The notes under the pieces were generated by a model, which was given only the letters and a program-made list of their open reading frames with translations, searched no databases and was not told the origin of the DNA. From positions 1-64,000 of the forward strand of contig SSEL01000002.1 in NCBI GenBank assembly GCA_008012315.1: DNA of 64,000 nt. Reading direction: 5' to 3'. The position numbers and the translations under genes were made by a program. Positions 1 through 64,000 of the stretch are shown piece by piece (positions within the stretch are counted from its first letter, which is position 1; each line of letters opens with the position of its first letter). The stretch comes from Rhodospirillaceae bacterium. Lineage in GTDB: Bacteria > Pseudomonadota > Alphaproteobacteria > Dongiales > Dongiaceae.

Positions 1-172
1 AAACAGAGAGATGTGAATGGACGGCGCTTTAGTAAACCGGCGCGTGAAACTTTTGCCGTAGGTCATGCAGCGTCTCCAGCAATAGTCTGAGGGGTATGGG
101 GGCGGAAAGCCGTGGTGTGATTTCCCATCGGCATATCCGGAACCCGTTTTTCCCGAGCGACTGGAGGTTGGC

Positions 173-1723
173 GTGACAGTGCAAGTAAATCCGACAAGAC
201 GAGCCGGCCGGGATGCGCGCCGCGCCACTCGGACCGCGCCCAACTTCGACATGCTTCCCACCCTGCGAAACGGATTGCCGGTCGTGGAGCCGATGAACCC
301 TGAGCAAATCGAGCGGATTCACGAAGCATCAATGGCGATCTTGGAGGATGTGGGGGTCATCTTTCGCGACCCGATCGCGCTCGACGACTGGAAAAAAGCC
401 GGCGCCGATGTCCGGGGCGAACGGGTCCATCTCGACCGTGGCCTGGTCATGGAGCTTATCCGCTCGATCCCGCAGCACATCACTTATCATGCCCGGAATC
501 CCATCAAGAATGTCGAGCTCGGCGGCAAGCATTCGATCTTCGTCCCGATGACCGGCGCGCCCTATCTGCGCGATCTCGAGGACAATCGGCGCGCCCCGAC
601 CATCGCCGATCTCAACATCTTTCACAAACTCTCGCATATGCTGCCCGCCCTCCACTCGTCGGCGCATCATATCGTCGAGCCCATGGACCTCGTCGTCGCG
701 CACCGTCATTTGCACATAACGTACTCGTCCATGAAGTATTCTGACAAGATTTTCATGGGTATGACGACCTCGCCGAAGAATGCCGAGGACGTCCTGGACA
801 TGTGCGCAATCCTCTTCGGGGCCGACTTCCTGGAAACCCATGCCGTGGTTACCGGCAACTGCAACGGCAACTCCCCCCTGGTCTGGGACCAGGTCATGCT
901 GGGCGCTATGCGGGCGTTCAATCGCCGGAACCAGCCGGTCCTGTGCTCGCCCTTCGTGCTGGGCGGCGCGAACACGCCGGCCTCGACGGCGCCGGCCGTC
1001 GCCCAGTTGAATGCGGAAGCGCTCTCCGCATTAGCCTATACCCAGGTCGTCCGAAAAGGCTGCCCGGCAATCTACGGGCACTACCTTTCGACGGTTTCCA
1101 TGCAATCCGGTGCGCCGATGGCGGGGACGCCGGAAATCTCCCTGATGAACTTCATGATCGGGCAGATGGCGCGACACTATAAAGTACCTTGGCGAACCTC
1201 CAACCTCCTCGGCGGTTCGAAGATATTCGACGCCCAGGCCGGCTATGAGAGCGCCATGACAATGATGGCCGTTCTTCTTTCCGGCGCGAATTACATCTGG
1301 CATTCCGCCGGATGGAATGAAGCCGGCATGCATTGCTCCATCGCGAAGTTCGTGGTCGATTCCGAGGTTTGCGCGATGGGCTATCGAATGGCTGAGGGCA
1401 TTCGTTGGGACGACTTCGAGGAAGGCCTGGCCGCCGTCCGCGATATCGGTCCCGGCGGCCATTATCTCGGCCATCCGCATACCCAGGCGAATTTTCAGCG
1501 TGCCTTCTTCATGCCCAAGCTCTTCGACAATAACTCGATTGAGCAATGGAAAGCCGACGGCGAAAAGGATCTGACACGGCGCGCCTTGATTCAGGCCAAA
1601 CGGCTGCTCAAGGAATATGAGGAGCCGAAGCTCGATGAGGCCAAGGATGAGGAATTGCTGGATTATATAGCCCGGCGCTCGAACGAGATTCCCTCGGTTG
1701 ACGCCCTGAACGACGAATATTGA
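173..1723 (+). CDS. MttB-family (trimethylamine/betaine) methyltransferase, non-pyrrolysine
   Basis: A 516-residue protein of the MttB superfamily (COG5598), whose members move a methyl group from a quaternary or tertiary amine to a corrinoid protein. Family resemblance is seen in the N-terminal EQIERIHEASMAILEDVGV segment, the central glycine-rich NGNSPLVWD region and the C-terminal GPGGHYLGHPHTQANFQRAF stretch. The frame is open throughout with no in-frame amber codon, so this is the non-pyrrolysine branch that includes glycine betaine methyltransferase MtgB. The GTG start is chosen because GGAGG lies five bases upstream. The next gene begins seven bases after the stop, so the two are probably cotranscribed. 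No corrinoid protein or reactivase is nearby and would have to be encoded elsewhere. The substrate is inferred from context to be a betaine; the family call is firm, the substrate is not. Confidence 0.85.
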   Translation: MTVQVNPTRRAGRDARRATRTAPNFDMLPTLRNGLPVVEPMNPEQIERIHEASMAILEDVGVIFRDPIALDDWKKAGADVRGERVHLDRGLVMELIRSIPQHITYHARNPIKNVELGGKHSIFVPMTGAPYLRDLEDNRRAPTIADLNIFHKLSHMLPALHSSAHHIVEPMDLVVAHRHLHITYSSMKYSDKIFMGMTTSPKNAEDVLDMCAILFGADFLETHAVVTGNCNGNSPLVWDQVMLGAMRAFNRRNQPVLCSPFVLGGANTPASTAPAVAQLNAEALSALAYTQVVRKGCPAIYGHYLSTVSMQSGAPMAGTPEISLMNFMIGQMARHYKVPWRTSNLLGGSKIFDAQAGYESAMTMMAVLLSGANYIWHSAGWNEAGMHCSIAKFVVDSEVCAMGYRMAEGIRWDDFEEGLAAVRDIGPGGHYLGHPHTQANFQRAFFMPKLFDNNSIEQWKADGEKDLTRRALIQAKRLLKEYEEPKLDEAKDEELLDYIARRSNEIPSVDALNDEY

Positions 1724-1730
1724 GAAAGAC

Positions 1731-2840
1731 ATGCGCATCGAAGAAATTCGCGTCTACGGCAAGAGCGTTCCCGTTGTCGACGGCGCCTATCAGATGTCGA
1801 CCAGCAGCGTGAAGGAGCTGGACAGCACGATCGTCGAGATCGTCACCGACAAGGCGCTCTCGGGCTGGGGCGAGACCTGCCCGATCGGTCCTGTCTATCA
1901 ACCACAACATATGCTGGGCGCGCGCGCAGCCATCGCCGAAATGGCGCCAGGCTTGATCGGGCTCGACCTTACATCGATCCGCGCCTTGTGGCAGCGAATG
2001 GATGGAAGCCTGAACGGCCACAATTATGCAAAAGCAGCGCTCGACATCGCCGCTTTTGACCTGCTCGGCAAGAAATTCAATGTACCGGTCTCAACCCTTC
2101 TCGGCGGCGCCGTCACGGATCGCGTCTCGTCCTATTATTCCGTGACCGTGCACAGCCCGGATGAAACGGCGCGCATCGCCAAGGAAAAGGTCAAACAGGG
2201 ATACAAGCGACTGCAGCTCAAGCTCGGCGGCCGGCCGGTCGAGGAAGATATCGAAACTGTTCAAAAGGTCTGGGCAGCCGTGGGCTACAACGCCCGGCTG
2301 GCGGCCGATGGCAATCGCGGCTTCACCATTGTGCATACCATGACCCTGGACCGGCAATGTGCAAACGTGCCGTTTATTCTGGAACAGCCCTGCAACACCA
2401 TGGCGGAAGTCGCGACCCTCCGGGGCCGCCTCGTGCATCCGGTCTATCTCGACGAGAACACCGAAGATTTGAATGTGGTTCTCACGGCGATCGGGGACGG
2501 GATCGCCGATGGCTTCGGTTTCAAGGTGACCAGGCTCGGCGGCCTCAGCAAGATCGCCATCGCGCGCGACATGTGCGCTTTGCGCTCCCTCCCCCATACT
2601 TGTGATGATGCATGGGGTGGCGACATCATTGCCGCAGCATGCGCCCATATCGGCGCTACGGTCGAACCCGATCGATTCGAAGGTGCCTGGATCGCGCAGG
2701 AATATCTCGAGGGGCACTATGACAGCGTCAATCCCGTCGATATCGACCAGGGGCATATAAAGCTGCCCGCAGGCCCGGGGCTCGGCGTCAATCCCGATTC
2801 CGGCATCTTCGGCAAGCCGGTTGCTGTTTACGGCAGATAG
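1731..2840 (+). CDS. Enolase-superfamily (mandelate racemase/muconate lactonizing) enzyme
   Basis: A 369-residue enolase-superfamily protein with an N-terminal capping domain (residues 1-120 or so) and a barrel domain. The KxK-type base motif is visible as LQLKLGG, and metal ligands are suggested by AADGNRGF, EQPCN and YLDENTED. The family includes hydroxyproline betaine 2-epimerase and cis-3-hydroxyproline dehydratase as well as muconate cycloisomerases. The neighbouring MttB-type, Rieske and BKACE genes favour a betaine or amino-acid-betaine substrate, for example racemisation of a quaternary amine. That specificity is inference. It lies seven bases behind the methyltransferase gene, and the short spacing implies coupling although the ribosome site is weak (GAGAAAG). 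It converges on the SDR gene across a hairpin. Confidence 0.8.
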   Translation: MRIEEIRVYGKSVPVVDGAYQMSTSSVKELDSTIVEIVTDKALSGWGETCPIGPVYQPQHMLGARAAIAEMAPGLIGLDLTSIRALWQRMDGSLNGHNYAKAALDIAAFDLLGKKFNVPVSTLLGGAVTDRVSSYYSVTVHSPDETARIAKEKVKQGYKRLQLKLGGRPVEEDIETVQKVWAAVGYNARLAADGNRGFTIVHTMTLDRQCANVPFILEQPCNTMAEVATLRGRLVHPVYLDENTEDLNVVLTAIGDGIADGFGFKVTRLGGLSKIAIARDMCALRSLPHTCDDAWGGDIIAAACAHIGATVEPDRFEGAWIAQEYLEGHYDSVNPVDIDQGHIKLPAGPGLGVNPDSGIFGKPVAVYGR

Positions 2841-2858
2841 TTTACAGCAGATCGCTAC

Positions 2859-2895
2859 GGGGGCTCGGGCGCAGTCAAAATTGTGCCCGGACCCC
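2859..2895. terminator. Bidirectional hairpin between convergent genes
   Basis: GGGGGCTCGGGC at 2859-2870 pairs with GCCCGGACCCC at 2885-2895 with two mismatches, around an AT-richer loop. It sits in the 76-base gap between the convergent enolase and SDR genes, where a shared terminator is expected. The following TCTTAAATT is only moderately T-rich. Confidence 0.55.
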
Positions 2896-2916
2896 TCTTA
2901 AATTCAGCTATTCGAT

Positions 2917-3687
2917 TCAGCTACCGATGTGAAAAGTCTCGGTATGTCCGTCGACCGATATTGCCTGTCCGGTGACCATCTTGGCGCCCGGCGAAGCGAG
3001 GAAGACGCACATATCCGCGACCTCCTCGGGCTTCACCAGCCGTTTGATCGACTGGGATTGGACCAGTTCCTTATAGACGACCTCATAGGGAATCTTACGC
3101 ATCTCGGCCTCAGCGTGCATCACGCGTTCCATGCGGGCCCCTTCGACCGAGCCTGGGCAAATCGCATTGGCGCGAACGTCATAGGGACCCAATTCAATGG
3201 CGAGCGACTTGGTGAAGCCGATGACCGCCCATTTTGCCGCCGCGTAAGGCGAGCGCAGGCCGTAACCATAGAGGCCCGCACCGGATGACATGTTGATGAT
3301 GCTACCCGACCGGCTCTCTTTCATGATCGGAATCGCCCGCCTGGCGCAGAGGAAGTGGGAATCGAGGCAGACAGAGAGACATTCCCGCCAGTCATCGAAG
3401 CTGATTTCCTCGACACCGCCGGTCGGCCCCTTGATGCCTGCATTGTTGACCAGAACATCGAGACCGCCGAGCGCTTTCGTCGCCGACTCGAACCAGCGAT
3501 CGACAGCTTGTTCGTCCGACACATTCACCCGCGCGGCGACGATCTGCGGATGGTGCTTCGCAACCTCATCGAGCGCCTTTTCATCGACATCGCAAACATG
3601 GACTTTGGCCCCATTAGCCATGAAAGCCTTGGCGATCGCCAAACCGATGCCGGATGCACCGGCGGTGATCATGACACGCTGACCCAT
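2917..3687 (-). CDS. SDR-family oxidoreductase
   Basis: A 256-residue classical short-chain dehydrogenase/reductase. The cofactor loop reads TAGASGIG near the N-terminus, followed by VNNAG, the catalytic serine in INMSSGAG and YAAAK as the YxxxK pair. An acidic residue after the second strand (HVCDVDE) suggests NAD(H) rather than NADP(H). The ATG at 3687 is preferred over a GTG six bases upstream because AGGAG is seven bases before it. It is the last gene of the leftward catabolic operon, 33 bases after the carnitine dehydrogenase-like gene. One of three SDRs in the operon; substrate unknown, probably a hydroxylated intermediate of quaternary amine breakdown. Confidence 0.85.
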   Translation of the reverse strand: MGQRVMITAGASGIGLAIAKAFMANGAKVHVCDVDEKALDEVAKHHPQIVAARVNVSDEQAVDRWFESATKALGGLDVLVNNAGIKGPTGGVEEISFDDWRECLSVCLDSHFLCARRAIPIMKESRSGSIINMSSGAGLYGYGLRSPYAAAKWAVIGFTKSLAIELGPYDVRANAICPGSVEGARMERVMHAEAEMRKIPYEVVYKELVQSQSIKRLVKPEEVADMCVFLASPGAKMVTGQAISVDGHTETFHIGS

Positions 3688-3720
3688 TCTCACTCTCCTG
3701 GTGAACTCGCGTTTATACGG

Positions 3721-4650
3721 TCAACGCAGATCTGCCGTTGCCTTTTGCAGTGCGATAATAAGCGCATCTCTTTTGGTCGACAACGAGGCCGGTGTCTCCT
3801 CTCCCACGGTTTCAGCCATCCCCTGAGTGAGCTGCTTTGCCAATCCCGCATCCAGATGCAGCGTCCCCAGATCGTCCCACCAGCGGTTGAAGCTTGCGGT
3901 GTAGCGCTCGCAGAAGGATCCGATCCCGCCGGCCCCGGCGCCAAGATGGAACAGCATCGTCGGCCCCATGACGGCCCAGCGCATGCCCGGCCCCGCCCAG
4001 ACGGCCGTATCGACATCCTCCACACTGGCAACGCCGGATTTGACGAGATGCAGGGCCTCCCGCCACAGCGCCGCCTGCAGGCGATTGGCGACATGCCCCG
4101 GCACTTCACGCTTGACGCGGATGGTGATCTTGCCGACGTCCTTATAGAATTTTTCGGCGCCGTCGATTGCGCTTTCCAAGGTCGCGTGGTTGCCGAGCAC
4201 CTCCACCAGCGGGATCAAATGCGGCGGATTGAAGGGATGACCGAGTACGAAGCATTCGGGATGCTTCCACCCGGCCTGCATTTCGCTGAGCGTCAGCCCC
4301 GATGCCGACGACGCAACGATCGCGCCAGCCTTCAATGCGGGCTCGATCTCGGTATAGAGAGCCGTCTTTATCTCGATGCGTTCGGGAACGTTCTCCTGTA
4401 CGAAATCCGCATCCTTGACGGCCTCGCTGGCCGACTTGTGGAATGTCAGGCGGCCCGGCGAACCGGCCCGCACCAAGCCCAATTCCGTCAGCGCCGGCCA
4501 GGCCATATCGATATAGTCGCGGGTCGCCTTTTCGGCCTGTGGTGCCGTATCGAAGACGGCGACATTCCGGCCCGATGCTAAAAACAGCGCCGACCAGCTC
4601 ATGCCGATGACGCCCGCTCCCAAGATCGCTGTGTTTTCGAATTCTGGCAT
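3721..4650 (-). CDS. L-carnitine dehydrogenase-like 3-hydroxyacyl-CoA dehydrogenase family protein
   Basis: A 309-residue NAD-dependent dehydrogenase. The Rossmann motif GAGVIG is at residues 11-16, with VFD ending the second strand. The signature HPFNPPHLIPLVEVLG and the EVPGHVANRLQAAL segment are typical of 3-hydroxyacyl-CoA and L-carnitine dehydrogenases. The length matches single-domain L-carnitine dehydrogenase without a fused thioesterase. With a BKACE gene two positions upstream this fits oxidation of carnitine to 3-dehydrocarnitine followed by cleavage with acetyl-CoA, which is the known bacterial route. Its ATG follows directly on the TAG stop of the upstream SDR gene, so translation is probably coupled. 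A related beta-hydroxy betaine remains possible as substrate. Confidence 0.82.
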   Translation of the reverse strand: MPEFENTAILGAGVIGMSWSALFLASGRNVAVFDTAPQAEKATRDYIDMAWPALTELGLVRAGSPGRLTFHKSASEAVKDADFVQENVPERIEIKTALYTEIEPALKAGAIVASSASGLTLSEMQAGWKHPECFVLGHPFNPPHLIPLVEVLGNHATLESAIDGAEKFYKDVGKITIRVKREVPGHVANRLQAALWREALHLVKSGVASVEDVDTAVWAGPGMRWAVMGPTMLFHLGAGAGGIGSFCERYTASFNRWWDDLGTLHLDAGLAKQLTQGMAETVGEETPASLSTKRDALIIALQKATADLR

Positions 4651-5400
4651 CTAGAATAATCCCGGTTGGAGTGGCGACGCTGCGGTAAGACCGCCGTCGC
4701 AGGTGAAGCATTGGCCGGTGACGAACTCGGCCTGGTCTGAGACCAGCCAGGCGACCATATTAGCAATATCCGCCGGCCGCCCGAGACGGCCCGTTGCATG
4801 CCGCGCGATGGCATCTGCTTTGGCAGCCGCCGGATTTTTCGCCAGGGCAAAAGCGTCCTCGGCCATCGCGGTAACGATCCAGCCCGGTCTGACGGCGTTG
4901 CACCGGACGTTTGGCCCGTGGTCGATTGCGATGGAGCGGGTCAATGAATGGACGAATGCCTTCGAGGCATTATAGATCGCCATCGACGGGTCGGACACAA
5001 CGCCCGATATCGATCCGATATTGACGATGGCGCCACCGGTTCTTTCCATGGATGGAAGGATCGCCCGACACATGTTGAACGTGCCACGCGCATTGATGCC
5101 CATGATCAGGTCCCAATCGGCATCGGTCGTCTTATCCACCGTCTTCTCGATCTGGACACCTGCATTGTTGACTAGAATGGTGACGTCGCCAAATTTCCGC
5201 TGGGCCTCGGCGACGATCGATTCGGCGTCATCGGTCTTTGACACATCGGCCTGGAGCCATTCCACGGTCGATGGCAGGTCCGATGGCCGGGCGCCTCGTC
5301 CGCATGTCAGAACACGTATCTTTTCCGTAAGCAACCGATCGACGATGCCTCGGCCAATCCCCCGGCCACCACCGGTCACGATCGCAGCTCTTGTACTCAT
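4651..5400 (-). CDS. SDR-family oxidoreductase
   Basis: A 249-residue classical short-chain dehydrogenase. The cofactor loop VTGGGRGIG is near residue 10, followed by VNNAG, IGSISG with the catalytic serine, and YNASK. The C-terminal VTGQCFTCDGGL is the usual SDR end. The ATG at 5400 is preferred because AGGA lies eight bases upstream; longer versions would add a non-conserved N-terminus. It begins 31 bases after the BKACE stop and its own stop abuts the start of the carnitine dehydrogenase-like gene. Substrate unknown. The residue after the second strand (TCGRGAR) is basic, which hints at NADP(H), unlike the 2917 paralog. Confidence 0.85.
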   Translation of the reverse strand: MSTRAAIVTGGGRGIGRGIVDRLLTEKIRVLTCGRGARPSDLPSTVEWLQADVSKTDDAESIVAEAQRKFGDVTILVNNAGVQIEKTVDKTTDADWDLIMGINARGTFNMCRAILPSMERTGGAIVNIGSISGVVSDPSMAIYNASKAFVHSLTRSIAIDHGPNVRCNAVRPGWIVTAMAEDAFALAKNPAAAKADAIARHATGRLGRPADIANMVAWLVSDQAEFVTGQCFTCDGGLTAASPLQPGLF

Positions 5401-5431
5401 TGCCTGAATCCTATCAAGACACCCGCACCAA

Positions 5432-6361
5432 TCAGAACGCGACCTTGTCCCCACCCTTCAAGCCCAGTCGCGCCCGCGCTTCGGCCGGTGTCGCCACCGA
5501 TAGACCGAGATTTTCGACGATCGCCCGGATCTTTTGCACCTGCTCGGCGTTCGATTTGGCCAGTTTGCCGGGACCGATATAGAGGCTGTCTTCGAGGCCG
5601 ACCCGGATATTGCCACCGAGCATGGCAGATTGCGTGGCGAAGGAAAGCTGATGGCGGCCGGCAGCCAGCACCGACCATTCATAATCGCCACCGAATAGCT
5701 TCTGGGCGATCGTGTGCATATGCATCAGGTTGTCCAAGTCGGCGCCGACGCCACCGAGAATCCCGAAGACCATCTGCACGAAGAAGGGCGGCTTGACCCA
5801 GCCTTGATCGATGACCCAGGCGAGATTGTAGAGATGGCCCAGGTCATAGCACTCGAATTCGAATTTGGTGCCGTGCCCTTGGCCAAGTTCCTTCATCACA
5901 TATTCGATGTCGCCGAAGGTGTTGCGGAAGATGAAATCCCGCGTCATCTCCAGGAAACCCGGCTCCCATTCATGCTTCCAGGTCTTGTACTTGGCAGCCA
6001 TCGGGAAAATGCCGAAGTTCATCGAGCCGACATTCAGCGACGCCATTTCCGGGCTCGCCCTGACGGCCGCGCGCAACCGCTCTTCCCGCGTCATGCCAAG
6101 GCCACCGCCGGTCGAGACATTGATGACGGCATCGGTCGACTGCTTGATGACCGGCAGGAATTCCATGAACAGTTCCGGTCGCGGGTCCGGCCGGCCGTCC
6201 TCCGGATTACGGGCGTGCAGATGGATAATCGACGCGCCGGCTTCCGCCGCCTCGATCGAGGCTTGGGCGATCTGCGTCGGTGTGATCGGCAGGTGTTCCG
6301 ACATCGTCGGAGTATGTACACCGCCCGTTGGGGCGCAGGTAATGATGACTGGCTTGGCCAC
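5432..6361 (-). CDS. BKACE family beta-keto acid cleavage enzyme (DUF849)
   Basis: A 309-residue member of the beta-keto acid cleavage enzyme family (COG3246), which condenses a beta-keto acid with acetyl-CoA to give acetoacetate and a new CoA ester. The N-terminus AKPVIITCAPTGG and the metal-binding segment SIIHLHARNPEDGRP are diagnostic, as is VNVSTGGGLGM. One characterised subgroup cleaves dehydrocarnitine to betainyl-CoA, which matches the adjacent carnitine dehydrogenase-like gene. The start is GTG at 6361 with GAGGA about nine bases upstream, five bases after the upstream SDR stop. Family call is firm; dehydrocarnitine as substrate is inferred from context. Confidence 0.88.
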   Translation of the reverse strand: MAKPVIITCAPTGGVHTPTMSEHLPITPTQIAQASIEAAEAGASIIHLHARNPEDGRPDPRPELFMEFLPVIKQSTDAVINVSTGGGLGMTREERLRAAVRASPEMASLNVGSMNFGIFPMAAKYKTWKHEWEPGFLEMTRDFIFRNTFGDIEYVMKELGQGHGTKFEFECYDLGHLYNLAWVIDQGWVKPPFFVQMVFGILGGVGADLDNLMHMHTIAQKLFGGDYEWSVLAAGRHQLSFATQSAMLGGNIRVGLEDSLYIGPGKLAKSNAEQVQKIRAIVENLGLSVATPAEARARLGLKGGDKVAF

Positions 6362-6365
6362 GTGA

Positions 6366-7130
6366 TCAGATCCTCATTTGCTGAACTTGTGCCGTCAAGG
6401 CGCCGTCTAAAACCCATAGCTGGCCGCTCGCATAACGCGCCTCGTCGGAGGCAAGCCAGTTGACCAGGTTCGCCACGTCCTCGGGCGTGCCGTAGCGGCG
6501 AAGCGGATGTACGCCGCGAACCGCCGTGTCGAGCGTCTCGATATCCCCCACGTCGCGAAAGAAGCTTCTCAGCATGGGGGTGTCGATATAGCCCGGGCAT
6601 ATCGCGTTTACCCGGATGCCCTCGGGGCCGTGATCGCAGGCCATGGCGCGGGTCAAGGCATGGACCGCGCCCTTGCTCGCGCAATAGGCCGCCAGGCCGG
6701 GATCGGCGATGAAGCCGTCATAAGATCCGAAATTGACGATCGATGCATTCTGTCCCTGGCGCAAAAGCGGCAAGGCATGTTTGGACGCCAGGAAAGTGCC
6801 GGTCACATTGATGGCGAAAATCCGGTTCCAATCGGCGAGGCTGGTTTGCTCGACCGTCTTCTCGATCTCGATGCCGGCAGCATTCACCAGGATGTCGAGC
6901 TTCCCGCACTCCTCTGCGACTTTAGCCATCGCCGCGCGCGCATCGTCTTCGGAGGTGACGTCGTATTTGATGAAGCGGCTTTCCGCCTCGCCCGACAGCG
7001 TTCCCTCCTCGGTGAGATCGGCTGCAAAGACAGTCGCCCCCTCCCGCAAAAACCGCGCGCAGATGGCGCGGCCGATACCGCCGCGCCCGCCGGTAACGAG
7101 CGCGATTTTTCCTGACAGCATATTGCTCAA
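6366..7130 (-). CDS. SDR-family oxidoreductase
   Basis: A classical short-chain dehydrogenase of about 254 residues. VTGGRGGIG, VNAAG, NFGSYDG and YCASK mark the cofactor loop and active site, and the C-terminus VLDGAL is near the canonical end. Two starts are plausible: TTG at 7130, with GAGGGG seven bases before it, or ATG at 7121, which is 15 bases from the same site; I list the first. It follows the Rieske gene by about 27 bases. It is the third SDR in the operon and resembles the 4651 copy in length and in the conserved KTVEQTSLADWN-type helix, suggesting related substrates or an old duplication. Confidence 0.83.
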   Translation of the reverse strand: MSNMLSGKIALVTGGRGGIGRAICARFLREGATVFAADLTEEGTLSGEAESRFIKYDVTSEDDARAAMAKVAEECGKLDILVNAAGIEIEKTVEQTSLADWNRIFAINVTGTFLASKHALPLLRQGQNASIVNFGSYDGFIADPGLAAYCASKGAVHALTRAMACDHGPEGIRVNAICPGYIDTPMLRSFFRDVGDIETLDTAVRGVHPLRRYGTPEDVANLVNWLASDEARYASGQLWVLDGALTAQVQQMRI

Positions 7131-7157
7131 GCTACATCCCCTCGACTTGCTGGCCAA

Positions 7158-8306
7158 CTAGGCTCTGTGGTTGGTTGCCGCGGCATAAGCATCAAGGATC
7201 AGACCGTGGAAATGGTGAAGCGCATGTTCCGTCTTCCCCGATCCGGCGGGATCATAGACGATGCGGCCCTGGTGGAAGCCGGGTGTGCTCATGCCCTTTT
7301 GCACGCTCTCGACAAGCGCGATGTCCTCCACTTGCAACACCGTGTCGAGGTAATGAATGGCCGCCTTTTCCGTTTCGTCCGGCTCCGGCGTTTCAAGGAA
7401 AAAGTCATAGGTCTCGAGCGTCCGGTCCGGCCCCACCGGAATGATATTAAGGACGATCATCGAACTCCGGCCGGGATAGCGCATCAGGCAGGTCGTGGGC
7501 CAAAGCCACCACACCGCATGAGTCCGGACCTTTGCTTTCGATGTATCATAGGCCGAATTCGACTGCTGTCCGGCCTCCGCCATATGGCTCGAGTAAATGC
7601 CAGATGTCGTCACCTTGTACGTCTTCATATCGACGAGCGTACAGAAATCCTTGTGGGAAACCGGGCAATGGTAACATTCAAGGAAATTGTCGACGACGTT
7701 CTTCCAGTTCGACTTGATGTCATAGGTCAGCCGGTGACCGAAGGTCAGTGAATCGATATCCGGTGCCCAGTGGCGGATCTCATTCTCCAGATTGCCCGAA
7801 AGAGCTTTCAACGAAGGCGATTTGGTATCGAGATTCACATAGATAGAGCCGCAGAATTCCTCGACCTGAACGGGCTCCAGTGAAATCGATTTGGGGTCGA
7901 AATGTTGCAGATGTTCCGTATGAGGCGCGCGGGCGAGTTGCCCATCCAGCTTGTATGTCCAGGCGTGGTAGGGGCACATGATGACCGCCACCTTGCCCCC
8001 GCCATCGAGCAGCCGGTGCGCCCGATGCTTGCAGACATTGTAGAATGCCCGCAGCGTCCCTTCACGGTCCCTGATGATGGCGATCGGCTGGCCGGCGATC
8101 TCGATGGTCACGTAAGAGCCGGGCTCCCGCAGCTTTTCAGCGTGGCAAACCCATTGCCAGGTCTTCGAAATGATTTCCTTCAGATCCACCTGATGCCATT
8201 CGGGTTCGGTATAGGCATCGGCGCTCAATGAAAACGACTGGCTGGGATCTGAGTGATACCCCTGCTTGATGGCTGCGAATTGTTGTTTGTTCGGATATTC
8301 GCCCAT
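7158..8306 (-). CDS. Rieske non-heme iron oxygenase, quaternary ammonium type
   Basis: The large subunit of a ring-hydroxylating-type oxygenase, 382 residues. The Rieske cluster ligands are Cys92-x-His94 and Cys111-x2-His114 (CKH and CPYH). The mononuclear iron site is His213 and His218 in LECYHCPVSH. The residue that bridges the two metal sites is Glu210 where most ring dioxygenases have Asp; Glu is also reported in the carnitine oxygenase CntA. This and the operon support a quaternary amine substrate such as carnitine, glycine betaine or an amino-acid betaine. The ATG at 8306 has GGGAGGT five bases upstream, which fixes the start. No reductase partner gene is in the window. It is the first structural gene after the regulator, 131 bases away. 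Confidence 0.87.
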   Translation of the reverse strand: MGEYPNKQQFAAIKQGYHSDPSQSFSLSADAYTEPEWHQVDLKEIISKTWQWVCHAEKLREPGSYVTIEIAGQPIAIIRDREGTLRAFYNVCKHRAHRLLDGGGKVAVIMCPYHAWTYKLDGQLARAPHTEHLQHFDPKSISLEPVQVEEFCGSIYVNLDTKSPSLKALSGNLENEIRHWAPDIDSLTFGHRLTYDIKSNWKNVVDNFLECYHCPVSHKDFCTLVDMKTYKVTTSGIYSSHMAEAGQQSNSAYDTSKAKVRTHAVWWLWPTTCLMRYPGRSSMIVLNIIPVGPDRTLETYDFFLETPEPDETEKAAIHYLDTVLQVEDIALVESVQKGMSTPGFHQGRIVYDPAGSGKTEHALHHFHGLILDAYAAATNHRA

Positions 8307-8437
8307 TGCAACCTCCCTTGAGGACGCCGCTCGGCCTTGCGCCCCCAAAAAGAATCGCGCCGAAGGGTTTCAGAATCTATGCATATTTAGCCATCTATAT
8401 TTCTTTTTCCGCCATCCACGTTGAAAGCAGAAAAAGG

Positions 8438-9463
8438 CTAGTTATCGCCCGGACGTTTTTTGAGATGCATCGGCCAGGCGCGAAACTCGAACGGAACACG
8501 CCCCTCGATCCGGTCGGACCGCGGGGTGAGTCCGAAGCGCTCCCGATAGGCCCGGCTGAAATGGGCTTGATTGGCAAATCCCGATGCGATCGCCACTTCC
8601 GACAATCGCATATCCGTCTGCGTGACAAGGCTGCGCGCCCGATCAAGGCGGATGTCGCGGTAATAGAGCACCGGGCTCTTGCGGACGAACTGCACGAAGA
8701 GCCGGTCGAGCTGCCGCTGCGACAGCCGAATCCGCTTGCAAATCTGCGGGATGGATAATGCCTCTTCGAGATTGTCTTCCATCAGTTTGATGGCCTTTTT
8801 CAGAACGGTCGGCGCCGTGCTGCCCAGCGGCTCGACCGAGGCTGGATTCTGGGATGTGCCCTGGGGCCGCAAACTCTGGTGAAACAGATAGCGCGCCGCG
8901 GAATTCGCCAACGAATCGCCATACATGCTTCTGATGATATGCAAGGCGAAATCGGTCGCTGCGCCGCCACCGCAACAGGTGATGCGTTTCCCATCGAAGA
9001 CGAAGAGGTCTTCGCTCGTTTCGGTATCGGGATAAAGTTCTTTCAATGAATCGATATGTTCGTAATGCGTGGTCGCGCGCTTTTCCTTCAGCAGCCCCGC
9101 CTCCGCCAGAATGAAGGCGCCGGTATCGAGGGCGCCCAATGTAACGCCGGCCCGCGCCCAGCCAAGCAAGGCGGCGTGCAGCGGCGCGCTGTTATATGTT
9201 TCCGGTGCCCAGCTCGACGAGACGATGACAATGTCCTGGGGCTGGCTGCGAACATCGCGCAGGGCTTCGGTGCTCACGCTAAAGCCGTTGCTGGCAACGA
9301 CCTCGCCGCCTTTGGCCGAGGCGATCTTCCAGCGGAACAGGATACTGCCTTCGAGGTAATTCGATGCCCGGAACGGATCCAGGAAGCCGACCGTCGCCGC
9401 CAAATTGAAATTTGGGGTGACGATGACGAGCAGCCTTAACGCGGTCTTCGGATCTTGGGCCAT
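8438..9463 (-). CDS. GlxA/CdhR-type AraC-family transcriptional regulator
   Basis: A 341-residue regulator with an N-terminal DJ-1/PfpI-like domain (residues 10-180: LLVIVTPNFNLAATVGFLDP, and LGALDTGAFILAEAGLL around the nucleophile elbow) and a C-terminal AraC DNA-binding domain (about 230-325) with two helix-turn-helix units, the second containing VAIASGFANQAHFSRAYRER. This architecture is shared by GbdR and CdhR, which activate glycine betaine and carnitine catabolism. It is transcribed in the same direction as the operon it precedes, and the 131-base gap before the Rieske gene probably holds the controlled promoter. The inducer is unknown; a betaine or carnitine is the natural guess. Confidence 0.85.
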   Translation of the reverse strand: MAQDPKTALRLLVIVTPNFNLAATVGFLDPFRASNYLEGSILFRWKIASAKGGEVVASNGFSVSTEALRDVRSQPQDIVIVSSSWAPETYNSAPLHAALLGWARAGVTLGALDTGAFILAEAGLLKEKRATTHYEHIDSLKELYPDTETSEDLFVFDGKRITCCGGGAATDFALHIIRSMYGDSLANSAARYLFHQSLRPQGTSQNPASVEPLGSTAPTVLKKAIKLMEDNLEEALSIPQICKRIRLSQRQLDRLFVQFVRKSPVLYYRDIRLDRARSLVTQTDMRLSEVAIASGFANQAHFSRAYRERFGLTPRSDRIEGRVPFEFRAWPMHLKKRPGDN

Positions 9464-9849
9464 GGCCAGAGTTCATACCGCAAATTCTGCCGCAATAAGA
9501 GATGTGGAGAATGTTTTTGTGATTATATTCCTTTAGAACTCGATCGCGGCCAGTCAAGCGGAGGCGGGATCGGCTGGTGACGAAAGGCGGCCCGCCTTAT
9601 GCGGTCGAATTCGCGCAAAGTTACGAGGGAAAAGCCGTTTCTTCATATGTTTCCTATGAAGACTTCGGCATCGACATCTGTAAGGTGATCTTCAATGCGC
9701 ACTCGCGTGTGCAACCTAGGTGTGTCTCACCACCTCCTGAGTAAAGGCGCAAACTCCTTCCTCTTGTTGCATGGGACACTCAAGTGCAGAGTGCGGGCCT
9801 TGATGGCAATGCGCTCGCTGACGGCAATTGACGCATACCGGAGGTTACG
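9464..9849. other. Intergenic region between regulator and aldehyde dehydrogenase remnant
   Basis: A divergent intergenic stretch of 386 bases that should carry the promoter of the regulator on the minus strand and of the aldehyde dehydrogenase on the plus strand. GGAGG at 9840-9844 is the ribosome site of the latter. I see no convincing gene or repeat here. Confidence 0.5.
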
Positions 9850-10222
9850 ATGGATACCCTTTTCGTTCACCCGCGCATCGGCGACAAGACCGCTGCCTTT
9901 CTTGGCCGGGAGCACAAGCTGCTGATCGGCGGCAAATGGGTTCCCGCCCAGTCCGGCAAGGTTTTCGATACCCATGATCCCGGAACCGGCCGCGTGATCG
10001 CCCGCGTGGCGGAAGGCGATGCGGCCGATATCGATCTTGCCGTCAAAGCGGCACGTCAGGCCTTCGAAAGCGGCCCGTGGAGCCGGATCACGCCGAGCGA
10101 GCGCGGCCGCCTGGTCTGGAAACTGGCCGATCTCCTGGAGCAGCATGCCGAGGAATTTGCCGAGATCGAATCGCTCGACAACGGCAAGCCGCTGACATCG
10201 GCCCGGGGCGGCGATGTCCCGC
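9850..10222 (+). pseudogene. Aldehyde dehydrogenase, 5' fragment truncated by transposon
   Basis: The first 124 codons match the N-terminal NAD-binding region of the aldehyde dehydrogenase superfamily: LIGGKWVPAQSGKVFDTHDP, then ARQAFESGPW and ESLDNGKPL. Full-length members are about 490 residues, so three quarters of the protein, including the catalytic Cys and Glu, are missing. The match stops at base 10222, exactly where a TGT transposon terminus begins; the frame then runs 16 unrelated codons to a stop at 10272. GGAGG five bases before the ATG gives a good start. The original enzyme would have oxidised an aldehyde from the adjacent catabolic pathway, for example betaine aldehyde or formaldehyde, but that is inference. 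The rest of the gene is not in this window. Confidence 0.85.
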
Positions 10223-10239
10223 TGTCACCAGACTCAATT

Positions 10240-10381
10240 CTTGCCAGACCAGCTATTGGAATCATTGAATGAATCTGACCTCTCAGACTCGTTTTTTCCG
10301 TGAGTCCGACGCAACAGCTTGCCAGGTTTCCGGCCTTCTAAAGCCACGACGAGAAACATCTTCCGCCCCAATGACTTGCCA
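10240..10381. repeat. Three CTTGCCA repeats, candidate TnsB-binding sites of the transposon end
   Basis: CTTGCCA occurs in the same orientation at 10240-10246, 10318-10324 and 10375-10381, within 160 bases of the TGT terminus. Tn7-family ends carry several spaced transposase sites of this kind. This stretch (to about 10588) contains no gene of its own. Confidence 0.6.
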
Positions 10382-10588
10382 ATGGTGAGAAGTCTCGACC
10401 GCAATCCGCAATAACTGGGTGCTGACAATTGAAAAGATCGGCATCAGGGCGACGCGGTGTCACTCGCCATCAGGTTGCGTCGCTGGGGATAGCTTGGACT
10501 GCGCTAAGAAAGGACGGCATGCAGCCGCGACGGGAGCGGTGCAGATGCTGTCACGCGCCCTTTGAACCCTAAACTGGGCCCACCGGAT

Positions 10589-12418
10589 TCAGGCTACCGG
10601 AATGGAATCGCGTCGATAAAAGGTTGCCTTGACCGCGGCGGGGTCGAAGGCTGGCGAAACGCCCGCAGCTCCCAGCTCGCGTCGTACAGTCACTGCATGC
10701 TTCTTCTGTTGTGACGCAATGTCCGTAAGACTGATGTAGGTTGCCTCGAACGCAGCGAGGTCGTTTTCCATGACGACGGATTGAGGGCAACGGTTCACCG
10801 GGTTGATGACCGTGTGGGCAGGCAGGTGGCCGCCCGCGATCAGCCCCTTCAAAACGCGGCTGGAAACGCGGAGGCGAGTTTCAGTATCTCGAAGCTTGAT
10901 GCCGCCGTGATCGTCACGACGAACCAGTTGCTTAATTTCGATAAGATCAACGAGCAGGGAGAGGTAACCAGTCTCGGCTGGGTCGATGCCTTTCCATGCG
11001 AGCTTGCCTTCGAGGATCAGGTTGACGACCTCCGCGGCCGAGCAGTTTGCCTTCTTAGCTGCCATCGGAATGTTGAGTTGGTCGGTGGTAGGTGCCGGGG
11101 TAGGTACCGCTTCTGCGAACAAGCTGTCCCGGAACTGATCCACATGATCTCTGGAGAAGGCATGTGAGCCAATGTTCGCCGTCCCTGCCGGTACGAACGG
11201 CTTTAAAAATCCGGCTTCGAAAAGTACCCCAAGCTGAGCTCTGGGAATATTGAAGTACTTCCCGACCTCGGTCAGCTTCATCGAGCCGGTGATCGCCTGG
11301 ATCGCCGTAACCGCTCGATCAGCATCAAACAGAATGCGGTCGTTTGACAGGGTGAGGTCCTGCTCGGAGACAAGCCCGGCCTGAATCAGGAGCTTGCGAA
11401 GCCGCTTGGGGTGGAGGCCGGTCGCTTTATGTGCCGTATGGACTGAGTGGATGATCCGGCGGTCGACTGGCATCTCAAAGATGATTTCCCCCTCCCCAAA
11501 GGGCATCGTCGAGATGGCGTGCTGCCGGAAGACCTCGCGAAGAGGGTCGAAGGCCGGGTCTTTATCCTCGTAGGCGAGCCATTCATACAGTCTGCCGTAG
11601 ACGGACCTCAGGCCCCAGTCGGCCCTGGTTTTCATGAAATCTTCCCTAAGGCGCCCCAGCAGCTCGCGAATGCCTTCAGCGCCCCTGGAGGCGAATCGGT
11701 AGCCCTCGACACCTGCGTCATACCATTGGCGGAACGAAAAGACCTCGGTTCGTACCCTCGGCCCCTCCAAGCTGACCGCGCCTAGCATTTCGCAGAGGCG
11801 CGCTGCGGCATACCAGGGAAAGCCGTCGAGCCACGGGAGGTTGCGCCGCACCCCATCGAGGCGATCAATGAGGTATTGCTCGAACGGCGAGGGGGCTCCA
11901 GGGATGGGTGTGGGTTCGATGTTCCATGGTGTCGACATCAGAACTGCCGTGGCGAAGTCATAAATCATCGCACCTTCAGCTTGTGGGTAGATCTCCACCA
12001 GGAACACACCATGCAGAAGGCATGTCCGGATGGCATCCAAGATCCAAATGTCCCGGCAGAAGGTCCGTGCCTCCCGCAGATGTTGTTCGTCGCCAACGTC
12101 CTCCTTGACGCAGATGGGGCAGGCAAACGTCCGGGCACGACGCAAGGCAGGGCGCGTCAAGACCTGACCGTGCAGATGAAAAAGTTCCCCGTCGCGGACG
12201 AGGCTATGCCGCTTCAAAGCCTCGAAGCTGATACCAGTCATCCTCGTGATCTGGAGGAGACTGGATTCCTTACCTTTGGCGACACTCCGCAGCGTCACCT
12301 CCATATCTCGGCAGATATGCGCTGGGGAGCATCGATTGATGGCTGCCAGGCGAGCGACATAAGAAGGCGCCGTCTCACGCAGACCAAGCCTAGGTTTGAG
12401 CGGTAGCTGCGGGGTCAC
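10589..12418 (-). CDS. tniQ: TniQ/TnsD-family target-selection protein
   Basis: A 609-residue TniQ-domain protein. The N-terminal domain starts PKPRLGLRE-like and includes a zinc-ribbon pattern CPIC near residue 100 with a later CLLH (about 135). The C-terminal half has helix-turn-helix-like segments such as MKLTEVGKYFNIPRAQLGVL. The length is closer to Tn7 TnsD (508) and long TniQ proteins than to the short TniQ (about 400) of CRISPR-associated elements, which suggests that it binds a DNA target site itself. The start is GTG, overlapping the tnsC stop as GTGA, so it is translationally coupled. It lies nearest the mapped end. The site it selects here was inside an aldehyde dehydrogenase gene rather than glmS. 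Confidence 0.85.
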   Translation of the reverse strand: MTPQLPLKPRLGLRETAPSYVARLAAINRCSPAHICRDMEVTLRSVAKGKESSLLQITRMTGISFEALKRHSLVRDGELFHLHGQVLTRPALRRARTFACPICVKEDVGDEQHLREARTFCRDIWILDAIRTCLLHGVFLVEIYPQAEGAMIYDFATAVLMSTPWNIEPTPIPGAPSPFEQYLIDRLDGVRRNLPWLDGFPWYAAARLCEMLGAVSLEGPRVRTEVFSFRQWYDAGVEGYRFASRGAEGIRELLGRLREDFMKTRADWGLRSVYGRLYEWLAYEDKDPAFDPLREVFRQHAISTMPFGEGEIIFEMPVDRRIIHSVHTAHKATGLHPKRLRKLLIQAGLVSEQDLTLSNDRILFDADRAVTAIQAITGSMKLTEVGKYFNIPRAQLGVLFEAGFLKPFVPAGTANIGSHAFSRDHVDQFRDSLFAEAVPTPAPTTDQLNIPMAAKKANCSAAEVVNLILEGKLAWKGIDPAETGYLSLLVDLIEIKQLVRRDDHGGIKLRDTETRLRVSSRVLKGLIAGGHLPAHTVINPVNRCPQSVVMENDLAAFEATYISLTDIASQQKKHAVTVRRELGAAGVSPAFDPAAVKATFYRRDSIPVA

Positions 12419-13473
12419 GACTTTTTCTTCCGCCGAAAGCGCTTAAGCGCCTCATCCTCGACTTCTGCCTTCTTAGGCAAGAACGGCGAGATGTCATACC
12501 AGCGCTCCGCCAGGAACACGTTTTCCTCGTCACTACAGCCTGCATACGACCGATAGGTATTCGCAAAGTCTTGGACTGTGAGGATCTTCATCGAATAGTC
12601 AGCGCAAAGAACGTCGAGCGCCGTTTCGATAGTAAATTCGATCATTCGACCCAGGGCGCCTCGCACGGCGTGTGTCAGCCGTGCGAGGAAGTCGTTTCCC
12701 TGCAGGTGAGAGACGTCGAGGTTCGCCTTCTCGTGCATGAGATTGACTACATGACGGACGAGTTCCACGTCATTGGCGAAATCAAGGGTCCGCAGTTTGA
12801 CGATTCGCGTTCGCCACCAAATTTGATCATCTTCAAGCTTGAAGTCAGCCAGGGAAGGTAAACCTGAGAAGATAAAGCGCACGGGCCAGGCGCTTTGCTG
12901 CATGATATTCTTCAGGGTGTTTGTCAGTAGGGAGATGTCTTCGAGCTTGGCACCTTCGAACACATGCTGCATCTCATCCACATGAACCAGCATGACGCGC
13001 CGCGCCTCGACTTGTTCTCGGACTTTTTCCCAGACAAGGTGACGCGCAAGCTGCTTTGGCACCGGATAATCCATTGCCCGGAGAAATTCGCGGCCGAATT
13101 CTTTGAGAATGCAAGGCGATGGCGCTTCGAAGGATACAAGCGGCATCATTGTGCCGAATTCCGTTTCGTAAGGCTGGAACTCTTCACGAAGGCGGAACTG
13201 ACGCTTCAAAGCATGAGTCTTGCCGACGCCGGTCTCACCGACGACCATCAGTGCGCGGCCATCAGCCCGGTCTCCATGAACTTCAGCGATGCCGCCAGCA
13301 AACAGTTGATCGATTGCGGCACCGATAGTGTCATCGTTGTCCGTGCGGATATAGGATTTCCGGAGCATCGTGGAGAGTTCGGCCCGCTTTTGGAGCGCGT
13401 CAGACAGCAGGGACCGCGCGTGGGCGGCGGCCTCGGCATTGGCGTTGTCCTTGAATTGGTATTCGTAGGTCAT
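12415..13473 (-). CDS. tnsC: TnsC/TniB-type AAA+ transposition ATPase
   Basis: An ATPase of about 352 residues. The Walker A motif GETGVGKTHAL and the Walker B strand LVHVDEMQHV are clear, followed by a sensor region FIFSGLPSLADF. This is the family of Tn7 TnsC and Tn5053 TniB, which polymerise on DNA and link the targeting protein to the transposase. I place the start at ATG 13473, with GAGG nine bases upstream and one base after the tnsB stop; an ATG nine bases earlier has no proper spacing. The C-terminal tail is lysine/arginine-rich (KRFRRKKKS). It overlaps tniQ by four bases. Confidence 0.87.
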   Translation of the reverse strand: MTYEYQFKDNANAEAAAHARSLLSDALQKRAELSTMLRKSYIRTDNDDTIGAAIDQLFAGGIAEVHGDRADGRALMVVGETGVGKTHALKRQFRLREEFQPYETEFGTMMPLVSFEAPSPCILKEFGREFLRAMDYPVPKQLARHLVWEKVREQVEARRVMLVHVDEMQHVFEGAKLEDISLLTNTLKNIMQQSAWPVRFIFSGLPSLADFKLEDDQIWWRTRIVKLRTLDFANDVELVRHVVNLMHEKANLDVSHLQGNDFLARLTHAVRGALGRMIEFTIETALDVLCADYSMKILTVQDFANTYRSYAGCSDEENVFLAERWYDISPFLPKKAEVEDEALKRFRRKKKS

Positions 13474-13474
13474 G

Positions 13475-15745
13475 TTATTCATCCTCTGTGTGCCACTTGG
13501 TAAAGCCGCTGGCCGTGTTCGTCTCTGTCGGAGGCGGAACGTCCGTGACCTTTCCAGGTTTGTTGGAATTCGATTTCTTCGTTTTACGAGCCTTCTTTGG
13601 AGATGGACTGCCCTCCTCGGCGTCCGCTACCTGTCCCTGATCGCTGGTGGGTTCGAGGTCCAGATCGGGGTCGGTATCGTCGTCGGGCGTGTTGTCATCG
13701 ACGATATTGCCGAAGAGCCCGTGAGGTGACGGTGGCGCACGCTCAATGAGCTGGAACACACGAAGATGGTCGTGCAATACCTTCTCGAGCTTTTCGGGGG
13801 TCCAGGTCTCATCAACAATACCCGCTCGAGCCTCGGCTTCAGCGCCGATTTTCTGGAGCTTTCTGGCAGCACGGAACAGGACAGGAAGGTGGATTTTCGC
13901 CTGATTGGCATGTTGCTGCGCGATCTGCCGGGCACCTTCGATCCATTCCGTAAGCCCGAGATTTTTAGTTTCCTTATGAACGCACTCGACGGTCAGGTAG
14001 CCCTTGGGGGTCTCAACACTGATCTTCGAGATGTCATCGGTATCGATGCGAATCTCGACCTCCTGGAGGCGGCTCTCAAACCGCTCTTCCATCAGGTCCC
14101 TGGATTGATAGTAAAGCCCAGCGATCTCAATGCCGGAATCGGTAATCGTGCGGGGATACCGGAGGCCAAACACGTGGCGAAGTTCATCCTTGTCGATGAG
14201 AGTATCGACCTGCCAGTTCTCTTTTTGGCGGTTCCAGGCATCAAACGGCGTTTCACCGAACAGCCCTTCATGCGGGGTCAGGTGGTAAACATCGACCACA
14301 TAGATCGTCATTGCCTTGACGAGTTCATCAAGGGTGAGGGTGGCCGCCTTCTGTGCCGGATATAACCCCCGGTCGACGACGTTCGAAAATGTCCGACCGG
14401 TGAAATGGGCTAACAATCTCTGGCCGATGGAGCCAAACACGCGTTCGATACGTGCCCGCAGGCCAGGTTCGGCCGGAGGCGTCCGGGAGAGTTCGCATCC
14501 CATGCTCATGGCAGCAATCTTGAGGGCTTCAGAAGCCAGTGCGCTGCCGTTATCCGTGAAGATAGAGTGAGGGCGACCGTAGTATGCCCAGGCAGTCTCC
14601 GTCCCGAGATTGTAGCCGATATGGCTTTTGTCGACGAAGATAAGCTTAAGGCACTCGAGGGCGGTCCGGGCGCTGGGCTTACTCGTGTGGATGACGAAGC
14701 TCAGGAGACAGCGGGTGGTGCAGCAGATGGCGGCAGTCATCCATACCCTGGCACGGTCAACCTCAAGCTTCTCCTCTTCGGATAGAGTTTTGTAGATGCC
14801 AGCGGTGACGAGGAGGGTATGGAGCTGGACATGCCATTCGTCGATCTCGACGCGCTGCAAGGGCCAGAAGACCTGCAGGCCGTCGTTGACGATAGTGAAG
14901 TGCTTTCTTGCCCATTCGGTGGTATGGCGACCGGCGACGACATGGAACTTGTTGAGCTTGGCAACGGCGCGTTCCAGAGCTTTGACATCGGGAACCCGGA
15001 AAGGCTTTTTGCCCTCAGCCACCCGTTTGGCGTTTTCTTCTTCGACGGCGGGTTTGAAGTATTCCCTGTAGACAAAGGCTTTGCTGGGCCGCTTCGATGA
15101 GATGTACATCGCCGCGTGCCGTTCCAACATTGCCCGGAGCTCAGGCAGAAGCCGGTCTTTGCGATTGCCTGAAGCCCGACGACGCCGGTCGAGGAGCGAT
15201 AGCGGATCGAAGTTCGAGTTCTCATAGCGCTTCAACCAGCGTCTGACCTGGTCCGGCGAAGGCATTGTCGGAAGCGTAACCGTGGATTGCCGCTTCTGCT
15301 TGGCAATCATCTCGGCCCGTTCGTAGATTTCTGCAAAGTGTGTCCGAATTGCAGCAAGCAGTTTTAGCCCGGAGCGTCGTGCTTTGCCGCTAGCGAGCAG
15401 GTTCAGAAGGTGATCGCAATATCCTTTGCGCTCCAGGATCTTGGCCTGTTCTTCAGGCGCCAAGTCTTTGAACAGTACGTTACCAGCCTGAAGGCGTGTC
15501 AGCGTTTTGGACGGGTTATAGTAGTCAGCCTCGATCCGCACTTTCCCATCATCGAAGAGGCTCTTAAGTCGATCCTCATCAAAGGTTTCGGGCCATTCTG
15601 AGCCGTCATCGCGGATCATCAGAACATTTTTCCCCTCGAACCGCGGCGAGCGGTAGGGAACGTTGTTGATGTGGGTCCGCGCGAACATATCCAGTCGGAC
15701 CGGCGTAAAGGGCAGCAGTTTGGGTTTGTCAATGGAAACAGCCAT
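13475..15745 (-). CDS. tnsB: TnsB/TniA-type DDE transposase
   Basis: A 756-residue Mu/Tn7-type transposase with an rve integrase fold. The catalytic triad is visible as Asp302 (EIDEWH), Asp398 (IFTDNGSA) and Glu434 (RIERVFGSIG). The N-terminal 250 residues contain helix-turn-helix regions expected to bind the end repeats, for example MPSPDQVRRWLKRYENSNFD. A Mu C-terminal-like beta domain follows near 530-600. The last 90 residues are acidic and then lysine-rich, a disordered tail that in Tn7 TnsB contacts TnsC. It is separated from tnsA by 12 bases. Confidence 0.88.
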   Translation of the reverse strand: MAVSIDKPKLLPFTPVRLDMFARTHINNVPYRSPRFEGKNVLMIRDDGSEWPETFDEDRLKSLFDDGKVRIEADYYNPSKTLTRLQAGNVLFKDLAPEEQAKILERKGYCDHLLNLLASGKARRSGLKLLAAIRTHFAEIYERAEMIAKQKRQSTVTLPTMPSPDQVRRWLKRYENSNFDPLSLLDRRRRASGNRKDRLLPELRAMLERHAAMYISSKRPSKAFVYREYFKPAVEEENAKRVAEGKKPFRVPDVKALERAVAKLNKFHVVAGRHTTEWARKHFTIVNDGLQVFWPLQRVEIDEWHVQLHTLLVTAGIYKTLSEEEKLEVDRARVWMTAAICCTTRCLLSFVIHTSKPSARTALECLKLIFVDKSHIGYNLGTETAWAYYGRPHSIFTDNGSALASEALKIAAMSMGCELSRTPPAEPGLRARIERVFGSIGQRLLAHFTGRTFSNVVDRGLYPAQKAATLTLDELVKAMTIYVVDVYHLTPHEGLFGETPFDAWNRQKENWQVDTLIDKDELRHVFGLRYPRTITDSGIEIAGLYYQSRDLMEERFESRLQEVEIRIDTDDISKISVETPKGYLTVECVHKETKNLGLTEWIEGARQIAQQHANQAKIHLPVLFRAARKLQKIGAEAEARAGIVDETWTPEKLEKVLHDHLRVFQLIERAPPSPHGLFGNIVDDNTPDDDTDPDLDLEPTSDQGQVADAEEGSPSPKKARKTKKSNSNKPGKVTDVPPPTETNTASGFTKWHTEDE

Positions 15746-15757
15746 GACTAGCTCTCC

Positions 15758-16423
15758 TTATGCGGCGCGGTGAGCCGACCGAGCGCTTGCTTGGCCCTTG
15801 AGGCGAACCGAACTGAAGTGATCGATCCGGCCGTCGGAAACCTCGAGGAGGCCCCGGTCAATAAGATTGATGATGGCCGGAAGGGCGTGATCGCGTAGGC
15901 CGCTGCTATAGGCCAACTCCCCAATCGCGACGGCGCCATTGAGGTTCGCGGCATGCTTTGCCATATGGGCAATCTGCAGCTCGTCAGACATACGGCGGCA
16001 ACGCACAATCAGGCGGCTGTTATGTGCTAGCTCGCGCGTGATTTCTGCTTCAGTGCAGATACAGAATTTGTCAGCAAACTTGCTGCCAGTCTGCTGTCGG
16101 ATACGTTTCAAGACGGTGCGGACCTTGGAGGGTTCAACCCGTGAATACGGCTTCACAGCAATGGCGACCCGTTCGCCGCTTTTGAAGCGAACAAGAAAGT
16201 CGAACGTGTGTTTGTGCTTTTCGCCTTTCGAATCCGCATAGATGACGGCCGGAGGCTGTTCCCAGACATCTTCCACGCTATTGTCGGCGAGCAGGATGTA
16301 AGCCAAGTCAGCCTCCAACGTACTTTCGAACACGATGGTTCGGTTGGTCGAGGGATCGACCAATGAGCCAACGACATGTCCTTTGGATTTCGCTACGGGA
16401 TCTCGAGTGGCACGTGATGCCAA
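15758..16423 (-). CDS. tnsA: TnsA-like endonuclease of Tn7-type transposon
   Basis: A 221-residue protein with the TnsA N-terminal nuclease fold: FESTLEADLAYILLAD (Glu37 a candidate catalytic acid), FDFLVRF (Asp75) and VAIAVKPYS (Lys91). TnsA makes the 5' strand cuts that free the element. In Tn7 TnsA the position two residues before the lysine is Gln; here it is Ala89, so the site is slightly atypical. The protein is shorter than Tn7 TnsA (273). The second half includes a winged-helix-like segment AIGELAYSSGLRDHALPAII that may contact TnsC. The start is assigned to TTG at 16423 with GGAA seven bases upstream, and is uncertain. First gene of the tns operon. Confidence 0.75.
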   Translation of the reverse strand: MASRATRDPVAKSKGHVVGSLVDPSTNRTIVFESTLEADLAYILLADNSVEDVWEQPPAVIYADSKGEKHKHTFDFLVRFKSGERVAIAVKPYSRVEPSKVRTVLKRIRQQTGSKFADKFCICTEAEITRELAHNSRLIVRCRRMSDELQIAHMAKHAANLNGAVAIGELAYSSGLRDHALPAIINLIDRGLLEVSDGRIDHFSSVRLKGQASARSAHRAA

Positions 16424-17463
16424 GGGCGGGTTCCAAAAACGCGCCTTTTCGCGGGCGGCAGTCAGCCCGCTATGTGTTCACCCCGCTTGACGGTCTCGAT
16501 TTGCTGCTCCGCATGGCTATCGTTTGCGGCGCCGCATTTGGGTTGGAGGTCAGTATGGGTAATAATCGGGTGATCGTTGTTCATGGGAGAACCTCGCTAA
16601 AACGGACATAGCTGTACTGGCACGCGATTGCGTGTTCAGACGGAGACGGCTATGCGGCGTATGGTTCTCTTCATGGTGGTGTGCACTATACAGATTTCTG
16701 TCTTAGTTGCAAGGACTATATTGATATAAATCAATAAGTTAAGTTGCTTTTGTTGAAAATTGAATCGATGTGATTTGATTTGCACGGGGTAGGATCGACG
16801 GATTATCTCGCCCCTCCCACATAATCGGCTTCAAGGACGACGGACGATGGCAAGCACAGGTTTCGATGGTTGATCGATCCTTCGTCATCCGCGTCACGCG
16901 ACGCGTGAACGATGAAGAAGGCGATGTGAACCCCCGCAACGAGGTCTCTGTCTCTTCGCCCTCCCTCAGCGCGAAGGGTGACAGAGGCTCGCTCACCCGC
17001 CATTGAGCCAGATCTGTTGGCTGTCTTCAACGAGCCAACAGTTGCATCTTTCACGATGTGATTGTGCCGCCGAAGAGGGGCGACATCTTGCATCGTTGGT
17101 GATCGACGCAGCGGTTCATATCCATGATGTGGCACGCAAGGTATTGCGCGCCATTTTTCTTGAGATGAAGGATTGTTTATGCTGAACAAAGCATACATTC
17201 AAAGAGAAGTAAGAATTGTGCTTGTGATGATGTAGCAAAATATGAAGCCGCTATCCTTCGTATCGGAAGGTCTTCGACGCGAAATGGTGTCTGTCGCCTA
17301 CACAATATGGTCAAGGAGCGCAGCAACTGCCACGTGAAGAATAGCCTGCTGCCCAAGGGTCGATCTGGAGCGGGCCGTCGACTTTAGTGAGAACCTGTTT
17401 TTTCGGATCTATGGACATGGCAGGCGAAGGCCCATTAGCGTTGCCTCATAGGCCATGCACAAT
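16424..17463. other. Gene-free 1-kb stretch upstream of tnsA
   Basis: No convincing coding frame on either strand. It contains an FNR-type palindrome (16721), one TGGCAAG (16848-16854, the complement of the end repeat) and GGTGACA (16977-16983, the complement of the seven-base terminus), but not the repeat cluster expected for a complete second transposon end. Base composition is AT-richer than its neighbours around 16700-16770. The tns promoter should lie here. Confidence 0.5.
16721..16734. promoter_or_regulatory. FNR/FixK-type box
   Basis: TTGATATAAATCAA matches the FNR/Anr/FixK consensus TTGAT-N4-ATCAA exactly. It lies 298 bases upstream of tnsA in a gene-free region, so its target is unclear. 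As an isolated palindrome in AT-rich DNA it may be fortuitous. Confidence 0.4.
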
Positions 17464-18825
17464 TCAGACCTCCGGAGCCGCCCGCGTCCTTTCGAGAAGA
17501 TGGTTGGTGAGGCTGTGAACGAGCCCGGCCAAGTCCATTAGACGCTGGTCCTCGTCTTTCCCGCCCCAGGGAGCGATGAGGTTACCATGCATGACTTGGT
17601 TTCGAACATCCTTCCATGCGCGAGCTTGAGCCACCCCCACAACCTGGCGGTCGACCAAGCTCTTTAGAAAGCTCCCAATGGTCCGAATGCCTGCGCGGGA
17701 AATATCTCCAAGAATTCGTTTCTTAAGCTCGGGATCTCCTTCCCATTTCTTCACAGTCCTCTTCAGGCAAGCCAATTGTGCGCTATCAAAGTCCGACTTT
17801 TGCTCTTCGGGCCGCATGATCATCTTTGCGATGCCCTCAGCAGTGCTTGCCAAGGTTAGACAAAGTACCCAACGTGAGCCGCCAGCAGCTTGCGCGATCT
17901 CCTCGTAAAACCGTGTGAGTCGATTTGACTCGAAATTGGGTTGATTATCAGCATCACGCGCATTTGCGATGAATGTTAATAGAGCCGAGTACATTTCCCA
18001 GAAACTGTCCTTTGCTTCAATTGGGTCTTTCCCAAGCAATGAAGCCAGGCCCGCATTAGGCAGTCGAGATGGAGAGGGACGAAGCCACACGTCCGCGGTT
18101 CCGTTTCCCTTGTTCCGCGCGACAAGCCGCGGATAGATGAGTTGGCCAGTAAGAACTCGAAGAGGCTCAGAAAGCCAGTTTTCTAAATAGGGGTGCGGGA
18201 GTTCCGTAGACGCTGTTGCTGTGAGATATAGGGCTTCACTTCCTGGTAGATGGTAAAATTCAATCTCTGATCCAAGTACACGGAGAACACATCGGCCAGG
18301 CTCGCGCCTATATTGGATTTCTTCGCCGCCAATTTTTGTGACTGATTCCATCCAGTGTTCCATGGGAAGATGCAGTCTCGGAAGGAAGACCAACTCCACA
18401 CCGGACACTTTCGATACCCATTGTCCAGATACTGAGGTGACGAGGGACCGCAGTTTCCCCGTGAGTAGCCAGCGGTCCTTAACGGCAGACACTAACCGAA
18501 CACCGGTCCAACCACAGGCCCATTCGTTTCCGTCGTAGTCGACTGCCTCAAGTCGGAACTGCTCACGAACGTCGTAGGGATTGTCTTGGGCTCGTACGAG
18601 ACGGCGGAATGCTTCATTCCCGTCGCTAGCCTGCGCAGACATTATGAAGTCCATAGACATGAACGAGGTGATTTTGATTTGTCCGGTCCCTACAAATACC
18701 GGGTCTTCAAAATCGGCAGCACTCAGTAGGCGCATCTCCGCACATTCGAGGGTATTGGGCACCGGCAATAGGCGCTTTTCCCACGTGCTTAAAGTCCTCA
18801 TACTATGACCCTGCTGGTCATTCAT
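17464..18825 (-). CDS. HEPN-motif protein, probable accessory component of the defence operon
   Basis: A 453-residue protein I do not recognise as a named family. The C-terminal 170 residues look helical and end with AWKDVRNQVMHGNL, where Arg408 and His413 form the R-x4-H motif of HEPN ribonucleases. The N-terminal 250 residues are beta-rich and contain no obvious catalytic motif. This layout, a beta-rich sensor-like domain plus a C-terminal HEPN, recalls ApeA-type abortive infection proteins, but I cannot show homology. GGAG eight bases before the ATG supports the start. It lies 91 bases downstream of the CD-NTase gene in the same direction, so it may be the last gene of the CBASS operon or an independent system. 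Confidence 0.6.
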   Translation of the reverse strand: MNDQQGHSMRTLSTWEKRLLPVPNTLECAEMRLLSAADFEDPVFVGTGQIKITSFMSMDFIMSAQASDGNEAFRRLVRAQDNPYDVREQFRLEAVDYDGNEWACGWTGVRLVSAVKDRWLLTGKLRSLVTSVSGQWVSKVSGVELVFLPRLHLPMEHWMESVTKIGGEEIQYRREPGRCVLRVLGSEIEFYHLPGSEALYLTATASTELPHPYLENWLSEPLRVLTGQLIYPRLVARNKGNGTADVWLRPSPSRLPNAGLASLLGKDPIEAKDSFWEMYSALLTFIANARDADNQPNFESNRLTRFYEEIAQAAGGSRWVLCLTLASTAEGIAKMIMRPEEQKSDFDSAQLACLKRTVKKWEGDPELKKRILGDISRAGIRTIGSFLKSLVDRQVVGVAQARAWKDVRNQVMHGNLIAPWGGKDEDQRLMDLAGLVHSLTNHLLERTRAAPEV

Positions 18826-18916
18826 CGTGCTTTCTCCGGGACGACTGGGTCGAGATGAGGAGAGGCTCTTGAGGGCCCGTCTCCTAGAGAGTTCCCTGGA
18901 GACCGAGCTAAGTAGT

Positions 18917-19822
18917 TCATCGAGCGTGCCAGTCCTTCCAATATTGAGCGGCAGCCGCCAGGAAAGCGTTGAGTTTTTCGATGCGCCAAGTCACGAGGGA
19001 CGTAGGGTTTATGAGGTAGTACATCTCATTCGCGCATAGAAGCTTCTCCTTGTCGCTCGCGCTGATCCAATTCAGCGCGTTGGTGATCGTGTTACTGTAC
19101 GATGTATCGAAGTTCTCATCTGGAACGTTATAGAGCATGCCTTCCAAGAAATAGGACGGTGCCGTGCCTTCATCTAAGTAACCGTTATCCACCATGCTAT
19201 TGCGCATGTTTTTCAGGATGCGCACGGATGGCTTAAACCACCCGTCCGTCGCCTGATGCTTACTCGTACAATTCGCAGAATGCCGTTTTGGGTAGTTTAC
19301 GATCTGGGTACCGTCATCGGTCCAAAAGACAATGCCCTCTGCGTAATCCGTCGTATTTTGGGGGCCGTAGCTGAAATACCTTCGGTACTCTGCGGCTGGC
19401 AGGACGTCTGCATCGCGCCTGGTGCCATTCCCTTGGACGAAGATCGCTTTGTTTCCGGGTTTCACTGAAGTTCCCAGCTTCGCTATCAGGTGGCTGGTGA
19501 CCTGTTTACGAAAGTCGGCATAAGCGAAGCTACCCTTGCTCCACTTCGCCTTATACGCTTCAAGCTCCTGAGGCTTTAAGGCAGATGTATCGTCGTAGTA
19601 AATCGAGCTTGTACAAATGACGATGTCGACGTCACTGTCGGCATAAATGTTGGTGTCATTTCCGTATGAGCCTTGCAAGAAGATGCTATAACTTTTTGAT
19701 GCGTAGGGAGCTGCCTTATCCTCCAGAATGCCGCGGATGGTCGCATATGTATTCTGCGATTGCGTGACGGAGCCTTGCTTGCTCCACGTATCTAGTTGGG
19801 TTTCAGGTATCGGCATCTTCAT
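18917..19822 (-). CDS. CD-NTase (cGAS/DncV-like nucleotidyltransferase) of a CBASS system
   Basis: A 301-residue nucleotidyltransferase. Gly51-Ser52 starts the motif and SDVD supplies Asp64 and Asp66, with the third carboxylate in DADVLP (Asp139). These are the metal-binding residues that make cyclic oligonucleotides on phage infection. Length and motif spacing fit bacterial CD-NTases; the clade and second messenger cannot be assigned by eye. The ATG overlaps the stop of the patatin gene as ATGA, so enzyme and effector are translationally coupled. N-terminal sequence is MKMPIPETQ, without a penultimate glycine. Confidence 0.85.
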   Translation of the reverse strand: MKMPIPETQLDTWSKQGSVTQSQNTYATIRGILEDKAAPYASKSYSIFLQGSYGNDTNIYADSDVDIVICTSSIYYDDTSALKPQELEAYKAKWSKGSFAYADFRKQVTSHLIAKLGTSVKPGNKAIFVQGNGTRRDADVLPAAEYRRYFSYGPQNTTDYAEGIVFWTDDGTQIVNYPKRHSANCTSKHQATDGWFKPSVRILKNMRNSMVDNGYLDEGTAPSYFLEGMLYNVPDENFDTSYSNTITNALNWISASDKEKLLCANEMYYLINPTSLVTWRIEKLNAFLAAAAQYWKDWHAR

Positions 19823-20787
19823 TTCCCCGACAGCAACTTCTTTATATCTTCTTCATGCTTCGCATATGATTCGGCGCCCCTTTGTCGCAGGAGGTTGAGC
19901 TTCTCCAAGTTGTGCTCAAACAAGTCGGTGGCCATCTCGGGCCGCTCAAAAGTATCGCTGATGCGAACAGTGGGGACGTGTTTGTATAAAATGGTTCGAA
20001 GCTGATCCATCGATTGGGTATTGATCTCCAGCGTCTTCTGCAGGAGCTGCACGCTCTTTAGGTACTTCGCCCAGTACATAACGCTGAGCAGCGACGCCTT
20101 TGGTGACGGGTAAGTACCAACGCCAACACTGACGACTCGAAGATCTTCTGGGGCATAGTTCAGCGCGCGCGTCGCGTCGGCGATGGCATAGAGCGTTGGG
20201 TTGTTCGCACAATAACCGCCATCTACCAGCTCGACGTCATCCCCGGCCGCAGTATGGACAACTTTGCGGTCAAAGAATGGGTACGCAGAACAGGATGCTT
20301 GAACAGCATCTGCGATGGACACCCCGAAACCTGGGACGAATGTACCGAACCGGCCGTGTGCTTGGCTGATATCGCCCTTAAAGATCATGGGGCGTTCCAT
20401 CACCCATCGGGTAGCAACGATGCCCACACGAGTCTTGACGTCGGTGAACATCTTGTCTTCGAAAACCACGGTACCTAATTCGGCGAGGGCTGCCGTTTTG
20501 TCCCTGGCCGACTTGCGTTGCATGATACGTGGCACGTAATCGCAATAGAGCTTATGTATCTCATCGACAGAACGGCCCAGTGCGATCAATGCCGCGATGA
20601 TGGCGCCTGTGCTCGTGCCGAAGACCAGGTCAAAAGCCTCGCAGAGTGGCTTTTGAACAAGCCCCTCTATTTCTCGCAGAACGCCGAGAGAATAGAAACC
20701 CTTTGCCCCGCCGCCATCGAGGCTAAGGATGCGAAGCGGCTTCGACGTTTGTTCTTCCCCTGCAGTCATGTTGGCGTTTTCGCCCAT
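19819..20787 (-). CDS. capV: Patatin-like phospholipase, CapV-type CBASS effector
   Basis: A 322-residue patatin-fold lipase. It shows the oxyanion motif DGGGAKG (24-30), the nucleophile elbow GTSTG with Ser59, and Asp189 in DGG, the Ser-Asp dyad. In CBASS such proteins are activated by the cyclic nucleotide of the partner CD-NTase and degrade the inner membrane, killing the infected cell. The C-terminal 100 residues (after SVGVGTYPSPK) are the likely ligand-binding part. It overlaps the CD-NTase gene by four bases and follows the QueC-like gene by 34. The N-terminus is MGE; after methionine removal it would carry a free glycine, worth noting because QueC-like CBASS proteins have been linked to protein modification. 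A start six codons later is possible. Confidence 0.88.
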   Translation of the reverse strand: MGENANMTAGEEQTSKPLRILSLDGGGAKGFYSLGVLREIEGLVQKPLCEAFDLVFGTSTGAIIAALIALGRSVDEIHKLYCDYVPRIMQRKSARDKTAALAELGTVVFEDKMFTDVKTRVGIVATRWVMERPMIFKGDISQAHGRFGTFVPGFGVSIADAVQASCSAYPFFDRKVVHTAAGDDVELVDGGYCANNPTLYAIADATRALNYAPEDLRVVSVGVGTYPSPKASLLSVMYWAKYLKSVQLLQKTLEINTQSMDQLRTILYKHVPTVRISDTFERPEMATDLFEHNLEKLNLLRQRGAESYAKHEEDIKKLLSGK

Positions 20788-20821
20788 GTCGTTTAGTTAA
20801 ACCTGTATCTGGAATCCACCG

Positions 20822-21409
20822 TTATGGCGCACTCGTGGAGCTCATAACCTCGTTATGCTTCAGGCATCCTCGGCATTGGCCACATGGGTAGACTGAGACG
20901 TGGCAAGAGAAGGTATAAGCGAGCAGTTCCGCAGTGATGCCTGATCGCAAGATTAACTCTTCAGACCGCATCAACGAAGCAGGGGCTGAGACGTTGACAG
21001 CTCCCTCCTGGACCCGCAAAAGCGTACCAATGGCATCAATGAATTCTGCTCGCCCATCCATGTGGACGACATCACTTGCTACAGTTCCAATCATAATTTC
21101 GCTTAGGCCCTCGGAAACGAAGCGCATTGCTCCGAGGGTTATAAGAAGCTGGTTGCGGTATGGCCACCATTCAGGCGCCGCGGCAAGAGAGCTCGGTTCT
21201 CGCCCGGTCAGATGACCAGTACCAAGAGCGGAGCAATCCACCTTGATCACTTCGTGGCGCAGCCCCAGTTGGGAGGCGACATACGCTGATGCTCTGATTT
21301 CGGCGGCTGCAACTCGCTGGCCATAGTCGACCGTGCAAAGCATGTCCGGCCGGAGCCAGGCAGCTATACATGACGAGTCGATACCACCTGACAGGAGCAG
21401 CAGCTTCAT
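20822..21409 (-). CDS. QueC-like 7-cyano-7-deazaguanine synthase homolog (type IV CBASS Cap9-like)
   Basis: A 195-residue PP-loop ATPase. SGGIDS at residues 7-12 is the pyrophosphatase loop, and the C-terminal CHVSVYPCGQCRGCLKH gives the four-cysteine zinc site of QueC. True QueC converts CDG to preQ0; relatives in type IV CBASS and Qat systems are part of anti-phage defence, and here the setting (patatin, CD-NTase, OGG-like gene) points to defence rather than queuosine synthesis. It is slightly shorter than housekeeping QueC (about 230). The ATG at 21409 overlaps the upstream stop as ATGA, which decides the start. No other queuosine gene (queD, queE, queF) is in the window. Confidence 0.85.
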   Translation of the reverse strand: MKLLLLSGGIDSSCIAAWLRPDMLCTVDYGQRVAAAEIRASAYVASQLGLRHEVIKVDCSALGTGHLTGREPSSLAAAPEWWPYRNQLLITLGAMRFVSEGLSEIMIGTVASDVVHMDGRAEFIDAIGTLLRVQEGAVNVSAPASLMRSEELILRSGITAELLAYTFSCHVSVYPCGQCRGCLKHNEVMSSTSAP

Positions 21410-22590
21410 CGCATAGAGGCCCATACCGCTTTATACGCGGCCGAGCACAGGTCCCTCGCCACATCGCAGCCGGTACCCAGTGCCATCGTCAAATCGCGTT
21501 CATCAACGCTTTCGGCGAGTACTACGACGGGAATCGACCGAGACCTGGCATGGCCGACCTCATACCAAGTACCTGGATCTGCGCCGTCAACGATGGCGAG
21601 GACTGCATCGCAACCGTTCAGGCCTTCGATATCGGCGGGTGCTACCGTTTCCGGATCGCCAAAACCCACCTCGTGAATCGGCGAGAAGACAGCACATCCA
21701 AGGCCATGCAGAATATCGCGGAGCTCTTCAACCAGCCATCGCTGCGCCGTCGTGAAGAAGGGACCGGCCAGATAGATTCGTCCGGGAGGCCGATCTGTTG
21801 GGATCGGATCGCCAACCTCTAACTGCTCGTTGGAGGGAATGGGCAAGGATCGAGTGGCAACATAGTGCGCGACTGCCTTCGAAGCCAGGTCCGCAGCAAT
21901 TGCCGGGTCGAGGTTCTGGTCAGCCCAATGGAAAGCGAAGATGGCCGAGAATATGTCTCCCGACCCGATCTTAAAGACGGCACTCGACTTGTAAGCTGGG
22001 ACAAGGATCGGAGGCTGGGCAAGCCGATGAACCTGAGCACCGTTTGGCCCACACTTTACGACCACAACGTCGTCCCTGAATTCTTCTGATAGGAGCTCTT
22101 TTGCCCCAGCGGCAATATCGTTATGCCCGGTTAGCTCCGCTAGCTCGGTCGAATTCAGAACGGTGGCGACAGCGGCTGCTGTCGAGCCATTGTCGCGAAA
22201 ACGCACGTTGCTTGACTGCGGGTCAAAGACTGCGCGCTCTGCGGTAACAATGGCATCACCCTCCAGGAAGCCAAATCGTAGAGCGGTGGGAGCTTCCACC
22301 CTGATTGGTTCTGCCTGAAGGTCAGGGTCCCAATACATTTCAGAGCGCGAAAGAGAATGGAAATATTCAAACGAGACCGATTGCCGAGCGTCTGAACAAT
22401 GGACAGTCACGCCACCGGCACCCAACATCATTCTGATACGCGCCTGTCGGGAGGGTTCTGCGTAGGTGTATAAATTGATACCGGGGAGTTTTCCGGCCAG
22501 TGCCGCCGCTGCGCGACCCCCAGAGCCATATACTTGATCCCATTCATCGACGATTGAACGCTCGTGATAGACACCGCCGACAACGATCAC
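21406..22590 (-). CDS. PfkB-family kinase fused to nucleoside 2-deoxyribosyltransferase
   Basis: A fusion of about 394 residues. Residues 1-250 form a PfkB (ribokinase) domain: VIVVGGVYHERS at the start, GSGGRAAAALAG as the substrate loop and GSGD with candidate catalytic Asp212. Residues 270-394 form a nucleoside 2-deoxyribosyltransferase domain: IYLAGPFF (about 272-279), GCDAVLAIVDG and TWYEVGHA with candidate nucleophile Glu344. GTG at 22590 is chosen because it overlaps the upstream stop as GTGA and has GGGG seven bases before it; an ATG-like start 14 codons earlier would overlap that gene by 46 bases. Its position, between OGG-like and QueC-like genes, is where type IV CBASS normally has a TGT-like base-exchange enzyme. 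I infer that it handles a modified nucleobase or nucleoside. Confidence 0.8.
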   Translation of the reverse strand: MIVVGGVYHERSIVDEWDQVYGSGGRAAAALAGKLPGINLYTYAEPSRQARIRMMLGAGGVTVHCSDARQSVSFEYFHSLSRSEMYWDPDLQAEPIRVEAPTALRFGFLEGDAIVTAERAVFDPQSSNVRFRDNGSTAAAVATVLNSTELAELTGHNDIAAGAKELLSEEFRDDVVVVKCGPNGAQVHRLAQPPILVPAYKSSAVFKIGSGDIFSAIFAFHWADQNLDPAIAADLASKAVAHYVATRSLPIPSNEQLEVGDPIPTDRPPGRIYLAGPFFTTAQRWLVEELRDILHGLGCAVFSPIHEVGFGDPETVAPADIEGLNGCDAVLAIVDGADPGTWYEVGHARSRSIPVVVLAESVDERDLTMALGTGCDVARDLCSAAYKAVWASMR

Positions 22591-22979
22591 TGCGTTGCCC
22601 CTTTTTTGTACCGAGAGACCTGCACGCTGCATCCTGGAGTGACATCCACGACCTTTGCGCGATAGACGTGCCCAAGGTCGATGCAGTCGATTAAGGCAAG
22701 AGCTTTGTCGGAGGAGGCTAGGCTTCCCACCGTTTCACCAGTGGTGATGATGCGACAGACGACGCTCGAGTAGAGATTGCTATCGACCTTGTCGACCGAC
22801 AAGACGTCGCCCTTCTTGAGCTTCTTGACCACGGCGGGATCTAGGCCTTGAAGCGAAGTGCGAAACGATAGATCGCAATCGTCTTTGGACCCGCCTCCGG
22901 CAGAACCGCCGCCTGGTCCCTTTCCTGATTCGGTGGAGCCAGATCCCTGCTTGTTCCGGCCGCCGGAGTTTCCAGCCAT
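22587..22979 (-). CDS. Small protein with glycine/serine-rich N-terminus, unknown function, in CBASS operon
   Basis: A 130-residue protein that I do not recognise. Residues 1-32 are glycine-, serine- and lysine-rich and probably disordered (starting MAGNSGG). Residues 35-125 look like a compact beta domain: LKKGDVLSVDKV, VGSLASSDKALALIDCI and YRAKVVDVTPGCSVQVSRY, a pattern reminiscent of a small nucleic-acid or ligand-binding barrel, though this is only an impression. GGGGGA seven bases before the ATG supports the start. Its stop overlaps the start of the kinase fusion, so it is an integral operon member. A flexible tail linked to a small domain could be a substrate or scaffold for the modifying enzymes. 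Confidence 0.7.
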   Translation of the reverse strand: MAGNSGGRNKQGSGSTESGKGPGGGSAGGGSKDDCDLSFRTSLQGLDPAVVKKLKKGDVLSVDKVDSNLYSSVVCRIITTGETVGSLASSDKALALIDCIDLGHVYRAKVVDVTPGCSVQVSRYKKGATQ

Positions 22980-23037
22980 ATTTCAATCCCCCAATTTGAT
23001 TTTATTCTTATCATTGGGGGAACTGATTCTCAATGAA

Positions 23038-23778
23038 TTAGTGTAAAGGTATCGATCTCAGCCGACGCATATTGGTCCAGATTAAGGCATCGAGCGTAGC
23101 GGCACCGACGCCAAGACCACGGGCAAACGCCAGGAAGCGTTCTTCCAGGGCGAGATAGTCTTTCGGAAGCCGAATGTCGTCACCGAAGAGCCGCATAATG
23201 CGACAGGCGCGAATGATATGAATATCGAGGATCGCGACATCATCTGATCCGGTCACATTACGGACAATCCAAGAGGCAGTCTTTGGTCCAATGCCGCTGA
23301 TCATTTGTAATTCGTTTCTCAGTCGAAGGGGATTGTCCAGACATGGCGGATTTGCGGTTAGATGCCGCATTGCTTGCGCAAGTCTCGTGCTCCGCTGCCG
23401 CGGAAATCGATAGCGGGTCCTCCGATCACCCACTTGCAGGGGCTCGTCCAGCAACTTCAATATCTGCTCTTCCGTGGGCTCCGCAGCATCGTCAAAAATA
23501 CCTTCGGCGCTCAAACGTTCGAATGCGGCCGTGGCGAGTTCCGCGGTTATGCCAAATCCACCCAAGAGGCAAAAGCCCACCTCTGACCTGAGATCCCCAT
23601 CCTCTCTGATATAGCCAAAGGTTGGGTCATCGGTGCTGTGGGCCAGGATGAACCAGAAGGCCGGACTGAGAATCTCATATGTCTTCCCCCAACTTACGCC
23701 GGGCACCACTTCGGTATCGGCATCGGGGATCTCTATAGTCTTAATCTGGCCATTCACACTGGTCTCAACGGTTTGCAT
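23038..23778 (-). CDS. OGG-like HhH-GPD DNA glycosylase/lyase homolog (type IV CBASS)
   Basis: A 246-residue protein with a C-terminal HhH-GPD glycosylase fold. ISGIGPKTASWIVRNV carries the helix-hairpin-helix with catalytic Lys166, and ILDIH supplies Asp185, both as in 8-oxoguanine glycosylase. The N-terminal 90 residues resemble the OGG entry domain only loosely. Such OGG-like proteins are ancillary to type IV CBASS, together with QueC- and TGT-like proteins. AAGGAGG eight bases before the ATG at 23778 decides the start; two earlier ATGs lack a site and would run into the shared operator. It is the first gene of the operon, divergent from the XRE regulator. Confidence 0.82.
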   Translation of the reverse strand: MQTVETSVNGQIKTIEIPDADTEVVPGVSWGKTYEILSPAFWFILAHSTDDPTFGYIREDGDLRSEVGFCLLGGFGITAELATAAFERLSAEGIFDDAAEPTEEQILKLLDEPLQVGDRRTRYRFPRQRSTRLAQAMRHLTANPPCLDNPLRLRNELQMISGIGPKTASWIVRNVTGSDDVAILDIHIIRACRIMRLFGDDIRLPKDYLALEERFLAFARGLGVGAATLDALIWTNMRRLRSIPLH

Positions 23779-23845
23779 CTTTACTCGCCTCCTTGCGATA
23801 TGCATATTGATGCATTCCGATGCATAGTACAAGGAGGCGGACGGA
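23779..23845. promoter_or_regulatory. Divergent promoter/operator with ATGCAT repeats
   Basis: The 67-base gap between the CBASS operon and the XRE gene contains three ATGCAT copies (in ATATGCATAT, TGATGCATTC and CGATGCATAG, about 23798-23826) spaced about one helical turn apart. It is flanked on both sides by mirrored AAGGAGGCG ribosome sites. The repeats are the likely operators of the adjacent XRE protein, which would control both directions. Confidence 0.6.
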
Positions 23846-24151
23846 GTGAGGCCGAGCTGGCAAAAAGTCGAGCGCGCCAGAGCGGATCTGGGATTAAGTC
23901 AGCGAAAGCTGGCGGCGAGAATAGGGGTGACCCAAGGGCACCTTTCCAAGATTCTTCGGGGTCAAATCCCAGACAAACATAACATTTTGGGCAAGGCTAT
24001 GGCTGTTATTGCCGCACCGATGCAGGCCGACGGAGCCACCGATCAGTTGCTCGAAAGTGTTCGGGCGCTCGCCCTGCAATCACAGGAGTTTCGCCAGTTT
24101 TTATATCTGGCGATGCAGTTGGCTTCTCAGGCGCCTACCGATGCAAAATGA
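23846..24151 (+). CDS. XRE-family transcriptional regulator of the CBASS operon
   Basis: A 101-residue protein with an N-terminal Cro/C1 helix-turn-helix: LSQRKLAARIGVTQGHLSKI at about residues 17-36. The remaining half is helical and may dimerise (LLESVRALALQSQEFRQFLY). The start is GTG at 23846 with AAGGAGG eight bases upstream. It is divergent from the OGG-QueC-CapV-CD-NTase operon, with the ATGCAT repeats between, which strongly suggests that it represses that operon and itself. Its stop codon lies inside a hairpin that again contains GATGCAT. Confidence 0.85.
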   Translation: MRPSWQKVERARADLGLSQRKLAARIGVTQGHLSKILRGQIPDKHNILGKAMAVIAAPMQADGATDQLLESVRALALQSQEFRQFLYLAMQLASQAPTDAK

Positions 24152-24162
24152 TGCATCGGTAG
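24135..24162 (+). terminator. Hairpin at the end of the XRE gene
   Basis: CTACCGATGC (24135-24144) pairs perfectly with GCATCGGTAG (24153-24162) around an eight-base loop containing the XRE stop codon. There is no T-tract. Because it contains TGATGCATCGG it could also be a distant operator for the XRE protein. Confidence 0.5.
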
Positions 24163-24295
24163 CAGAAATTGCATTTCGAGGATGCGCTACCGTACCCTGT
24201 TGACGCGACCCACTATTGCGGCCGCATTTTACCACCGACGCTGGGTAAGCTTGATTGAGGCACGGCCTCGATATTCGCAACAAGCATGTCTAAGC

Positions 24296-24778
24296 CTATA
24301 AGGGTGCACTCTCGGCACGGTGATCGGTCAGGCAATGCGCATGGCTTGTATCCGCCAACACCTCGATGACGTGGCAGTTTTCAACGCGGCCTTGGCCGCA
24401 CTGCTGAATCATGCGCTCCAGTTCCACTTTCAAAGCTTCGAGGCGCTGGATACGTGAGACAACCGCATCCAACTGCTTCCGGGCGATCTGGTCCGCTAAG
24501 TGGCAGGGCTGATCCGGATGATCGGATAGATCCAAGAGGCTGCGAATGGCTTCCAGTGGAAATCCCAACTCCCTGGCATGCCGGATAAAGGCAAGGCGGG
24601 ACTGTTCGCGACCTCCATAGAACCGCTGGTTGCCCTCGGTCCGACCCGGTTCCGGCATCAGCCCGATTTGCTCGTAATACCGGATGGTTTGCACCTTCGT
24701 GCCGGTAAGGCGGGCCAATTCGCCAATGGACATGCCACCGGACGGGTAAGCAGTCGTCTTTTGGGTCGATTTTCTCAT
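24296..24778 (-). CDS. MerR-family divalent metal regulator (CadR/ZntR/PbrR type)
   Basis: A 160-residue MerR activator. The helix-turn-helix MSIGELARLTGTKVQTIRYY begins at residue 16, followed by the dimerisation helix. Counted from that methionine, the cysteines are 77, 112, 120 and 134; Cys77 is the residue that marks sensors of divalent ions, while CueR-type sensors have Ser. Divergence from a Zn/Cd/Pb P-type ATPase gene confirms the role. Either the ATG at 24778 or the one at 24733 could start the protein; the second gives the canonical N-terminus but neither has a strong ribosome site. The tail has further His and Cys residues (TSHAHCLTDH), as in CadR. Confidence 0.85.
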   Translation of the reverse strand: MRKSTQKTTAYPSGGMSIGELARLTGTKVQTIRYYEQIGLMPEPGRTEGNQRFYGGREQSRLAFIRHARELGFPLEAIRSLLDLSDHPDQPCHLADQIARKQLDAVVSRIQRLEALKVELERMIQQCGQGRVENCHVIEVLADTSHAHCLTDHRAESAPL

Positions 24779-24787
24779 TTTTTGCTC

Positions 24788-24818
24788 TTGAAGCTACAGT
24801 AGCTGTAGGTCCCATGTT
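24788..24818 (+). promoter_or_regulatory. MerR-type promoter of zntA
   Basis: TTGAAG at 24788 and CATGTT at 24813 are separated by 19 bases, the long spacer typical of MerR-family promoters. The spacer holds the dyad CTACAGTAGCTGTAG (24794-24808), the expected operator. Confidence 0.75.
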
Positions 24819-24851
24819 GATCTCAATTGGCTGGGTTTCAAGGAGAAGGCT

Positions 24852-27026
24852 GTGGATTCCGCCACCATTCGAGACGAGAAGATGGGCACCGAACTGCGTT
24901 ATCAGGTCGAAGGCATGGATTGCCCAAGTTGCGCCGGGAAGGTCGAGCGGGCCGTTTCCGGGATTCCTGGTGTGCTGGAGGTCTCAGTTAACTATTCGGC
25001 GGCCAGCCTGAAAGTTCGAAGCGACGAACGCCCCGGCTTGGCCGAGGCTATTGCAGAAGCATCGAAGCGTATCGGCCACCCGCTAAGGGCGACAAATGGT
25101 TTCAAGCAGGGCCTAACTGCTATAGCGGCGGAGGGTGGAGATGCCCAACATGAAGGTGATGCAATCAGTCGCGCCTGGTGGTGGCAAACCAAGGTCCGGG
25201 CGGCTCTGACCTCAGTTGTGGCCCTTGGGCTTGCGGCATTGCTGTCTGAGTTCGTCATCCCGACTTCGAGCTTGATTCTGTATACGGCGGCCGTCGCTAT
25301 TGGCATCTATCCCATCGCGCACAAGGCGATCCGCCTTGCCACGGCCGGGTCTCCCTTTAGCATGGAAATGCTGATGACAGTCGCTGCCCTTGGCGCCGTG
25401 GCAATCGGGGCGCCCATTGAAGCAGCAATCTTCATCTTTCTCTTCACCCTCGGGGAGCTATTGGAGAACGTCGCTGCAGCGCGCGCCCGGTCGGGAATCA
25501 CGTCGATGCTATCGGTCATCCCGACGACGGCCACTGTTCTTACAAACGGGTCGCAGCGTCAGATCGCGGCTCAAGAACTGACCGTTGGGATGACGGTCCT
25601 CGTTCGTCCAGGCGAGCGGATTCCTACCGATGGCTCGGTTTCGGAAGGAACGTCCAGTGTCGATCAGTCTGCGGTAACCGGCGAGTCCGTCCCAGTGGTG
25701 AAATCGACAGGGGACGAGGTCTTCGCTGGTACGATCAACAACGACGGATCGCTGACTGTTGCTGTTACCAAGCCCGCTTCGGATACCTTGGTTGCGCGTA
25801 TGCTGCATCTGGTCGAGGAAGCCCAGGAGAGCAAAGCGCCGATCTCTCGCTTCATTGATAGGTTTAGTGCCATCTATACGCCCATGGCGATGGCGGGTGC
25901 ATTGCTGGTTGCCATCGTGCCGCCGCTGGCCTTTGGCGCATCCTGGCATGTCTGGATCTATCGCAGCCTTTCCCTGCTCTTGATTGCATGCCCTTGCGCC
26001 TTGGTGATATCGACACCCGCCGCTATTGCCGCAGGCCTCGCGGCAGGTGCCAGGCATGGTCTTCTCGTCAAAGGAGGTGCTGCACTGGAGATGCTCTCAA
26101 AGATCCGCGCTGTTGCCTTTGATAAGACCGGTACATTGACCATCGGTAAGCCAGCGGTGACGAATGTTGTCGAAGTCGGCCAGCCCGTGGACGACGTTCT
26201 TGCCTGGGCCGCTGCCGCTGAATCCACTTCCACCCATCCAATCGCCAACGCAATCGTTCATCATGCAAAGTCCATCGGCTTGGCCATTCCCCAGGCAAGC
26301 AACGGACGTGCCGTGCCGGGTAAATCGGTTTATGCAACAGTGCAAGGCCGTGATGTTTCCGTGATGTCCCCCCGCGCGGCGGCATCGATTATCGGACCAG
26401 AAGTAGAGCGGCAAATCGAGGCTCTCGAAGCCAGAGCCAAGACGGTCGTCGTCGTAAAAATAGATGACAAGGTCGCTGGCCTGATCGCTCTGCGAGACGA
26501 GCCACGCACTGATGCCGCCGTAGCTGTATCTCGGCTGAAAGCAATGCGGATCGGTAGCGTGCTGCTTAGCGGCGACAACCACCGGAGCGTGACAGCGATA
26601 GGGCGAGAGCTTGGCATACATGTCCGCGGAGAACTTCTGCCCGAGCATAAAGTCGACCAGATTAGAGCAATGAAGGCACGTGAACCGGTCGCAATGATTG
26701 GCGACGGGATCAACGATGCTCCGGCTCTGGCAGCGGCCTCGGTCGGTATTGCCATGGGTGGCGGAACGGATGTCGCCATTGAAACGGCCGATGTTGCCCT
26801 GATGAAGGATCGCGTGACGGGCGTAGCCGAGGTGATTTCGCTTGCCCGCACGACAATGGCGAATGTCCGACAAAACATTGCGATCTCGCTAGGTCTCAAG
26901 GCGATCTTCCTGGTCACCAGCCTATCCGGTGCAACTCCGTTATGGATGGCAATTCTGGCTGACACTGGCGCGACCGTTATCGTGACCGCCAACGCGCTGC
27001 GGCTGCTGGGCTTTCGCTCCAAATAG
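24852..27026 (+). CDS. zntA: Zn/Cd/Pb-exporting P1B-type ATPase
   Basis: A 724-residue heavy-metal ATPase of the inner membrane. One N-terminal HMA domain carries GMDCPSCAGK. The membrane metal site is CPC in IACPCALVIS, the phosphorylated aspartate is in DKTGTLT, and GDGIND forms the hinge. The last membrane helix reads ILADTGATVIVTANALRLL with the aspartate that distinguishes Zn/Cd/Pb pumps from copper pumps. GTG at 24852 with AGGAG six bases upstream is the start. It is driven from the MerR-type promoter just upstream and exports divalent soft metals from the cytoplasm. Confidence 0.93.
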   Translation: MDSATIRDEKMGTELRYQVEGMDCPSCAGKVERAVSGIPGVLEVSVNYSAASLKVRSDERPGLAEAIAEASKRIGHPLRATNGFKQGLTAIAAEGGDAQHEGDAISRAWWWQTKVRAALTSVVALGLAALLSEFVIPTSSLILYTAAVAIGIYPIAHKAIRLATAGSPFSMEMLMTVAALGAVAIGAPIEAAIFIFLFTLGELLENVAAARARSGITSMLSVIPTTATVLTNGSQRQIAAQELTVGMTVLVRPGERIPTDGSVSEGTSSVDQSAVTGESVPVVKSTGDEVFAGTINNDGSLTVAVTKPASDTLVARMLHLVEEAQESKAPISRFIDRFSAIYTPMAMAGALLVAIVPPLAFGASWHVWIYRSLSLLLIACPCALVISTPAAIAAGLAAGARHGLLVKGGAALEMLSKIRAVAFDKTGTLTIGKPAVTNVVEVGQPVDDVLAWAAAAESTSTHPIANAIVHHAKSIGLAIPQASNGRAVPGKSVYATVQGRDVSVMSPRAAASIIGPEVERQIEALEARAKTVVVVKIDDKVAGLIALRDEPRTDAAVAVSRLKAMRIGSVLLSGDNHRSVTAIGRELGIHVRGELLPEHKVDQIRAMKAREPVAMIGDGINDAPALAAASVGIAMGGGTDVAIETADVALMKDRVTGVAEVISLARTTMANVRQNIAISLGLKAIFLVTSLSGATPLWMAILADTGATVIVTANALRLLGFRSK

Positions 27027-27129
27027 TAGTGCTAGTCCGCCTTCGCCTAACGGGAATGTCAGGCATGGGTAAGGCCTCCGCGTTATAACAACATACAAAC
27101 GCGCGTTGCTATGACCATGAGATGGTCCC

Positions 27130-28131
27130 ATGCTAGCTGACGTTGTTGTATCAGCAGGTAGCGATCATTCGTCTCCCCTATGCGGGGTGTTCGAACGTGC
27201 GACGCAAGCCGTCGCGAATGCTGTCAGGTTCGTGCTGGAGCGCGAGGTCGTCGCCGCCGCTCAGATCGTTTCCGAGGCGTTGCCATCGTCGATCCTCCAA
27301 GGCCTGCCACTATGCCGTCTGCCATATCCCACGACCTGGCTTGAATATGCGGGGCACGACAGACCCGAAATCGCCGCAATAGGAACGACGATACCGCATC
27401 GGGTTGGTCTGTTATGCGAGGCTGTGGCGGAATCACCCGGCGAATTTACCGTAAACGTCTTTTGGCATCTGGGCGGGAGGGACAACAGAGTAGAGCTTTG
27501 CCCGGTTGCTCTACTGATCGACATGACTGCAGAAGGCCGCGTGGCGCGCGACCCTCAAAGCGCCTCGCAGAAGCGGGACGCCACTATTGAAGGGCTCCAA
27601 AAACTGCTTCTCAGCAGCACCCAACGCTGGGATCAAAAGGTCGCTGCAAACCCGCGTGAACTCGAAGCAATGCTTGCGCTGAGTAACCGCATCTTCTTCA
27701 TTAGGTCCACCTACTTCGCGCCGGTTGCAACGGCAATCGTGCAACACTCCGGTGCGGGGGCGCTGGAACGACTGCTGAACCTGTCGCGGCCAAATGCGGA
27801 AGCCGAAGCAGGCTTTCTGTTGGCAATTTTAATGCTGCTAAACAGTCGCAACGGAACGAGTCGGGAACCTGCGGATCTCGCCAAGATCAACACGGCGCGG
27901 CGCAAGCAGGGGCGACATCCGCTGCTTGATTTTTGCACCGTCAATCTGCGTCTGAGTGCCAGCCGATCTCGTGCATTGGGTAGATCTGATGTGCCGGTTC
28001 ATCTGATGCGCGCGCATCTCGTGCGTGGCCATTTCAAGATTCGCCGAAGCGGCATCTATTGGTGGTCGCCCCACATTCGAGGCGACGCAAAGCTCGGCAT
28101 GATTCGTAAAGACTACAAAGTTGCCTTGTGA
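27130..28131 (+). CDS. Hypothetical protein, 333 residues
   Basis: A protein I do not recognise. The C-terminal segment GHFKIRRSGIYWWSPHIRGD is striking and looks conserved-type; it is preceded by a basic stretch ARRKQGRHPLLDFCTVNLRL. No signal peptide, membrane helix or clear catalytic motif is visible. Proteins with this kind of arginine-rich KIRRSG-WWSPH ending turn up on plasmids and islands, but I cannot assign a function. It stands alone between zntA and the ArsR gene on the same strand, 104 bases after zntA. The start ATG at 27130 lacks a good ribosome site. Confidence 0.6.
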   Translation: MLADVVVSAGSDHSSPLCGVFERATQAVANAVRFVLEREVVAAAQIVSEALPSSILQGLPLCRLPYPTTWLEYAGHDRPEIAAIGTTIPHRVGLLCEAVAESPGEFTVNVFWHLGGRDNRVELCPVALLIDMTAEGRVARDPQSASQKRDATIEGLQKLLLSSTQRWDQKVAANPRELEAMLALSNRIFFIRSTYFAPVATAIVQHSGAGALERLLNLSRPNAEAEAGFLLAILMLLNSRNGTSREPADLAKINTARRKQGRHPLLDFCTVNLRLSASRSRALGRSDVPVHLMRAHLVRGHFKIRRSGIYWWSPHIRGDAKLGMIRKDYKVAL

Positions 28132-28192
28132 CGGGCTAGGTTAGGCCCGACAGAGTAACGCGTTCTACGTCCATTTGGGACCGTTTGCCGCT

Positions 28193-28525
28193 ATGAAGCC
28201 GATACCTGAAGCGATACCGAAGCTCAATGACGATCAAATTGCTGAAGTAGCCGAAATCCTGCGACTGCTCGGCGAAGCCTCTCGGCTGCGCATTTTGTTA
28301 GCTTGCCTAGCGGAACCGGCGTCGGTGGGCGAACTCGCTCTGCGGGTGGGTATACCGCGCTCGCTCGTCAGCCATCATCTGAGAATCCTAAGGGCAAGTC
28401 GATTGTTGCGGGCCACGCGCAACGGCAAACAGATGATCTACTCGCCCATCGACGACAGGGTTCGGTGCATCGTTACGGATCTCGCTGCACACGTTCTAGA
28501 AGTGCCAGACGAACAGGAGGAATAA
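28193..28525 (+). CDS. ArsR/SmtB-family regulator
   Basis: A winged-helix regulator of about 110 residues: ILRLLGEASRLRILLACLAE, then the recognition helix VGIPRSLVSHHLRILRASRL and wing TRNGKQMIYS. Metal-sensing ArsR proteins have a CxC or similar motif in the recognition helix; here that motif is absent, and only single cysteines (LACLAE, VRCIV) remain, so the ligand is unclear. ATG at 28193 is preferred over TTG at 28175. No partner effector gene is directly downstream; the next gene is on the other strand. Confidence 0.82.
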   Translation: MKPIPEAIPKLNDDQIAEVAEILRLLGEASRLRILLACLAEPASVGELALRVGIPRSLVSHHLRILRASRLLRATRNGKQMIYSPIDDRVRCIVTDLAAHVLEVPDEQEE

Positions 28526-28685
28526 AAACTCTTGGGACTCGTTCCGCGGTGTTAAAATTTGCCTTCATCACCTAAGGCATTTTTCGGTTAGCGCGACTTC
28601 ACCCTTGTTTGGCTTGTGGTGTGGGAGAGCCTGCACGCCACGGCCAGTAATTTCGAATGATTTAAGCGCAGTTCGCGTGCTCGCG

Positions 28686-29246
28686 TCACGGCGTAACGGT
28701 GATTGCGGTTACCATTCCCGCCGCATAATGGCCTGGTAGGTTGCAAATCAGGAGGTAAGAGCCAGGCGCCAGAGTCACCTCTAAAGATTTAGTGACATTG
28801 GGCTGCAAATCGGCGGCCTCCCCAAGCACCTTCACTTGCTCTTCGGGAACGCGCGCTTGGGGATAATCATAGGGAAGCGGTGATGCCGGATTGTCGACAG
28901 CAACCACAAGCATCTCATGTAAGACGCTCCTCGACCAGTTCGTGATATCAAATGTCACTGATCCTGCTTTCACCGCCGACTGATCGGTGCGGATGGTCAT
29001 CATTCCGCCCATCATGCCCATACCCATCATGCCGAGATAGGTCTGTCCCTGTCCCTGTCCCCACCCTGGGCCCATCATACCGGGTCCCATCATCCCGTAA
29101 CCGCTCAATCCCGTGGGCATAACGCTCGAAACATTAAGCAGTGCAACTTTTACCGTCGTCTTCACGTCTGCAGCAAAGCCAGGGCTTGCCATGGCAGCTA
29201 GCATCAGCAATGCGGGCGTTAAACGCCTTAGATATCGCTCAAGCAA
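28686..29246 (-). CDS. Secreted cupredoxin-like copper protein with methionine-rich insert
   Basis: A 186-residue periplasmic protein with an N-terminal signal sequence (RYLRRLTPALLMLAAMASPGFA). A Met/Gly-rich insert (YGMMGPGMMGPG and GMMGMGMMGG, about 50-82) is followed by a cupredoxin domain. Type-1 copper ligands are readable as His in SVLHEML and Cys, His and Met in LICNLPGHYAAGM. It probably binds copper through both the blue-copper site and the methionines. The start is assigned to TTG 29246, since no ATG gives a full signal peptide; this is uncertain. Part of the copper island, divergent from the small secreted protein at 29457. Confidence 0.75.
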   Translation of the reverse strand: MLERYLRRLTPALLMLAAMASPGFAADVKTTVKVALLNVSSVMPTGLSGYGMMGPGMMGPGWGQGQGQTYLGMMGMGMMGGMMTIRTDQSAVKAGSVTFDITNWSRSVLHEMLVVAVDNPASPLPYDYPQARVPEEQVKVLGEAADLQPNVTKSLEVTLAPGSYLLICNLPGHYAAGMVTAITVTP

Positions 29247-29291
29247 GCACCCAAGCGAGCAGTGTCAGGCAAGGGCTCTAGGATGAGAAGT

Positions 29292-29322
29292 ACGTTCTCA
29301 CATGGGAAGGTTCCATGGAACG
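29292..29322. repeat. Inverted repeat with a perfect GTTCCATGGAAC core
   Basis: ACGTTC at 29292-29297 and GAACGT at 29317-29322 form the outer arms and GTTCCATGGAAC at 29310-29321 is a perfect 12-base palindrome. It lies in the divergent gap between the cupredoxin and small-protein genes, so it could be an operator. The binding protein is unknown. Confidence 0.35.
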
Positions 29323-29385
29323 TGATCTGAGGTGCATAGCCTTTACGCAATAACCGATAGCCGCCACTATCTCCTGTCATCGAGC

Positions 29386-29399
29386 TTGATGTAGATCAA
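29386..29399. promoter_or_regulatory. FNR/FixK-type box upstream of small secreted protein gene
   Basis: TTGATGTAGATCAA matches TTGAT-N4-ATCAA exactly and ends 57 bases before the ATG at 29457, a usual distance for an activator of the FNR/Anr/FixK family. A related box precedes the paralogous gene at 39524. Confidence 0.6.
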
Positions 29400-29456
29400 A
29401 GTAGCAGTGACGGATGATCTGTACTCTTTGAAAGCTCGGAAATATCGCTTGATCCA

Positions 29457-29831
29457 ATGTTTCAAATTACAGACAGGCCGGGGATGTCAGGAACAGCAGC
29501 GCAGCGGCGTTGGATGTCGGCGCTGATTAGCATACTCTTTGCGCTAAGCATTCTGCTTCACATTGGACAGCCAACTCATGCCCACGCGGTCGCGTCATCA
29601 ATCCCTGTCGCTGCTGCAAGCCATAACAGGGGACCCTGCGAAACCGGCCATCATGCGATGACGGCGCACTGCAGTAGCGCAATCGCATGTTCGTTCTATG
29701 CGCCGCTGGAGTCGTCGCCACCCATCTTAGCGGCTGCAAAATCTGCTCTTTGGCCGTCCTCGGACGCGCCCGAGGCCATTTGGTTGGCCACACCACAACT
29801 CCAACCTCCCCGGCATTCCAATCAGTCCTGA
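29457..29831 (+). CDS. Small secreted Cys/His protein, paralog of the 39524 gene
   Basis: A protein of up to 124 residues with an N-terminal hydrophobic segment (WMSALISILFALSILLHIG) typical of a signal or anchor, followed by a His/Cys patch CETGHHAMTAHC and a later single Cys. The pattern C-x-T-G-H-x5-H-C is shared with the protein encoded at 39183-39524, so the two are related. The ligands and the metal-island setting suggest metal binding outside the cytoplasm, which is inference. ATGs at 29457, 29484 and 29514 are all possible starts. The preceding FNR-type box suggests oxygen or redox control. Confidence 0.6.
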   Translation: MFQITDRPGMSGTAAQRRWMSALISILFALSILLHIGQPTHAHAVASSIPVAAASHNRGPCETGHHAMTAHCSSAIACSFYAPLESSPPILAAAKSALWPSSDAPEAIWLATPQLQPPRHSNQS

Positions 29832-29907
29832 TACGAGACCGGCGCCTGTGCGCCGGATCGGTTGCCTGAATCTTCAGTCAAATCGTTCTGACATTTGGAG
29901 TGCAAAG

Positions 29908-31095
29908 ATGCTTCTACTTTCTCGCCGCAATCTTTCGGCGTTTCATGCAGACCGCTACATAAGTCGGGACCCCGGCACCCTGACTATCTCCTATGGCGCC
30001 AAAATCTTGAGAACTTTCCGCCCCCACCAGAAAGCCTTAATCGCAGCCGCGGCGGCCCTGTATGTTGCGACCGGAGGATTCGCATTGGGGCAGGAGACTG
30101 TGGATGTGCCGCCGATAAACGGCTACGTCTACACTGCGAACGAACTTGGAAATTCTATAAGTGCGATCAACCTGGCGGACGGACAGGTACAAACCGTCCC
30201 GGTCGCCATTTCTCCCCACAATATCCAAATCAGCGCTGACGGCGGCCGACTATTTGCGGTCGGAAACCCCGCCATGGAGACAGGCCACGACCAGCACCAA
30301 TCTGGTCAGGAAGCGGAGATGGAGGGGATGGGCGGTATGGAGGGCCTGCTTCTCGTCTACGATCCGGCAAGGTTGCCCCAAGGCCCGCTCGCATCGATCA
30401 AAGTTGGGGAACATCCAGCCCACGTCGTGGTGGATCAAGGAGGCTCTCGGGCGTTTGTCACCTTGGCCGGTCAGAACGCCGTAGCAGTGGTCGACCTGGC
30501 GGCGAGAAAAGTCGTGAAAACCATCCAGACTGGTGCATATCCGCATGGATTGCGACTGAGTCCTGATGGCAGCGTGGCTTACGTTGCCAATGTCGAAGAT
30601 GGCAGCGTATCGATCCTGGATACGACGAAGCTAACCGAGACTTCCCGTATCCCCGTCGGGCGAGCGCCTGTTCAAGTTGGCTTTACACCGGACGGCCGCC
30701 AAGTCTTCGTCTCGCTGCGTGACGAAAATAAGGTAACCGTCTTAGACACAACCACTCATAAGATCCTTGCAAAAATCGATGTTGGCCGGAACCCGATCCA
30801 GGTCTTCGCCACACCTGATGGTAAATTTGTCTATGTGGCCAATCAGGGCAGCAAGGAAGAACCGGCGGACACCGCTTCGGTGATCGACGTTGCCACCTAT
30901 ACGGTGGTCGCCACGATCCGTACCGGCCCAGGGGCGCACGGAGTCGTCACAAGTACCGACGGCCGTTATGTATTTGTCTCTAATATCGTTGCCGGAACGG
31001 TGTCTATGATTGATGTCGAGAACCGTCGGGTTGCTCGACAATTCTTAGTCGGCACAGGACCCAACGGCATTACATTCCAGCCTCAGAGGCCCTGA
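29908..31095 (+). CDS. YVTN-family beta-propeller protein, secreted
   Basis: A 395-residue protein with YVTN beta-propeller repeats, visible as GYVYTANELGNSISAINL, VAYVANVEDGSVSILDTT, FVYVANQG and YVFVSNIVAGTVSMID, six or seven blades of about 42 residues. A hydrophobic segment KALIAAAAALYVATGGFALG before residue 70 should export it, though about 45 residues precede it, which is unusually long. A Met/His insert (HDQHQSGQEAEMEGMGGMEG) between blades may bind metal. ATG at 29908 has GGAG seven bases upstream. A second propeller is encoded at 49587-50753. Function unknown; such proteins often accompany copper or quinoprotein systems. Confidence 0.78.
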   Translation: MLLLSRRNLSAFHADRYISRDPGTLTISYGAKILRTFRPHQKALIAAAAALYVATGGFALGQETVDVPPINGYVYTANELGNSISAINLADGQVQTVPVAISPHNIQISADGGRLFAVGNPAMETGHDQHQSGQEAEMEGMGGMEGLLLVYDPARLPQGPLASIKVGEHPAHVVVDQGGSRAFVTLAGQNAVAVVDLAARKVVKTIQTGAYPHGLRLSPDGSVAYVANVEDGSVSILDTTKLTETSRIPVGRAPVQVGFTPDGRQVFVSLRDENKVTVLDTTTHKILAKIDVGRNPIQVFATPDGKFVYVANQGSKEEPADTASVIDVATYTVVATIRTGPGAHGVVTSTDGRYVFVSNIVAGTVSMIDVENRRVARQFLVGTGPNGITFQPQRP

Positions 31096-31198
31096 AACCA
31101 CGGCGCCGTCGAGCGATAGGAGATTTCGGCGGCGCCGCGTCTCTCTGGGTGCCGAAACCGGCTGGGCAGGCATGCATCACTTTATAGGGGTGGATAAG

Positions 31199-32425
31199 AT
31201 GACCATATCGATCAGCCCAATTCGCGCTCTCGTAGGCGATGCTCTTGAGACGGAAATTGTTGAGAGGAAGGGTCTCGGACATCCTGATACCATTTGCGAT
31301 GAGATCGCCGAGGAGTTCAGTTTGGCGCTATCGCGCAATTACATGAAGCAATTCAAAGAAGTTCTTCACCACAATGTAGACAAGGTGCTGCTTGTAGCTG
31401 GAACTTCAAATCCAAGATTCTCGGGCGGCGAGATTGTGCAGCCGATGCGGCTTATATTGGCTGGCCGGGCAACGACGACGGTTGGCAATCAGATCGTGCC
31501 GGTGACAGCGCTGGCTCAACAAAGCACTTCTGCCTGGTTTAAGAAATATCTCCCGCTCGTCGACATTGACAATATATCGGTCGAAGTCGCCGTTCATCCT
31601 GGGTCTACCGATCTCACCGACCTATTTGCGCGGGCGCCCAGCCAACGAAGCAGACTCTCAAATGATACGTCTTGTGGGGTCGGTTATGCCCCCTTGAGCC
31701 GCTTGGAAACCATTGTCAGCGCAGTGGAGAAGGAACTTGGGGCGGCTGCTCTGGGCGCCCATCCCAGCTTCGGTCGGGACATCAAAGTAATGGGCATTCG
31801 GCGGGCCAGCCACATGCACCTCACTGTCTCTTGCGCCATGGTGGGGCGATGGTTGAAAGATATCTCAGGCTACCTCGACGAGAAGGATGCGATAGTTCGC
31901 CTTGCACGTAGCATTGCTAAGCAAAGGGGCGCCGACGATGTAACGGTCGACGTCAATGTTGCAGATGACCCGGATCGAGGCAGCATATATCTGACCGTGA
32001 CGGGAGCATCCGCCGAGGCCGGAGACGATGGCCAGACGGGACGCGGGAACCGAGTTAACGGACTCATCACCCCTTATCGACCGATGACGATGGAGTCTGT
32101 AGCTGGTAAGAACCCGATCACGCATGTCGGCAAGCTCTATAACGTTCTTGCAGGGCTCATCGCCCAAGCTATCGTCGATGCTCTACCTAAAGTCCTTGCT
32201 GTCGAGGTCTATTTGGTCAGCAACATTGGGCGGCCAATCAATGAGCCAGCAGCCGTGAACATCCGCGTTGCTCCACGAGATGGATCGGACATCGATCAAT
32301 TTAGCCCCGATATCAAGTCCATCTGCCACGAGCAACTTGCTCGACTGGACACACTTTGGCGAGACCTTCTGGATGGCACAATTCGTATCGGGCGTTGGCC
32401 TTTGTTGAATGCGACGACGAAGTAG
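31199..32425 (+). CDS. Archaeal-type methionine adenosyltransferase
   Basis: A 408-residue S-adenosylmethionine synthetase of the archaeal family (Pfam AdoMet_Synthase), not the bacterial MetK family. GLGHPDTICDEIAEEFS near residue 30, HHNVDKVLLVAGTS, ISGYLDEKDAI and GNRVNGLITPYRPMTMES are recognisable conserved blocks. It makes AdoMet from methionine and ATP in the cytoplasm. GGGGTGG six bases before the ATG at 31199 fixes the start. A bacterium normally has its own MetK, so this is an additional, probably transferred copy; its role in a metal island is unknown. It converges on the PPK2 gene. Confidence 0.88.
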   Translation: MTISISPIRALVGDALETEIVERKGLGHPDTICDEIAEEFSLALSRNYMKQFKEVLHHNVDKVLLVAGTSNPRFSGGEIVQPMRLILAGRATTTVGNQIVPVTALAQQSTSAWFKKYLPLVDIDNISVEVAVHPGSTDLTDLFARAPSQRSRLSNDTSCGVGYAPLSRLETIVSAVEKELGAAALGAHPSFGRDIKVMGIRRASHMHLTVSCAMVGRWLKDISGYLDEKDAIVRLARSIAKQRGADDVTVDVNVADDPDRGSIYLTVTGASAEAGDDGQTGRGNRVNGLITPYRPMTMESVAGKNPITHVGKLYNVLAGLIAQAIVDALPKVLAVEVYLVSNIGRPINEPAAVNIRVAPRDGSDIDQFSPDIKSICHEQLARLDTLWRDLLDGTIRIGRWPLLNATTK

Positions 32426-32517
32426 TGTCTAGCGGTAGCGTGGGCGCGATATATTCGGCTTCTGTCGGGACCAGCTATCTGGGCCGCTCCCTATGCGCGG
32501 GAACGGTCGTTGTGGGT

Positions 32518-33309
32518 TCAGGCCGCGAGTGGAGTAAACCTTGTTGCACCAGTGTCGTATCGAAAGACGATATCCGGATCTGGTACGGCGTAATGTTTGT
32601 CACTCTCTGGGCAGCTCAGGCGCGAGAGAAGGTCCCGAATTACATTCAGCCGCGCAGCTTTCTTGTCATCTGTCCGAACAACAATCCAGGGAGAAAGCTC
32701 ACTCGACGTGCGAGCGAGCATCTTATCTCTCGCTAGACTGTATGCATTCCAGTGTTCCAACGCGGCCTCATCGATGGGACTGATCTTCCACTGCTTCAGC
32801 GGATCTTCTCGGCGATCCCGCAGCCGACTCTTCTGCTCGGGCTTGCTGATGTCTAGATAATACTTGATGATTTGGATACCGGAACCGACCAGAAGGTGCT
32901 CGAATGGAAGGACACTCTCCATGAAGTTCTCATATTCGTCGTCGGTACAGAATCCCATTACTCGCTCGACGCCTGCCCGATTATACCAACTGCGATTGAA
33001 CAGGACCAATTCCTGGGCGGCAGGTAGATGCTCGACGTAGCGCTGAAAATACCAGGAGGTCCGTTCCTTATCGGACGGCTTACCCAACGCGACGATACGG
33101 GTCTCACGCGGACTGAGATGTTCGGCTATACGTTTTATGGTGCCATCTTTGCCGCTTGCATCTCGTCCTTCGAAGATCACCAGCACCTTATGGTCATGTT
33201 TTATGATGTGGCGCTCAATCTTCACCAATTCGATCTGTAGCGTCCTCAGCGATGCTTCATATTTGGCATCAGATAACTCAGTCTTGGCGCGCTTATGATG
33301 TTTTCCCAT
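32518..33309 (-). CDS. ppk2: Polyphosphate kinase 2 (PPK2 family)
   Basis: A 263-residue class I PPK2. The Walker A motif is FEGRDASGKDGTIKRI near residue 50, the lid and Walker B region reads LVLFNRSWYNRAGVERVMGF, and EDPLKQWKISPIDEAALEHW is the conserved C-terminal block. It transfers phosphate between polyphosphate and nucleoside diphosphates or monophosphates. Polyphosphate binds heavy metals, so a role in metal tolerance or in energy supply is plausible but inferred. It follows the Bax-inhibitor gene by 27 bases in the same direction, suggesting an operon. Confidence 0.92.
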   Translation of the reverse strand: MGKHHKRAKTELSDAKYEASLRTLQIELVKIERHIIKHDHKVLVIFEGRDASGKDGTIKRIAEHLSPRETRIVALGKPSDKERTSWYFQRYVEHLPAAQELVLFNRSWYNRAGVERVMGFCTDDEYENFMESVLPFEHLLVGSGIQIIKYYLDISKPEQKSRLRDRREDPLKQWKISPIDEAALEHWNAYSLARDKMLARTSSELSPWIVVRTDDKKAARLNVIRDLLSRLSCPESDKHYAVPDPDIVFRYDTGATRFTPLAA

Positions 33310-33336
33310 GGCATGTTCACTTCGGTGCGGGGAGAA

Positions 33337-34062
33337 TCAGCGACGTCGATTGCCGAAAAGCTGCAAAAGCATCAAAAAGAGATTGAGAAAATCGAGGTAG
33401 AGGGTAAGGGCACCGATGATGGCTTTCTTGCCAGCGATGGTGCCATCCTCGTCCGTGGCATAGATATTTTTAATGCGCTGAGTATCAAACGCTGTCAGGC
33501 CAGTGAAGAGCAGCACGCCGATGACGGAAATGACAAGTTGTAGGCCAGACGAGCGGAGAAAAATATTCACCAGGCTGGCGATAACAATGCCAATAAGGCC
33601 CATGAAGAGAAACGATCCGAAGCGGGAGAGGTCAGAGCGCGTGCTATAGCCATAGAGGCTCATCCCGCCAAAGCTGGCGGCAGCTATAAAAAAGACCCGT
33701 GCAATACTTTCACCCGTATAGACCAGAAAGATCCCCGACAACGACAGGCCGACCAACGCCGCGTATGCCCAAAAACATATTTGTGCGGTCGCGAGTTGCA
33801 TTCGTTCGATGCGATAGCTCAAGAAGAAGACAAGAGCCAATGGGGCGAATAAGATCACCCAGAACAGCGGAGTCCCTACAATAGAAGCATAGAAGCCGGT
33901 CGCGGCTCCGAAATAGGCGACCGTACCCGTCAGGGTCAAGCCTACAGCCATGTAGTTGTAGACCCGAAGCATATATGCGCGTAGCCCGGTGTCGATAGCT
34001 GCGGAGCCTGCGGCGCCGTAACGCGGTGGGCTCTGATCAGAATGCTGGTGTACCATGGACAT
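33337..34062 (-). CDS. Bax inhibitor-1/YccA family membrane protein
   Basis: A 241-residue protein with seven predicted membrane helices after a 30-residue cytoplasmic N-terminus. LRVYNYMAVGLTLTGTVAYF, the FFIAAASFGGMSLYGY helix and TGLTAFDTQRIK near the C-terminus are characteristic of the family. In bacteria these proteins are linked to membrane stress and proteolysis control through FtsH, or act as pH-sensitive channels. GAGG about five bases before ATG 34062 supports the start. It heads a probable two-gene operon with ppk2. Confidence 0.9.
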   Translation of the reverse strand: MSMVHQHSDQSPPRYGAAGSAAIDTGLRAYMLRVYNYMAVGLTLTGTVAYFGAATGFYASIVGTPLFWVILFAPLALVFFLSYRIERMQLATAQICFWAYAALVGLSLSGIFLVYTGESIARVFFIAAASFGGMSLYGYSTRSDLSRFGSFLFMGLIGIVIASLVNIFLRSSGLQLVISVIGVLLFTGLTAFDTQRIKNIYATDEDGTIAGKKAIIGALTLYLDFLNLFLMLLQLFGNRRR

Positions 34063-34219
34063 CGTTCCTCAAAGTGAGAAGCAACCAAGAACAGAAGCGG
34101 TGCGGCTCGGCTTTTCGCTGAAATCATCTGCCGCTGGTTCCCAGTCTGCATTTTGGCCTGGCCACGCCGCAGCGCATTGATCCGGATCAACATCTTGGAG
34201 GAGGAAGCGTTCCTGGCGC

Positions 34220-35635
34220 TTGCTGACCTTGCGGCCTAAGCGCCAGGAGGGCGAGTCTGGAGCCACGATATACCCCTGGAAAGAGGGCTACGGCGTGGTA
34301 TTAATTCTTAGGCGACTTTCCGGGCCTGCTGGGAGCGAGGGTCGCGGCCGAACTGTGGGGGATCATTTGTTACAGTCGATGCTGGTTCTGCTGGAACGCT
34401 GGCGGGCCGATCCGAATAGCACCTATCTCTCGTGGTTCCTCTGGGAAGAGCGGATCAAGAACTTCCGGTCCATCCGTCGTGGATTACAGGAGGTGGTGAA
34501 AGAGATCGAAGCTGGGACGTTCGGCAATGCTTATCGAGGCTCGTCGCTTGAAACGGTCGTTCATTCGATTGCTGAGCAGCGCCAGATTTTTAAGGGAGCC
34601 GATCACGCTTTCCTTTGGAAACCGAAGCTGCGCATCCCAGACATATATGAAAATGCAGATAATCAGCACGCGTTTGGCAAGCTCCTGGATACTTGTCTCT
34701 GCTGCAACACCGAGCAGCAAATCATAGCGGCCGTTCACGAAATTGATGGCAAGAAGATCAAGGGCCTGGGCCCGGCGGTCGCTAACCTCTTGTACTTTCT
34801 CCACCCAACGCTCGTTCCGCCCTTTAATACAGCCATTGTGAATGGTTTCAACGCATTGACCGGTGCTCGAGTCAAGTTAGGTCGCTGGGATGACTTTCTG
34901 GCGATGCGCAAAGGCATAATTGAGTTCAACACCACCTATCGCTCACTCTTGTCTAACGACTTGGGAGCGGTTGGCGGTTTGCTCTTTGATGTAGGCAGTG
35001 GTCGTTATTCAGCGCCACCACAAGGCGATGATGCATTGGCTCTCCAGGCCTGGGAAGCGGATCTCGCCCGAGTCAGAGAAGAAGTCGCCAAGACGAATAA
35101 AGCTCTCAACAAGGCCCGCGAGGGCGATCATACGCATACTGAAGTCCAAGGCTGGCTCCGAGATCTAGGCCTGGCACTCGGTTACTCAGCGTGGGTAGCG
35201 GTTAATGACCGTGGTCGCCAATTCAACGGCGGTAAGCTTGGTGACGGTTGTATAGACACACTTCCTGCGGCGGCGACGCCACGTGGAGCGGAGTCCGTGC
35301 GTCTTATTGATGTCCTTTGGCTAGACAAGGTCTCGGGCGAGATCGTTGCTGCCTATGAAGTCGAGCATACGACATCGATATACTCTGGCATTGTTCGGAT
35401 GTTGGATCTCGCTCTGGGCAGTGGCGCACCTGCACTTCAAGGGCTTTTCCTCGTAGCTCCAGATGAGCGAGAACATGAAGTCCGGGCCCAGCTCGCCAGA
35501 CCAGCTTTTAGCCGGATCGCCGACCTCAAGGTCCATTATTTGCCCTACGGCGAGCTCAGGTTGAACAGGGACGCAATTGCCCGGTTTGGCCAGGGGATGA
35601 AGCCAGTCCAGGCGATTTCACGGGCATTGACCTAA
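34220..35635 (+). CDS. Predicted nuclease-like protein with EVEHTTSIYSG motif
   Basis: A protein of up to 471 residues. The C-terminal domain (about 310-470) carries a set of motifs also seen in uncharacterised restriction-like proteins: EVQGWLRDLGLALGYSAWVA, VNDRGR, then LIDVLWLD and AAYEVEHTTSIYSGIVRMLD. The Asp in IDVLWLD and the Glu in EVEHT fit a PD-(D/E)xK-type nuclease core, with His or Glu in place of Lys; this is inference. The N-terminal 250 residues contain a GIGPxVAN-like segment (IKGLGPAVANLLYFLHPT) that suggests a helix-hairpin-helix DNA contact. The start is uncertain (TTG 34220 or ATG 34379). It may be another defence gene. It stands alone, divergent from the Bax-inhibitor gene. 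Confidence 0.6.
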   Translation: MLTLRPKRQEGESGATIYPWKEGYGVVLILRRLSGPAGSEGRGRTVGDHLLQSMLVLLERWRADPNSTYLSWFLWEERIKNFRSIRRGLQEVVKEIEAGTFGNAYRGSSLETVVHSIAEQRQIFKGADHAFLWKPKLRIPDIYENADNQHAFGKLLDTCLCCNTEQQIIAAVHEIDGKKIKGLGPAVANLLYFLHPTLVPPFNTAIVNGFNALTGARVKLGRWDDFLAMRKGIIEFNTTYRSLLSNDLGAVGGLLFDVGSGRYSAPPQGDDALALQAWEADLARVREEVAKTNKALNKAREGDHTHTEVQGWLRDLGLALGYSAWVAVNDRGRQFNGGKLGDGCIDTLPAAATPRGAESVRLIDVLWLDKVSGEIVAAYEVEHTTSIYSGIVRMLDLALGSGAPALQGLFLVAPDEREHEVRAQLARPAFSRIADLKVHYLPYGELRLNRDAIARFGQGMKPVQAISRALT

Positions 35636-35708
35636 CAAGCGTAATTTTAGCTGAAAGATGGCTTTGGCCCCCAGGTATTCCCAGCTAGCTATCAGCGCAG
35701 TGAATCAG

Positions 35709-37046
35709 CTACCGAACCGAGGCAGGGCTTGGCTCGCTTTTTCGTGGCGTACCCTCGCTTTTGAGGCCGTTCAGCAACCCGAAGGCCAGCCCGGCCGATA
35801 AAATCATACCAGTCGCTACGAACATAAGAGAACTGTGCGGTGGATGGCCGACGTCTGTTAGCAAGCCACCCAAGAGAGAGCCAAGGGCTCCACCGAGGCT
35901 CGAAGCCGCGGTCTGTCTTCCAAGTTCGATCCCTCGCTCGGCTCCGGACCCAATCGAAATCCAGTACGTGAGAATGGGCGCCAATACACCAGCACTACTT
36001 GCCACGAAAGCAACGGTCGCCAACATCATCGTAAAGCTTGAAGCATATGGAGCAAGGGCGAGCCCGGCGGCCAATAGAACCAGTGCAATAGCTATGACCC
36101 AACGGCTCATCTTAGGCCTGATCGCAGGGGCAAACCCGATTGCCTGCGCCAATATCATAACGAGACTGCATTCGGTAAACATCACGGCAACCTGATATGG
36201 CGTCAGTCCCAGTTGCCCTTCGCCACGGAGTGCTAAGTCCGTCTCGAAGACGCCGCCCCCGGTTGAAACAACGAACGCCAACAGGAGGAGAGTACGACGG
36301 ACGGCTTTGGATAGAAGCGCCGTTTCGCCAGGAGACCTGCTATCGTCAACATCTCTTTCAGCCCCGGATGTAGTTAGCCAAAACAGGACAAAAGCCACCA
36401 TCGCCAGGAGGGCGGTAAATCGGAGAGGAGTTGCGAGAGACGTTTGCAGTTCGGCTCTGTACCAAATTTCCGAGGTGACTCGCGTGATGAATACACCGAG
36501 CATAGGACCTAGAAGAAAACCGGCCATTCCAGCAAGGCTAACCATGGTTAGGCGTCTAGCTTGGCCACCTTCGGCAACCTTAACATCTCCAATGAAGGCA
36601 GACGCTATCGGCGTTACAGCCGCGGCGAATATCCCGCTAAAGAACCGCTCCGCATAAAGCGCCTCTAAGCCTTCAAGAAACGAAAAGATTGCCATTGTTC
36701 CGGAAAAACCGCTCAAGCCCATAAGTAGCACCGAGCGGCGTCCAATCTGATCTGAAAGTCTACCCCAGAGCGGCGCAAACAGAACGAGGGCTAGCAGATA
36801 GATGGCAGCCAACAGGCCCGTATGGCGGGAAATCTGGACAGTCGTTCCCACGCTGCCGATTATTCGCTGCAGCGAATAGGGTAGCAAAGGAAGCGTCACG
36901 CCATAGCCGACCGAGACGGTGAAAACCGTCAGCATCAGTGCGGCTATCGCTATACGAGAAATCCGATATGGCTGATACAGCGCGCTCTTCACAACTGCCC
37001 AGGCCCTGTTAAAACGATCTTCCGGATCACTTGAATGCCTCGCCAA
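35709..37046 (-). CDS. MFS transporter
   Basis: A 445-residue major facilitator with twelve predicted membrane helices. The signature loop between helices 2 and 3 is visible as PLWGRLSDQIGRRSVLLMG, and GFLLGPMLGVF marks helix 5 with the drug/proton antiporter type motif GxxxGPxLG. A second half-repeat is suggested by SSLGGALGSLLGGLLTD. The substrate is unknown; the family is consistent with drug or metabolite export. It may be cotranscribed with the small membrane protein gene 32 bases upstream. The C-terminal 15 residues are polar and charged. Confidence 0.87.
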   Translation of the reverse strand: MARHSSDPEDRFNRAWAVVKSALYQPYRISRIAIAALMLTVFTVSVGYGVTLPLLPYSLQRIIGSVGTTVQISRHTGLLAAIYLLALVLFAPLWGRLSDQIGRRSVLLMGLSGFSGTMAIFSFLEGLEALYAERFFSGIFAAAVTPIASAFIGDVKVAEGGQARRLTMVSLAGMAGFLLGPMLGVFITRVTSEIWYRAELQTSLATPLRFTALLAMVAFVLFWLTTSGAERDVDDSRSPGETALLSKAVRRTLLLLAFVVSTGGGVFETDLALRGEGQLGLTPYQVAVMFTECSLVMILAQAIGFAPAIRPKMSRWVIAIALVLLAAGLALAPYASSFTMMLATVAFVASSAGVLAPILTYWISIGSGAERGIELGRQTAASSLGGALGSLLGGLLTDVGHPPHSSLMFVATGMILSAGLAFGLLNGLKSEGTPRKSEPSPASVR

Positions 37047-37077
37047 GCGAACTTAATGAATTCGTCCACCTCTCTCA

Positions 37078-37296
37078 TCACCGGCGTTTTCCGCCCGATG
37101 GCCATGCGCTGAACGCCAGGAGCCATAGGCCGACAATGTTCAGAATGGGAAACAATGCGAGGAGACACCAGAAAGGTGAGTAGCCAATGCGCCGGATGAT
37201 GATCCCAATTGGATAGAGGAACATCACGGCGAAGAGCGTGAACATAACCCAATGCCAGGCGGACCAGTAGGCGAACATCTCAGACCCGTACATCAT
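37078..37296 (-). CDS. Small integral membrane protein
   Basis: A 72-residue protein with two predicted membrane helices (WVMFTLFAVMFLYPIGIIIR and FWCLLALFPILNIVGLWLLA) joined by RRIGYSP. The end is basic (SGGKRR). The RIGYSPFWCLLALFPILNI pattern is common in small membrane proteins of unknown function (DUF805-like loops). Situated between a hairpin and the MFS gene on the same strand. Confidence 0.65.
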   Translation of the reverse strand: MMYGSEMFAYWSAWHWVMFTLFAVMFLYPIGIIIRRIGYSPFWCLLALFPILNIVGLWLLAFSAWPSGGKRR

Positions 37297-37333
37297 AGCG
37301 ACACCCCATCATGAGTCGATGAATTGGATTGTT

Positions 37334-37375
37334 GTAAGTGCCGTATCCGGACCATTCCGGAATTGCGGCACTTAC
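37334..37375. terminator. Strong hairpin between ICMT-like and small membrane protein genes
   Basis: GTAAGTGCCG (37334-37343) pairs with CGGCACTTAC (37366-37375), with an inner TCCGG/CCGGA stem. It lies just past the stop of the methyltransferase gene. There is no T-run on either side, so termination is not assured. Confidence 0.5.
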
Positions 37376-37393
37376 ACAGCAACTTTCTGCCGT

Positions 37394-38059
37394 TCAGCTA
37401 TCGGCGACGTGAAGAGCGAGTTTGATACGAGACCAATGTGGGAGCCAGGCTGGAACATGTTCTGCGTAATGATCGTACTCCGCGCCGAATTTCGCGCGGA
37501 CTTCATGCTCTTCCTGTTTCGCCAGGCGTACATACATAACGACCAGGACGGGGAACATGGCTAGAGTGAGAAGTGTGGGCCACTGAAGCAAGAAGCCCAG
37601 AAGAACCAAGATGAATCCGACATATTGAGGATGGCGCACAAAGTCATATGCGCCTGTCGTCGCCAGCCTGTTCTTTCTCTGGGCGTTGAAAAGAGCGTGC
37701 CACGCCGAGGATATCAGCAAGAAGCCAGCACCAATCAAGACAAAGCTCGCCATATGGAAAGGCCCGAAGTGCGGGTTCGCTTTCCATCCGAAGAGCTCTT
37801 CCAGAAGGTGACCGGCGTCGTGGGAGAACCAGTTCACGTCGGGGTACTTTGTTTGAAGCCAGCCGGAGAGCACGTAGATGGTGAGCGGAAATCCGTACAT
37901 TTCGGCGAATAACGCCACGATAAACGCACTAAATGCACCCAGCGACTTCCAATCCCTGCTGGTGCGAGGCTTGAAGAAACTAAAGGCGAAGAAGATGAAG
38001 ACAACGGAGTTGAGGACAACGAGACCCCAAAGACCGTAAGCGGGAGCTTCCTGGTTCAT
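37394..38059 (-). CDS. Isoprenylcysteine carboxyl methyltransferase-like membrane protein
   Basis: A 221-residue membrane methyltransferase-like protein with about five helices. The C-terminal ICMT/PEMT signature is clear: TTGAYDFVRHPQYVGFILV followed by QEEHEVRAKFGAEYDHYAEH, which forms the AdoMet and substrate pocket. Bacteria lack prenylated proteins of the eukaryotic kind, so the substrate is unknown. Its ATG overlaps the DUF2933 gene stop as ATGA, so these two are translationally coupled. It is notable next to an extra AdoMet synthetase in the same island. Confidence 0.85.
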   Translation of the reverse strand: MNQEAPAYGLWGLVVLNSVVFIFFAFSFFKPRTSRDWKSLGAFSAFIVALFAEMYGFPLTIYVLSGWLQTKYPDVNWFSHDAGHLLEELFGWKANPHFGPFHMASFVLIGAGFLLISSAWHALFNAQRKNRLATTGAYDFVRHPQYVGFILVLLGFLLQWPTLLTLAMFPVLVVMYVRLAKQEEHEVRAKFGAEYDHYAEHVPAWLPHWSRIKLALHVADS

Positions 38060-38388
38060 GGCTGAGCTCCTTTATCCGACAAAGGCTTCGGCGGATTGTT
38101 CTCACTGTGCCGATGATCTTCCTCGCTATGACTGCCATGCCCGCCATGGCCATGATGCATAAAGATATGCATGAGCGGACAGGCCAAAATGATCAGGAAG
38201 GGTATGTACCCGTAAAGATGGGCCCAGTGTTCGGTGATCAGGAAAAAGCCACCGACAGCGGCGAATCCCAGCATGACGGCTGCCGCCTTGGAGCGCCAAA
38301 AGCTTTGATGCTCCTCGTGATTTGAGTGGCGAAAGTCTCGTTCGTTTTTGCCGTCGTGATCATGATCGCCGTGTGAATGCATGCACAT
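38056..38388 (-). CDS. DUF2933 family small membrane protein, His-rich
   Basis: A 110-residue protein. Both ends are histidine-rich (MCMHSHGDHDHDGK and HIFMHHGHGGHGSHSEEDHR) around two short hydrophobic segments (AAAVMLGFAAVGGFFLITEH and LIILACPLMHIFMHH). This is the DUF2933 pattern, common beside copper pumps and ICMT-like genes; the histidines suggest metal binding at the membrane. ATG 38388 is chosen because AGGAG lies seven bases upstream. A second DUF2933 gene is at 53385. Confidence 0.82.
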   Translation of the reverse strand: MCMHSHGDHDHDGKNERDFRHSNHEEHQSFWRSKAAAVMLGFAAVGGFFLITEHWAHLYGYIPFLIILACPLMHIFMHHGHGGHGSHSEEDHRHSENNPPKPLSDKGAQP

Positions 38389-38446
38389 GGTCCTTACTCC
38401 TTTGTAGCAGGACGATTCTCTAAGCAGGTGCGGAGTTGCGACCGGC

Positions 38447-39004
38447 TCACATATGGCCAAGCAAAGCTGGCATTAAGAGCTCGTCAGCCGTGCGCTTCTG
38501 CTCATCAGAGAAGGCGGTGTATAGGGGCTTAACTGCGGCCTCTAGCTTTTGAACTCGACTGAGCTCCTGGGTAAGGACATGCTCGCGGACGCTCATCCTC
38601 TCGATCAATCCGTCGCTGCCTTTCTGTGGCATCATGGAACCGTCCATCCCCGGCATGGAATGGGTGGCGTCATTCACGCTCTCGCGCATCGCGTCGGCAA
38701 ACTTGTTCCAAGCCGGTGCCTGCGCTTCAGTGATCTTGAGTTCGGTCTTAAGGAAAGCGAGTCGGCCTTCGATATGCTTGGGACTCATCATCTGGAGCAT
38801 CGGCGTCATCATCGACATCATGCCGCCTTTGGCGCCTGAGCCAGCCATCATGGCATTTCCCATCATAGCGCCACCCATCATATTGAGTTGCTGCTGCGCG
38901 GCGTCGTCGCCCTCTGTGTTTTGGTGATGGGTGTCGTCGGCGAGGGCAGGCGTCGCCAGCAGAAGCGTTGCGCCGACAAGAGCGAGTTTAAGGGTATTCT
39001 TCAT
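38447..39004 (-). CDS. Periplasmic Spy/CpxP-like metal-stress protein
   Basis: A 185-residue exported protein with signal peptide MKNTLKLALVGATLLLATPALA. A Met-rich stretch (QLNMMGGAMMGNAMMAGSGA, about 40-60) precedes a helical domain with ELKITEAQAPAWNKFADAMRE, the LTxxQ-type motif of Spy and CpxP periplasmic chaperones. The methionines suggest copper or silver binding. GGAGAG seven bases before the ATG gives a firm start. First gene of a probable leftward operon with DUF2933 and ICMT-like genes. Confidence 0.8.
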   Translation of the reverse strand: MKNTLKLALVGATLLLATPALADDTHHQNTEGDDAAQQQLNMMGGAMMGNAMMAGSGAKGGMMSMMTPMLQMMSPKHIEGRLAFLKTELKITEAQAPAWNKFADAMRESVNDATHSMPGMDGSMMPQKGSDGLIERMSVREHVLTQELSRVQKLEAAVKPLYTAFSDEQKRTADELLMPALLGHM

Positions 39005-39182
39005 TTTAATCTCTCCGCATTAATCACTAGCTTGCATTGGATATTTCTGTTTGATCACGAGAGCATCGTGACCAAATCAGCTTGGGCGTTACCATCGGAG
39101 AAGCGGATTGAGAATCTTGGCTAAGTTCCTGCAGAGCTGGGTCGCTCGTCTTTCAGCCAGACTCGGCGCCCTCGATGGAGCG

Positions 39183-39524
39183 TCAGGAAGCGGCTATTTG
39201 CGGAGGGCGGTATTGAGGACGGACAATTCGCCCGTTGAAGTTGTCAATACGAGGCGGGGAGGGCAAGAGATTGTTCTGACTCAGGCTCGCTACCTCTGCC
39301 GGGAACGGCGCGCAAAGGGAGACGATAGATACGGTATGGCAATGCTTCACGACGCCATCATGACCTGTTTGGCAGGGGTCGCTACTGACAGTTCCGGCGA
39401 GCGCAATCGGCCTGTCGTGATGTATATGTTCGTACTTGCCGTAGCCAAGCTGTAGGATCAACGCCACCGCATAGAGCACACATATACCGATCCGAATGGA
39501 ATGGCTCAGGGCCATCCCCCGCAT
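39183..39524 (-). CDS. Small secreted Cys/His protein, paralog of the 29457 gene
   Basis: A 113-residue protein with a hydrophobic N-terminal segment (IRIGICVLYAVALILQLGYG) and a His/Cys patch CQTGHDGVVKHC followed by a third cysteine. The C-x-T-G-H-x5-H-C pattern is the same as in the protein encoded at 29457. Metal binding outside the cytoplasm is inferred. ATG 39524 is chosen for AGGA six bases upstream. An FNR-type box lies about 97 bases before the start, matching the arrangement at the other locus. Confidence 0.6.
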   Translation of the reverse strand: MRGMALSHSIRIGICVLYAVALILQLGYGKYEHIHHDRPIALAGTVSSDPCQTGHDGVVKHCHTVSIVSLCAPFPAEVASLSQNNLLPSPPRIDNFNGRIVRPQYRPPQIAAS

Positions 39525-39620
39525 AAATCTTCCTATGTAGCTTCCACGACGCATCGCTCGTACGCCACTTATCCATCGTCCTCGATGGTCTTAAGTTTGG
39601 CATAGTAGAACTAGAGTGCC

Positions 39621-39634
39621 TTGACGCAAATCAA
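39621..39634. promoter_or_regulatory. FNR/FixK-type box upstream of small secreted protein gene
   Basis: TTGACGCAAATCAA fits TTGA-N6-TCAA with nine of ten positions of the extended FNR/FixK consensus. It lies 97 bases before the ATG at 39524 and in front of no other gene start. Confidence 0.5.
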
Positions 39635-39682
39635 ACCCAGGGATCGAATTCCGCTGACACAGGCTCATTGGGACCCGTCGCC

Positions 39683-40141
39683 CTATGCGAAATGCAGCGC
39701 TGCAGCCATGACGACGAGGTAGCGGACGGCCTTGCCAAATGCGACAGGCAACAAAAAGGTCGCAAACGGGACCTTCAGGACCCCAGCGGCGAAGGTCAAA
39801 GGATCTCCGACAATCGGCAGCCAGGAGAATAACAGGCTCAGAATGCCAAACTTTTTGAATGCCCTGGTTCCTCTGTCGAGCTGCCGTGCATTGAATGGCG
39901 ATAGCTTTCTCCTGAGAAGATCGATCCCTCGATAGCCAAGGAACCAGTTAACCGAAGCCCCCAGGGTATTGCCTACTAGGGCGACTATCAGGAGCAGCCA
40001 TGGCTCAAACTGAGCGGCCAATAGCCCGGCAAGAACTACCTCCGAAGACAGAGGTATGAGGGTCGCGGCGACAAAGGAGGAGATGAAAAGCAGAGCAAGG
40101 GCGCCCGCGAGGCTGAGGGCGGGGTAGTCAATTGCTGTCAC
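39683..40141 (-). CDS. YqaA/DedA-like small membrane protein
   Basis: A 152-residue protein with four or five predicted membrane segments. LIPLSSEVVLAGLLAAQ, NTLGASVNWFLGYRG and FSWLPIVGDPLTFAAGVLKV are hallmarks of the YqaA branch of the SNARE-associated/DedA family, thought to act in lipid or undecaprenyl-phosphate handling. GTG 40141 has AGGA eight bases upstream. It is divergent from the copper chaperone gene. Confidence 0.85.
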   Translation of the reverse strand: MTAIDYPALSLAGALALLFISSFVAATLIPLSSEVVLAGLLAAQFEPWLLLIVALVGNTLGASVNWFLGYRGIDLLRRKLSPFNARQLDRGTRAFKKFGILSLLFSWLPIVGDPLTFAAGVLKVPFATFLLPVAFGKAVRYLVVMAAALHFA

Positions 40142-40178
40142 TTTGCTGCTTCCTCAATAGATAGTCGCAGCCGGTGCC

Positions 40179-40209
40179 TTGACCTTCCCATAATTGGAAT
40201 CCCCATATA
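40179..40209 (+). promoter_or_regulatory. CueR-type copper promoter of copZ
   Basis: TTGACC at 40179 and CATATA at 40204 have a 19-base spacer containing the dyad half-sites CCTTCCC and TTGGAA. This matches the known CueR operator pattern (ACCTTCC...GGAAGGT) closely. It lies 35 bases before the copZ start. Confidence 0.8.
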
Positions 40210-40243
40210 CTTCACTGGAGCGCTTTTTACAGGAGAAAGTCAA

Positions 40244-40453
40244 ATGACCAAATTCAAGGTATCGGATATGACCTGCGGCCATTGTGCTGGTGTGGTGACC
40301 GAAGCCGTTAAGGGGGTTGATCCAAAGGCCCAGGTTTCTGTCGATGTCATGTCCAAGTCTGTTTCTATCACCAGTGCTGCCGATAATCAGAAATTCATCG
40401 CGGCAATTCGAGAAGCGGGGTACGATCCGCAAGTCGATGTCTCCCAGCCCTGA
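40244..40453 (+). CDS. copZ: Copper chaperone, HMA domain
   Basis: A 69-residue heavy-metal-associated domain protein with the metal loop MTCGHC near residue 10 and a beta-alpha-beta-beta-alpha-beta fold. CopZ proteins carry Cu(I) in the cytoplasm to CopA. GGAGAAAG is eight to ten bases before the ATG. It has its own CueR-type promoter and is followed by a strong terminator, so it is a monocistronic copper-induced gene. Confidence 0.93.
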   Translation: MTKFKVSDMTCGHCAGVVTEAVKGVDPKAQVSVDVMSKSVSITSAADNQKFIAAIREAGYDPQVDVSQP

Positions 40454-40459
40454 CGATAC

Positions 40460-40488
40460 GGAGGGGGTGTGATCTTCGATCCCCCTCC
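40460..40488 (+). terminator. Terminator of copZ
   Basis: GGAGGGGG (40460-40467) pairs with CCCCCTCC (40481-40488), followed by ACTTTTCT. It begins seven bases after the copZ stop. Confidence 0.8.
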
Positions 40489-40501
40489 ACTTTTCTGGGA
40501 A

Positions 40502-40984
40502 TTATCCCGCGGTTGGTAACGTCGCGCTGCGGCGCGACAACTTCTGCCTGAGCGCCCAGCCGAGAAATGCGATCCCCAACATCCCAACATAAGGTCGGAC
40601 CGGCTCAAAATAGGTCAGCAGCAACTGGCCGCCAAACAGCAGCATTAGCAACTTGTTGCATACTGGGCAGGCAATCCCGAGGAAGCCTAGAGCACTACCG
40701 GAGCCTGCCGCTCCAATAGAGCAGGCAGGTGCCTTTAAGCCCAGATACAGCCCTCCCAACGCCGATTCGATGGCGAGCAAGAGATACTCGTAGCCCGCTA
40801 CCGGCGTCATACGGATAAAGAGTGCGTTGTTCCAAAGCGCCGCTACCGAACCGCCAATGATAAAGATGCTGACGGCAAAGAATGCCGACCTCGCCATCTC
40901 GACCGCCGAAATACTCCTCAGCGAAGCGAGGAAGCTGGCATATACCGTGACCCGTGGCTCAAGCATGTCTTCATTCCATACCAA
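40502..40984 (-). CDS. Membrane protein with CPVC motif in copper cluster
   Basis: A protein of up to 160 residues with four predicted membrane helices. The third and fourth flank ALGFLGIACPVCNKLLMLLF, where two cysteines and a lysine sit inside the membrane region; another cysteine is in KAPACSIGAAGSG. Such a pair could bind Cu(I) or act in thiol chemistry, but I know of no characterised member. The start is assigned to TTG 40984 with AGGAGG 11 bases upstream; ATG 40966 is the alternative. It lies between copZ and copA and is transcribed with copA, from which it is 84 bases away. Confidence 0.65.
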   Translation of the reverse strand: MVWNEDMLEPRVTVYASFLASLRSISAVEMARSAFFAVSIFIIGGSVAALWNNALFIRMTPVAGYEYLLLAIESALGGLYLGLKAPACSIGAAGSGSALGFLGIACPVCNKLLMLLFGGQLLLTYFEPVRPYVGMLGIAFLGWALRQKLSRRSATLPTAG

Positions 40985-41068
40985 GAAAACGAGAACCTCC
41001 TAAAGGATTGCCACGTAGCAAGGTCAAGGAGGATGTCGCTTTGACCTTCTCCCTGACCAGAAGTGCCG

Positions 41069-43447
41069 CTAGAGCTTGAGCCATCGAAGGCGTAACGAAT
41101 TCCCGATAACCGAAACAGAGCTCAACGCCATTGCCGCCGCGGCAATGATCGGCGACAGGACGATTCCAAAATTTGGATAGAGCACCCCTGCGGCAATGGG
41201 GATGCCGAGAATATTGTAGATGAAGGCCAAGAACAGATTCTGACGTATGTTGCTCATCGTCGCCTGGCTTAACTCCCGCGCCCGCGCAATGCCCGCAAGG
41301 TCGCCTTTAACCAGTGTCACCGCTGCACTTCGGATTGCGATTTCGGTACCGGTACCCATCGCAATCCCGACATCTGCCTCGGCCAGAGCTGGCGCGTCAT
41401 TGACACCATCGCCCGCCATCGCGACCATGTGGCCCTTCTGACGGAAGTCCTTCACAACTTTGTTCTTCTCATCGGGTAGCACTTCCGCCACGACATCCTT
41501 GATGCCGAGTCGTCGCGCAACGGCCTCGGCAGTTGTCCTATTGTCGCCGGTCAGCATAACAATCCGGACACCACTCTTGCTGAGCGACTCCAGGGCGGGC
41601 TTAGTTGTGATCTTGACCGGGTCTGCTACGGCGATGGCCGCCGCCAGTTTGCCGTCAACGGCCATGAATAGGGCAGTGGCGCCGTCCCGACGAAGCTCTT
41701 CGGCCTTGGCAGCCAGGCTTGACATATCAACGCCAGAATCCTGCATAATTTTCATATTGCCGAGCTGAATAACTTTGCCGTCCACGCGACCAGACACGCC
41801 CTTGCCGGTTGCCGAGGAAAAATCGGTCACGTCTTTGAAGGCTAGCCCCTTTTCGCGCGCCGCTGATACGATGGCTGCCGCCAATGGATGCTCGCTCGAT
41901 CTTTCGACCGACGCAGCCATGGCAAGGGCATCATCCGGAGCAAAACCATTGGCTGTTTCGATGGCAGCAACTTTCGGCTTACCCTCTGTTAAGGTACCGG
42001 TCTTATCGACGACGAGGGTGTCGACCTTCTCCATATGCTCCAGAGCTTCGGCGTTCTTGATGAGAACACCGGACTTGGCTCCATTGCCGACGCCAACCAT
42101 GATTGACATGGGCGTTGCCAGTCCGAGCGCACATGGGCAGGCGATAATTAATACGCTTACGGCCGCGACCAGACCCTGGGCGAGAGGCTGCTCGTTACTG
42201 AACTTAGCCCAGGCAAAGAACGCAGCAACAGCGATAGCAATGACGATAGGCACAAACCAGCCTGAAACAGTATCCGCCAATCTCTGAATTGGCGCGCGGC
42301 TCCGCTGTGCCTCGGCAACCATGGCGACAATTTGGGATAGGACAGTGTCTGCGCCGACTTTCTCTGCCCGCATCACCAGAGCGCCGCCACCATTGATGGT
42401 GCCGCCGATAACTTTGGCGTCCGGACCTTTCTCGACCGGAATAGACTCGCCAGTCACGACTGACTCGTCAACGGCACTGTTGCCTTCTTCGACGACGCCA
42501 TCGACTGGGACACTCTCCCCCGGACGAATCCGCAGCCGGTCGCCGATGGCGACAGCTTCGAGCAGGATATCCTCGTCATCTCCAGCCGAGGTTAAGCGGT
42601 GGGCGATCTTCGGTGCCAGGTCAAGCAGCGCTCGAATGGCACCACCAGTTTGCTCGCGCGCTCTCAACTCCAAAACTTGTCCCAACAGCACCAGGACAGT
42701 GATGACGGCTGCGGCCTCAAAATACACCGGCACCGTTCCGTCCGCATTCTTGAAGCCAGCGGGAAATGCATCCGGAAAGAACACCGCGGCGACACTAAAG
42801 ACATAGGCAGCGCCGGTACCCAAGCCGATAAGCGTAAACATATTGAGGCGACGCGTGATGAGCGAGCGAGCGCCCCTATCGAAGAATGGATATCCGCCCC
42901 ATAGAATAGCCGGAGTCGAAAGCACGAACTGAATCCAGAGTGCCAACTTCGGGGCCATCAGTTGATGGATCATGAGGGCAGGTATATGTGCGCTCATTTC
43001 AAGTGCGAGAACTGGAACGGTAAAAACCAGACTGACCCAGAACCGCCGCGTCATGTCAATTAGTTCGGGGTTTGGCTTATCGTCACCGGTCGCCACCAGG
43101 GGCTCAAGAGCCATGCCGCATATCGGACAATTGCCCGGCTGATCACGTCGTATCTGAGGGTGCATGGGGCAGGTGTAGATCACACCAGATCCATTCGGTT
43201 CCGCTTTGGCGGGCGCCGAATGTGTTTCGGTTGACGCCATGTAGCGATGTGGATCTGTGTCAAATTTCTGTTTGCAGTCCGCGCTGCAAAAATAGAAAGA
43301 CTGACCCATATGTTCCGATGAATGAGGCGTTACATTTGGATCAACCATCATCCCACATACGGGATCTTTCACCTTCCCATGGTGGTGCACATGCTGCTCA
43401 TGATCATGATGACCGTGGACTGATTCCTGATTCACCGTCTGCTCCAT
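41069..43447 (-). CDS. copA: Cu(I)-exporting P1B-type ATPase with YHS and HMBD N-terminus
   Basis: A 792-residue copper pump of the inner membrane. The N-terminus is His-rich and lacks a CxxC HMA domain; instead it has a YHS domain (VKDPVCGMMVDP to FYFCSADCKQKFDTDP) and a heavy-metal-binding domain (YTCPMHPQIRRDQPG to CPICGMALEP). CPC in IACPCALGLATPMS, DKTGT and GDGVNDAPAL are present. Copper specificity is shown by YN in helix 7 (FIYNILG) and MALSS in helix 8. ATG 43447 is chosen, but its ribosome site is weak; a TTG 22 codons upstream would also be in frame. No CueR gene is in the window. Confidence 0.93.
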   Translation of the reverse strand: MEQTVNQESVHGHHDHEQHVHHHGKVKDPVCGMMVDPNVTPHSSEHMGQSFYFCSADCKQKFDTDPHRYMASTETHSAPAKAEPNGSGVIYTCPMHPQIRRDQPGNCPICGMALEPLVATGDDKPNPELIDMTRRFWVSLVFTVPVLALEMSAHIPALMIHQLMAPKLALWIQFVLSTPAILWGGYPFFDRGARSLITRRLNMFTLIGLGTGAAYVFSVAAVFFPDAFPAGFKNADGTVPVYFEAAAVITVLVLLGQVLELRAREQTGGAIRALLDLAPKIAHRLTSAGDDEDILLEAVAIGDRLRIRPGESVPVDGVVEEGNSAVDESVVTGESIPVEKGPDAKVIGGTINGGGALVMRAEKVGADTVLSQIVAMVAEAQRSRAPIQRLADTVSGWFVPIVIAIAVAAFFAWAKFSNEQPLAQGLVAAVSVLIIACPCALGLATPMSIMVGVGNGAKSGVLIKNAEALEHMEKVDTLVVDKTGTLTEGKPKVAAIETANGFAPDDALAMAASVERSSEHPLAAAIVSAAREKGLAFKDVTDFSSATGKGVSGRVDGKVIQLGNMKIMQDSGVDMSSLAAKAEELRRDGATALFMAVDGKLAAAIAVADPVKITTKPALESLSKSGVRIVMLTGDNRTTAEAVARRLGIKDVVAEVLPDEKNKVVKDFRQKGHMVAMAGDGVNDAPALAEADVGIAMGTGTEIAIRSAAVTLVKGDLAGIARARELSQATMSNIRQNLFLAFIYNILGIPIAAGVLYPNFGIVLSPIIAAAAMALSSVSVIGNSLRLRWLKL

Positions 43448-43620
43448 AAAAGCAAGATGAGATAATTCTACGAGTATCGAGATCGCTACCGGAACTGCCT
43501 TGACGTAGCGCAAGTGAACTCATGTCAACTTGCTCCCGCAAACCCTGATAGTCGCTGATCTTTGGCCGGTAGTCTCGTCTACCGACCGGAGATAATTGCG
43601 CGCCGAGCGTAGCGAGGCAG

Positions 43621-43662
43621 AGGAGGAATGACCGCTAAAACCATCCGCGGCTCATTCCTCCT
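43621..43662 (-). terminator. Hairpin downstream of multicopper oxidase gene
   Basis: AGGAGGAATGA (43621-43631) pairs with TCATTCCTCCT (43652-43662), an 11-base perfect stem a few bases past the oxidase stop. No clear T-run follows on the minus strand. Confidence 0.6.
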
Positions 43663-43668
43663 GTCCGC

Positions 43669-45189
43669 TTAGGCGTATTGATCGTAAACGACTTCAGTCA
43701 TCATACCGGTCGCCATGTGCAGCAGGTTGTGACAGTGAAGCGGCCATCTCCCTGGATTGTGGGCATCGAAGGCCACCGACACCGACGCCATGGCGGGGAC
43801 AAGAACTGTATCCCGGACCGCACCGTTAACGGGCACACCATTGATCCCAATGACTTGGAAGTGATGCCCGTGAAGATGCATCGGATGAGCCATCATGGTT
43901 TGATTGACCATCTCGACAACCACGCGCTGCCCTTCGCTAACCTTGAGCGGCCGATGATTCTCCCAGGTCAGGCCATCGATTGACCAAACATAGGGCTGCA
44001 TGGAGCCGGTTAACTGGATCTTGTGGGTTACATCTGCTGCTCGGGCCGAAAGTGGCTGCAATGGCCGCAGCGTCGCCTCCAAAGATAGATCCAGCGTCTC
44101 ACTCTTGCGGCTGGCAACGCTGTCCACCTTGCCCACCGAGGCGCCAGGAGAGGCGAGGATAATGCCTGTCCTCGCGGTGTCGCCCTCTCGCTGTGCCAAT
44201 ATCGGGAACGAACCCGAGCGAGGAAGCGTGATCAGGACGTCTATTCGTTGCCCCATCGAGACGCCGATGCGTTTGATATTAACCGGCTTGATGGGATTTC
44301 CATCTACGGCAATCAGGTCGCCGCTGAGGTCCAAGAAATGCAAGTAGAAGGCTGTCGAAGTTGCGCCGTTTATAAGGCGAAGCCTGACACGCCCGTTCCG
44401 CTCCACGCGCACTACCTCAGGGTCTTCCAGCGTCCGGTCATTGGCCAGATAGGCGTCATAGTTGACGTCATTCAAGTCCATTTGCATGGAATCCGCCGGG
44501 GACATCGTCTGACCGGATTCCATCTTCATTGTTGACCCACCGGACATGTCCATGCCCGGCATGTTCATATTGCCGCCTCCAGACATATCCATACCCGGCA
44601 TGGACATGTCGTGGGACGCAGCGGAAGTGCTTCCCTTGGTCAAACCGTTGAGAACATCCACCGGATTCTTGAATGTGAAGTCATGGAGGAGAACCGTCAC
44701 TTCCTGGACATCTGCTGCGACATCTTCCTTGGTTCGAACGATCAAGGGCGCTGCCATCAACAACTGCTCCTGAAGCCCGTGATGCGAGTGCATCCAGTGC
44801 GTGCCAGGCTGGGGCACAAAGTCATAGGCGGCCGATTTGCCCGGTACGATCAACGGACGCTTGGAATCGGCAACGCCGTCTTGCAGGTACGGGGGCGTCA
44901 TGCCATGCCAATGGATGACGGCATCCTCACCAACTTGGTTTAACAAGTTGACATTGAAGCGTTCGTCCGGCTGCAGGAACAGGCCCGGTTGGCCATTGGC
45001 CCGGACAATGCCGAAGACCTTGGCGGGCTTCCCCAGGACCTCCAAATTTCGCTGAACAATGCGAAGGTCGGTCGGTGCCGACGTGTCGGCAGCAGCTCTA
45101 GTAAGTGGGAGGATACCGGCGGTTCCGGCTACGGCAGCAGCGGCGGAGGAATAAGCGAGGAATTGCCGTCGTGACACAATTCGAGACAT
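43669..45189 (-). CDS. Multicopper oxidase (CopA/CueO-like copper resistance)
   Basis: A 506-residue periplasmic oxidase exported by the Tat pathway (twin-arginine SRRQFLAYSSAAAAV). The four copper-ligand blocks are HWHG, HSHH, HPMHLHGHHF and HCHNLLHMATGM, the last with the type-1 Cys and axial Met. A Met/Ser-rich insert (SHDMSMPGMDMSGGG and NMNMPGMDMSGGS) in the middle domain resembles the methionine-rich region of CueO and PcoA that feeds Cu(I). It oxidises Cu(I) to the less toxic Cu(II). AGGA is seven bases before the ATG. Confidence 0.93.
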   Translation of the reverse strand: MSRIVSRRQFLAYSSAAAAVAGTAGILPLTRAAADTSAPTDLRIVQRNLEVLGKPAKVFGIVRANGQPGLFLQPDERFNVNLLNQVGEDAVIHWHGMTPPYLQDGVADSKRPLIVPGKSAAYDFVPQPGTHWMHSHHGLQEQLLMAAPLIVRTKEDVAADVQEVTVLLHDFTFKNPVDVLNGLTKGSTSAASHDMSMPGMDMSGGGNMNMPGMDMSGGSTMKMESGQTMSPADSMQMDLNDVNYDAYLANDRTLEDPEVVRVERNGRVRLRLINGATSTAFYLHFLDLSGDLIAVDGNPIKPVNIKRIGVSMGQRIDVLITLPRSGSFPILAQREGDTARTGIILASPGASVGKVDSVASRKSETLDLSLEATLRPLQPLSARAADVTHKIQLTGSMQPYVWSIDGLTWENHRPLKVSEGQRVVVEMVNQTMMAHPMHLHGHHFQVIGINGVPVNGAVRDTVLVPAMASVSVAFDAHNPGRWPLHCHNLLHMATGMMTEVVYDQYA

Positions 45190-45303
45190 GATTTGTTCCT
45201 ATTCATCTGATAGCGATAGCAAGGGTCGAACGTGGTTGTGGCCCTTTGAATCTCGATTGGTGGCGATCACTGCCTGAAGGCGAGGACGCTCACCATTGCA
45301 CCC

Positions 45304-45705
45304 TCAGATGAATTGGCGCGGCGGCCTTGGGGTCGGAGCAGGTTGTAGCCCGTATCCGGTCGCGGACGAAATCGCCTGCCTAACGCCGTTTGTCATTTGG
45401 GGCGTCGGCAAATCGATGCTGGTGAGTTCGACCATCTGTACGGAAGGACAGAAGGTACCCAAGCAGCAATTGGTTTTCTGAACAGGAATGCGTCCGCAGT
45501 CTCCCTTCTGCCCAGAGTCGGACATTACGGAATGATGGCTAATTGACATCTTCGACTGGAAATCACCTGCGCAGGCGGCGGTATGGGTGACGTTGTGATG
45601 CTTTGAGCTCATCGAGGCATCGCCCATCAAGGGCAGCAGAGCAAAGGCCACCGCGACGAGCGCAGCGGTCAGTGTTCTCACAACATGCCAAGCGTTTGAT
45701 CGCAT
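45304..45705 (-). CDS. Small secreted Cys/His-rich protein
   Basis: A 133-residue protein with signal peptide (VVRTLTAALVAVAFALLPLMG). The mature part holds His clusters (SSKHHNVTHTAAC, SISHHSV) and five or six cysteines (CAGDF, DCGR, NCCLGTFC). The combination suggests metal binding or disulfide-stabilised structure in the periplasm; no family is recognised. It follows the multicopper oxidase gene in the reverse order of transcription (upstream of it, 114 bases), so the two may share a promoter. Confidence 0.6.
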   Translation of the reverse strand: MRSNAWHVVRTLTAALVAVAFALLPLMGDASMSSKHHNVTHTAACAGDFQSKMSISHHSVMSDSGQKGDCGRIPVQKTNCCLGTFCPSVQMVELTSIDLPTPQMTNGVRQAISSATGYGLQPAPTPRPPRQFI

Positions 45706-45892
45706 TCGATCTCCCTATCCTGTCGTCAAAATAGGTGCAGTTGCGGGCCCGCTCAATGAGCTATGTCAATTCGCCATCCAAATTATCAGCCAGTTCATGT
45801 GCGGGAGAAATATTTCCTAATTTCATCAATAGCATAAACGCCAAGGCTATCGGGCAGAATTGTGCTTGAGGGGGACGACTGGCAATGCAGGG

Positions 45893-46432
45893 CTAGTTTC
45901 CGGATGGGCTTCGGCCGCTGGCTGTCACCTGCTCCTGAAACTTCCGCTGCTTTTCAGGCCAAGTACTTTCGATATAGGCGATCACCGCCCGGATCTGGTC
46001 GTCGGAAAGGGTTCCGGAATAGGCAGGCATGTCCGTTTTATAGTCCTGCCCGGCGAAGGCCTGGATGCCATTCTTAACGATCTTGAAAAGGTCGTCATCG
46101 CTGTGATGCCAAGTATGGCCGCTGGCATCATGCGGTGGTGCCGGGAGCTTGCCATCCGGCTTGCGCTCCATCCAGTTGGGTTGCCCTTGAAGCTCTGCCC
46201 CATGACAACTGGCGCATGTCCGCTGATACAAATCTTTGCCGAGCGAGATTGTCGCTGCGTCCATCTCTATCTGGGCAGTGGGCTGAATTCCCCGCCACGT
46301 GAAATATGCTCCGGCAGTTGCAAGACCCAAGAGGACAAGGATCATAAAAATCGCCGTTTGCATCTTGGACATCTGGATTCGCTTTGGTCGGAGGCTATCG
46401 TAAATGGAATATAAGTCGACATTTTGAGCCAT
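45893..46432 (-). CDS. Membrane-anchored class I cytochrome c
   Basis: A 179-residue protein with one N-terminal membrane helix (AIFMILVLLGLATAGAYF) and a cytochrome c domain. The heme site is CASCHG near residue 74 and the axial Met lies in KTDMPAYSGTLSDDQIRAVI. It would pass electrons in the periplasm, possibly to or from the multicopper oxidase, which is inference. GGAGG is close to the ATG (three bases), so a start 20 codons downstream is possible. It is divergent from the CueR-type promoter at 46455. Confidence 0.87.
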   Translation of the reverse strand: MAQNVDLYSIYDSLRPKRIQMSKMQTAIFMILVLLGLATAGAYFTWRGIQPTAQIEMDAATISLGKDLYQRTCASCHGAELQGQPNWMERKPDGKLPAPPHDASGHTWHHSDDDLFKIVKNGIQAFAGQDYKTDMPAYSGTLSDDQIRAVIAYIESTWPEKQRKFQEQVTASGRSPSGN

Positions 46433-46454
46433 ATGCCTCCAAGGCGTCTAGGTC

Positions 46455-46485
46455 TTGACCTTCCCCCAATGGGAAGCATTAGCAT
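46455..46485 (+). promoter_or_regulatory. CueR-type copper promoter
   Basis: TTGACC at 46455 and TAGCAT at 46480 are 19 bases apart, with the half-sites CCTTCCC and GGGAAG in the spacer. It faces the small gene at 46530 and, beyond it, the PBP2 gene. Confidence 0.75.
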
Positions 46486-46529
46486 TGCCGATCCGGACAG
46501 ATGAGACGACGGCATAACAGCATGCAGTT

Positions 46530-46901
46530 ATGTCGCATGGCCTACCGATGAGACGGCGAACGAAGCAGATTAAAAGAATTCTGGCGAAGCTCACCGTCCT
46601 TCTGGTGGTGCTGATATCGCTGTGCCATGTCGAGGACATGGCAAGCGCGGGTACAACAGGCCAGCCCGAAGGCCCAGTGGCAATGGGGCTGCATGGAACC
46701 ATGGTCCCTCAGATCCCTCAGAAGGGGATGCCTGCCGAGCATATGCAGTGCAATCTGCTCTGGAATATCAACGAGCCCAGTGCCGTGAGCAGCCCGCAGG
46801 CGACCAACGCACGCAACCCGTTCGGCCAAGGTTCCGACGATTGGCCGTTGTCGTGCTCGCCGCGCCCGGAAATTCACCCGCCACAACCGCTGACACTCTG
46901 A
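46530..46901 (+). CDS. Small secreted protein behind a CueR-type promoter
   Basis: A protein of up to 123 residues with a basic N-terminus and a hydrophobic segment (ILAKLTVLLVVLISLCHV) that looks like a signal peptide. The mature part is short and proline-rich with single Met, His and Cys residues (MPAEHMQCNLLW). No family recognised. ATG 46530 or 46548 may be the start; neither has a good ribosome site. The CueR-type promoter 45 bases upstream is the main reason for accepting it as a gene. Confidence 0.5.
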   Translation: MSHGLPMRRRTKQIKRILAKLTVLLVVLISLCHVEDMASAGTTGQPEGPVAMGLHGTMVPQIPQKGMPAEHMQCNLLWNINEPSAVSSPQATNARNPFGQGSDDWPLSCSPRPEIHPPQPLTL

Positions 46902-47046
46902 TCTCCGCGTCACCCAGCGCTTACATGGTCCAGCCGTACCTCTCGTTCTGAGGCAAGAGATCTCAGATTGGTTGGCCGTGTCCGGCGCTATCGATTTTCT
47001 GCATTGGATAGCCACGTGAGTCTATTGGCACGTTGGCGCCTAGAGT

Positions 47047-48897
47047 TTGAGGCGTACCCATTTGCGCGAAAAAGTTAGCATCAAACGCACATTTACGCGG
47101 CGCGTCGCTTTGTTAGGCGCTGCCAAGATGGCCCTCATCGGTGGCCTTGTTGGCCGCATGTACTATCTGCAGATTGCGGAAAATGCCAAATATCAGGCTC
47201 TCTCAGACAAAAATCGGATCAGTCTGCGCGTGCTTCCACCGCAACGAGGGGTCTTGCTCGATAGGAACGGCGTGCCGATTGCATCGAATACGCCAGCTTA
47301 CCGGTTGGAGATTATCGCCGAGCAAAGCGAAGACGTGACGGACGTCCTCAAGCATCTCCAGGAACTGACACCGTTGACGGAGCAGCAGGCCGCAAAGCTG
47401 CAAGCCAGGCTGAAGCAGCAACGGCCCTTTCTGCCCGTAACCATCATTGAGGACCTTTCCTGGGATGATATTGCCAAAGTCGAGCTCAACCTGCCGGACT
47501 TGACAGGCGTTTCCGTCCAGACGGAGCAAAAGAGGAATTATCCCTACGGCGGCATTGCATCTCATATTACCGGCTATGTGGCGGCACCTTCCGAGGAAGA
47601 CATCGACGCCAATCCTTTGCTGGCCACACCAGGGCTGCGAAATGGAAAAGCCGGGCTGGAGAAGCAATATGAGGAGAATCTCCAAGGATCGGCTGGAGTG
47701 ATCCAGCAGGAGGTCAATGCAGGAGGTCGTATCGTCCGCGAGCTTGACCGCCGCGAGGGGACAGCCGGTACAGATATCAGAACAACCTTGGACATAGGGC
47801 TGCAAGCTTTCGCTCACCAAAGATTGGCGAGCCAACTGTCTGGTGCTGCAGTCGTGCTGGACGTGCAGACAGGCGGCATCCTCGCTATGGCCTCGGTACC
47901 GGGATATGACCCGACAGCATTTTACCGTGGAATAGGTGCTGACTATTGGCGCGACTTGACAAGCGATATCCTCCAGCCGCTTGCAAACAAGGCTATCTCC
48001 GGGCAATACGCGCCAGGCTCAACCTTTAAGCCGATGACGGCGCTGGCGGTTCTGAAGGCCGGAACTGACCCTTCTGCCGAAGTCGTGTGCTCTGGCGTCT
48101 ATACGCTAGGTAATGCAAAATTCCACTGCTGGAAGAAGGGCGGTCACGGCCGCGTCTCGATGGCGAGTGCCATTCAGCATTCCTGTGACGTCTATTTTTA
48201 CGAGATGGCGAGGCGGACGGGCATCGATGCCATTGCCGAAATGGCCAAAAACTTCGGCCTTGGTCAAGCGAGCGGTGTCGATCTGCCAAGCGAGCGAGCC
48301 GGTCTTATTCCATCGACGGGTTGGAAACGGAGCGCCCTGGGGTCACCGTGGCAGCAGGGTGAGACACTGGTCGCCGCTATTGGACAGGGCTTCGTTCTCG
48401 CAACGCCGCTCCAATTGGCACTCATGGCGGCGCAACTGGCAAATGGTGGCCGTCGGATACAACCGCACTTTGTTCCGCCACTGGAAGGCCTCGGCACGAG
48501 TACCGAACTCGGCGTTGATCCTCGCTGGTTAGCAGTCGTTACCGAAGGGATGAAACGTGTGACCAATGACCGGCAGGGGACGGCCTATGCTGCGCGCATC
48601 GAAATTCCGGGTATGGAGATGGCAGGGAAGTCGGGTACATCCCAAGTTCGCCGAATTTCCCTGGCTGAGCGCATTAAAGGCGTAATAAAGAACGAAGATT
48701 TGCCCTGGCCAAGAAGAGACCATGCACTCTTCATCGCCTTCGCTCCCATAGATGCACCGAAATATGCCTGTGCGGTGGTTGTCGAACATGGCGGCGGCGG
48801 CTCGGCTGTCGCTGCCCCGATTGCCAGGGACATCTTGGTTGAGTGCCAGAAACGGGCGGGCAGCGCCCCAGTTCGTTCAATATTCTCCCGGACATGA
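47047..48897 (+). CDS. mrdA: Penicillin-binding protein 2, accessory copy
   Basis: A 616-residue class B penicillin-binding protein of the elongation-type PBP2 family. It has an N-terminal membrane anchor (LLGAAKMALIGGLVGRMYYL), a pedestal domain with PPQRGVLLDRNGVPIASN, and a transpeptidase domain with the nucleophile in PGSTFKPM, SCD as the second motif, and KSGT as the third. The length is normal for MrdA. Start is TTG 47047 or TTG 47062. A housekeeping copy is expected elsewhere, without rodA beside it here, so this looks like an island-borne extra enzyme. Copper is known to interfere with peptidoglycan cross-linking, so a copper-tolerant PBP is a reasonable guess. It may be read from the CueR-type promoter at 46455. 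The 3' end overlaps the convergent gene by 21 bases. Confidence 0.88.
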   Translation: MRRTHLREKVSIKRTFTRRVALLGAAKMALIGGLVGRMYYLQIAENAKYQALSDKNRISLRVLPPQRGVLLDRNGVPIASNTPAYRLEIIAEQSEDVTDVLKHLQELTPLTEQQAAKLQARLKQQRPFLPVTIIEDLSWDDIAKVELNLPDLTGVSVQTEQKRNYPYGGIASHITGYVAAPSEEDIDANPLLATPGLRNGKAGLEKQYEENLQGSAGVIQQEVNAGGRIVRELDRREGTAGTDIRTTLDIGLQAFAHQRLASQLSGAAVVLDVQTGGILAMASVPGYDPTAFYRGIGADYWRDLTSDILQPLANKAISGQYAPGSTFKPMTALAVLKAGTDPSAEVVCSGVYTLGNAKFHCWKKGGHGRVSMASAIQHSCDVYFYEMARRTGIDAIAEMAKNFGLGQASGVDLPSERAGLIPSTGWKRSALGSPWQQGETLVAAIGQGFVLATPLQLALMAAQLANGGRRIQPHFVPPLEGLGTSTELGVDPRWLAVVTEGMKRVTNDRQGTAYAARIEIPGMEMAGKSGTSQVRRISLAERIKGVIKNEDLPWPRRDHALFIAFAPIDAPKYACAVVVEHGGGGSAVAAPIARDILVECQKRAGSAPVRSIFSRT

Positions 48898-49542
48898 AAG
48901 TCTATCCGGCAACAGCCATTTGCTCATGGCAGCCGTAAGACCAGCCAGCATCAGAAGGCCGCCAAGATGTTCCGTAAACATTTCTGGCATTTGATTCGGG
49001 GCGTGAAAAAGATCAAGCCGCAACATGAGCACTGCCAAGCTGGCGCTCGCTATTCCACCTAAGACAACCGCGCGGTCCCTCAGGATCGGCGCCGCCCGTC
49101 GCAACATCAGGGTCAGAGTGATCATCGGAAACAATGCGAAGCTGACAAATAAGAATATGCAACTCCAGGCCGGGCGAAACTGAGTCATGTCGAGCCGCCC
49201 GCCATCGGCATTGTTCCACAAGCTGAACATCAAAATGCATGCCCAAATAACGAGAAGAGGTACCGGAAGATAGGCAACCCATAAAGATCGCCCAGGATTA
49301 CCTGAAGAAAACGCGGCAAAAGCGGCGACTATCGATGTGGCTAGCGCAACTAAGATTTCGAGACGCTGAAGCTTGATGCCTAAGGTCTGCAACGCATCCG
49401 GCCGACCAAGACCTAATAATAGAAATGCTGATCCCACAACCAGCGGTACAATCCAAAATAAAGTGCGTACTGCGGGGCTTGGTAGCCGCTTGACCGGGCG
49501 AAGGTCCCAGGCAAGCCTATCTATTAGGTCCTCTGTTTTCAT
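48877..49542 (-). CDS. NrsF-like (DUF1109) anti-sigma membrane protein, paralog without sigma partner
   Basis: A 221-residue protein with six predicted membrane helices and the N-terminus MKTEDLIDRLAWDLRPVKRL, which matches the NrsF/DUF1109 pattern (Met-Lys-Thr-[ED]-[DE]-Leu-Ile). NrsF proteins hold a group of ECF sigma factors at the membrane until heavy metal or oxidative signals release them. The paralog at 52000 sits beside its sigma factor; this copy does not, and follows the beta-propeller gene in reverse order. It may titrate the same sigma factor or another one elsewhere. Confidence 0.78.
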   Translation of the reverse strand: MKTEDLIDRLAWDLRPVKRLPSPAVRTLFWIVPLVVGSAFLLLGLGRPDALQTLGIKLQRLEILVALATSIVAAFAAFSSGNPGRSLWVAYLPVPLLVIWACILMFSLWNNADGGRLDMTQFRPAWSCIFLFVSFALFPMITLTLMLRRAAPILRDRAVVLGGIASASLAVLMLRLDLFHAPNQMPEMFTEHLGGLLMLAGLTAAMSKWLLPDRLSCPGEY

Positions 49543-49586
49543 GGCCGCTCACTCCAATCCCTGACGCGCCATCAACAGTAGTATTT

Positions 49587-50753
49587 TTACCGCATATTGC
49601 CGGTATGTCCCAGAGAATAACGACCCGGCTGCGGCCAGACGGTAAGGCCGTGCGGTTCCATGCCCACATGGATCACCTTCATGTCGCCACTCTCTGTATT
49701 GATCGCATAGACAACGTCATCATATCGGCCCGATAACCATAGATACTTTCCGTCGGCGCTGACATTACCCATATCCGGGCTGCCGCCGCCAGGGATCGAC
49801 CAATTGGCGACAACCTTGCGGCTGGCGAAGTCGATGACCGAGACGCTGCCCTTGCCCAGAGGCTTGCCGTGAATTTGGTCCGTTCCTCGATTGGCCACAT
49901 AGAGCTTCGAGCCATCGCGGCTAGGATAGAGGCCATGGGCACCTACGCCGGTGGCAATGAAATCGATCTTGGTGAAGCTGTCGCCATCGATCACATGGAC
50001 GCCGCCCGCTTTCATATCGGCCACGTAAAACACTTTACCATCCGGAGAGATCCGAATGTCCTGGGGCATCCCCTTCTTTCCGAGCTGCAAATATCCCAAG
50101 ACTTTGCGGCTGACCATGTCGATCTTCGCCAGGCTACCGTCAAACTCACATGTGAAGATCACGTATTTTCCATCAATGGCAAAGTCCGCGTGGTTGATCC
50201 CTTTACACTTTGGGACATCCAAGCTCGACTTCAGCGCCATTGTGTGCGGATCACGGAAATCCAGCCGTGCATGGGCTTCGGCCACAACGATGGCTTCCTG
50301 ACCATCAGGCGTGAAATACATGTTGTAGGGATCATCGACCATCACTTCCGGGCCTGGTTTGCCGGTCTTCGGGTCAACGGGAGTCAAGCTACCATCGGTG
50401 CGGCCTTCGGCGTTATTGGCGACCCAAAGTGTTTGCAGATCCCAGGAGGGAACGACGTGTTGTGGGCTTCGTCCGACCGCAAACTTGTCAACGACTTTGA
50501 ACGTGGCCGGATCGATCACATAGACATTATTCGAACGCAGATCGGGCACATAGACGCGGGAAAGAGCGCCTTGGACTGCAGGGCTCATGCTGTTAGGTCC
50601 TGCATCTCCATAGAGGTTCTTCGTATCGGTGACGGGCGGCATGCCAGGCAGTACGGAGGTGAGAGATTCGGCGGTCGCGAGCTTGGTGACCGCCAGACTG
50701 GTTAAAACAATAGCCAATGATGAAGCAATGCGGGCCGGTCGAATGGAAAGCAT
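49587..50753 (-). CDS. YVTN-family beta-propeller protein, secreted
   Basis: A 388-residue exported protein with signal peptide (MLSIRPARIASSLAIVLTS to ATA) and seven propeller-type repeats. Blades show as RVYVPDLRSNNVYVIDPATF, TLWVANNAEGRTDG, VFYVADMKAGGVHVIDG and KLYVANRGTDQ. The repeat spacing of about 45 residues matches the YVTN family. It has paired His and Cys (PKCKGINHADF and FTCEFDGS) that could bind metal. The related protein at 29908 has a Met/His insert instead. Function unknown. It stands 44 bases downstream of the NrsF-like gene's start and 48 bases from the creatininase gene in the same direction. Confidence 0.8.
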   Translation of the reverse strand: MLSIRPARIASSLAIVLTSLAVTKLATAESLTSVLPGMPPVTDTKNLYGDAGPNSMSPAVQGALSRVYVPDLRSNNVYVIDPATFKVVDKFAVGRSPQHVVPSWDLQTLWVANNAEGRTDGSLTPVDPKTGKPGPEVMVDDPYNMYFTPDGQEAIVVAEAHARLDFRDPHTMALKSSLDVPKCKGINHADFAIDGKYVIFTCEFDGSLAKIDMVSRKVLGYLQLGKKGMPQDIRISPDGKVFYVADMKAGGVHVIDGDSFTKIDFIATGVGAHGLYPSRDGSKLYVANRGTDQIHGKPLGKGSVSVIDFASRKVVANWSIPGGGSPDMGNVSADGKYLWLSGRYDDVVYAINTESGDMKVIHVGMEPHGLTVWPQPGRYSLGHTGNMR

Positions 50754-50801
50754 CCTGGATTTCCTAAGTGAATAGTTGACGCAAGATAGGTGAGGGGCGA
50801 A

Positions 50802-51626
50802 CTATGGGTTGCCGGTGTCTCGCCGAATGGCCTGCACGGTGACGCGGATGATTGCGTCGATTCCGAGTTCGCCTAGCTCCGCCGTTGACCGACGCGGGTC
50901 ACCGCCATAAACGCCATCACTTTGGCTGGGTTTGGCCGCCGCCTTCAGCTCTGCCTGTCGAACCATTTGCGGTGCGACAGCGAGTTGCAAGGATGTATCT
51001 GCGAGAGCGGCATGGGTGCCTATCTCATCGTCCTTGATCCCTTGTTTTCGAAGGATCTCCGCATAACCGTCAGAGCTCATCTGGTAATATTCGGGTGGGT
51101 TGATTGCGCGAACGGAAGAGCCCGTCCAGGCTTTGTTCAAACGAGCAACGGTCACCTTGATATCTTTTTGATACCCGCCGTGGTCGCCCAGGAAAACGAT
51201 GTTCTTAAAGCCGTGAATGGCAAAGCTGTTAGCGGCCGATTCCAGTGATTTTTCGAAGGCGTCATCCGATATCGTGATTGTGCCGGGAAACTTCATATGT
51301 TCGGTCGGCGGATTGAAGCTGCCCTCGGGAGTATAGGCCACGACCGGTGCAACAATGGCGTTGCCTAACTCCTCAGCTATTTTTCCAGAAATCACCTTCA
51401 CGCGCACATTGTGCTTACCGAGCGCAACATAGGGTCCACTCTGTTCCGTTCCACCTATAGGTATGATTATCGTCGTTTTGCCTCCGCGAACTTGATCGCG
51501 AAGCTCCGTCCAAGTCATATCTTCAAGGAAAACGGTCCGAGGTGCTTGTGCTAATGCCACGTCACCGATGAAAAGGCCAAAAAGGCACATAACGAAGGCG
51601 AGCGCCTTGCCCAATTCAGAATACAT
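50802..51626 (-). CDS. Exported creatininase-family protein
   Basis: A 274-residue protein of the creatininase superfamily with a signal peptide (KALAFVMCLFGLFIGDVALA). The fold is recognised from TIIIPIGGTEQSGPYVALGKHN, the YTPEGSF region and the GDHGGYQKD motif, with metal ligands Glu, His and Asp. Family members hydrolyse cyclic amides or deformylate, or cleave peptides (as in mycofactocin MftE), and are normally cytoplasmic; export is unusual. The signal sequence is preceded by AGAGGACT seven bases before the ATG. It lies upstream of the beta-propeller gene on the same strand, so they may act together outside the cytoplasm. The substrate is unknown. Confidence 0.82.
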   Translation of the reverse strand: MYSELGKALAFVMCLFGLFIGDVALAQAPRTVFLEDMTWTELRDQVRGGKTTIIIPIGGTEQSGPYVALGKHNVRVKVISGKIAEELGNAIVAPVVAYTPEGSFNPPTEHMKFPGTITISDDAFEKSLESAANSFAIHGFKNIVFLGDHGGYQKDIKVTVARLNKAWTGSSVRAINPPEYYQMSSDGYAEILRKQGIKDDEIGTHAALADTSLQLAVAPQMVRQAELKAAAKPSQSDGVYGGDPRRSTAELGELGIDAIIRVTVQAIRRDTGNP

Positions 51627-51700
51627 CTGCAGTCCTCTGGTTCGTTCTTATCGCTGCTTTTTGCATCTCGGAGGCAGCATTCGTCTAGAAATGTTTGAGC

Positions 51701-51731
51701 TTGACCTTACCCCTATTGGAAGCTGCAGCAT
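51701..51731 (+). promoter_or_regulatory. CueR-type copper promoter without an obvious gene
   Basis: TTGACC at 51701 and CAGCAT at 51726 have a 19-base spacer with CCTTACC and TTGGAA. It points rightward into a stretch with only a 51-codon frame (51784-51939), while all larger genes around are on the other strand. Confidence 0.65.
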
Positions 51732-51783
51732 ACAAGGCTGCCTTTTGACCTACGCTTCGGCACTATTCCGCACCATCTTGTGA

Positions 51784-51939
51784 ATGTTGATGCTTGGCAT
51801 TTGCCGTATCAGCCAGCATACCGAAGACAGGGTCGCGCGCCTGGGTCTTGGCGTCGCCCGAAATCCGATTTTGATTGGTGTGATCGCGAGTAGCTCGGTG
51901 AAGGGCTATTGTCCACCTTACGAGCGGGCCGATCTCTAA
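51784..51939 (+). CDS. Possible small ORF downstream of a CueR-type promoter
   Basis: A 51-codon frame beginning MLMLGICRIS and ending PPYERADL, with two cysteines. It has no ribosome site and no recognised family, so it may not be translated; the transcript could be a small RNA or the promoter a remnant. It is listed only because the copper promoter points at it. The rest of 51627-51999 holds nothing further. Confidence 0.2.
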   Translation: MLMLGICRISQHTEDRVARLGLGVARNPILIGVIASSSVKGYCPPYERADL

Positions 51940-51999
51940 TGAATAAAGCAATACTTCCCATTACTGGAGGGTCAAGGGGTTGGAAAAAATGGCCATCCC

Positions 52000-52641
52000 T
52001 TACCATCTTAATAATCGCGACCCCAACATCGCACCAATGGCCACGCAAATCAGGATCGGCCCTAAATACCAGAAAATCATGAAGGGTATCGACATGGAGG
52101 CTTGATGAAGCGTGTAGGCGGTCGCGCCGAGCGCTCCGGCAACCAGTCCAGCAATAGCGCCTGCCCAAGTAGGGCTGGTCGGGGCTTCCTTCCTTAGTGC
52201 CCAGATGATGGACGTAAAGGGAAGAAGGGCGAAAAACGGAATGCAAAGTAAGCATGCTGCCCATTGCGGCCCAAATAGCATAGCGCCCCATGTGGCAGGG
52301 TGAGACGAGAAGAGAAGTCCGATAGCCGCTACGAGAGCAACAAAAGACACGAGTCCAATAGCAATAACTGGCTTGCGGGAGATTTTCCCCGGCCGCGCAG
52401 CCTTGAGCAGGAACCACACCCCGGCGGCAACCAGGCTGAGAGTTAAACCCAGACCGACGATTTTGAGCCCCAGGCCCTCACCGCCTGAAAACGTCTCTGG
52501 CGCGCCAAGCGTCAACAGCATCAGGCAGAGTGACGCCGCAGCTCCCGCAGCAACGGCCGCGAGAATCGTATTTCGCAAGTGGTTGCTCTTGACAGGTTCG
52601 GTATGCGTGCCCAGCAAGCTAATGAGATCATCTGTCTTCAT
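52000..52641 (-). CDS. nrsF: NrsF (DUF1109) anti-sigma membrane protein
   Basis: A 213-residue protein with six predicted membrane helices and the N-terminal motif MKTDDLISLLGTHTEPVKSN. In Caulobacter, NrsF binds sigma-F at the membrane and releases it on chromate and cadmium exposure. The ATG overlaps the sigma stop as ATGA, so production of sigma factor and inhibitor is coupled. It resembles the 48877 copy in layout and N-terminus. Confidence 0.85.
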   Translation of the reverse strand: MKTDDLISLLGTHTEPVKSNHLRNTILAAVAAGAAASLCLMLLTLGAPETFSGGEGLGLKIVGLGLTLSLVAAGVWFLLKAARPGKISRKPVIAIGLVSFVALVAAIGLLFSSHPATWGAMLFGPQWAACLLCIPFFALLPFTSIIWALRKEAPTSPTWAGAIAGLVAGALGATAYTLHQASMSIPFMIFWYLGPILICVAIGAMLGSRLLRW

Positions 52642-53201
52642 GATGGCTCTCTCTCCCTGACCAGCAGAGATAAAATCTTCAGACCTCGATGAACGGAAAC
52701 CTTGATCATTGATGGAGACATACCCGTTCGCTTGGCCGCCTCGCTGACGCTCAAGCCGTCGACTTTGATGGACTGTATGGCCTCTCGCATTTTGGGCGTC
52801 AGTTTGGAGAGGAGTTTTGATAGATCGATTCCGCTATCAACTGCTGTCGCGTCGCTTTCAACGAACACGTCATCCGCAAACTCGACAGGCATGTTCAGAC
52901 TCGCCGACTTGTTTCGGCGCAGGTAGTCAATCAGCCTGTACCGGGCAATTGCGTATACCCACGGTGTAAGAGGCGCAGACTTGTCATAAGTATGTCGCCG
53001 CACATGCAAGGAGATCAGGGTCTCCTGGACAAGGTCTTCCGCTTCTGCCGAACTCTGTCCGATACGCGCAAGTTGCCGCTTAAAATATGCTCGCAAATAA
53101 GTGCTCAATTTAGTCAGCAAAGCTTTATGCGACCTGTCATCGCCATCCAGGCCAGCAAGCATCAAGGCTCTCAGTTCAGTTTCATCCGAGCTCGTTTTCA
53201 T
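52638..53201 (-). CDS. ECF sigma factor, sigma-F (ECF16-like) type
   Basis: A 187-residue ECF sigma factor. Region 2 is clear (EAEDLVQETLISLHVRRHTY to PLTPWVYAIARYRLIDYLRR) and region 4 contains the helix-turn-helix LSVSEAAKRTGMSPSMIKVS. The linker ADDVFVESDATAVD is acidic. Together with the overlapping nrsF gene this fits the Caulobacter sigma-F system, which responds to heavy metals. Target genes probably include the small metal-related proteins upstream on the same strand. The ATG at 53201 is followed by MKTSSDETELR. Confidence 0.88.
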   Translation of the reverse strand: MKTSSDETELRALMLAGLDGDDRSHKALLTKLSTYLRAYFKRQLARIGQSSAEAEDLVQETLISLHVRRHTYDKSAPLTPWVYAIARYRLIDYLRRNKSASLNMPVEFADDVFVESDATAVDSGIDLSKLLSKLTPKMREAIQSIKVDGLSVSEAAKRTGMSPSMIKVSVHRGLKILSLLVREREPS

Positions 53202-53384
53202 TTACCTTGAGAAACCCAAGAAATTGGTAGTCATTCAAAGCCTCTCTCGACTGATACGTCGCTTTCGCTACGGGCGATTGGCGGCTTTGGTTGTTTTAGC
53301 GCTATCAGACTGGTGACGGTGTTACCGCAATCTGGCGTCAAAGCTCTCTGCCGCTTCAACGCCAGATGCAAAGGCCCCTCACCA

Positions 53385-53699
53385 TCACCAGACTTCAGGA
53401 CTCGTCTTGGCAGTTTTCTCGGTGTTGGTGGTGTCCTGGCTGCTGCCCGCTTGCGGCTTATGTCCCATACCCCTCATACACATGAACATCATCACAGCGC
53501 AGGGCAGGACGTAAAGCAAGGGCGCCAGTGCAGCTAGCGTAACCCAATGCTGGCTCAAAGCGAGGCCTAAGGCCAGCGCAGCCGCACCTCCGGCGAGGAA
53601 CAATTCGCGATGTCGACTGAACAAGCTGCCTGAACTCTGTCCGGTCCCATGACAGGACGAGCCGTGGCTGCGGGGCAGAGGTGCATTTGTGGTTTCCAT
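53385..53699 (-). CDS. DUF2933 family small membrane protein
   Basis: A 104-residue protein with two hydrophobic segments (LFLAGGAAALALGLALSQHW and LAALAPLLYVLPCAVMMFMC) followed by a Met/Cys-rich edge (MMFMCMRGMGH). This matches DUF2933, as in the 38056 copy, though the flanks are less His-rich. ATG 53699 is chosen because AGGA lies eight bases upstream. It is 183 bases upstream of the sigma gene in the same direction. Confidence 0.75.
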   Translation of the reverse strand: METTNAPLPRSHGSSCHGTGQSSGSLFSRHRELFLAGGAAALALGLALSQHWVTLAALAPLLYVLPCAVMMFMCMRGMGHKPQAGSSQDTTNTEKTAKTSPEVW

Positions 53700-53841
53700 A
53701 TCTATGTTCCTATCTGATGGCGAAGATGCTCTTCGCAATTTAGTGTTTGAGCGGCGGCGATCCGTCTAATGCCGGGTCATCTTGATAGCCCGAGGCGACC
53801 TCGGTGAGGAGCGAAGCCTGGCGTCGCTCCCCACCGATTCG

Positions 53842-54150
53842 TTAGCCTTTCAGGCCGGTCGAGCCTTCCGGTCTCGACATCATGGAATTCGACCGCATGG
53901 ATTCCATCATGCGGTCGCAGTTGGCGGCCATTTGATCGAGCTTCTGCTGCGTCTCGCTGTTCGTCGCCGTGCTACCCGTCGCTCGGCCGAGGCTGTCTTG
54001 GCTGCTGTTGCCGGTTGTGATCGTTTTTTCCGTCGGCCGGTCGGGCCGGTCATGATGAGTTTCGGCAAAAGCGCCCGCGCCACTCAGGGTCAATCCCGCC
54101 AGAAAGGCAGTGGCTGCAATGACTCGTTTGCGGTTCTGTGTCGTAACCAT
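53842..54150 (-). CDS. Small periplasmic protein
   Basis: A 102-residue exported protein with signal peptide (RKRVIAATAFLAGLTLSGAG). The mature part is polar and has a Met/Asn-rich helix ANCDRMMESMRSNSMM with one cysteine. No family recognised. GGAGA seven bases before the ATG at 54150 supports the start; a longer frame to 54300 lacks one. It precedes the second DUF2933 gene in the same direction. Confidence 0.65.
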   Translation of the reverse strand: MVTTQNRKRVIAATAFLAGLTLSGAGAFAETHHDRPDRPTEKTITTGNSSQDSLGRATGSTATNSETQQKLDQMAANCDRMMESMRSNSMMSRPEGSTGLKG

Positions 54151-54520
54151 TCTGTAATCTCCACAATGAAGCCCTCCAGGGGGTGACGCGGGAGGGAAAC
54201 GCGGCATCAGCACTCGGGCGGGGTAAGGCTGCACGAGAGAGGACAGCAATTCGGCGCGCCTAGCCGAAGAGAGCGACAGGTGCCGCCCGGCACCGGGCAA
54301 TCCGATATGCGTCCAACAATGAATACGCAGGGGGATAGCGCCCGGTTACAGCTCAATTGGATTTGGAGCCCCGGAAGAGGAAATAACCGCCATTATGGCG
54401 CAAAGCCGACCAAATCTACACTAAGCTATTGATCCCAGTTATTTGCTAGCGGTTCATTCTTGCAGCCCCATCAGCTACCGTTTTGTCTAGTTCGATCAAT
54501 TTCTCTGAAGTGCTAGACAT
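54151..54520. other. Intergenic region
   Basis: No gene is supported here. A small perfect hairpin GGTGCC/GGCACC lies at 54279-54294, and the second half is AT-richer, as expected for promoters of the two divergent neighbours. Confidence 0.4.
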
Positions 54521-55288
54521 ATGCAGTTGCCACTCATCCGCCTCGACCGTGTCCTACATCTTGGGACGATGGACCCCATTAATCTTGGTCGCAATTCTGG
54601 GCGGTCGAGTTGGGAAGGTAACTGTTTGTCGGTATCGCTGTGTCCGCATGCTTGGCAACAGATCGTCAAACTGGGCGGTCATGATCTCCATGAGCTGGTC
54701 TCGCCAGAGGCACATTTCCTCGATATCCACGAGGTCCAGAACGACGCCGATCTCCTCGCCGTGATCATTGATTGGGCCGTTAGCGAGAAGTTTGCTAAGC
54801 GGCAGCAGCTTTGGAGGGCTTGGCGTTATGACCCCGAAATGGAGGAATGGCGCTGTTCCGACTTCGATACGCAGGAAGAGGCCAACAAGGATGCTGTTTT
54901 CTCCTCGGATGAGTGGGAAGAAGGCCTAACTGTTGACAAATTGCAGGGGCCAGATGGCGGCCCTGTTGTCGAATTAATTTCGGCGGTTACTGGCTCAAGA
55001 GCACTGGCAAAGCTGACTGGCATGCGGTCACGCGGCCCTAAGGACGGTGATGCGACAGATGCAGTAATTATGGCTTGGGCTATGAAACAGCTTCCTTCGC
55101 TTTCCGCCGTTCCCGTTCACGGTTTATGGTGGAACGAGAGGTATGACCCGGACACCTATTCGGCACCGCGCGGCGGCATCATACCTTCCTTCGTTGACCA
55201 ATGGACGGCTGCGACTGTCGATCTAGATGAGATTGAAGACGTCGAAGAGCCATTGGATTCCGAACGGGTGATCATGACAAATCCCTGA
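54521..55288 (+). CDS. Hypothetical protein, 255 residues
   Basis: A protein I do not recognise. Segments such as IRLDRVLHLGTMDP, SWEGNCLSVSLCPHAWQQI and VHGLWWNERYDPDTYSAPRG look conserved-type. No signal peptide or membrane helix is seen. The C-terminus is acidic (DLDEIEDVEEPLDSERV). The S-x-E-G-x-x-LSVS-x-CP-AW pattern occurs in uncharacterised proteins of islands and prophages, so this may be a phage- or toxin-related gene, but that is a guess. It ends in a hairpin. Confidence 0.55.
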   Translation: MQLPLIRLDRVLHLGTMDPINLGRNSGRSSWEGNCLSVSLCPHAWQQIVKLGGHDLHELVSPEAHFLDIHEVQNDADLLAVIIDWAVSEKFAKRQQLWRAWRYDPEMEEWRCSDFDTQEEANKDAVFSSDEWEEGLTVDKLQGPDGGPVVELISAVTGSRALAKLTGMRSRGPKDGDATDAVIMAWAMKQLPSLSAVPVHGLWWNERYDPDTYSAPRGGIIPSFVDQWTAATVDLDEIEDVEEPLDSERVIMTNP

Positions 55289-55306
55289 ATTGACGCTCAA
55301 TTCAGG
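55284..55306 (+). terminator. Hairpin at the end of the 54521 gene
   Basis: CCTGAATTGA (55284-55293) pairs perfectly with TCAATTCAGG (55297-55306) around CGC, and the stop codon lies in the left arm. No T-run follows. Confidence 0.55.
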
Positions 55307-55547
55307 ATGACCTGTTTTGATGTCCTTTGCTGGTCGGATTTGCGCCATAATGGCGAAAATAACCACGCCCAATATATGATGTGGACAACAGACAAACTGG
55401 GTAGCGAGCCTCATCTGCCCGCCTGTCAAACCCTTCCATGTGGCAGGGTTTTAGATGCAAATTTTCCGCTTAGGTGTGTAACCGTGCCGCAGGCACTAAC
55501 GAATTAAAAATTAGATACTCGACCTCAGCCATGGTCATATAGAGCGC

Positions 55548-55898
55548 ATGACGAAGATGATCCGCCTGGTTCTAGCTACTTTGTTCGCCGTGACATTTAT
55601 GTTCGGCGGCCTTGGCGGAGCTGCGTCTGCACAATCTGTGGGCCTCGCGTCGGATCAGCCTTGCCATATGGTTGCCATGCAAGCGGATTCGGGCTTGAAG
55701 CCGACAATGCCGTGCAAAGGCTTGAAGGCCGATTGTGTCAACCAAATGGGTTGCATCACGATTAACGCATTGGTGGTCCAGCCATTTGGTCACCAAGTGG
55801 GCATGCAATATGCCGCGACGCCTGACTACTGGTCGGTGGTCAACGTCTTGCCAAGCTTTATGCTTGTCCCCGAGCCCCTTCCTCCCAGGACAGTCTGA
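55548..55898 (+). CDS. Small secreted Cys/Met protein upstream of cusCBA
   Basis: A 116-residue protein with signal peptide (IRLVLATLFAVTFMFGGLGG). Four cysteines in the mature part (QPCHMVAM, MPCKGLKADCVNQMGC) with neighbouring His and Met suggest metal or disulfide chemistry in the periplasm. Not assigned to a family. ATG 55548 or 55557. Same direction as cusCBA, 239 bases before it, so it may be part of the same operon. Confidence 0.55.
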   Translation: MTKMIRLVLATLFAVTFMFGGLGGAASAQSVGLASDQPCHMVAMQADSGLKPTMPCKGLKADCVNQMGCITINALVVQPFGHQVGMQYAATPDYWSVVNVLPSFMLVPEPLPPRTV

Positions 55899-56137
55899 TT
55901 TCGTCTCAGCACGAAAGTCGTGCATCTAGCTGACAATCAGAAAATCCCCTCGCCACGCGAATAGCTGCTGGCGAGCCAAGAAGGGTCTCCAAATGTTTAC
56001 CCGTCAGATGTTGCTGGGCGCTGTCTCGCCCACAGGCTCTGTTGCGCCCATAAGCCGGAAGGCCCGGCCGCTCAGCCTCAGCCTGGGCTCGCCAACAGCC
56101 GCTCCCCGTGAAATCGAGAGTCAGGGAGCGCAACGCC

Positions 56138-57394
56138 ATGCGTAGCAAATTGATTTGGTTCGGTACCAGCGGGATGCTGGCCGCCAGCCTCGTCGTTAGC
56201 CAGCCAGCCCTCGCACAGCCCGCTGATAGCCTTTTGGGCGCAACTGTGGATGATCTACTGGCGGCGGCTCATCAGTTGAGTCCCGGTTTGCGCGCAGCGA
56301 CCCTCGATACTGCAGCAATGGCGGCCAAGGCGGAGGGCGCCGACAAGCTCGATGATCCGACGATCAGTGATGGCTACCAGTACTACAAGGACCCCGGCGT
56401 TTTCAGTGCCCATACGGTCACAGTGTCCCAGGCCTTCCCACTTTGGGGCAAACGCGACCTGCGGCGCCAAGCGGCCCTCGCTGATGTCGATGCAGCACGC
56501 GGTCAAGAGCGAGCCGCGCAAGACGAACTGGATGAGAAGATCAAGGTTGCCTATGCGCAATATTTCCAGACTAGTCGGAGCCTCAAGGTCAATCACGAGA
56601 TATCCGAACTCGCGTCTCACATGCGCGAGGCTGCTACCGCCCGGTTCAAGTCAGGCGGTGGGGATCAGTCCTCGATCATCCAGGCGATGGGAGAGGAAAC
56701 TGCCGCAAAGATAGAGGCCGTCAGGCTCCAGGGTGATTTGGGTGCGGCGCGCGCGAGCATTAACGCGCTGGTTGGCCGTGCTGGAAGCGCTCCCCTGGCT
56801 GACCCGGTGAAGCTACGAGCGATACCAGGCACGGCCCTGGCTGTCCCGGCTCTCGTCGACCGCGCGCATACCGGGAATCCGAACCTTGCGGCAAATGATG
56901 CGGCCGTGGGCGCGGCAAGAATACGCAGCAAACTGGCTGATAAGGCCTGGTACCCCGACCTGACCGTCAGTGCCGGACCCATTGTCCAGACCAATAACAT
57001 GCCGGTCGGATTCGCGGCCACGGTCGGGATCAACATTCCGGTTCCTTGGGGCCGCGAAGCCTCCGGACAGCACGAGGCCTCGGCTCAGCTCGGCGCCTCA
57101 CAACAGCGATTCGACGCCGCCCTTTTCGAGATTGAAGGTGCCCTGGGGGAAAGTGTCGCCAAATTGCAGGCGGCGCAGGCCACTGAGCATCTGCTACAGC
57201 AAGAAACTGTGCCCCAGGCGAAGGCGATGTTCCAGACCGTCCTTGCTGACTACAGCCAGGGTAAAGGTGATCTGGCCGCCGCCATCGCCGCCCAGCACCA
57301 GATCCACGATGTCGAACTCCGCCTGCTCCAGACCCAGCTCGATGAGCAGATCGAGCTTGCTGCCATTGAACGCCTGATTGGAGGAGATCTCTGA
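56138..57394 (+). CDS. cusC: TolC-family outer membrane factor of Cu/Ag efflux
   Basis: A 418-residue outer membrane efflux protein with signal peptide (MLAASLVVSQPALAQ). It has two repeats of long amphipathic helices separated by beta strands, as in CusC/TolC, e.g. QAALADVDAARGQERAAQDE and AARIRSKLADKAWYPDLTVS. It forms the outer channel of the tripartite pump. ATG 56138 is chosen with GGGAG nine bases upstream. It overlaps cusB by one base (TGATG). Confidence 0.87.
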   Translation: MRSKLIWFGTSGMLAASLVVSQPALAQPADSLLGATVDDLLAAAHQLSPGLRAATLDTAAMAAKAEGADKLDDPTISDGYQYYKDPGVFSAHTVTVSQAFPLWGKRDLRRQAALADVDAARGQERAAQDELDEKIKVAYAQYFQTSRSLKVNHEISELASHMREAATARFKSGGGDQSSIIQAMGEETAAKIEAVRLQGDLGAARASINALVGRAGSAPLADPVKLRAIPGTALAVPALVDRAHTGNPNLAANDAAVGAARIRSKLADKAWYPDLTVSAGPIVQTNNMPVGFAATVGINIPVPWGREASGQHEASAQLGASQQRFDAALFEIEGALGESVAKLQAAQATEHLLQQETVPQAKAMFQTVLADYSQGKGDLAAAIAAQHQIHDVELRLLQTQLDEQIELAAIERLIGGDL

Positions 57395-58806
57395 TGCGCT
57401 TCCTCTTCTTTTTCCTCATCGTCGTACTCAGCGCCGTGTCGGCTACCGGCCCCGCTCAGGCTCAGGATACAACACCGCAATCCAACGCCGATGGGAAGCA
57501 ACCAGCGGCGGCCGAGCACCGCATCCTCTATTACCGCAATCCCATGGGGCTGCCAGATACATCTCCGACCCCGAAGAAGGACCCGATGGGTATGGACTAC
57601 CTGCCGGTCTATGCCGACGAAGCTGGGCAGGATGCAAAGAAATCAGGATCGGGTGAGCGCCATATTCTCTACTACCGCAACCCGATGGGTCTGCCGGATA
57701 CCTCGCCTACGCCGAAAAAAGACTCCATGGGCATGGACTATCTGCCGGTCTATTCCGATGAAGGTGGCCAAGACGACCCGCCGGGAACGGTGCGGATCAG
57801 CCCCGGCCGCTTGCAAACGCTCGGGGTGCGGACTGAGGCAGCCATCATGCGCCCCTACGCCGCGCGCAGCGTCCGCGCGACGGGTAGCTTGCAGTTTGAC
57901 GAGCGACACCTCGCAGCCGTCACGACAAAGGTGTCCGGCTGGGTCGAGCATCTCGCCGTTTCTGCAACTGGCGACCGGGTGAAGCGGGGTCAGGTCCTGG
58001 CCGAGATATATTCTCCGGATCTTGTCGCCTCGGAGAATGAATATCTGGTCGCTGCCCAATTGGATAAGTCGTTCAGCGGGGCCTCGGACCAGCGCTTGCG
58101 TGCGTTGGACATCCCCGCCGGGGAGATTGACCGCCTGCGCCGAACTGGCAAAGCCTCGCACCGGATCGCGGTCGTGGCGCCTGCGGATGGCGTCGTGGTT
58201 GATAAGCCTGTCCAGGAAGGTATGCGAGTCGAAGCTGGGGAACCGCTTTATAAGACAGCCGACCTTTCGACGGTCTGGCTGGTTGCCCAGATACAGGAGC
58301 AGGACCTCGGGCTCATTCAGCCGGGACAGCAGGTAAGCGCGACCTTCGTTGCCTATCCAGGACGCAACTTCACAGGAACGGTGGATTTCATCTATCCCAC
58401 GCTGTCACCGGAAACCCGGACCGGCCAAGTGCGCATCATCATGCCAAATCCGGATGGCGCATTGCGCATCTCCATGTACGCGAATGTCCAAATTACCGCC
58501 GCTGTCGACAATCAACCGGTTCTTGCCGTGCCGAGTTCGGCTGTGCTCGACAGCGGTACCCGGCAAATTGTCCTTGTCGCGGTTGGTGAAGGCAAATTTC
58601 AGCCCCGCACCGTCCGGCTCGGCGCCCGCGGGGATGACTGGGTTCAGATCCTGAATGGCGTCAAAGAAGGTGAACGTGTCGTCGTTGGGGCAAACTTCCT
58701 GATCGACGCAGAAAGCAACCTCCGCGCTGCCCTCCAAGGTTTCACTGACGGGGCGAAGTCCAGCCCCGATCAATCCAAACCCGCACAACAGGATGTCACG
58801 CAATGA
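57394..58806 (+). CDS. cusB: Periplasmic adaptor of Cu/Ag RND pump with two metal-binding repeats
   Basis: A 470-residue membrane fusion protein with signal peptide. Two nearly identical heavy-metal-binding repeats (about residues 43-76 and 90-123) carry YYRNPMGLPDTSPTPKKD and MGMDYLPVY, the pattern of the CusB/CusF-like metal site with methionines. The rest is the adaptor: lipoyl-like (VSGWVEHLAVSATGD), alpha-hairpin and beta-barrel (EGMRVEAGEPLYKTADLS) domains. It loads Cu(I) or Ag(I) from the periplasm to CusA. The ends overlap cusC and cusA, so the three are translationally coupled. Confidence 0.88.
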   Translation: MRFLFFFLIVVLSAVSATGPAQAQDTTPQSNADGKQPAAAEHRILYYRNPMGLPDTSPTPKKDPMGMDYLPVYADEAGQDAKKSGSGERHILYYRNPMGLPDTSPTPKKDSMGMDYLPVYSDEGGQDDPPGTVRISPGRLQTLGVRTEAAIMRPYAARSVRATGSLQFDERHLAAVTTKVSGWVEHLAVSATGDRVKRGQVLAEIYSPDLVASENEYLVAAQLDKSFSGASDQRLRALDIPAGEIDRLRRTGKASHRIAVVAPADGVVVDKPVQEGMRVEAGEPLYKTADLSTVWLVAQIQEQDLGLIQPGQQVSATFVAYPGRNFTGTVDFIYPTLSPETRTGQVRIIMPNPDGALRISMYANVQITAAVDNQPVLAVPSSAVLDSGTRQIVLVAVGEGKFQPRTVRLGARGDDWVQILNGVKEGERVVVGANFLIDAESNLRAALQGFTDGAKSSPDQSKPAQQDVTQ

Positions 58807-61800
58807 TCGGTCGTCTCATCGAGCTTTGTGCTCGTAACAAGATGTTGGTGCTGCTCGCGACCCTGGCTCTGGTCGGGGTCGGTATCTGGTCACTCATCAA
58901 CACGCCACTCGACGCCTTGCCGGATCTCTCTGACACGCAGGTAATCGTCTATACCGAGTATCCTGGCCAGGCCCCACAAGTGGTCGAGGACCAGGTGACC
59001 TATCCTTTGACGACGGCTCTCCTGGCGGTGCCACATGCCAAGGTGGTGCGCGGCTTCTCGGATTTCGGGTCTTCTTTCGTCTACGTCGTGTTTGAAGACG
59101 GAACCGATCTCTATTGGGCGCGCACCCGTGTCTTAGAATATCTGAACTTTGCCGCCAAGCGCCTGCCACAGGGTGTGACGCCCGCCTTGGGGCCTGATGC
59201 GAGTGGTGTTGGCTGGGTCTATCAGTACGTCGTCATTGGCGCAGAACGCTCATTAGCCGAACTGCGTAGCATCCAGGATTGGCTCGTCCGCTATAACCTG
59301 GTTACGGCAAAAGGTGTCGCGGAAGTCGCGAGTGTTGGCGGTTTCGAGCGGCAGTATCAGGTGGTTGTCGATCCACTGAAACTTCAGGCATACGGTATCT
59401 CCCTCGATAAAGTCACGGATGCGATCCGCAACAGCAATCAGGATGTCGGCGGACGTACCATCGAGATGAGCGAAACTGAATACATGATTCGGGGCCGTGG
59501 CTATCTCAAGGATACGCAGGATCTTGGCAATGTTGTGCTGAAGGCCGATCCAAATGGATCGGGTACGCCAGTGCTGCTGAAGAACGTCGCGCAAATTGAG
59601 CTAGGGCCGGACGAGAGGCGTGGTATTGCCGAGATGAATGGTACCGGTGAGGTCGTTGGCGGGATCGCGCTGAAGCGTGACGGGGCGGACGCTCTGACAA
59701 CCATCAGCAACATCAAAGACAAGATCGAGGAGCTGAAGCCCGGCTTGCCCAAAGGGGTATCGATTGAGCCGGTCTATGACAGGTCTCAGCTCATCGAGAG
59801 TGCCATTCACACACTTAAGCACACCTTGCTTGAGGAAAGCCTGATCGTTGCTGCTGTCTGTGTCATCTTCCTCCTGCATTTCCGTAGCGCCCTTGTGGCA
59901 ATTCTAACGCTACCCATCGGCATATTGCTTGCCTTTGCCGGTATGCACGCCCTTGGCATCGGCTCGAATATCATGAGCCTCGGCGGCATTGCCATCGCCT
60001 TAGGTGCCATGGTGGATGCGGCTATTGTGATGATCGAGAATGCGCATAAACATGTCGAGCGCTTGAAGCCCGGAGAGCCACGTGGCCCGGCCCTGATCGC
60101 GGCGGCGAAGGAAGTAGGGCCGTCCCTGTTCTTTAGTCTTCTCGTCATCGTCGCATCCTTCCTGCCAGTTTTCGCGCTGGAAGATCAGGAAGGCCGGTTG
60201 TTCAAGCCGCTGGCCTATACCAAGACCTTCGCTATGGCCGGTGGTGCGCTCCTCTCGGTGACCTTGGTCCCGGTGCTGATGCTGTTCTTCGTTCGTGGCC
60301 ACATCGTCCCCGAACATAAGAACCCGATCAACAAGGCGTTGATTTGGATTTATCGGCCGATCATCCGGCTTGTCTTGCGGATTCCGGTGTTGGTGGTGCT
60401 TGCGTCCGTCATCGTTCTCGGCGCCACGGCCTGGCCAGTGTCCAAGCTCGGCAGCGAGTTCATGCCGAGCCTGAACGAGGGCACGCTGCTGTTCATGCCC
60501 GTGACCTTGCCGGGGCTGTCGGTCACCAAAGCCGCCGACCTGTTGCAGACCCAGGACCGCATCATTAAGTCCTTTCCGGAAGTCGAGTCGGTCTTCGGTA
60601 AGGCAGGCCGTGCCATGACGGCAACCGATCCGGCACCTGTGGAAATGAGTGAGACCGTCGTCAACCTGAAGCCGCAGAGCACCTGGCCAGCGGGTGAGAC
60701 TCTGGACCAGCTCATTGCCAAGATGAACGCGGCGCTGCAATTGCCCGGCGTCAGCAATGCCTGGACAATGCCGATCAAGGCTCGCATTGACATGCTGTCG
60801 ACCGGTATCCGCACCCCGGTTGGTGTCAAGGTCTTTGGACCGGACCTCCATGAACTGGAGCGCCTCGCGACGGAAGTAGAGCGGGTTGTCCATGACGTAC
60901 CGGGCACGACCAGCGCTTTCGCGGAACGCCTCGAAGGCGGACATTACGTTGAAATCGAACCCAATCGAGCCGCGATTGCCCGCTATGGCCTGTCGGTCGA
61001 TGATGTTCAGAAAGTTGTTGCCTCCGCTCTCGGCGGCGAGACAGTGACGACGACGGTCGAAGGGCGCGAACGCTACGGCGTCAATGTCCGCTACCCCAGG
61101 GGCCTGCGCGACGACCCTCAAGCCATCGCAAGTCAGGTTCTGGTACCGACGATGAGCGGTGCAATGGTGCCCCTGGGCCAAATAGCAGATATTCGCGTCA
61201 CCCTGGGGCCGCCCAGCATTCGTACAGAGAATGCGCAACCGGTTGCCTATATCTATGTCGACCTTCAAGGCCGTGACCTGGGCGGCTACGTGACAGAGGC
61301 GGCGCGCAAAGTGGCCGAGCAAGTGACGATGCCGCCGGGATATCACATCGAATGGAGCGGCCAGTTCGAATATCTGCAGCGGGCTGAGGCCAAGCTCAAG
61401 ATCGTCATCCCCGCGACGCTGCTGGTAATCCTGGTGCTATTGTTCCTGAACTTTGGCCGCCTGACGGAAACCATCATCGTGATGCTCTCCGTACCCTTTG
61501 CACTGGTCGGCGGCGCCTGGCTGATGTGGTGGCTGGGATACAATATGAGTGTAGCTGTTGCGGTCGGGTTCATCGCGCTTGCGGGTGTGGCCGCGGAGAC
61601 GGGTGTGGTTATGCTCATCTATCTCGACCACGCTTTGGCTGAAATCCGTGATCAGCGAGAGCGTGAGGGCCGATCCCTGAGCGCGGCAGACCTACGGAAG
61701 GCTATCATGACCGGCGCTGTGGAGCGGGTGCGGCCAAAGATGATGACGGTCGTCGCCATCATGGCCGGGCTCGTGCCGATCCTCTGGAGTACTGGGACCG

Positions 61801-61988
61801 GATCGGAAGTCATGCGCCGTATCGCCGTACCTATGGTAGGTGGCATGGTCTCCTCCACAGTCCTCACGCTACTGGTCATCCCGGCTATTTATGCCATCGT
61901 CAAAGGCTGGCGGTTGCCGAAGGAAAGGGAGAAGCCTGCCCAAGAGAGTGCGGGTGCAGTGCTGCCCTCGCCAGCGGCGGCAGAGTGA
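58803..61988 (+). CDS. cusA: Cu(I)/Ag(I) RND efflux transporter
   Basis: A 1061-residue HME-type RND pump of the inner membrane, with 12 membrane helices and two large periplasmic loops. The methionine triad that binds Cu(I) and Ag(I) is present as Met565, Met615 and Met664, with the same spacing (50 and 49) as Met573, Met623 and Met672 of E. coli CusA. GAMVDAAIVMIENAHKH is the helix-4 proton-relay region. It overlaps cusB by four bases (ATGA). A strong terminator follows, so cusA is the last gene of the operon. Confidence 0.95.
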   Translation: MIGRLIELCARNKMLVLLATLALVGVGIWSLINTPLDALPDLSDTQVIVYTEYPGQAPQVVEDQVTYPLTTALLAVPHAKVVRGFSDFGSSFVYVVFEDGTDLYWARTRVLEYLNFAAKRLPQGVTPALGPDASGVGWVYQYVVIGAERSLAELRSIQDWLVRYNLVTAKGVAEVASVGGFERQYQVVVDPLKLQAYGISLDKVTDAIRNSNQDVGGRTIEMSETEYMIRGRGYLKDTQDLGNVVLKADPNGSGTPVLLKNVAQIELGPDERRGIAEMNGTGEVVGGIALKRDGADALTTISNIKDKIEELKPGLPKGVSIEPVYDRSQLIESAIHTLKHTLLEESLIVAAVCVIFLLHFRSALVAILTLPIGILLAFAGMHALGIGSNIMSLGGIAIALGAMVDAAIVMIENAHKHVERLKPGEPRGPALIAAAKEVGPSLFFSLLVIVASFLPVFALEDQEGRLFKPLAYTKTFAMAGGALLSVTLVPVLMLFFVRGHIVPEHKNPINKALIWIYRPIIRLVLRIPVLVVLASVIVLGATAWPVSKLGSEFMPSLNEGTLLFMPVTLPGLSVTKAADLLQTQDRIIKSFPEVESVFGKAGRAMTATDPAPVEMSETVVNLKPQSTWPAGETLDQLIAKMNAALQLPGVSNAWTMPIKARIDMLSTGIRTPVGVKVFGPDLHELERLATEVERVVHDVPGTTSAFAERLEGGHYVEIEPNRAAIARYGLSVDDVQKVVASALGGETVTTTVEGRERYGVNVRYPRGLRDDPQAIASQVLVPTMSGAMVPLGQIADIRVTLGPPSIRTENAQPVAYIYVDLQGRDLGGYVTEAARKVAEQVTMPPGYHIEWSGQFEYLQRAEAKLKIVIPATLLVILVLLFLNFGRLTETIIVMLSVPFALVGGAWLMWWLGYNMSVAVAVGFIALAGVAAETGVVMLIYLDHALAEIRDQREREGRSLSAADLRKAIMTGAVERVRPKMMTVVAIMAGLVPILWSTGTGSEVMRRIAVPMVGGMVSSTVLTLLVIPAIYAIVKGWRLPKEREKPAQESAGAVLPSPAAAE

Positions 61989-61992
61989 CCAG

Positions 61993-62031
61993 CAAAGCGC
62001 CTGCATCGAACTAATCGATGCAGGCGCTTTG
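61993..62031 (+). terminator. Terminator of the cusCBA operon
   Basis: A perfect 17-base stem, CAAAGCGCCTGCATCGA (61993-62009) with TCGATGCAGGCGCTTTG (62015-62031), closes a five-base loop right after the cusA stop and is followed by TTTATGC. The two flanking genes are convergent, so it may serve both strands. Confidence 0.85.
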
Positions 62032-62151
62032 TTTATGCATTCTTCCAGGTGTGGAATTGACAGCCCAGATGCGGCAAGAGTCCGACGATTCAAGCTTCGC
62101 CTGGTCTTCGTTTTGCCGAAAATATCTTCTGGAAATGGTCGCCGTTCGGTA

Positions 62152-62553
62152 TCAAAGCGGCTTCTGACGGCGCGGAAGGAGAATCCGGCCCCAGATGCGT
62201 TCGCTGCCCCACCAGAGAACAACCGTGCCAATGGCCGTTACCACACCAATAGTTGCCCAGCCCTCGTCGCCCAAGTGCACCAGACCGGCGCGGCAGGCGA
62301 CCACTAGAAGGGCCATCAGCAAATAGAATGGCCCGGTGAAGCGGCAGTGCGTGCGCCCACATCGGCGTGCATTTACAAGACACGCACCACCCATCCAGAC
62401 AAGTGCGGCTGACCAGACGACGGCGCGCAAGAAAGGCCCCAAGAGCAGAGCCGCCAGCATGACGAGAGCAGGCAGACCCCAGAGGATCGCGAGTGAGCGC
62501 CCATGACCGGCCCAGTCATTGCGAGCCGGTCCCGTATCGGATCTGTCAGTCAT
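62152..62553 (-). CDS. Small membrane protein of the mer operon, unknown function
   Basis: A 133-residue protein with four predicted membrane helices (SLAILWGLPALVMLAALLLG, VVWSAALVWMGGACLVNARR, FYLLMALLVVACRAG and IGVVTAIGTVVLWWG). A cysteine-rich cytoplasmic loop ACLVNARRCGRTHCRFTG may bind metal. No family recognised. The ATG overlaps the stop of the GDCCVxC gene by eight bases, so it is cotranscribed with merT and merP. Confidence 0.7.
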   Translation of the reverse strand: MTDRSDTGPARNDWAGHGRSLAILWGLPALVMLAALLLGPFLRAVVWSAALVWMGGACLVNARRCGRTHCRFTGPFYLLMALLVVACRAGLVHLGDEGWATIGVVTAIGTVVLWWGSERIWGRILLPRRQKPL

Positions 62554-62788
62554 GACCGGCCGATCCGCAGCATGATGCGGCTGTTCGCTGCCCGGTTCGT
62601 TCCTGCTGGATCGGCGGGCATGGCACCGACCCGAAGGAACAGAAGACGCAACAATCCCCGGCCTTCGGCTTCAGCAGGGTACCGCACCCGCCGCATTCAT
62701 AGAAATACTGGCAAGAATCCGTCGGCATCGTTTCAGTGGTCTGGTGGCCGCATTCCGGGCAGGTAATGGTCGATTGCAACTCGGTCAT
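62546..62788 (-). CDS. GDCCVxC-domain protein of mer operon
   Basis: An 80-residue protein with cysteine pairs CPECGHQ, CGGCG and GDCCVFC, the last being the name-giving motif of the small family that accompanies mercury and copper operons. The final CC in SCCGSAGHD adds another thiol pair. Cysteines this dense suggest zinc- or mercury-binding ribbons. It begins four bases after merP. Confidence 0.85.
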   Translation of the reverse strand: MTELQSTITCPECGHQTTETMPTDSCQYFYECGGCGTLLKPKAGDCCVFCSFGSVPCPPIQQERTGQRTAASCCGSAGHD

Positions 62789-62792
62789 CTGT

Positions 62793-63077
62793 TCAATTTT
62801 TAACTATGGCCGGATAACCAGCATTCTTGCTGGCGGAGGCGATGGCATCGACCGTTGTCTTCGTGTCGTCGAATGTAACAGTCGCGGTCTTGTCCTCGAA
62901 TGACACCTCGACTTTCTCCACGCCACTGACTGCAGACATCGACTTCTGCACGATGTAGGGGCAAGCCGCACAGGTCATGTTCTGGATTGCCATTGTCACC
63001 GCGCGTTCGGCCGCCATTGCGCCGCCTGCATTTGCGGCGGTGGTCAGAACAAGGGCGACGGCGAGGAGCTTGATCAT
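62793..63077 (-). CDS. merP: Periplasmic mercury-binding protein MerP
   Basis: A 94-residue exported protein with signal peptide (LLAVALVLTTAANAGGAMA) and one HMA domain with MTCAACPYIV, the Hg(II) loop, where MerP has CAAC. It passes Hg(II) to MerT at the membrane. It follows merT by 21 bases in the same operon. Confidence 0.92.
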   Translation of the reverse strand: MIKLLAVALVLTTAANAGGAMAAERAVTMAIQNMTCAACPYIVQKSMSAVSGVEKVEVSFEDKTATVTFDDTKTTVDAIASASKNAGYPAIVKN

Positions 63078-63098
63078 TTTTGGAGTCTCCCTGTCGGT

Positions 63099-63548
63099 TC
63101 ATGCCGCTAACAGCAGCGGCGCGATGTAGTCAAAAGCGAAGGCGATGATGACCAGGACCGTGGCGATCCACAGGCTGAACTTCACGAGCCGGTTCGGCAG
63201 CGGCCGGGCGCAGGCCGCGTCGGCGGCGCAGGCGCGTTTTGCTTTCCAGTAGACGGCATAGAAGCCATAGCCCAGCAGTCCCGACGTAGCGGCCACAAAC
63301 AGCGGCTTGTAGGGTGCGAGCGCAGTGAGGTTGGCGATCCAGGCGCCACCGATGCCGAGGCTGAACAGCAAGAGCGGAATGACACAGCAGGACGACGCTG
63401 CAATGGCACCCAGAATGCCGCCAGCCGCAACAAGACGTTGGCGCTGCAGTTCGCCGCGCTCTGCCTGCCGCAGATCAACCACGGGCATGGACCGTTCGGC
63501 AATCTGATGAATTGGGGTGAGCATCTTGGCGTCGCCTCGCATTGTCAT
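63099..63548 (-). CDS. merT: Mercuric transport protein MerT
   Basis: A 149-residue membrane protein with three predicted helices. The vicinal cysteines in AIAASSCCVIPLLLF on the first helix and the second pair in RACAADAACARP on the cytoplasmic loop match the MerT metal route. The N-terminus is longer than usual; ATGs at 63548, 63524 and 63491 are all possible. It brings Hg(II) into the cell for reduction, although no merA gene is inside the window. Promoter and operator are shared with divergent merR. Confidence 0.88.
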   Translation of the reverse strand: MTMRGDAKMLTPIHQIAERSMPVVDLRQAERGELQRQRLVAAGGILGAIAASSCCVIPLLLFSLGIGGAWIANLTALAPYKPLFVAATSGLLGYGFYAVYWKAKRACAADAACARPLPNRLVKFSLWIATVLVIIAFAFDYIAPLLLAA

Positions 63549-63565
63549 AGAGATCCGATGAGCCT

Positions 63566-63596
63566 AGGCTAAGCCCTGTAGTAACTACAGGTGCAA
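63566..63596 (-). promoter_or_regulatory. MerR-type promoter of merTP
   Basis: Read leftward, TTGCAC (63591-63596) and TAGCCT (63566-63571) are 19 bases apart, with the dyad CCTGTAGTAACTACAGG (63575-63591) between. This is the expected MerR operator, placed between divergent merR and merT. Confidence 0.78.
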
Positions 63597-63609
63597 GAGG
63601 CAACTTCCT

Positions 63610-64000
63610 ATGTCTGGCAATATTGCGGCAAAGCCTTTGCAACGCGCGGAAATCGCTAAGCGGACCGGCTGCAACCTGGAGACCGTGCGGTATTATGAGA
63701 AGGTTGGCTTGCTGCCGGAACCCCCACGCACCGAGGGCGGTCATCGCGCCTATGACGCTAACCATGAGCGTCGGCTGCGATTCATCCTGAGGGCGCGGGA
63801 GCTTGGCTTCGCGTTGGATGAGGTAAGAACCTTGCTCAGACTTGTCGACGAGCGGGACGCCCCTTGCGGCGAAGTCCGCGACGTTGCCGCGGCTCACCTG
63901 CGAGACGTGCAAACAAAGATCGCTGACCTAAGGCGCATGGAGCGCGTGCTAAAAGAGACCGTTGCACAATGTGCTGACGGAGCGCGGCCCGAGTGCCCGC
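63610..64000 (+). CDS. merR: MerR mercury-responsive regulator, cut by window end
   Basis: The first 130 residues are present. The helix-turn-helix ends in ETVRYYEKVGLLPEPPRTEG, and the dimer helix follows. Cysteines at DAPCGE, VAQCAD and RPECP (the last at the window edge) are consistent with the three Hg-binding cysteines of MerR. It is divergent from merT across the operator. The C-terminal few residues lie outside the window. Confidence 0.88.
   Translation, partial: MSGNIAAKPLQRAEIAKRTGCNLETVRYYEKVGLLPEPPRTEGGHRAYDANHERRLRFILRARELGFALDEVRTLLRLVDERDAPCGEVRDVAAAHLRDVQTKIADLRRMERVLKETVAQCADGARPECP

What the first reader, a model, noticed from the sequence alone, without database searches (positions are those of the whole stretch)
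21406..22590. PfkB-nucleoside deoxyribosyltransferase fusion as a possible nucleobase-transfer enzyme in immunity
Both active sites look intact (GSGD with Asp212; GTWYE with Glu344). A kinase and a base-exchange enzyme in one chain could make or consume a nucleotide bearing the QueC product. I know of no described CBASS protein with this architecture.
Basis: partly seen in the sequence, partly recalled or inferred. Interest (0 to 1): 0.7.

Follow-up and report, generated by a model that had tools for sequence, protein, structure and literature searches.

The report
Kinase-transferase fusion in a QueC defence cassette
This gene joins a sugar/nucleoside kinase to a base-swapping enzyme, and it belongs to a widespread but almost undescribed mobile gene cassette that probably attaches a DNA-like base to the floppy end of a small partner protein, much as a recently discovered bacterial antivirus system does.

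Summary
The fusion is real: minus strand, 22590-21406, PfkB fold plus nucleoside deoxyribosyltransferase (NDT), both active sites intact and conserved. Its link to CBASS is incidental. Among 81 non-redundant relatives it sits beside a QueC-like gene in 80 and downstream of a small Gly/Ser-tailed protein in 79; an Ogg glycosylase is near 71. The small protein (window 22979-22587, no Pfam hit) has a disordered tail starting MSGSG/MGGSG/MAGxx on a HIRAN-fold domain. Such tails mark the clients of QueC-family conjugating enzymes: CD-NTase (MGGS) in type IV CBASS, QatB (MGTS) in Qat. The QueC-like enzyme groups with Cap9, away from canonical QueC. A sister type has the same PfkB protein with a dead NDT; there a TIR-TGT (Cap10-like) enzyme and a tailed ThsB protein appear. 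NDT loss was seen only where a TGT or an intact NDT paralogue is present, and an independent sample of 397 other genomes agreed (6/6). Best reading: the QueC-like enzyme conjugates a deazaguanine-type base to the HIRAN protein's N-terminus, and PfkB-NDT acts on it in Cap10's place. Chemistry and defence are untested. One 2026 paper noted the QueC/PfkB-NDT pairing as probable purine salvage.

The parts
21406..22590 (-). PfkB-NDT fusion (394 aa from GTG 22590). Kinase half about residues 1-265, NDT half about 270-394; Asn146, Glu149, Asp212; Tyr273, Asp320, Asp338, Glu344
22587..22979 (-). Small protein, 130 aa: disordered Gly/Ser tail (MAGNSGGRNK..., residues 1-30) plus HIRAN-fold domain (36-127); likely conjugation client
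20822..21424 (-). QueC-like ATP-dependent enzyme (start 21409 or 21424). SGGxDS, DYGQ, PxRN, HxDG in place of YPDC, four Cys; groups with Cap9
23038..23832 (-). Ogg-HhH DNA glycosylase/lyase family protein, Lys184 and Asp203 kept in 71 of 71 relatives
23846..24151 (+). Divergent XRE-type HTH protein, probable regulator of the cassette
19819..20787 (-). CapV-type patatin phospholipase (CBASS effector), 34 nt after the QueC-like gene; not part of the conserved cassette
18917..19822 (-). CD-NTase (oligonucleotide cyclase), N-terminus MKMPIPETQ, no Gly tail; not part of the conserved cassette
17464..18825 (-). 453-aa protein of unknown family after the CD-NTase; not in other cassette loci

Best explanation
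PfkB-NDT is the second enzyme of a mobile cassette (tailed HIRAN protein, PfkB-NDT, QueC-like, plus Ogg) that is a third branch of the QueC-family protein-conjugation systems. Proposed working: after Met removal the QueC-like enzyme uses ATP to couple a carboxylated 7-deazaguanine-type base to the N-terminal amine of the HIRAN protein's tail (inferred from the tail and from kinship to Cap9). PfkB-NDT then engages that protein-bound base in the role Cap10 (a TGT-family protein) has in type IV CBASS: the NDT domain exchanges or adds a 2-deoxyribosyl group, and the kinase domain phosphorylates the sugar, giving or reading a nucleotide-like tail (inferred). The HIRAN domain and Ogg would tie the tail to DNA ends or damaged/modified DNA (inferred). 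Shown here: architecture, conserved residues, gene linkage, tail, HIRAN fold, QueC/Cap9 grouping, NDT/TGT exclusivity. Not shown: any reaction, binding or anti-phage effect.
For: Linkage: QueC-like neighbour in 80/81 and tailed small protein in 79/81 non-redundant loci, across Proteobacteria, Cyanobacteria, Bacteroidota, Verrucomicrobia, Myxococcota and haloarchaea. Tail: M[SGA][GS] start in 66/78 small proteins with an automatic start picker, against 3/81 PfkB-NDT and 4/77 QueC-like. The same kind of start occurs in a real type IV CBASS CD-NTase (MGGSGGGF), and published clients have MGGS and MGTS (PMC13279940). HIRAN fold: Z 12.2 to 3k2y, 8.8 to HLTF HIRAN, 7.4 to HamB. QueC-like + Cap9 + TIR-type enzymes form one group, support 1.0, apart from five canonical QueCs; the host already has canonical QueC and QueE. 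NDT/TGT exclusivity: five loci with dead NDT carry a TIR-TGT protein; the four that are complete also carry Ogg, a QueC-like gene and a tailed ThsB (MGGGSSGS or MGGGGGGN); the other dead-NDT copies are second copies beside an intact one; TGT found in no intact-NDT locus. Independent sample: 5 intact-NDT loci all with tail protein, QueC-like and Ogg, no TGT; 1 dead-NDT locus with TGT.
Against: No reaction or phage phenotype tested by anyone, as far as found. Residue 2 of the tail is mostly Ser (57/78), not Gly as in Cap9's client. The QueC-like enzyme has His where QueC and Cap9 have the base-stacking Tyr. Six of 40 cassette-bearing genomes showed neither a QueE match nor a canonical QueC, so carboxy-deazaguanine may not be available there. 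NDT losses are phylogenetically clustered, so exclusivity rests on few events. The HIRAN protein has no Pfam HIRAN hit, and DNA-contact residues were not checked. The QueC tree uses few sequences and a Cap9 fragment.
Confidence: 0.5

Rival explanations
1. PfkB-NDT is a non-catalytic or weakly catalytic reader that holds the base-modified tail (as Cap10 is reported to be remodelled to bind it), and the kinase site only serves as a nucleotide-dependent switch.
For: [quoted passage not shown] Paralogous second copies lose NDT and sometimes kinase residues yet persist.
Against: Full NDT and kinase catalytic sets are kept in most copies across many phyla, which a scaffold would not need.
Confidence: 0.2
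2. The pair makes or salvages a free 7-deazaguanine (deoxy)nucleotide: QueC-like makes the base, NDT puts it on deoxyribose, PfkB phosphorylates it; the nucleotide is a metabolite, a signal or a DNA building block (purine salvage in PMC13329287).
For: NDT and nucleoside-kinase chemistry fit; some phages use QueC and deazaguanine DNA (established knowledge).
Against: Does not explain the tailed protein found in 79/81 loci or the switch to a TGT with a tailed ThsB; no metabolic neighbours; QueC-like enzyme groups with Cap9; closest host relatives lack the cassette.
Confidence: 0.12
3. The fusion consumes nucleosides: kinase makes a 5'-phosphate and the NDT domain cleaves the glycosidic bond (as in pseudouridine kinase-glycosidase pairs), depleting phage nucleotides.
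For: Kinase fold close to pseudouridine kinase; NDT superfamily includes 5'-monophosphate hydrolases (4jen, 2khz hits); dGTPases occur nearby in 10 loci.
Against: NDT half is nearer to transferases (6evs 7e-14) than to Rcl (2e-3); no reason for QueC-like and tailed partner.
Confidence: 0.1
4. The genes are ancillary proteins of a CBASS here and modify the CD-NTase, as in type IV CBASS.
For: CapV and CD-NTase follow the QueC-like gene after 34 nt, so they are probably co-transcribed; Ogg and QueC also occur in type IV CBASS (established knowledge).
Against: CD-NTase starts MKMPIPETQ; no TGT; pair absent from the other 80 loci, with only a weak CD-NTase match in L013; close relatives of the pair stand alone.
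Confidence: 0.06

Closest known systems
Type IV CBASS (Cap9 QueC-like, Cap10 TGT-like, Ogg, tailed CD-NTase)
   Same: Cap9-related QueC enzyme, an Ogg, a Gly/Ser-tailed client protein, a transglycosylase-type third enzyme
   Different: Client is a HIRAN-fold protein, not the CD-NTase; NDT fused to a kinase replaces TGT; usually no cyclase or effector pair
qatABCD (QatB/QatC)
   Same: QueC-family enzyme with a client that has a disordered N-terminal tail
   Different: QatC is about 400 aa with extensions, QatB is helical; here the enzyme is 200 aa and the client is a beta HIRAN fold; no QatA/QatD seen
QueC family 'Cluster 4' with PF00294-PF05014 neighbours (PMC13329287)
   Same: Same QueC signature CH(x)5CxxCxGCxK and same PfkB-NDT neighbour: this is that cluster
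   Different: Described only as likely purine salvage; tailed HIRAN protein, Ogg/SagB linkage, kinship to Cap9 and NDT/TGT exchange not reported there
Nucleoside 2-deoxyribosyltransferases (6evs and others)
   Same: Fold and the Tyr/Asp/Asp/Glu residues
   Different: Fused to a PfkB kinase and locked to a QueC-like gene
HIRAN domain (HLTF, Rad5, HamB)
   Same: Fold, Z 7-9
   Different: About 16% identity, no Pfam HIRAN hit, stand-alone with a Gly/Ser tail

Membership tests
Type IV CBASS | QueC-like Cap9 | tested here: inconclusive
   QueC-like enzyme groups with Cap9 (support 1.0) but forms its own branch
Type IV CBASS | TGT-like Cap10 | tested here: not met
   TGT profile finds none in window 13001-30000 or in any intact-NDT locus
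Type IV CBASS | CD-NTase with N-terminal Gly motif | tested here: not met
   CD-NTase starts MKMPIPETQ, versus MGGSGGGF in a true type IV system
qatABCD | QatC with N- and C-terminal extensions, helical QatB | tested here: not met
   QueC-like protein is 200 aa; client model is a beta HIRAN fold
Nucleoside deoxyribosyltransferase | Fold family and catalytic residues | tested here: met
   PF05014 over cut-off; 6evs 7e-14; Tyr273, Asp320, Asp338, Glu344
Nucleoside deoxyribosyltransferase | Base exchange activity | not testable with these tools
   needs enzyme assay
PfkB/ribokinase family kinase | Fold, GxGD with catalytic Asp, NxxE | tested here: met
   PF00294 over cut-off; Z 24-26 to ribokinase family; Asp212 in 95/96 copies
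PfkB/ribokinase family kinase | Phosphotransfer to a sugar or nucleoside | not testable with these tools
   needs enzyme assay
Protein deazaguanylation system | Client with disordered N-terminal tail and cleavable Met | tested here: met
   tail pLDDT about 52; residue 2 always G/A/S/T
Protein deazaguanylation system | Base covalently attached to client N-terminus | not testable with these tools
   needs mass spectrometry
Protein deazaguanylation system | Host makes carboxy-deazaguanine (QueE) | tested here: inconclusive
   own genome yes; in 6 of 40 carriers neither QueE nor canonical QueC found
HIRAN domain | Fold | tested here: met
   Z 12.2 to 3k2y, 8.8 to 6kcs (HLTF HIRAN)
HIRAN domain | Sequence match to the Pfam HIRAN family | tested here: not met
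   no HIRAN hit among 50 members at E up to 1

The most novel reading that the evidence does not exclude
An undescribed, widespread defence family in which a HIRAN-fold protein is conjugated to a deazaguanine base at its N-terminus and a fused deoxyribosyltransferase-kinase turns that base into a protein-bound deoxynucleotide, with sister systems putting the same kind of tail on ThsB (Thoeris-like) proteins.
Probability: 0.3. Interest if true: 0.93.

Novelty: new variant of a known kind. Interest (0 to 1): 0.77.

Why it matters
Protein-nucleobase conjugation was reported only in 2025, for one CBASS type, and what QueC-family proteins do in other defence systems is stated to be unknown (PMC13279940). 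If right, this shows that tail conjugation is a general, mobile module with interchangeable clients (CD-NTase, QatB, HIRAN, ThsB) and interchangeable base-handling enzymes (TGT or NDT), and gives a first testable role for a kinase-NDT fusion. It also corrects a 'purine salvage' label.

Tried and rejected
CBASS membership: rejected on the tail, TGT and linkage tests. Metabolic operon: no metabolic neighbours found. Phage homologues: none of the full fusion in 50,697 phage records; six full-length hits in viral contigs, the rest NDT domain only. DNA-level relatives of the region among plasmids: none. QueE co-occurrence as proof of substrate: inconclusive, base rate unknown. A perfect 9-bp inverted repeat just before the small gene looked like a riboswitch or attenuator: no Rfam match and not conserved. 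Pfam search for the small protein: no credible hit. Sequence search of solved structures for the small protein: nothing. Cap9 search in viral contigs gave one weak hit. More literature on the pairing: only PMC13329287.

Full report
Observation. The minus-strand ORF from 22590 to 21406 encodes a PfkB-family kinase domain followed by a nucleoside deoxyribosyltransferase (NDT) domain. The model is very confident (pLDDT 96.5). The kinase half matches ribokinase, sulfofructose kinase and pseudouridine kinase equally well (Z 24-26), so its substrate cannot be named from fold. The NDT half is nearest to true NDTs (6evs, 7e-14) and further from the hydrolase Rcl (2e-3). In 96 non-redundant copies the kinase Asp is kept in 95, and the NDT Glu in 83.

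Surroundings in the window, in order of transcription: an Ogg-HhH protein, a 130-aa small protein with no Pfam family, PfkB-NDT, a QueC-like protein, then CapV and a CD-NTase, with an XRE regulator divergent from the Ogg gene. The PfkB-NDT gene overlaps the genes on both sides, which points to one operon.

Homologues. A scan of about 85,000 species genomes gave 276 relatives, of which the best 80 were kept. With plasmid and viral loci these gave 100 loci, or 81 after removing copies over 90% identical. The QueC-like gene is adjacent in 80 of 81 (the exception is a cut contig), the small protein in 79, Ogg in 71 with its catalytic Lys and Asp always kept, and a SagB-like nitroreductase directly follows the QueC-like gene in 44. 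Other nearby genes are defence- or mobility-like: Dam methylases, Mrr nucleases, dGTPases, GajB, reverse-transcriptase-associated helicase, conjugation and Tn7-like genes. No other locus has the CapV/CD-NTase pair; one archaeal plasmid has a weak CD-NTase match some 2.5 kb upstream of the PfkB-NDT gene. Relatives of the pair elsewhere stand alone as a two-gene CBASS. The CBASS next to this cassette is therefore a neighbour, perhaps co-transcribed, and not its usual partner.

The small protein. Its first 30 residues are disordered and Gly/Ser-rich; residues 36-127 form a confident beta domain. The fold matches a structural-genomics protein (3k2y, Z 12.2), the HLTF HIRAN domain (Z 8.8), Rad5 (Z 8.2) and HamB of Hachiman (Z 7.4). 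With an automatic start-codon choice, 66 of 78 members begin M[SGA][GS], against 3 of 81 and 4 of 77 for the two neighbouring genes. With starts then chosen for that motif, residue 2 is Ser in 57, Gly in 15, Ala in 4 and Thr in 2, all compatible with Met removal. In type IV CBASS the QueC homologue Cap9 couples carboxy-deazaguanine to the N-terminal Gly of the CD-NTase (motif MGGS), and QatB has a similar MGTS tail needed for defence (PMC11996544, PMC13279940). A genuine type IV locus examined here has a CD-NTase beginning MGGSGGGF.

The QueC-like enzyme. It keeps SGGxDS, DYGQ, PxRN, the Asp of the YPDC motif and four Cys, but has His for the Tyr of YPDC. Its profile finds Cap9 (9nto) about as well as canonical QueC. 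In a tree it groups with Cap9 and the TIR-type enzymes with support 1.0, apart from five canonical QueCs. The host has its own canonical QueC and QueE, so the gene is not needed for queuosine. It carries the signature of 'Cluster 4' in PMC13329287, which notes the PF00294-PF05014 neighbour and suggests purine salvage. No other paper found mentions the pairing.

The NDT/TGT switch. In a Rhizobiaceae type (L015, L185, L186, L187, and the partial L003) the PfkB protein has lost the NDT motifs, and the operon holds a TIR-TGT protein and, where the contig is complete, Ogg, a QueC-like gene and a ThsB-type TIR protein that begins MGGGSSGSW or MGGGGGGN. A TGT profile finds nothing in any locus with an intact NDT. 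The remaining dead-NDT copies (eight) are second copies in tandem loci that also have an intact one, each with its own tailed HIRAN protein. To test this on data not used to find the pattern, 398 genomes of the phylum (own included) were searched: five further loci with intact NDT all have the tailed protein, the QueC-like gene and Ogg and no TGT; the one further dead-NDT locus has the TGT. The losses are clustered on the tree, so this is a few evolutionary events, not many.

Working model and its limits. The simplest account is that the QueC-like enzyme modifies the tail of the HIRAN protein and that NDT, like TGT, is the enzyme that handles the attached base; the kinase would then act on the sugar. 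The tail, the kinship to Cap9 and the exclusivity are shown; the reactions, the base and the anti-phage role are inferred. Against a strict carboxy-deazaguanine donor: in six of 40 cassette-bearing genomes neither QueE nor canonical QueC was found. Against DNA-end sensing by the HIRAN domain: only the fold is shown.

Verdict. Observation confirmed; interpretation partly supported (two-enzyme base chemistry plausible, CBASS role not). A new variant of the QueC-dependent conjugation systems, with a client, an enzyme and a sister type not found in the literature held here.

Noticed in passing
L015:7013-11377, L185:5995-10389, L186:5995-10395, L187:5959-10370: Rhizobiaceae plasmid operons: PfkB protein with dead NDT, TIR-TGT fusion, Ogg, QueC-like and a ThsB-type TIR protein with an MGGGSSGS/MGGGGGGN tail: looks like a Thoeris-like system with a conjugation tail.
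   Followed up: partly
L025, L026, L027, L028, L030, L040, L098, about 11400-13400: Tandem cassettes: a second tailed HIRAN protein and a second PfkB-NDT (dead NDT, kinase Asp mostly kept) follow the QueC-like gene; an FRG-domain gene often comes next.
   Followed up: partly
window 10589-16423: Tn7-like genes (TniQ, TniB/TnsC-type, Mu-type TnsB, TnsA) lie right beside the cassette; similar TniB or TnsB genes occur near it in 6-7 of 81 loci, so Tn7-like elements may carry it.
   Followed up: no
L059:11721-12464, L090:11786-12457 and 42 other loci: SagB-like FMN dehydrogenase directly after the QueC-like gene in 44 of 81 loci; role unknown. Mrr nuclease, dGTPase, ATPase or (window) CapV/CD-NTase fill that slot elsewhere.
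   Followed up: partly
window 22986-23020: Perfect 9-bp inverted repeat (TCCCCCAAT...ATTGGGGGA) just before the small gene, covering its probable ribosome-binding site; not conserved, no Rfam match.
   Followed up: yes
L019-L024, L035: Nearly identical cassettes in seven Methylobacterium/Methylorubrum species, pointing to recent transfer.
   Followed up: no
window 17464-18825: 453-aa protein downstream of the CD-NTase without any family match.
   Followed up: partly
window 22590-22979 and its relatives: Two Cys (35 and 99) of the HIRAN-fold protein are invariant in the alignment; metal site or disulphide not examined.
   Followed up: no
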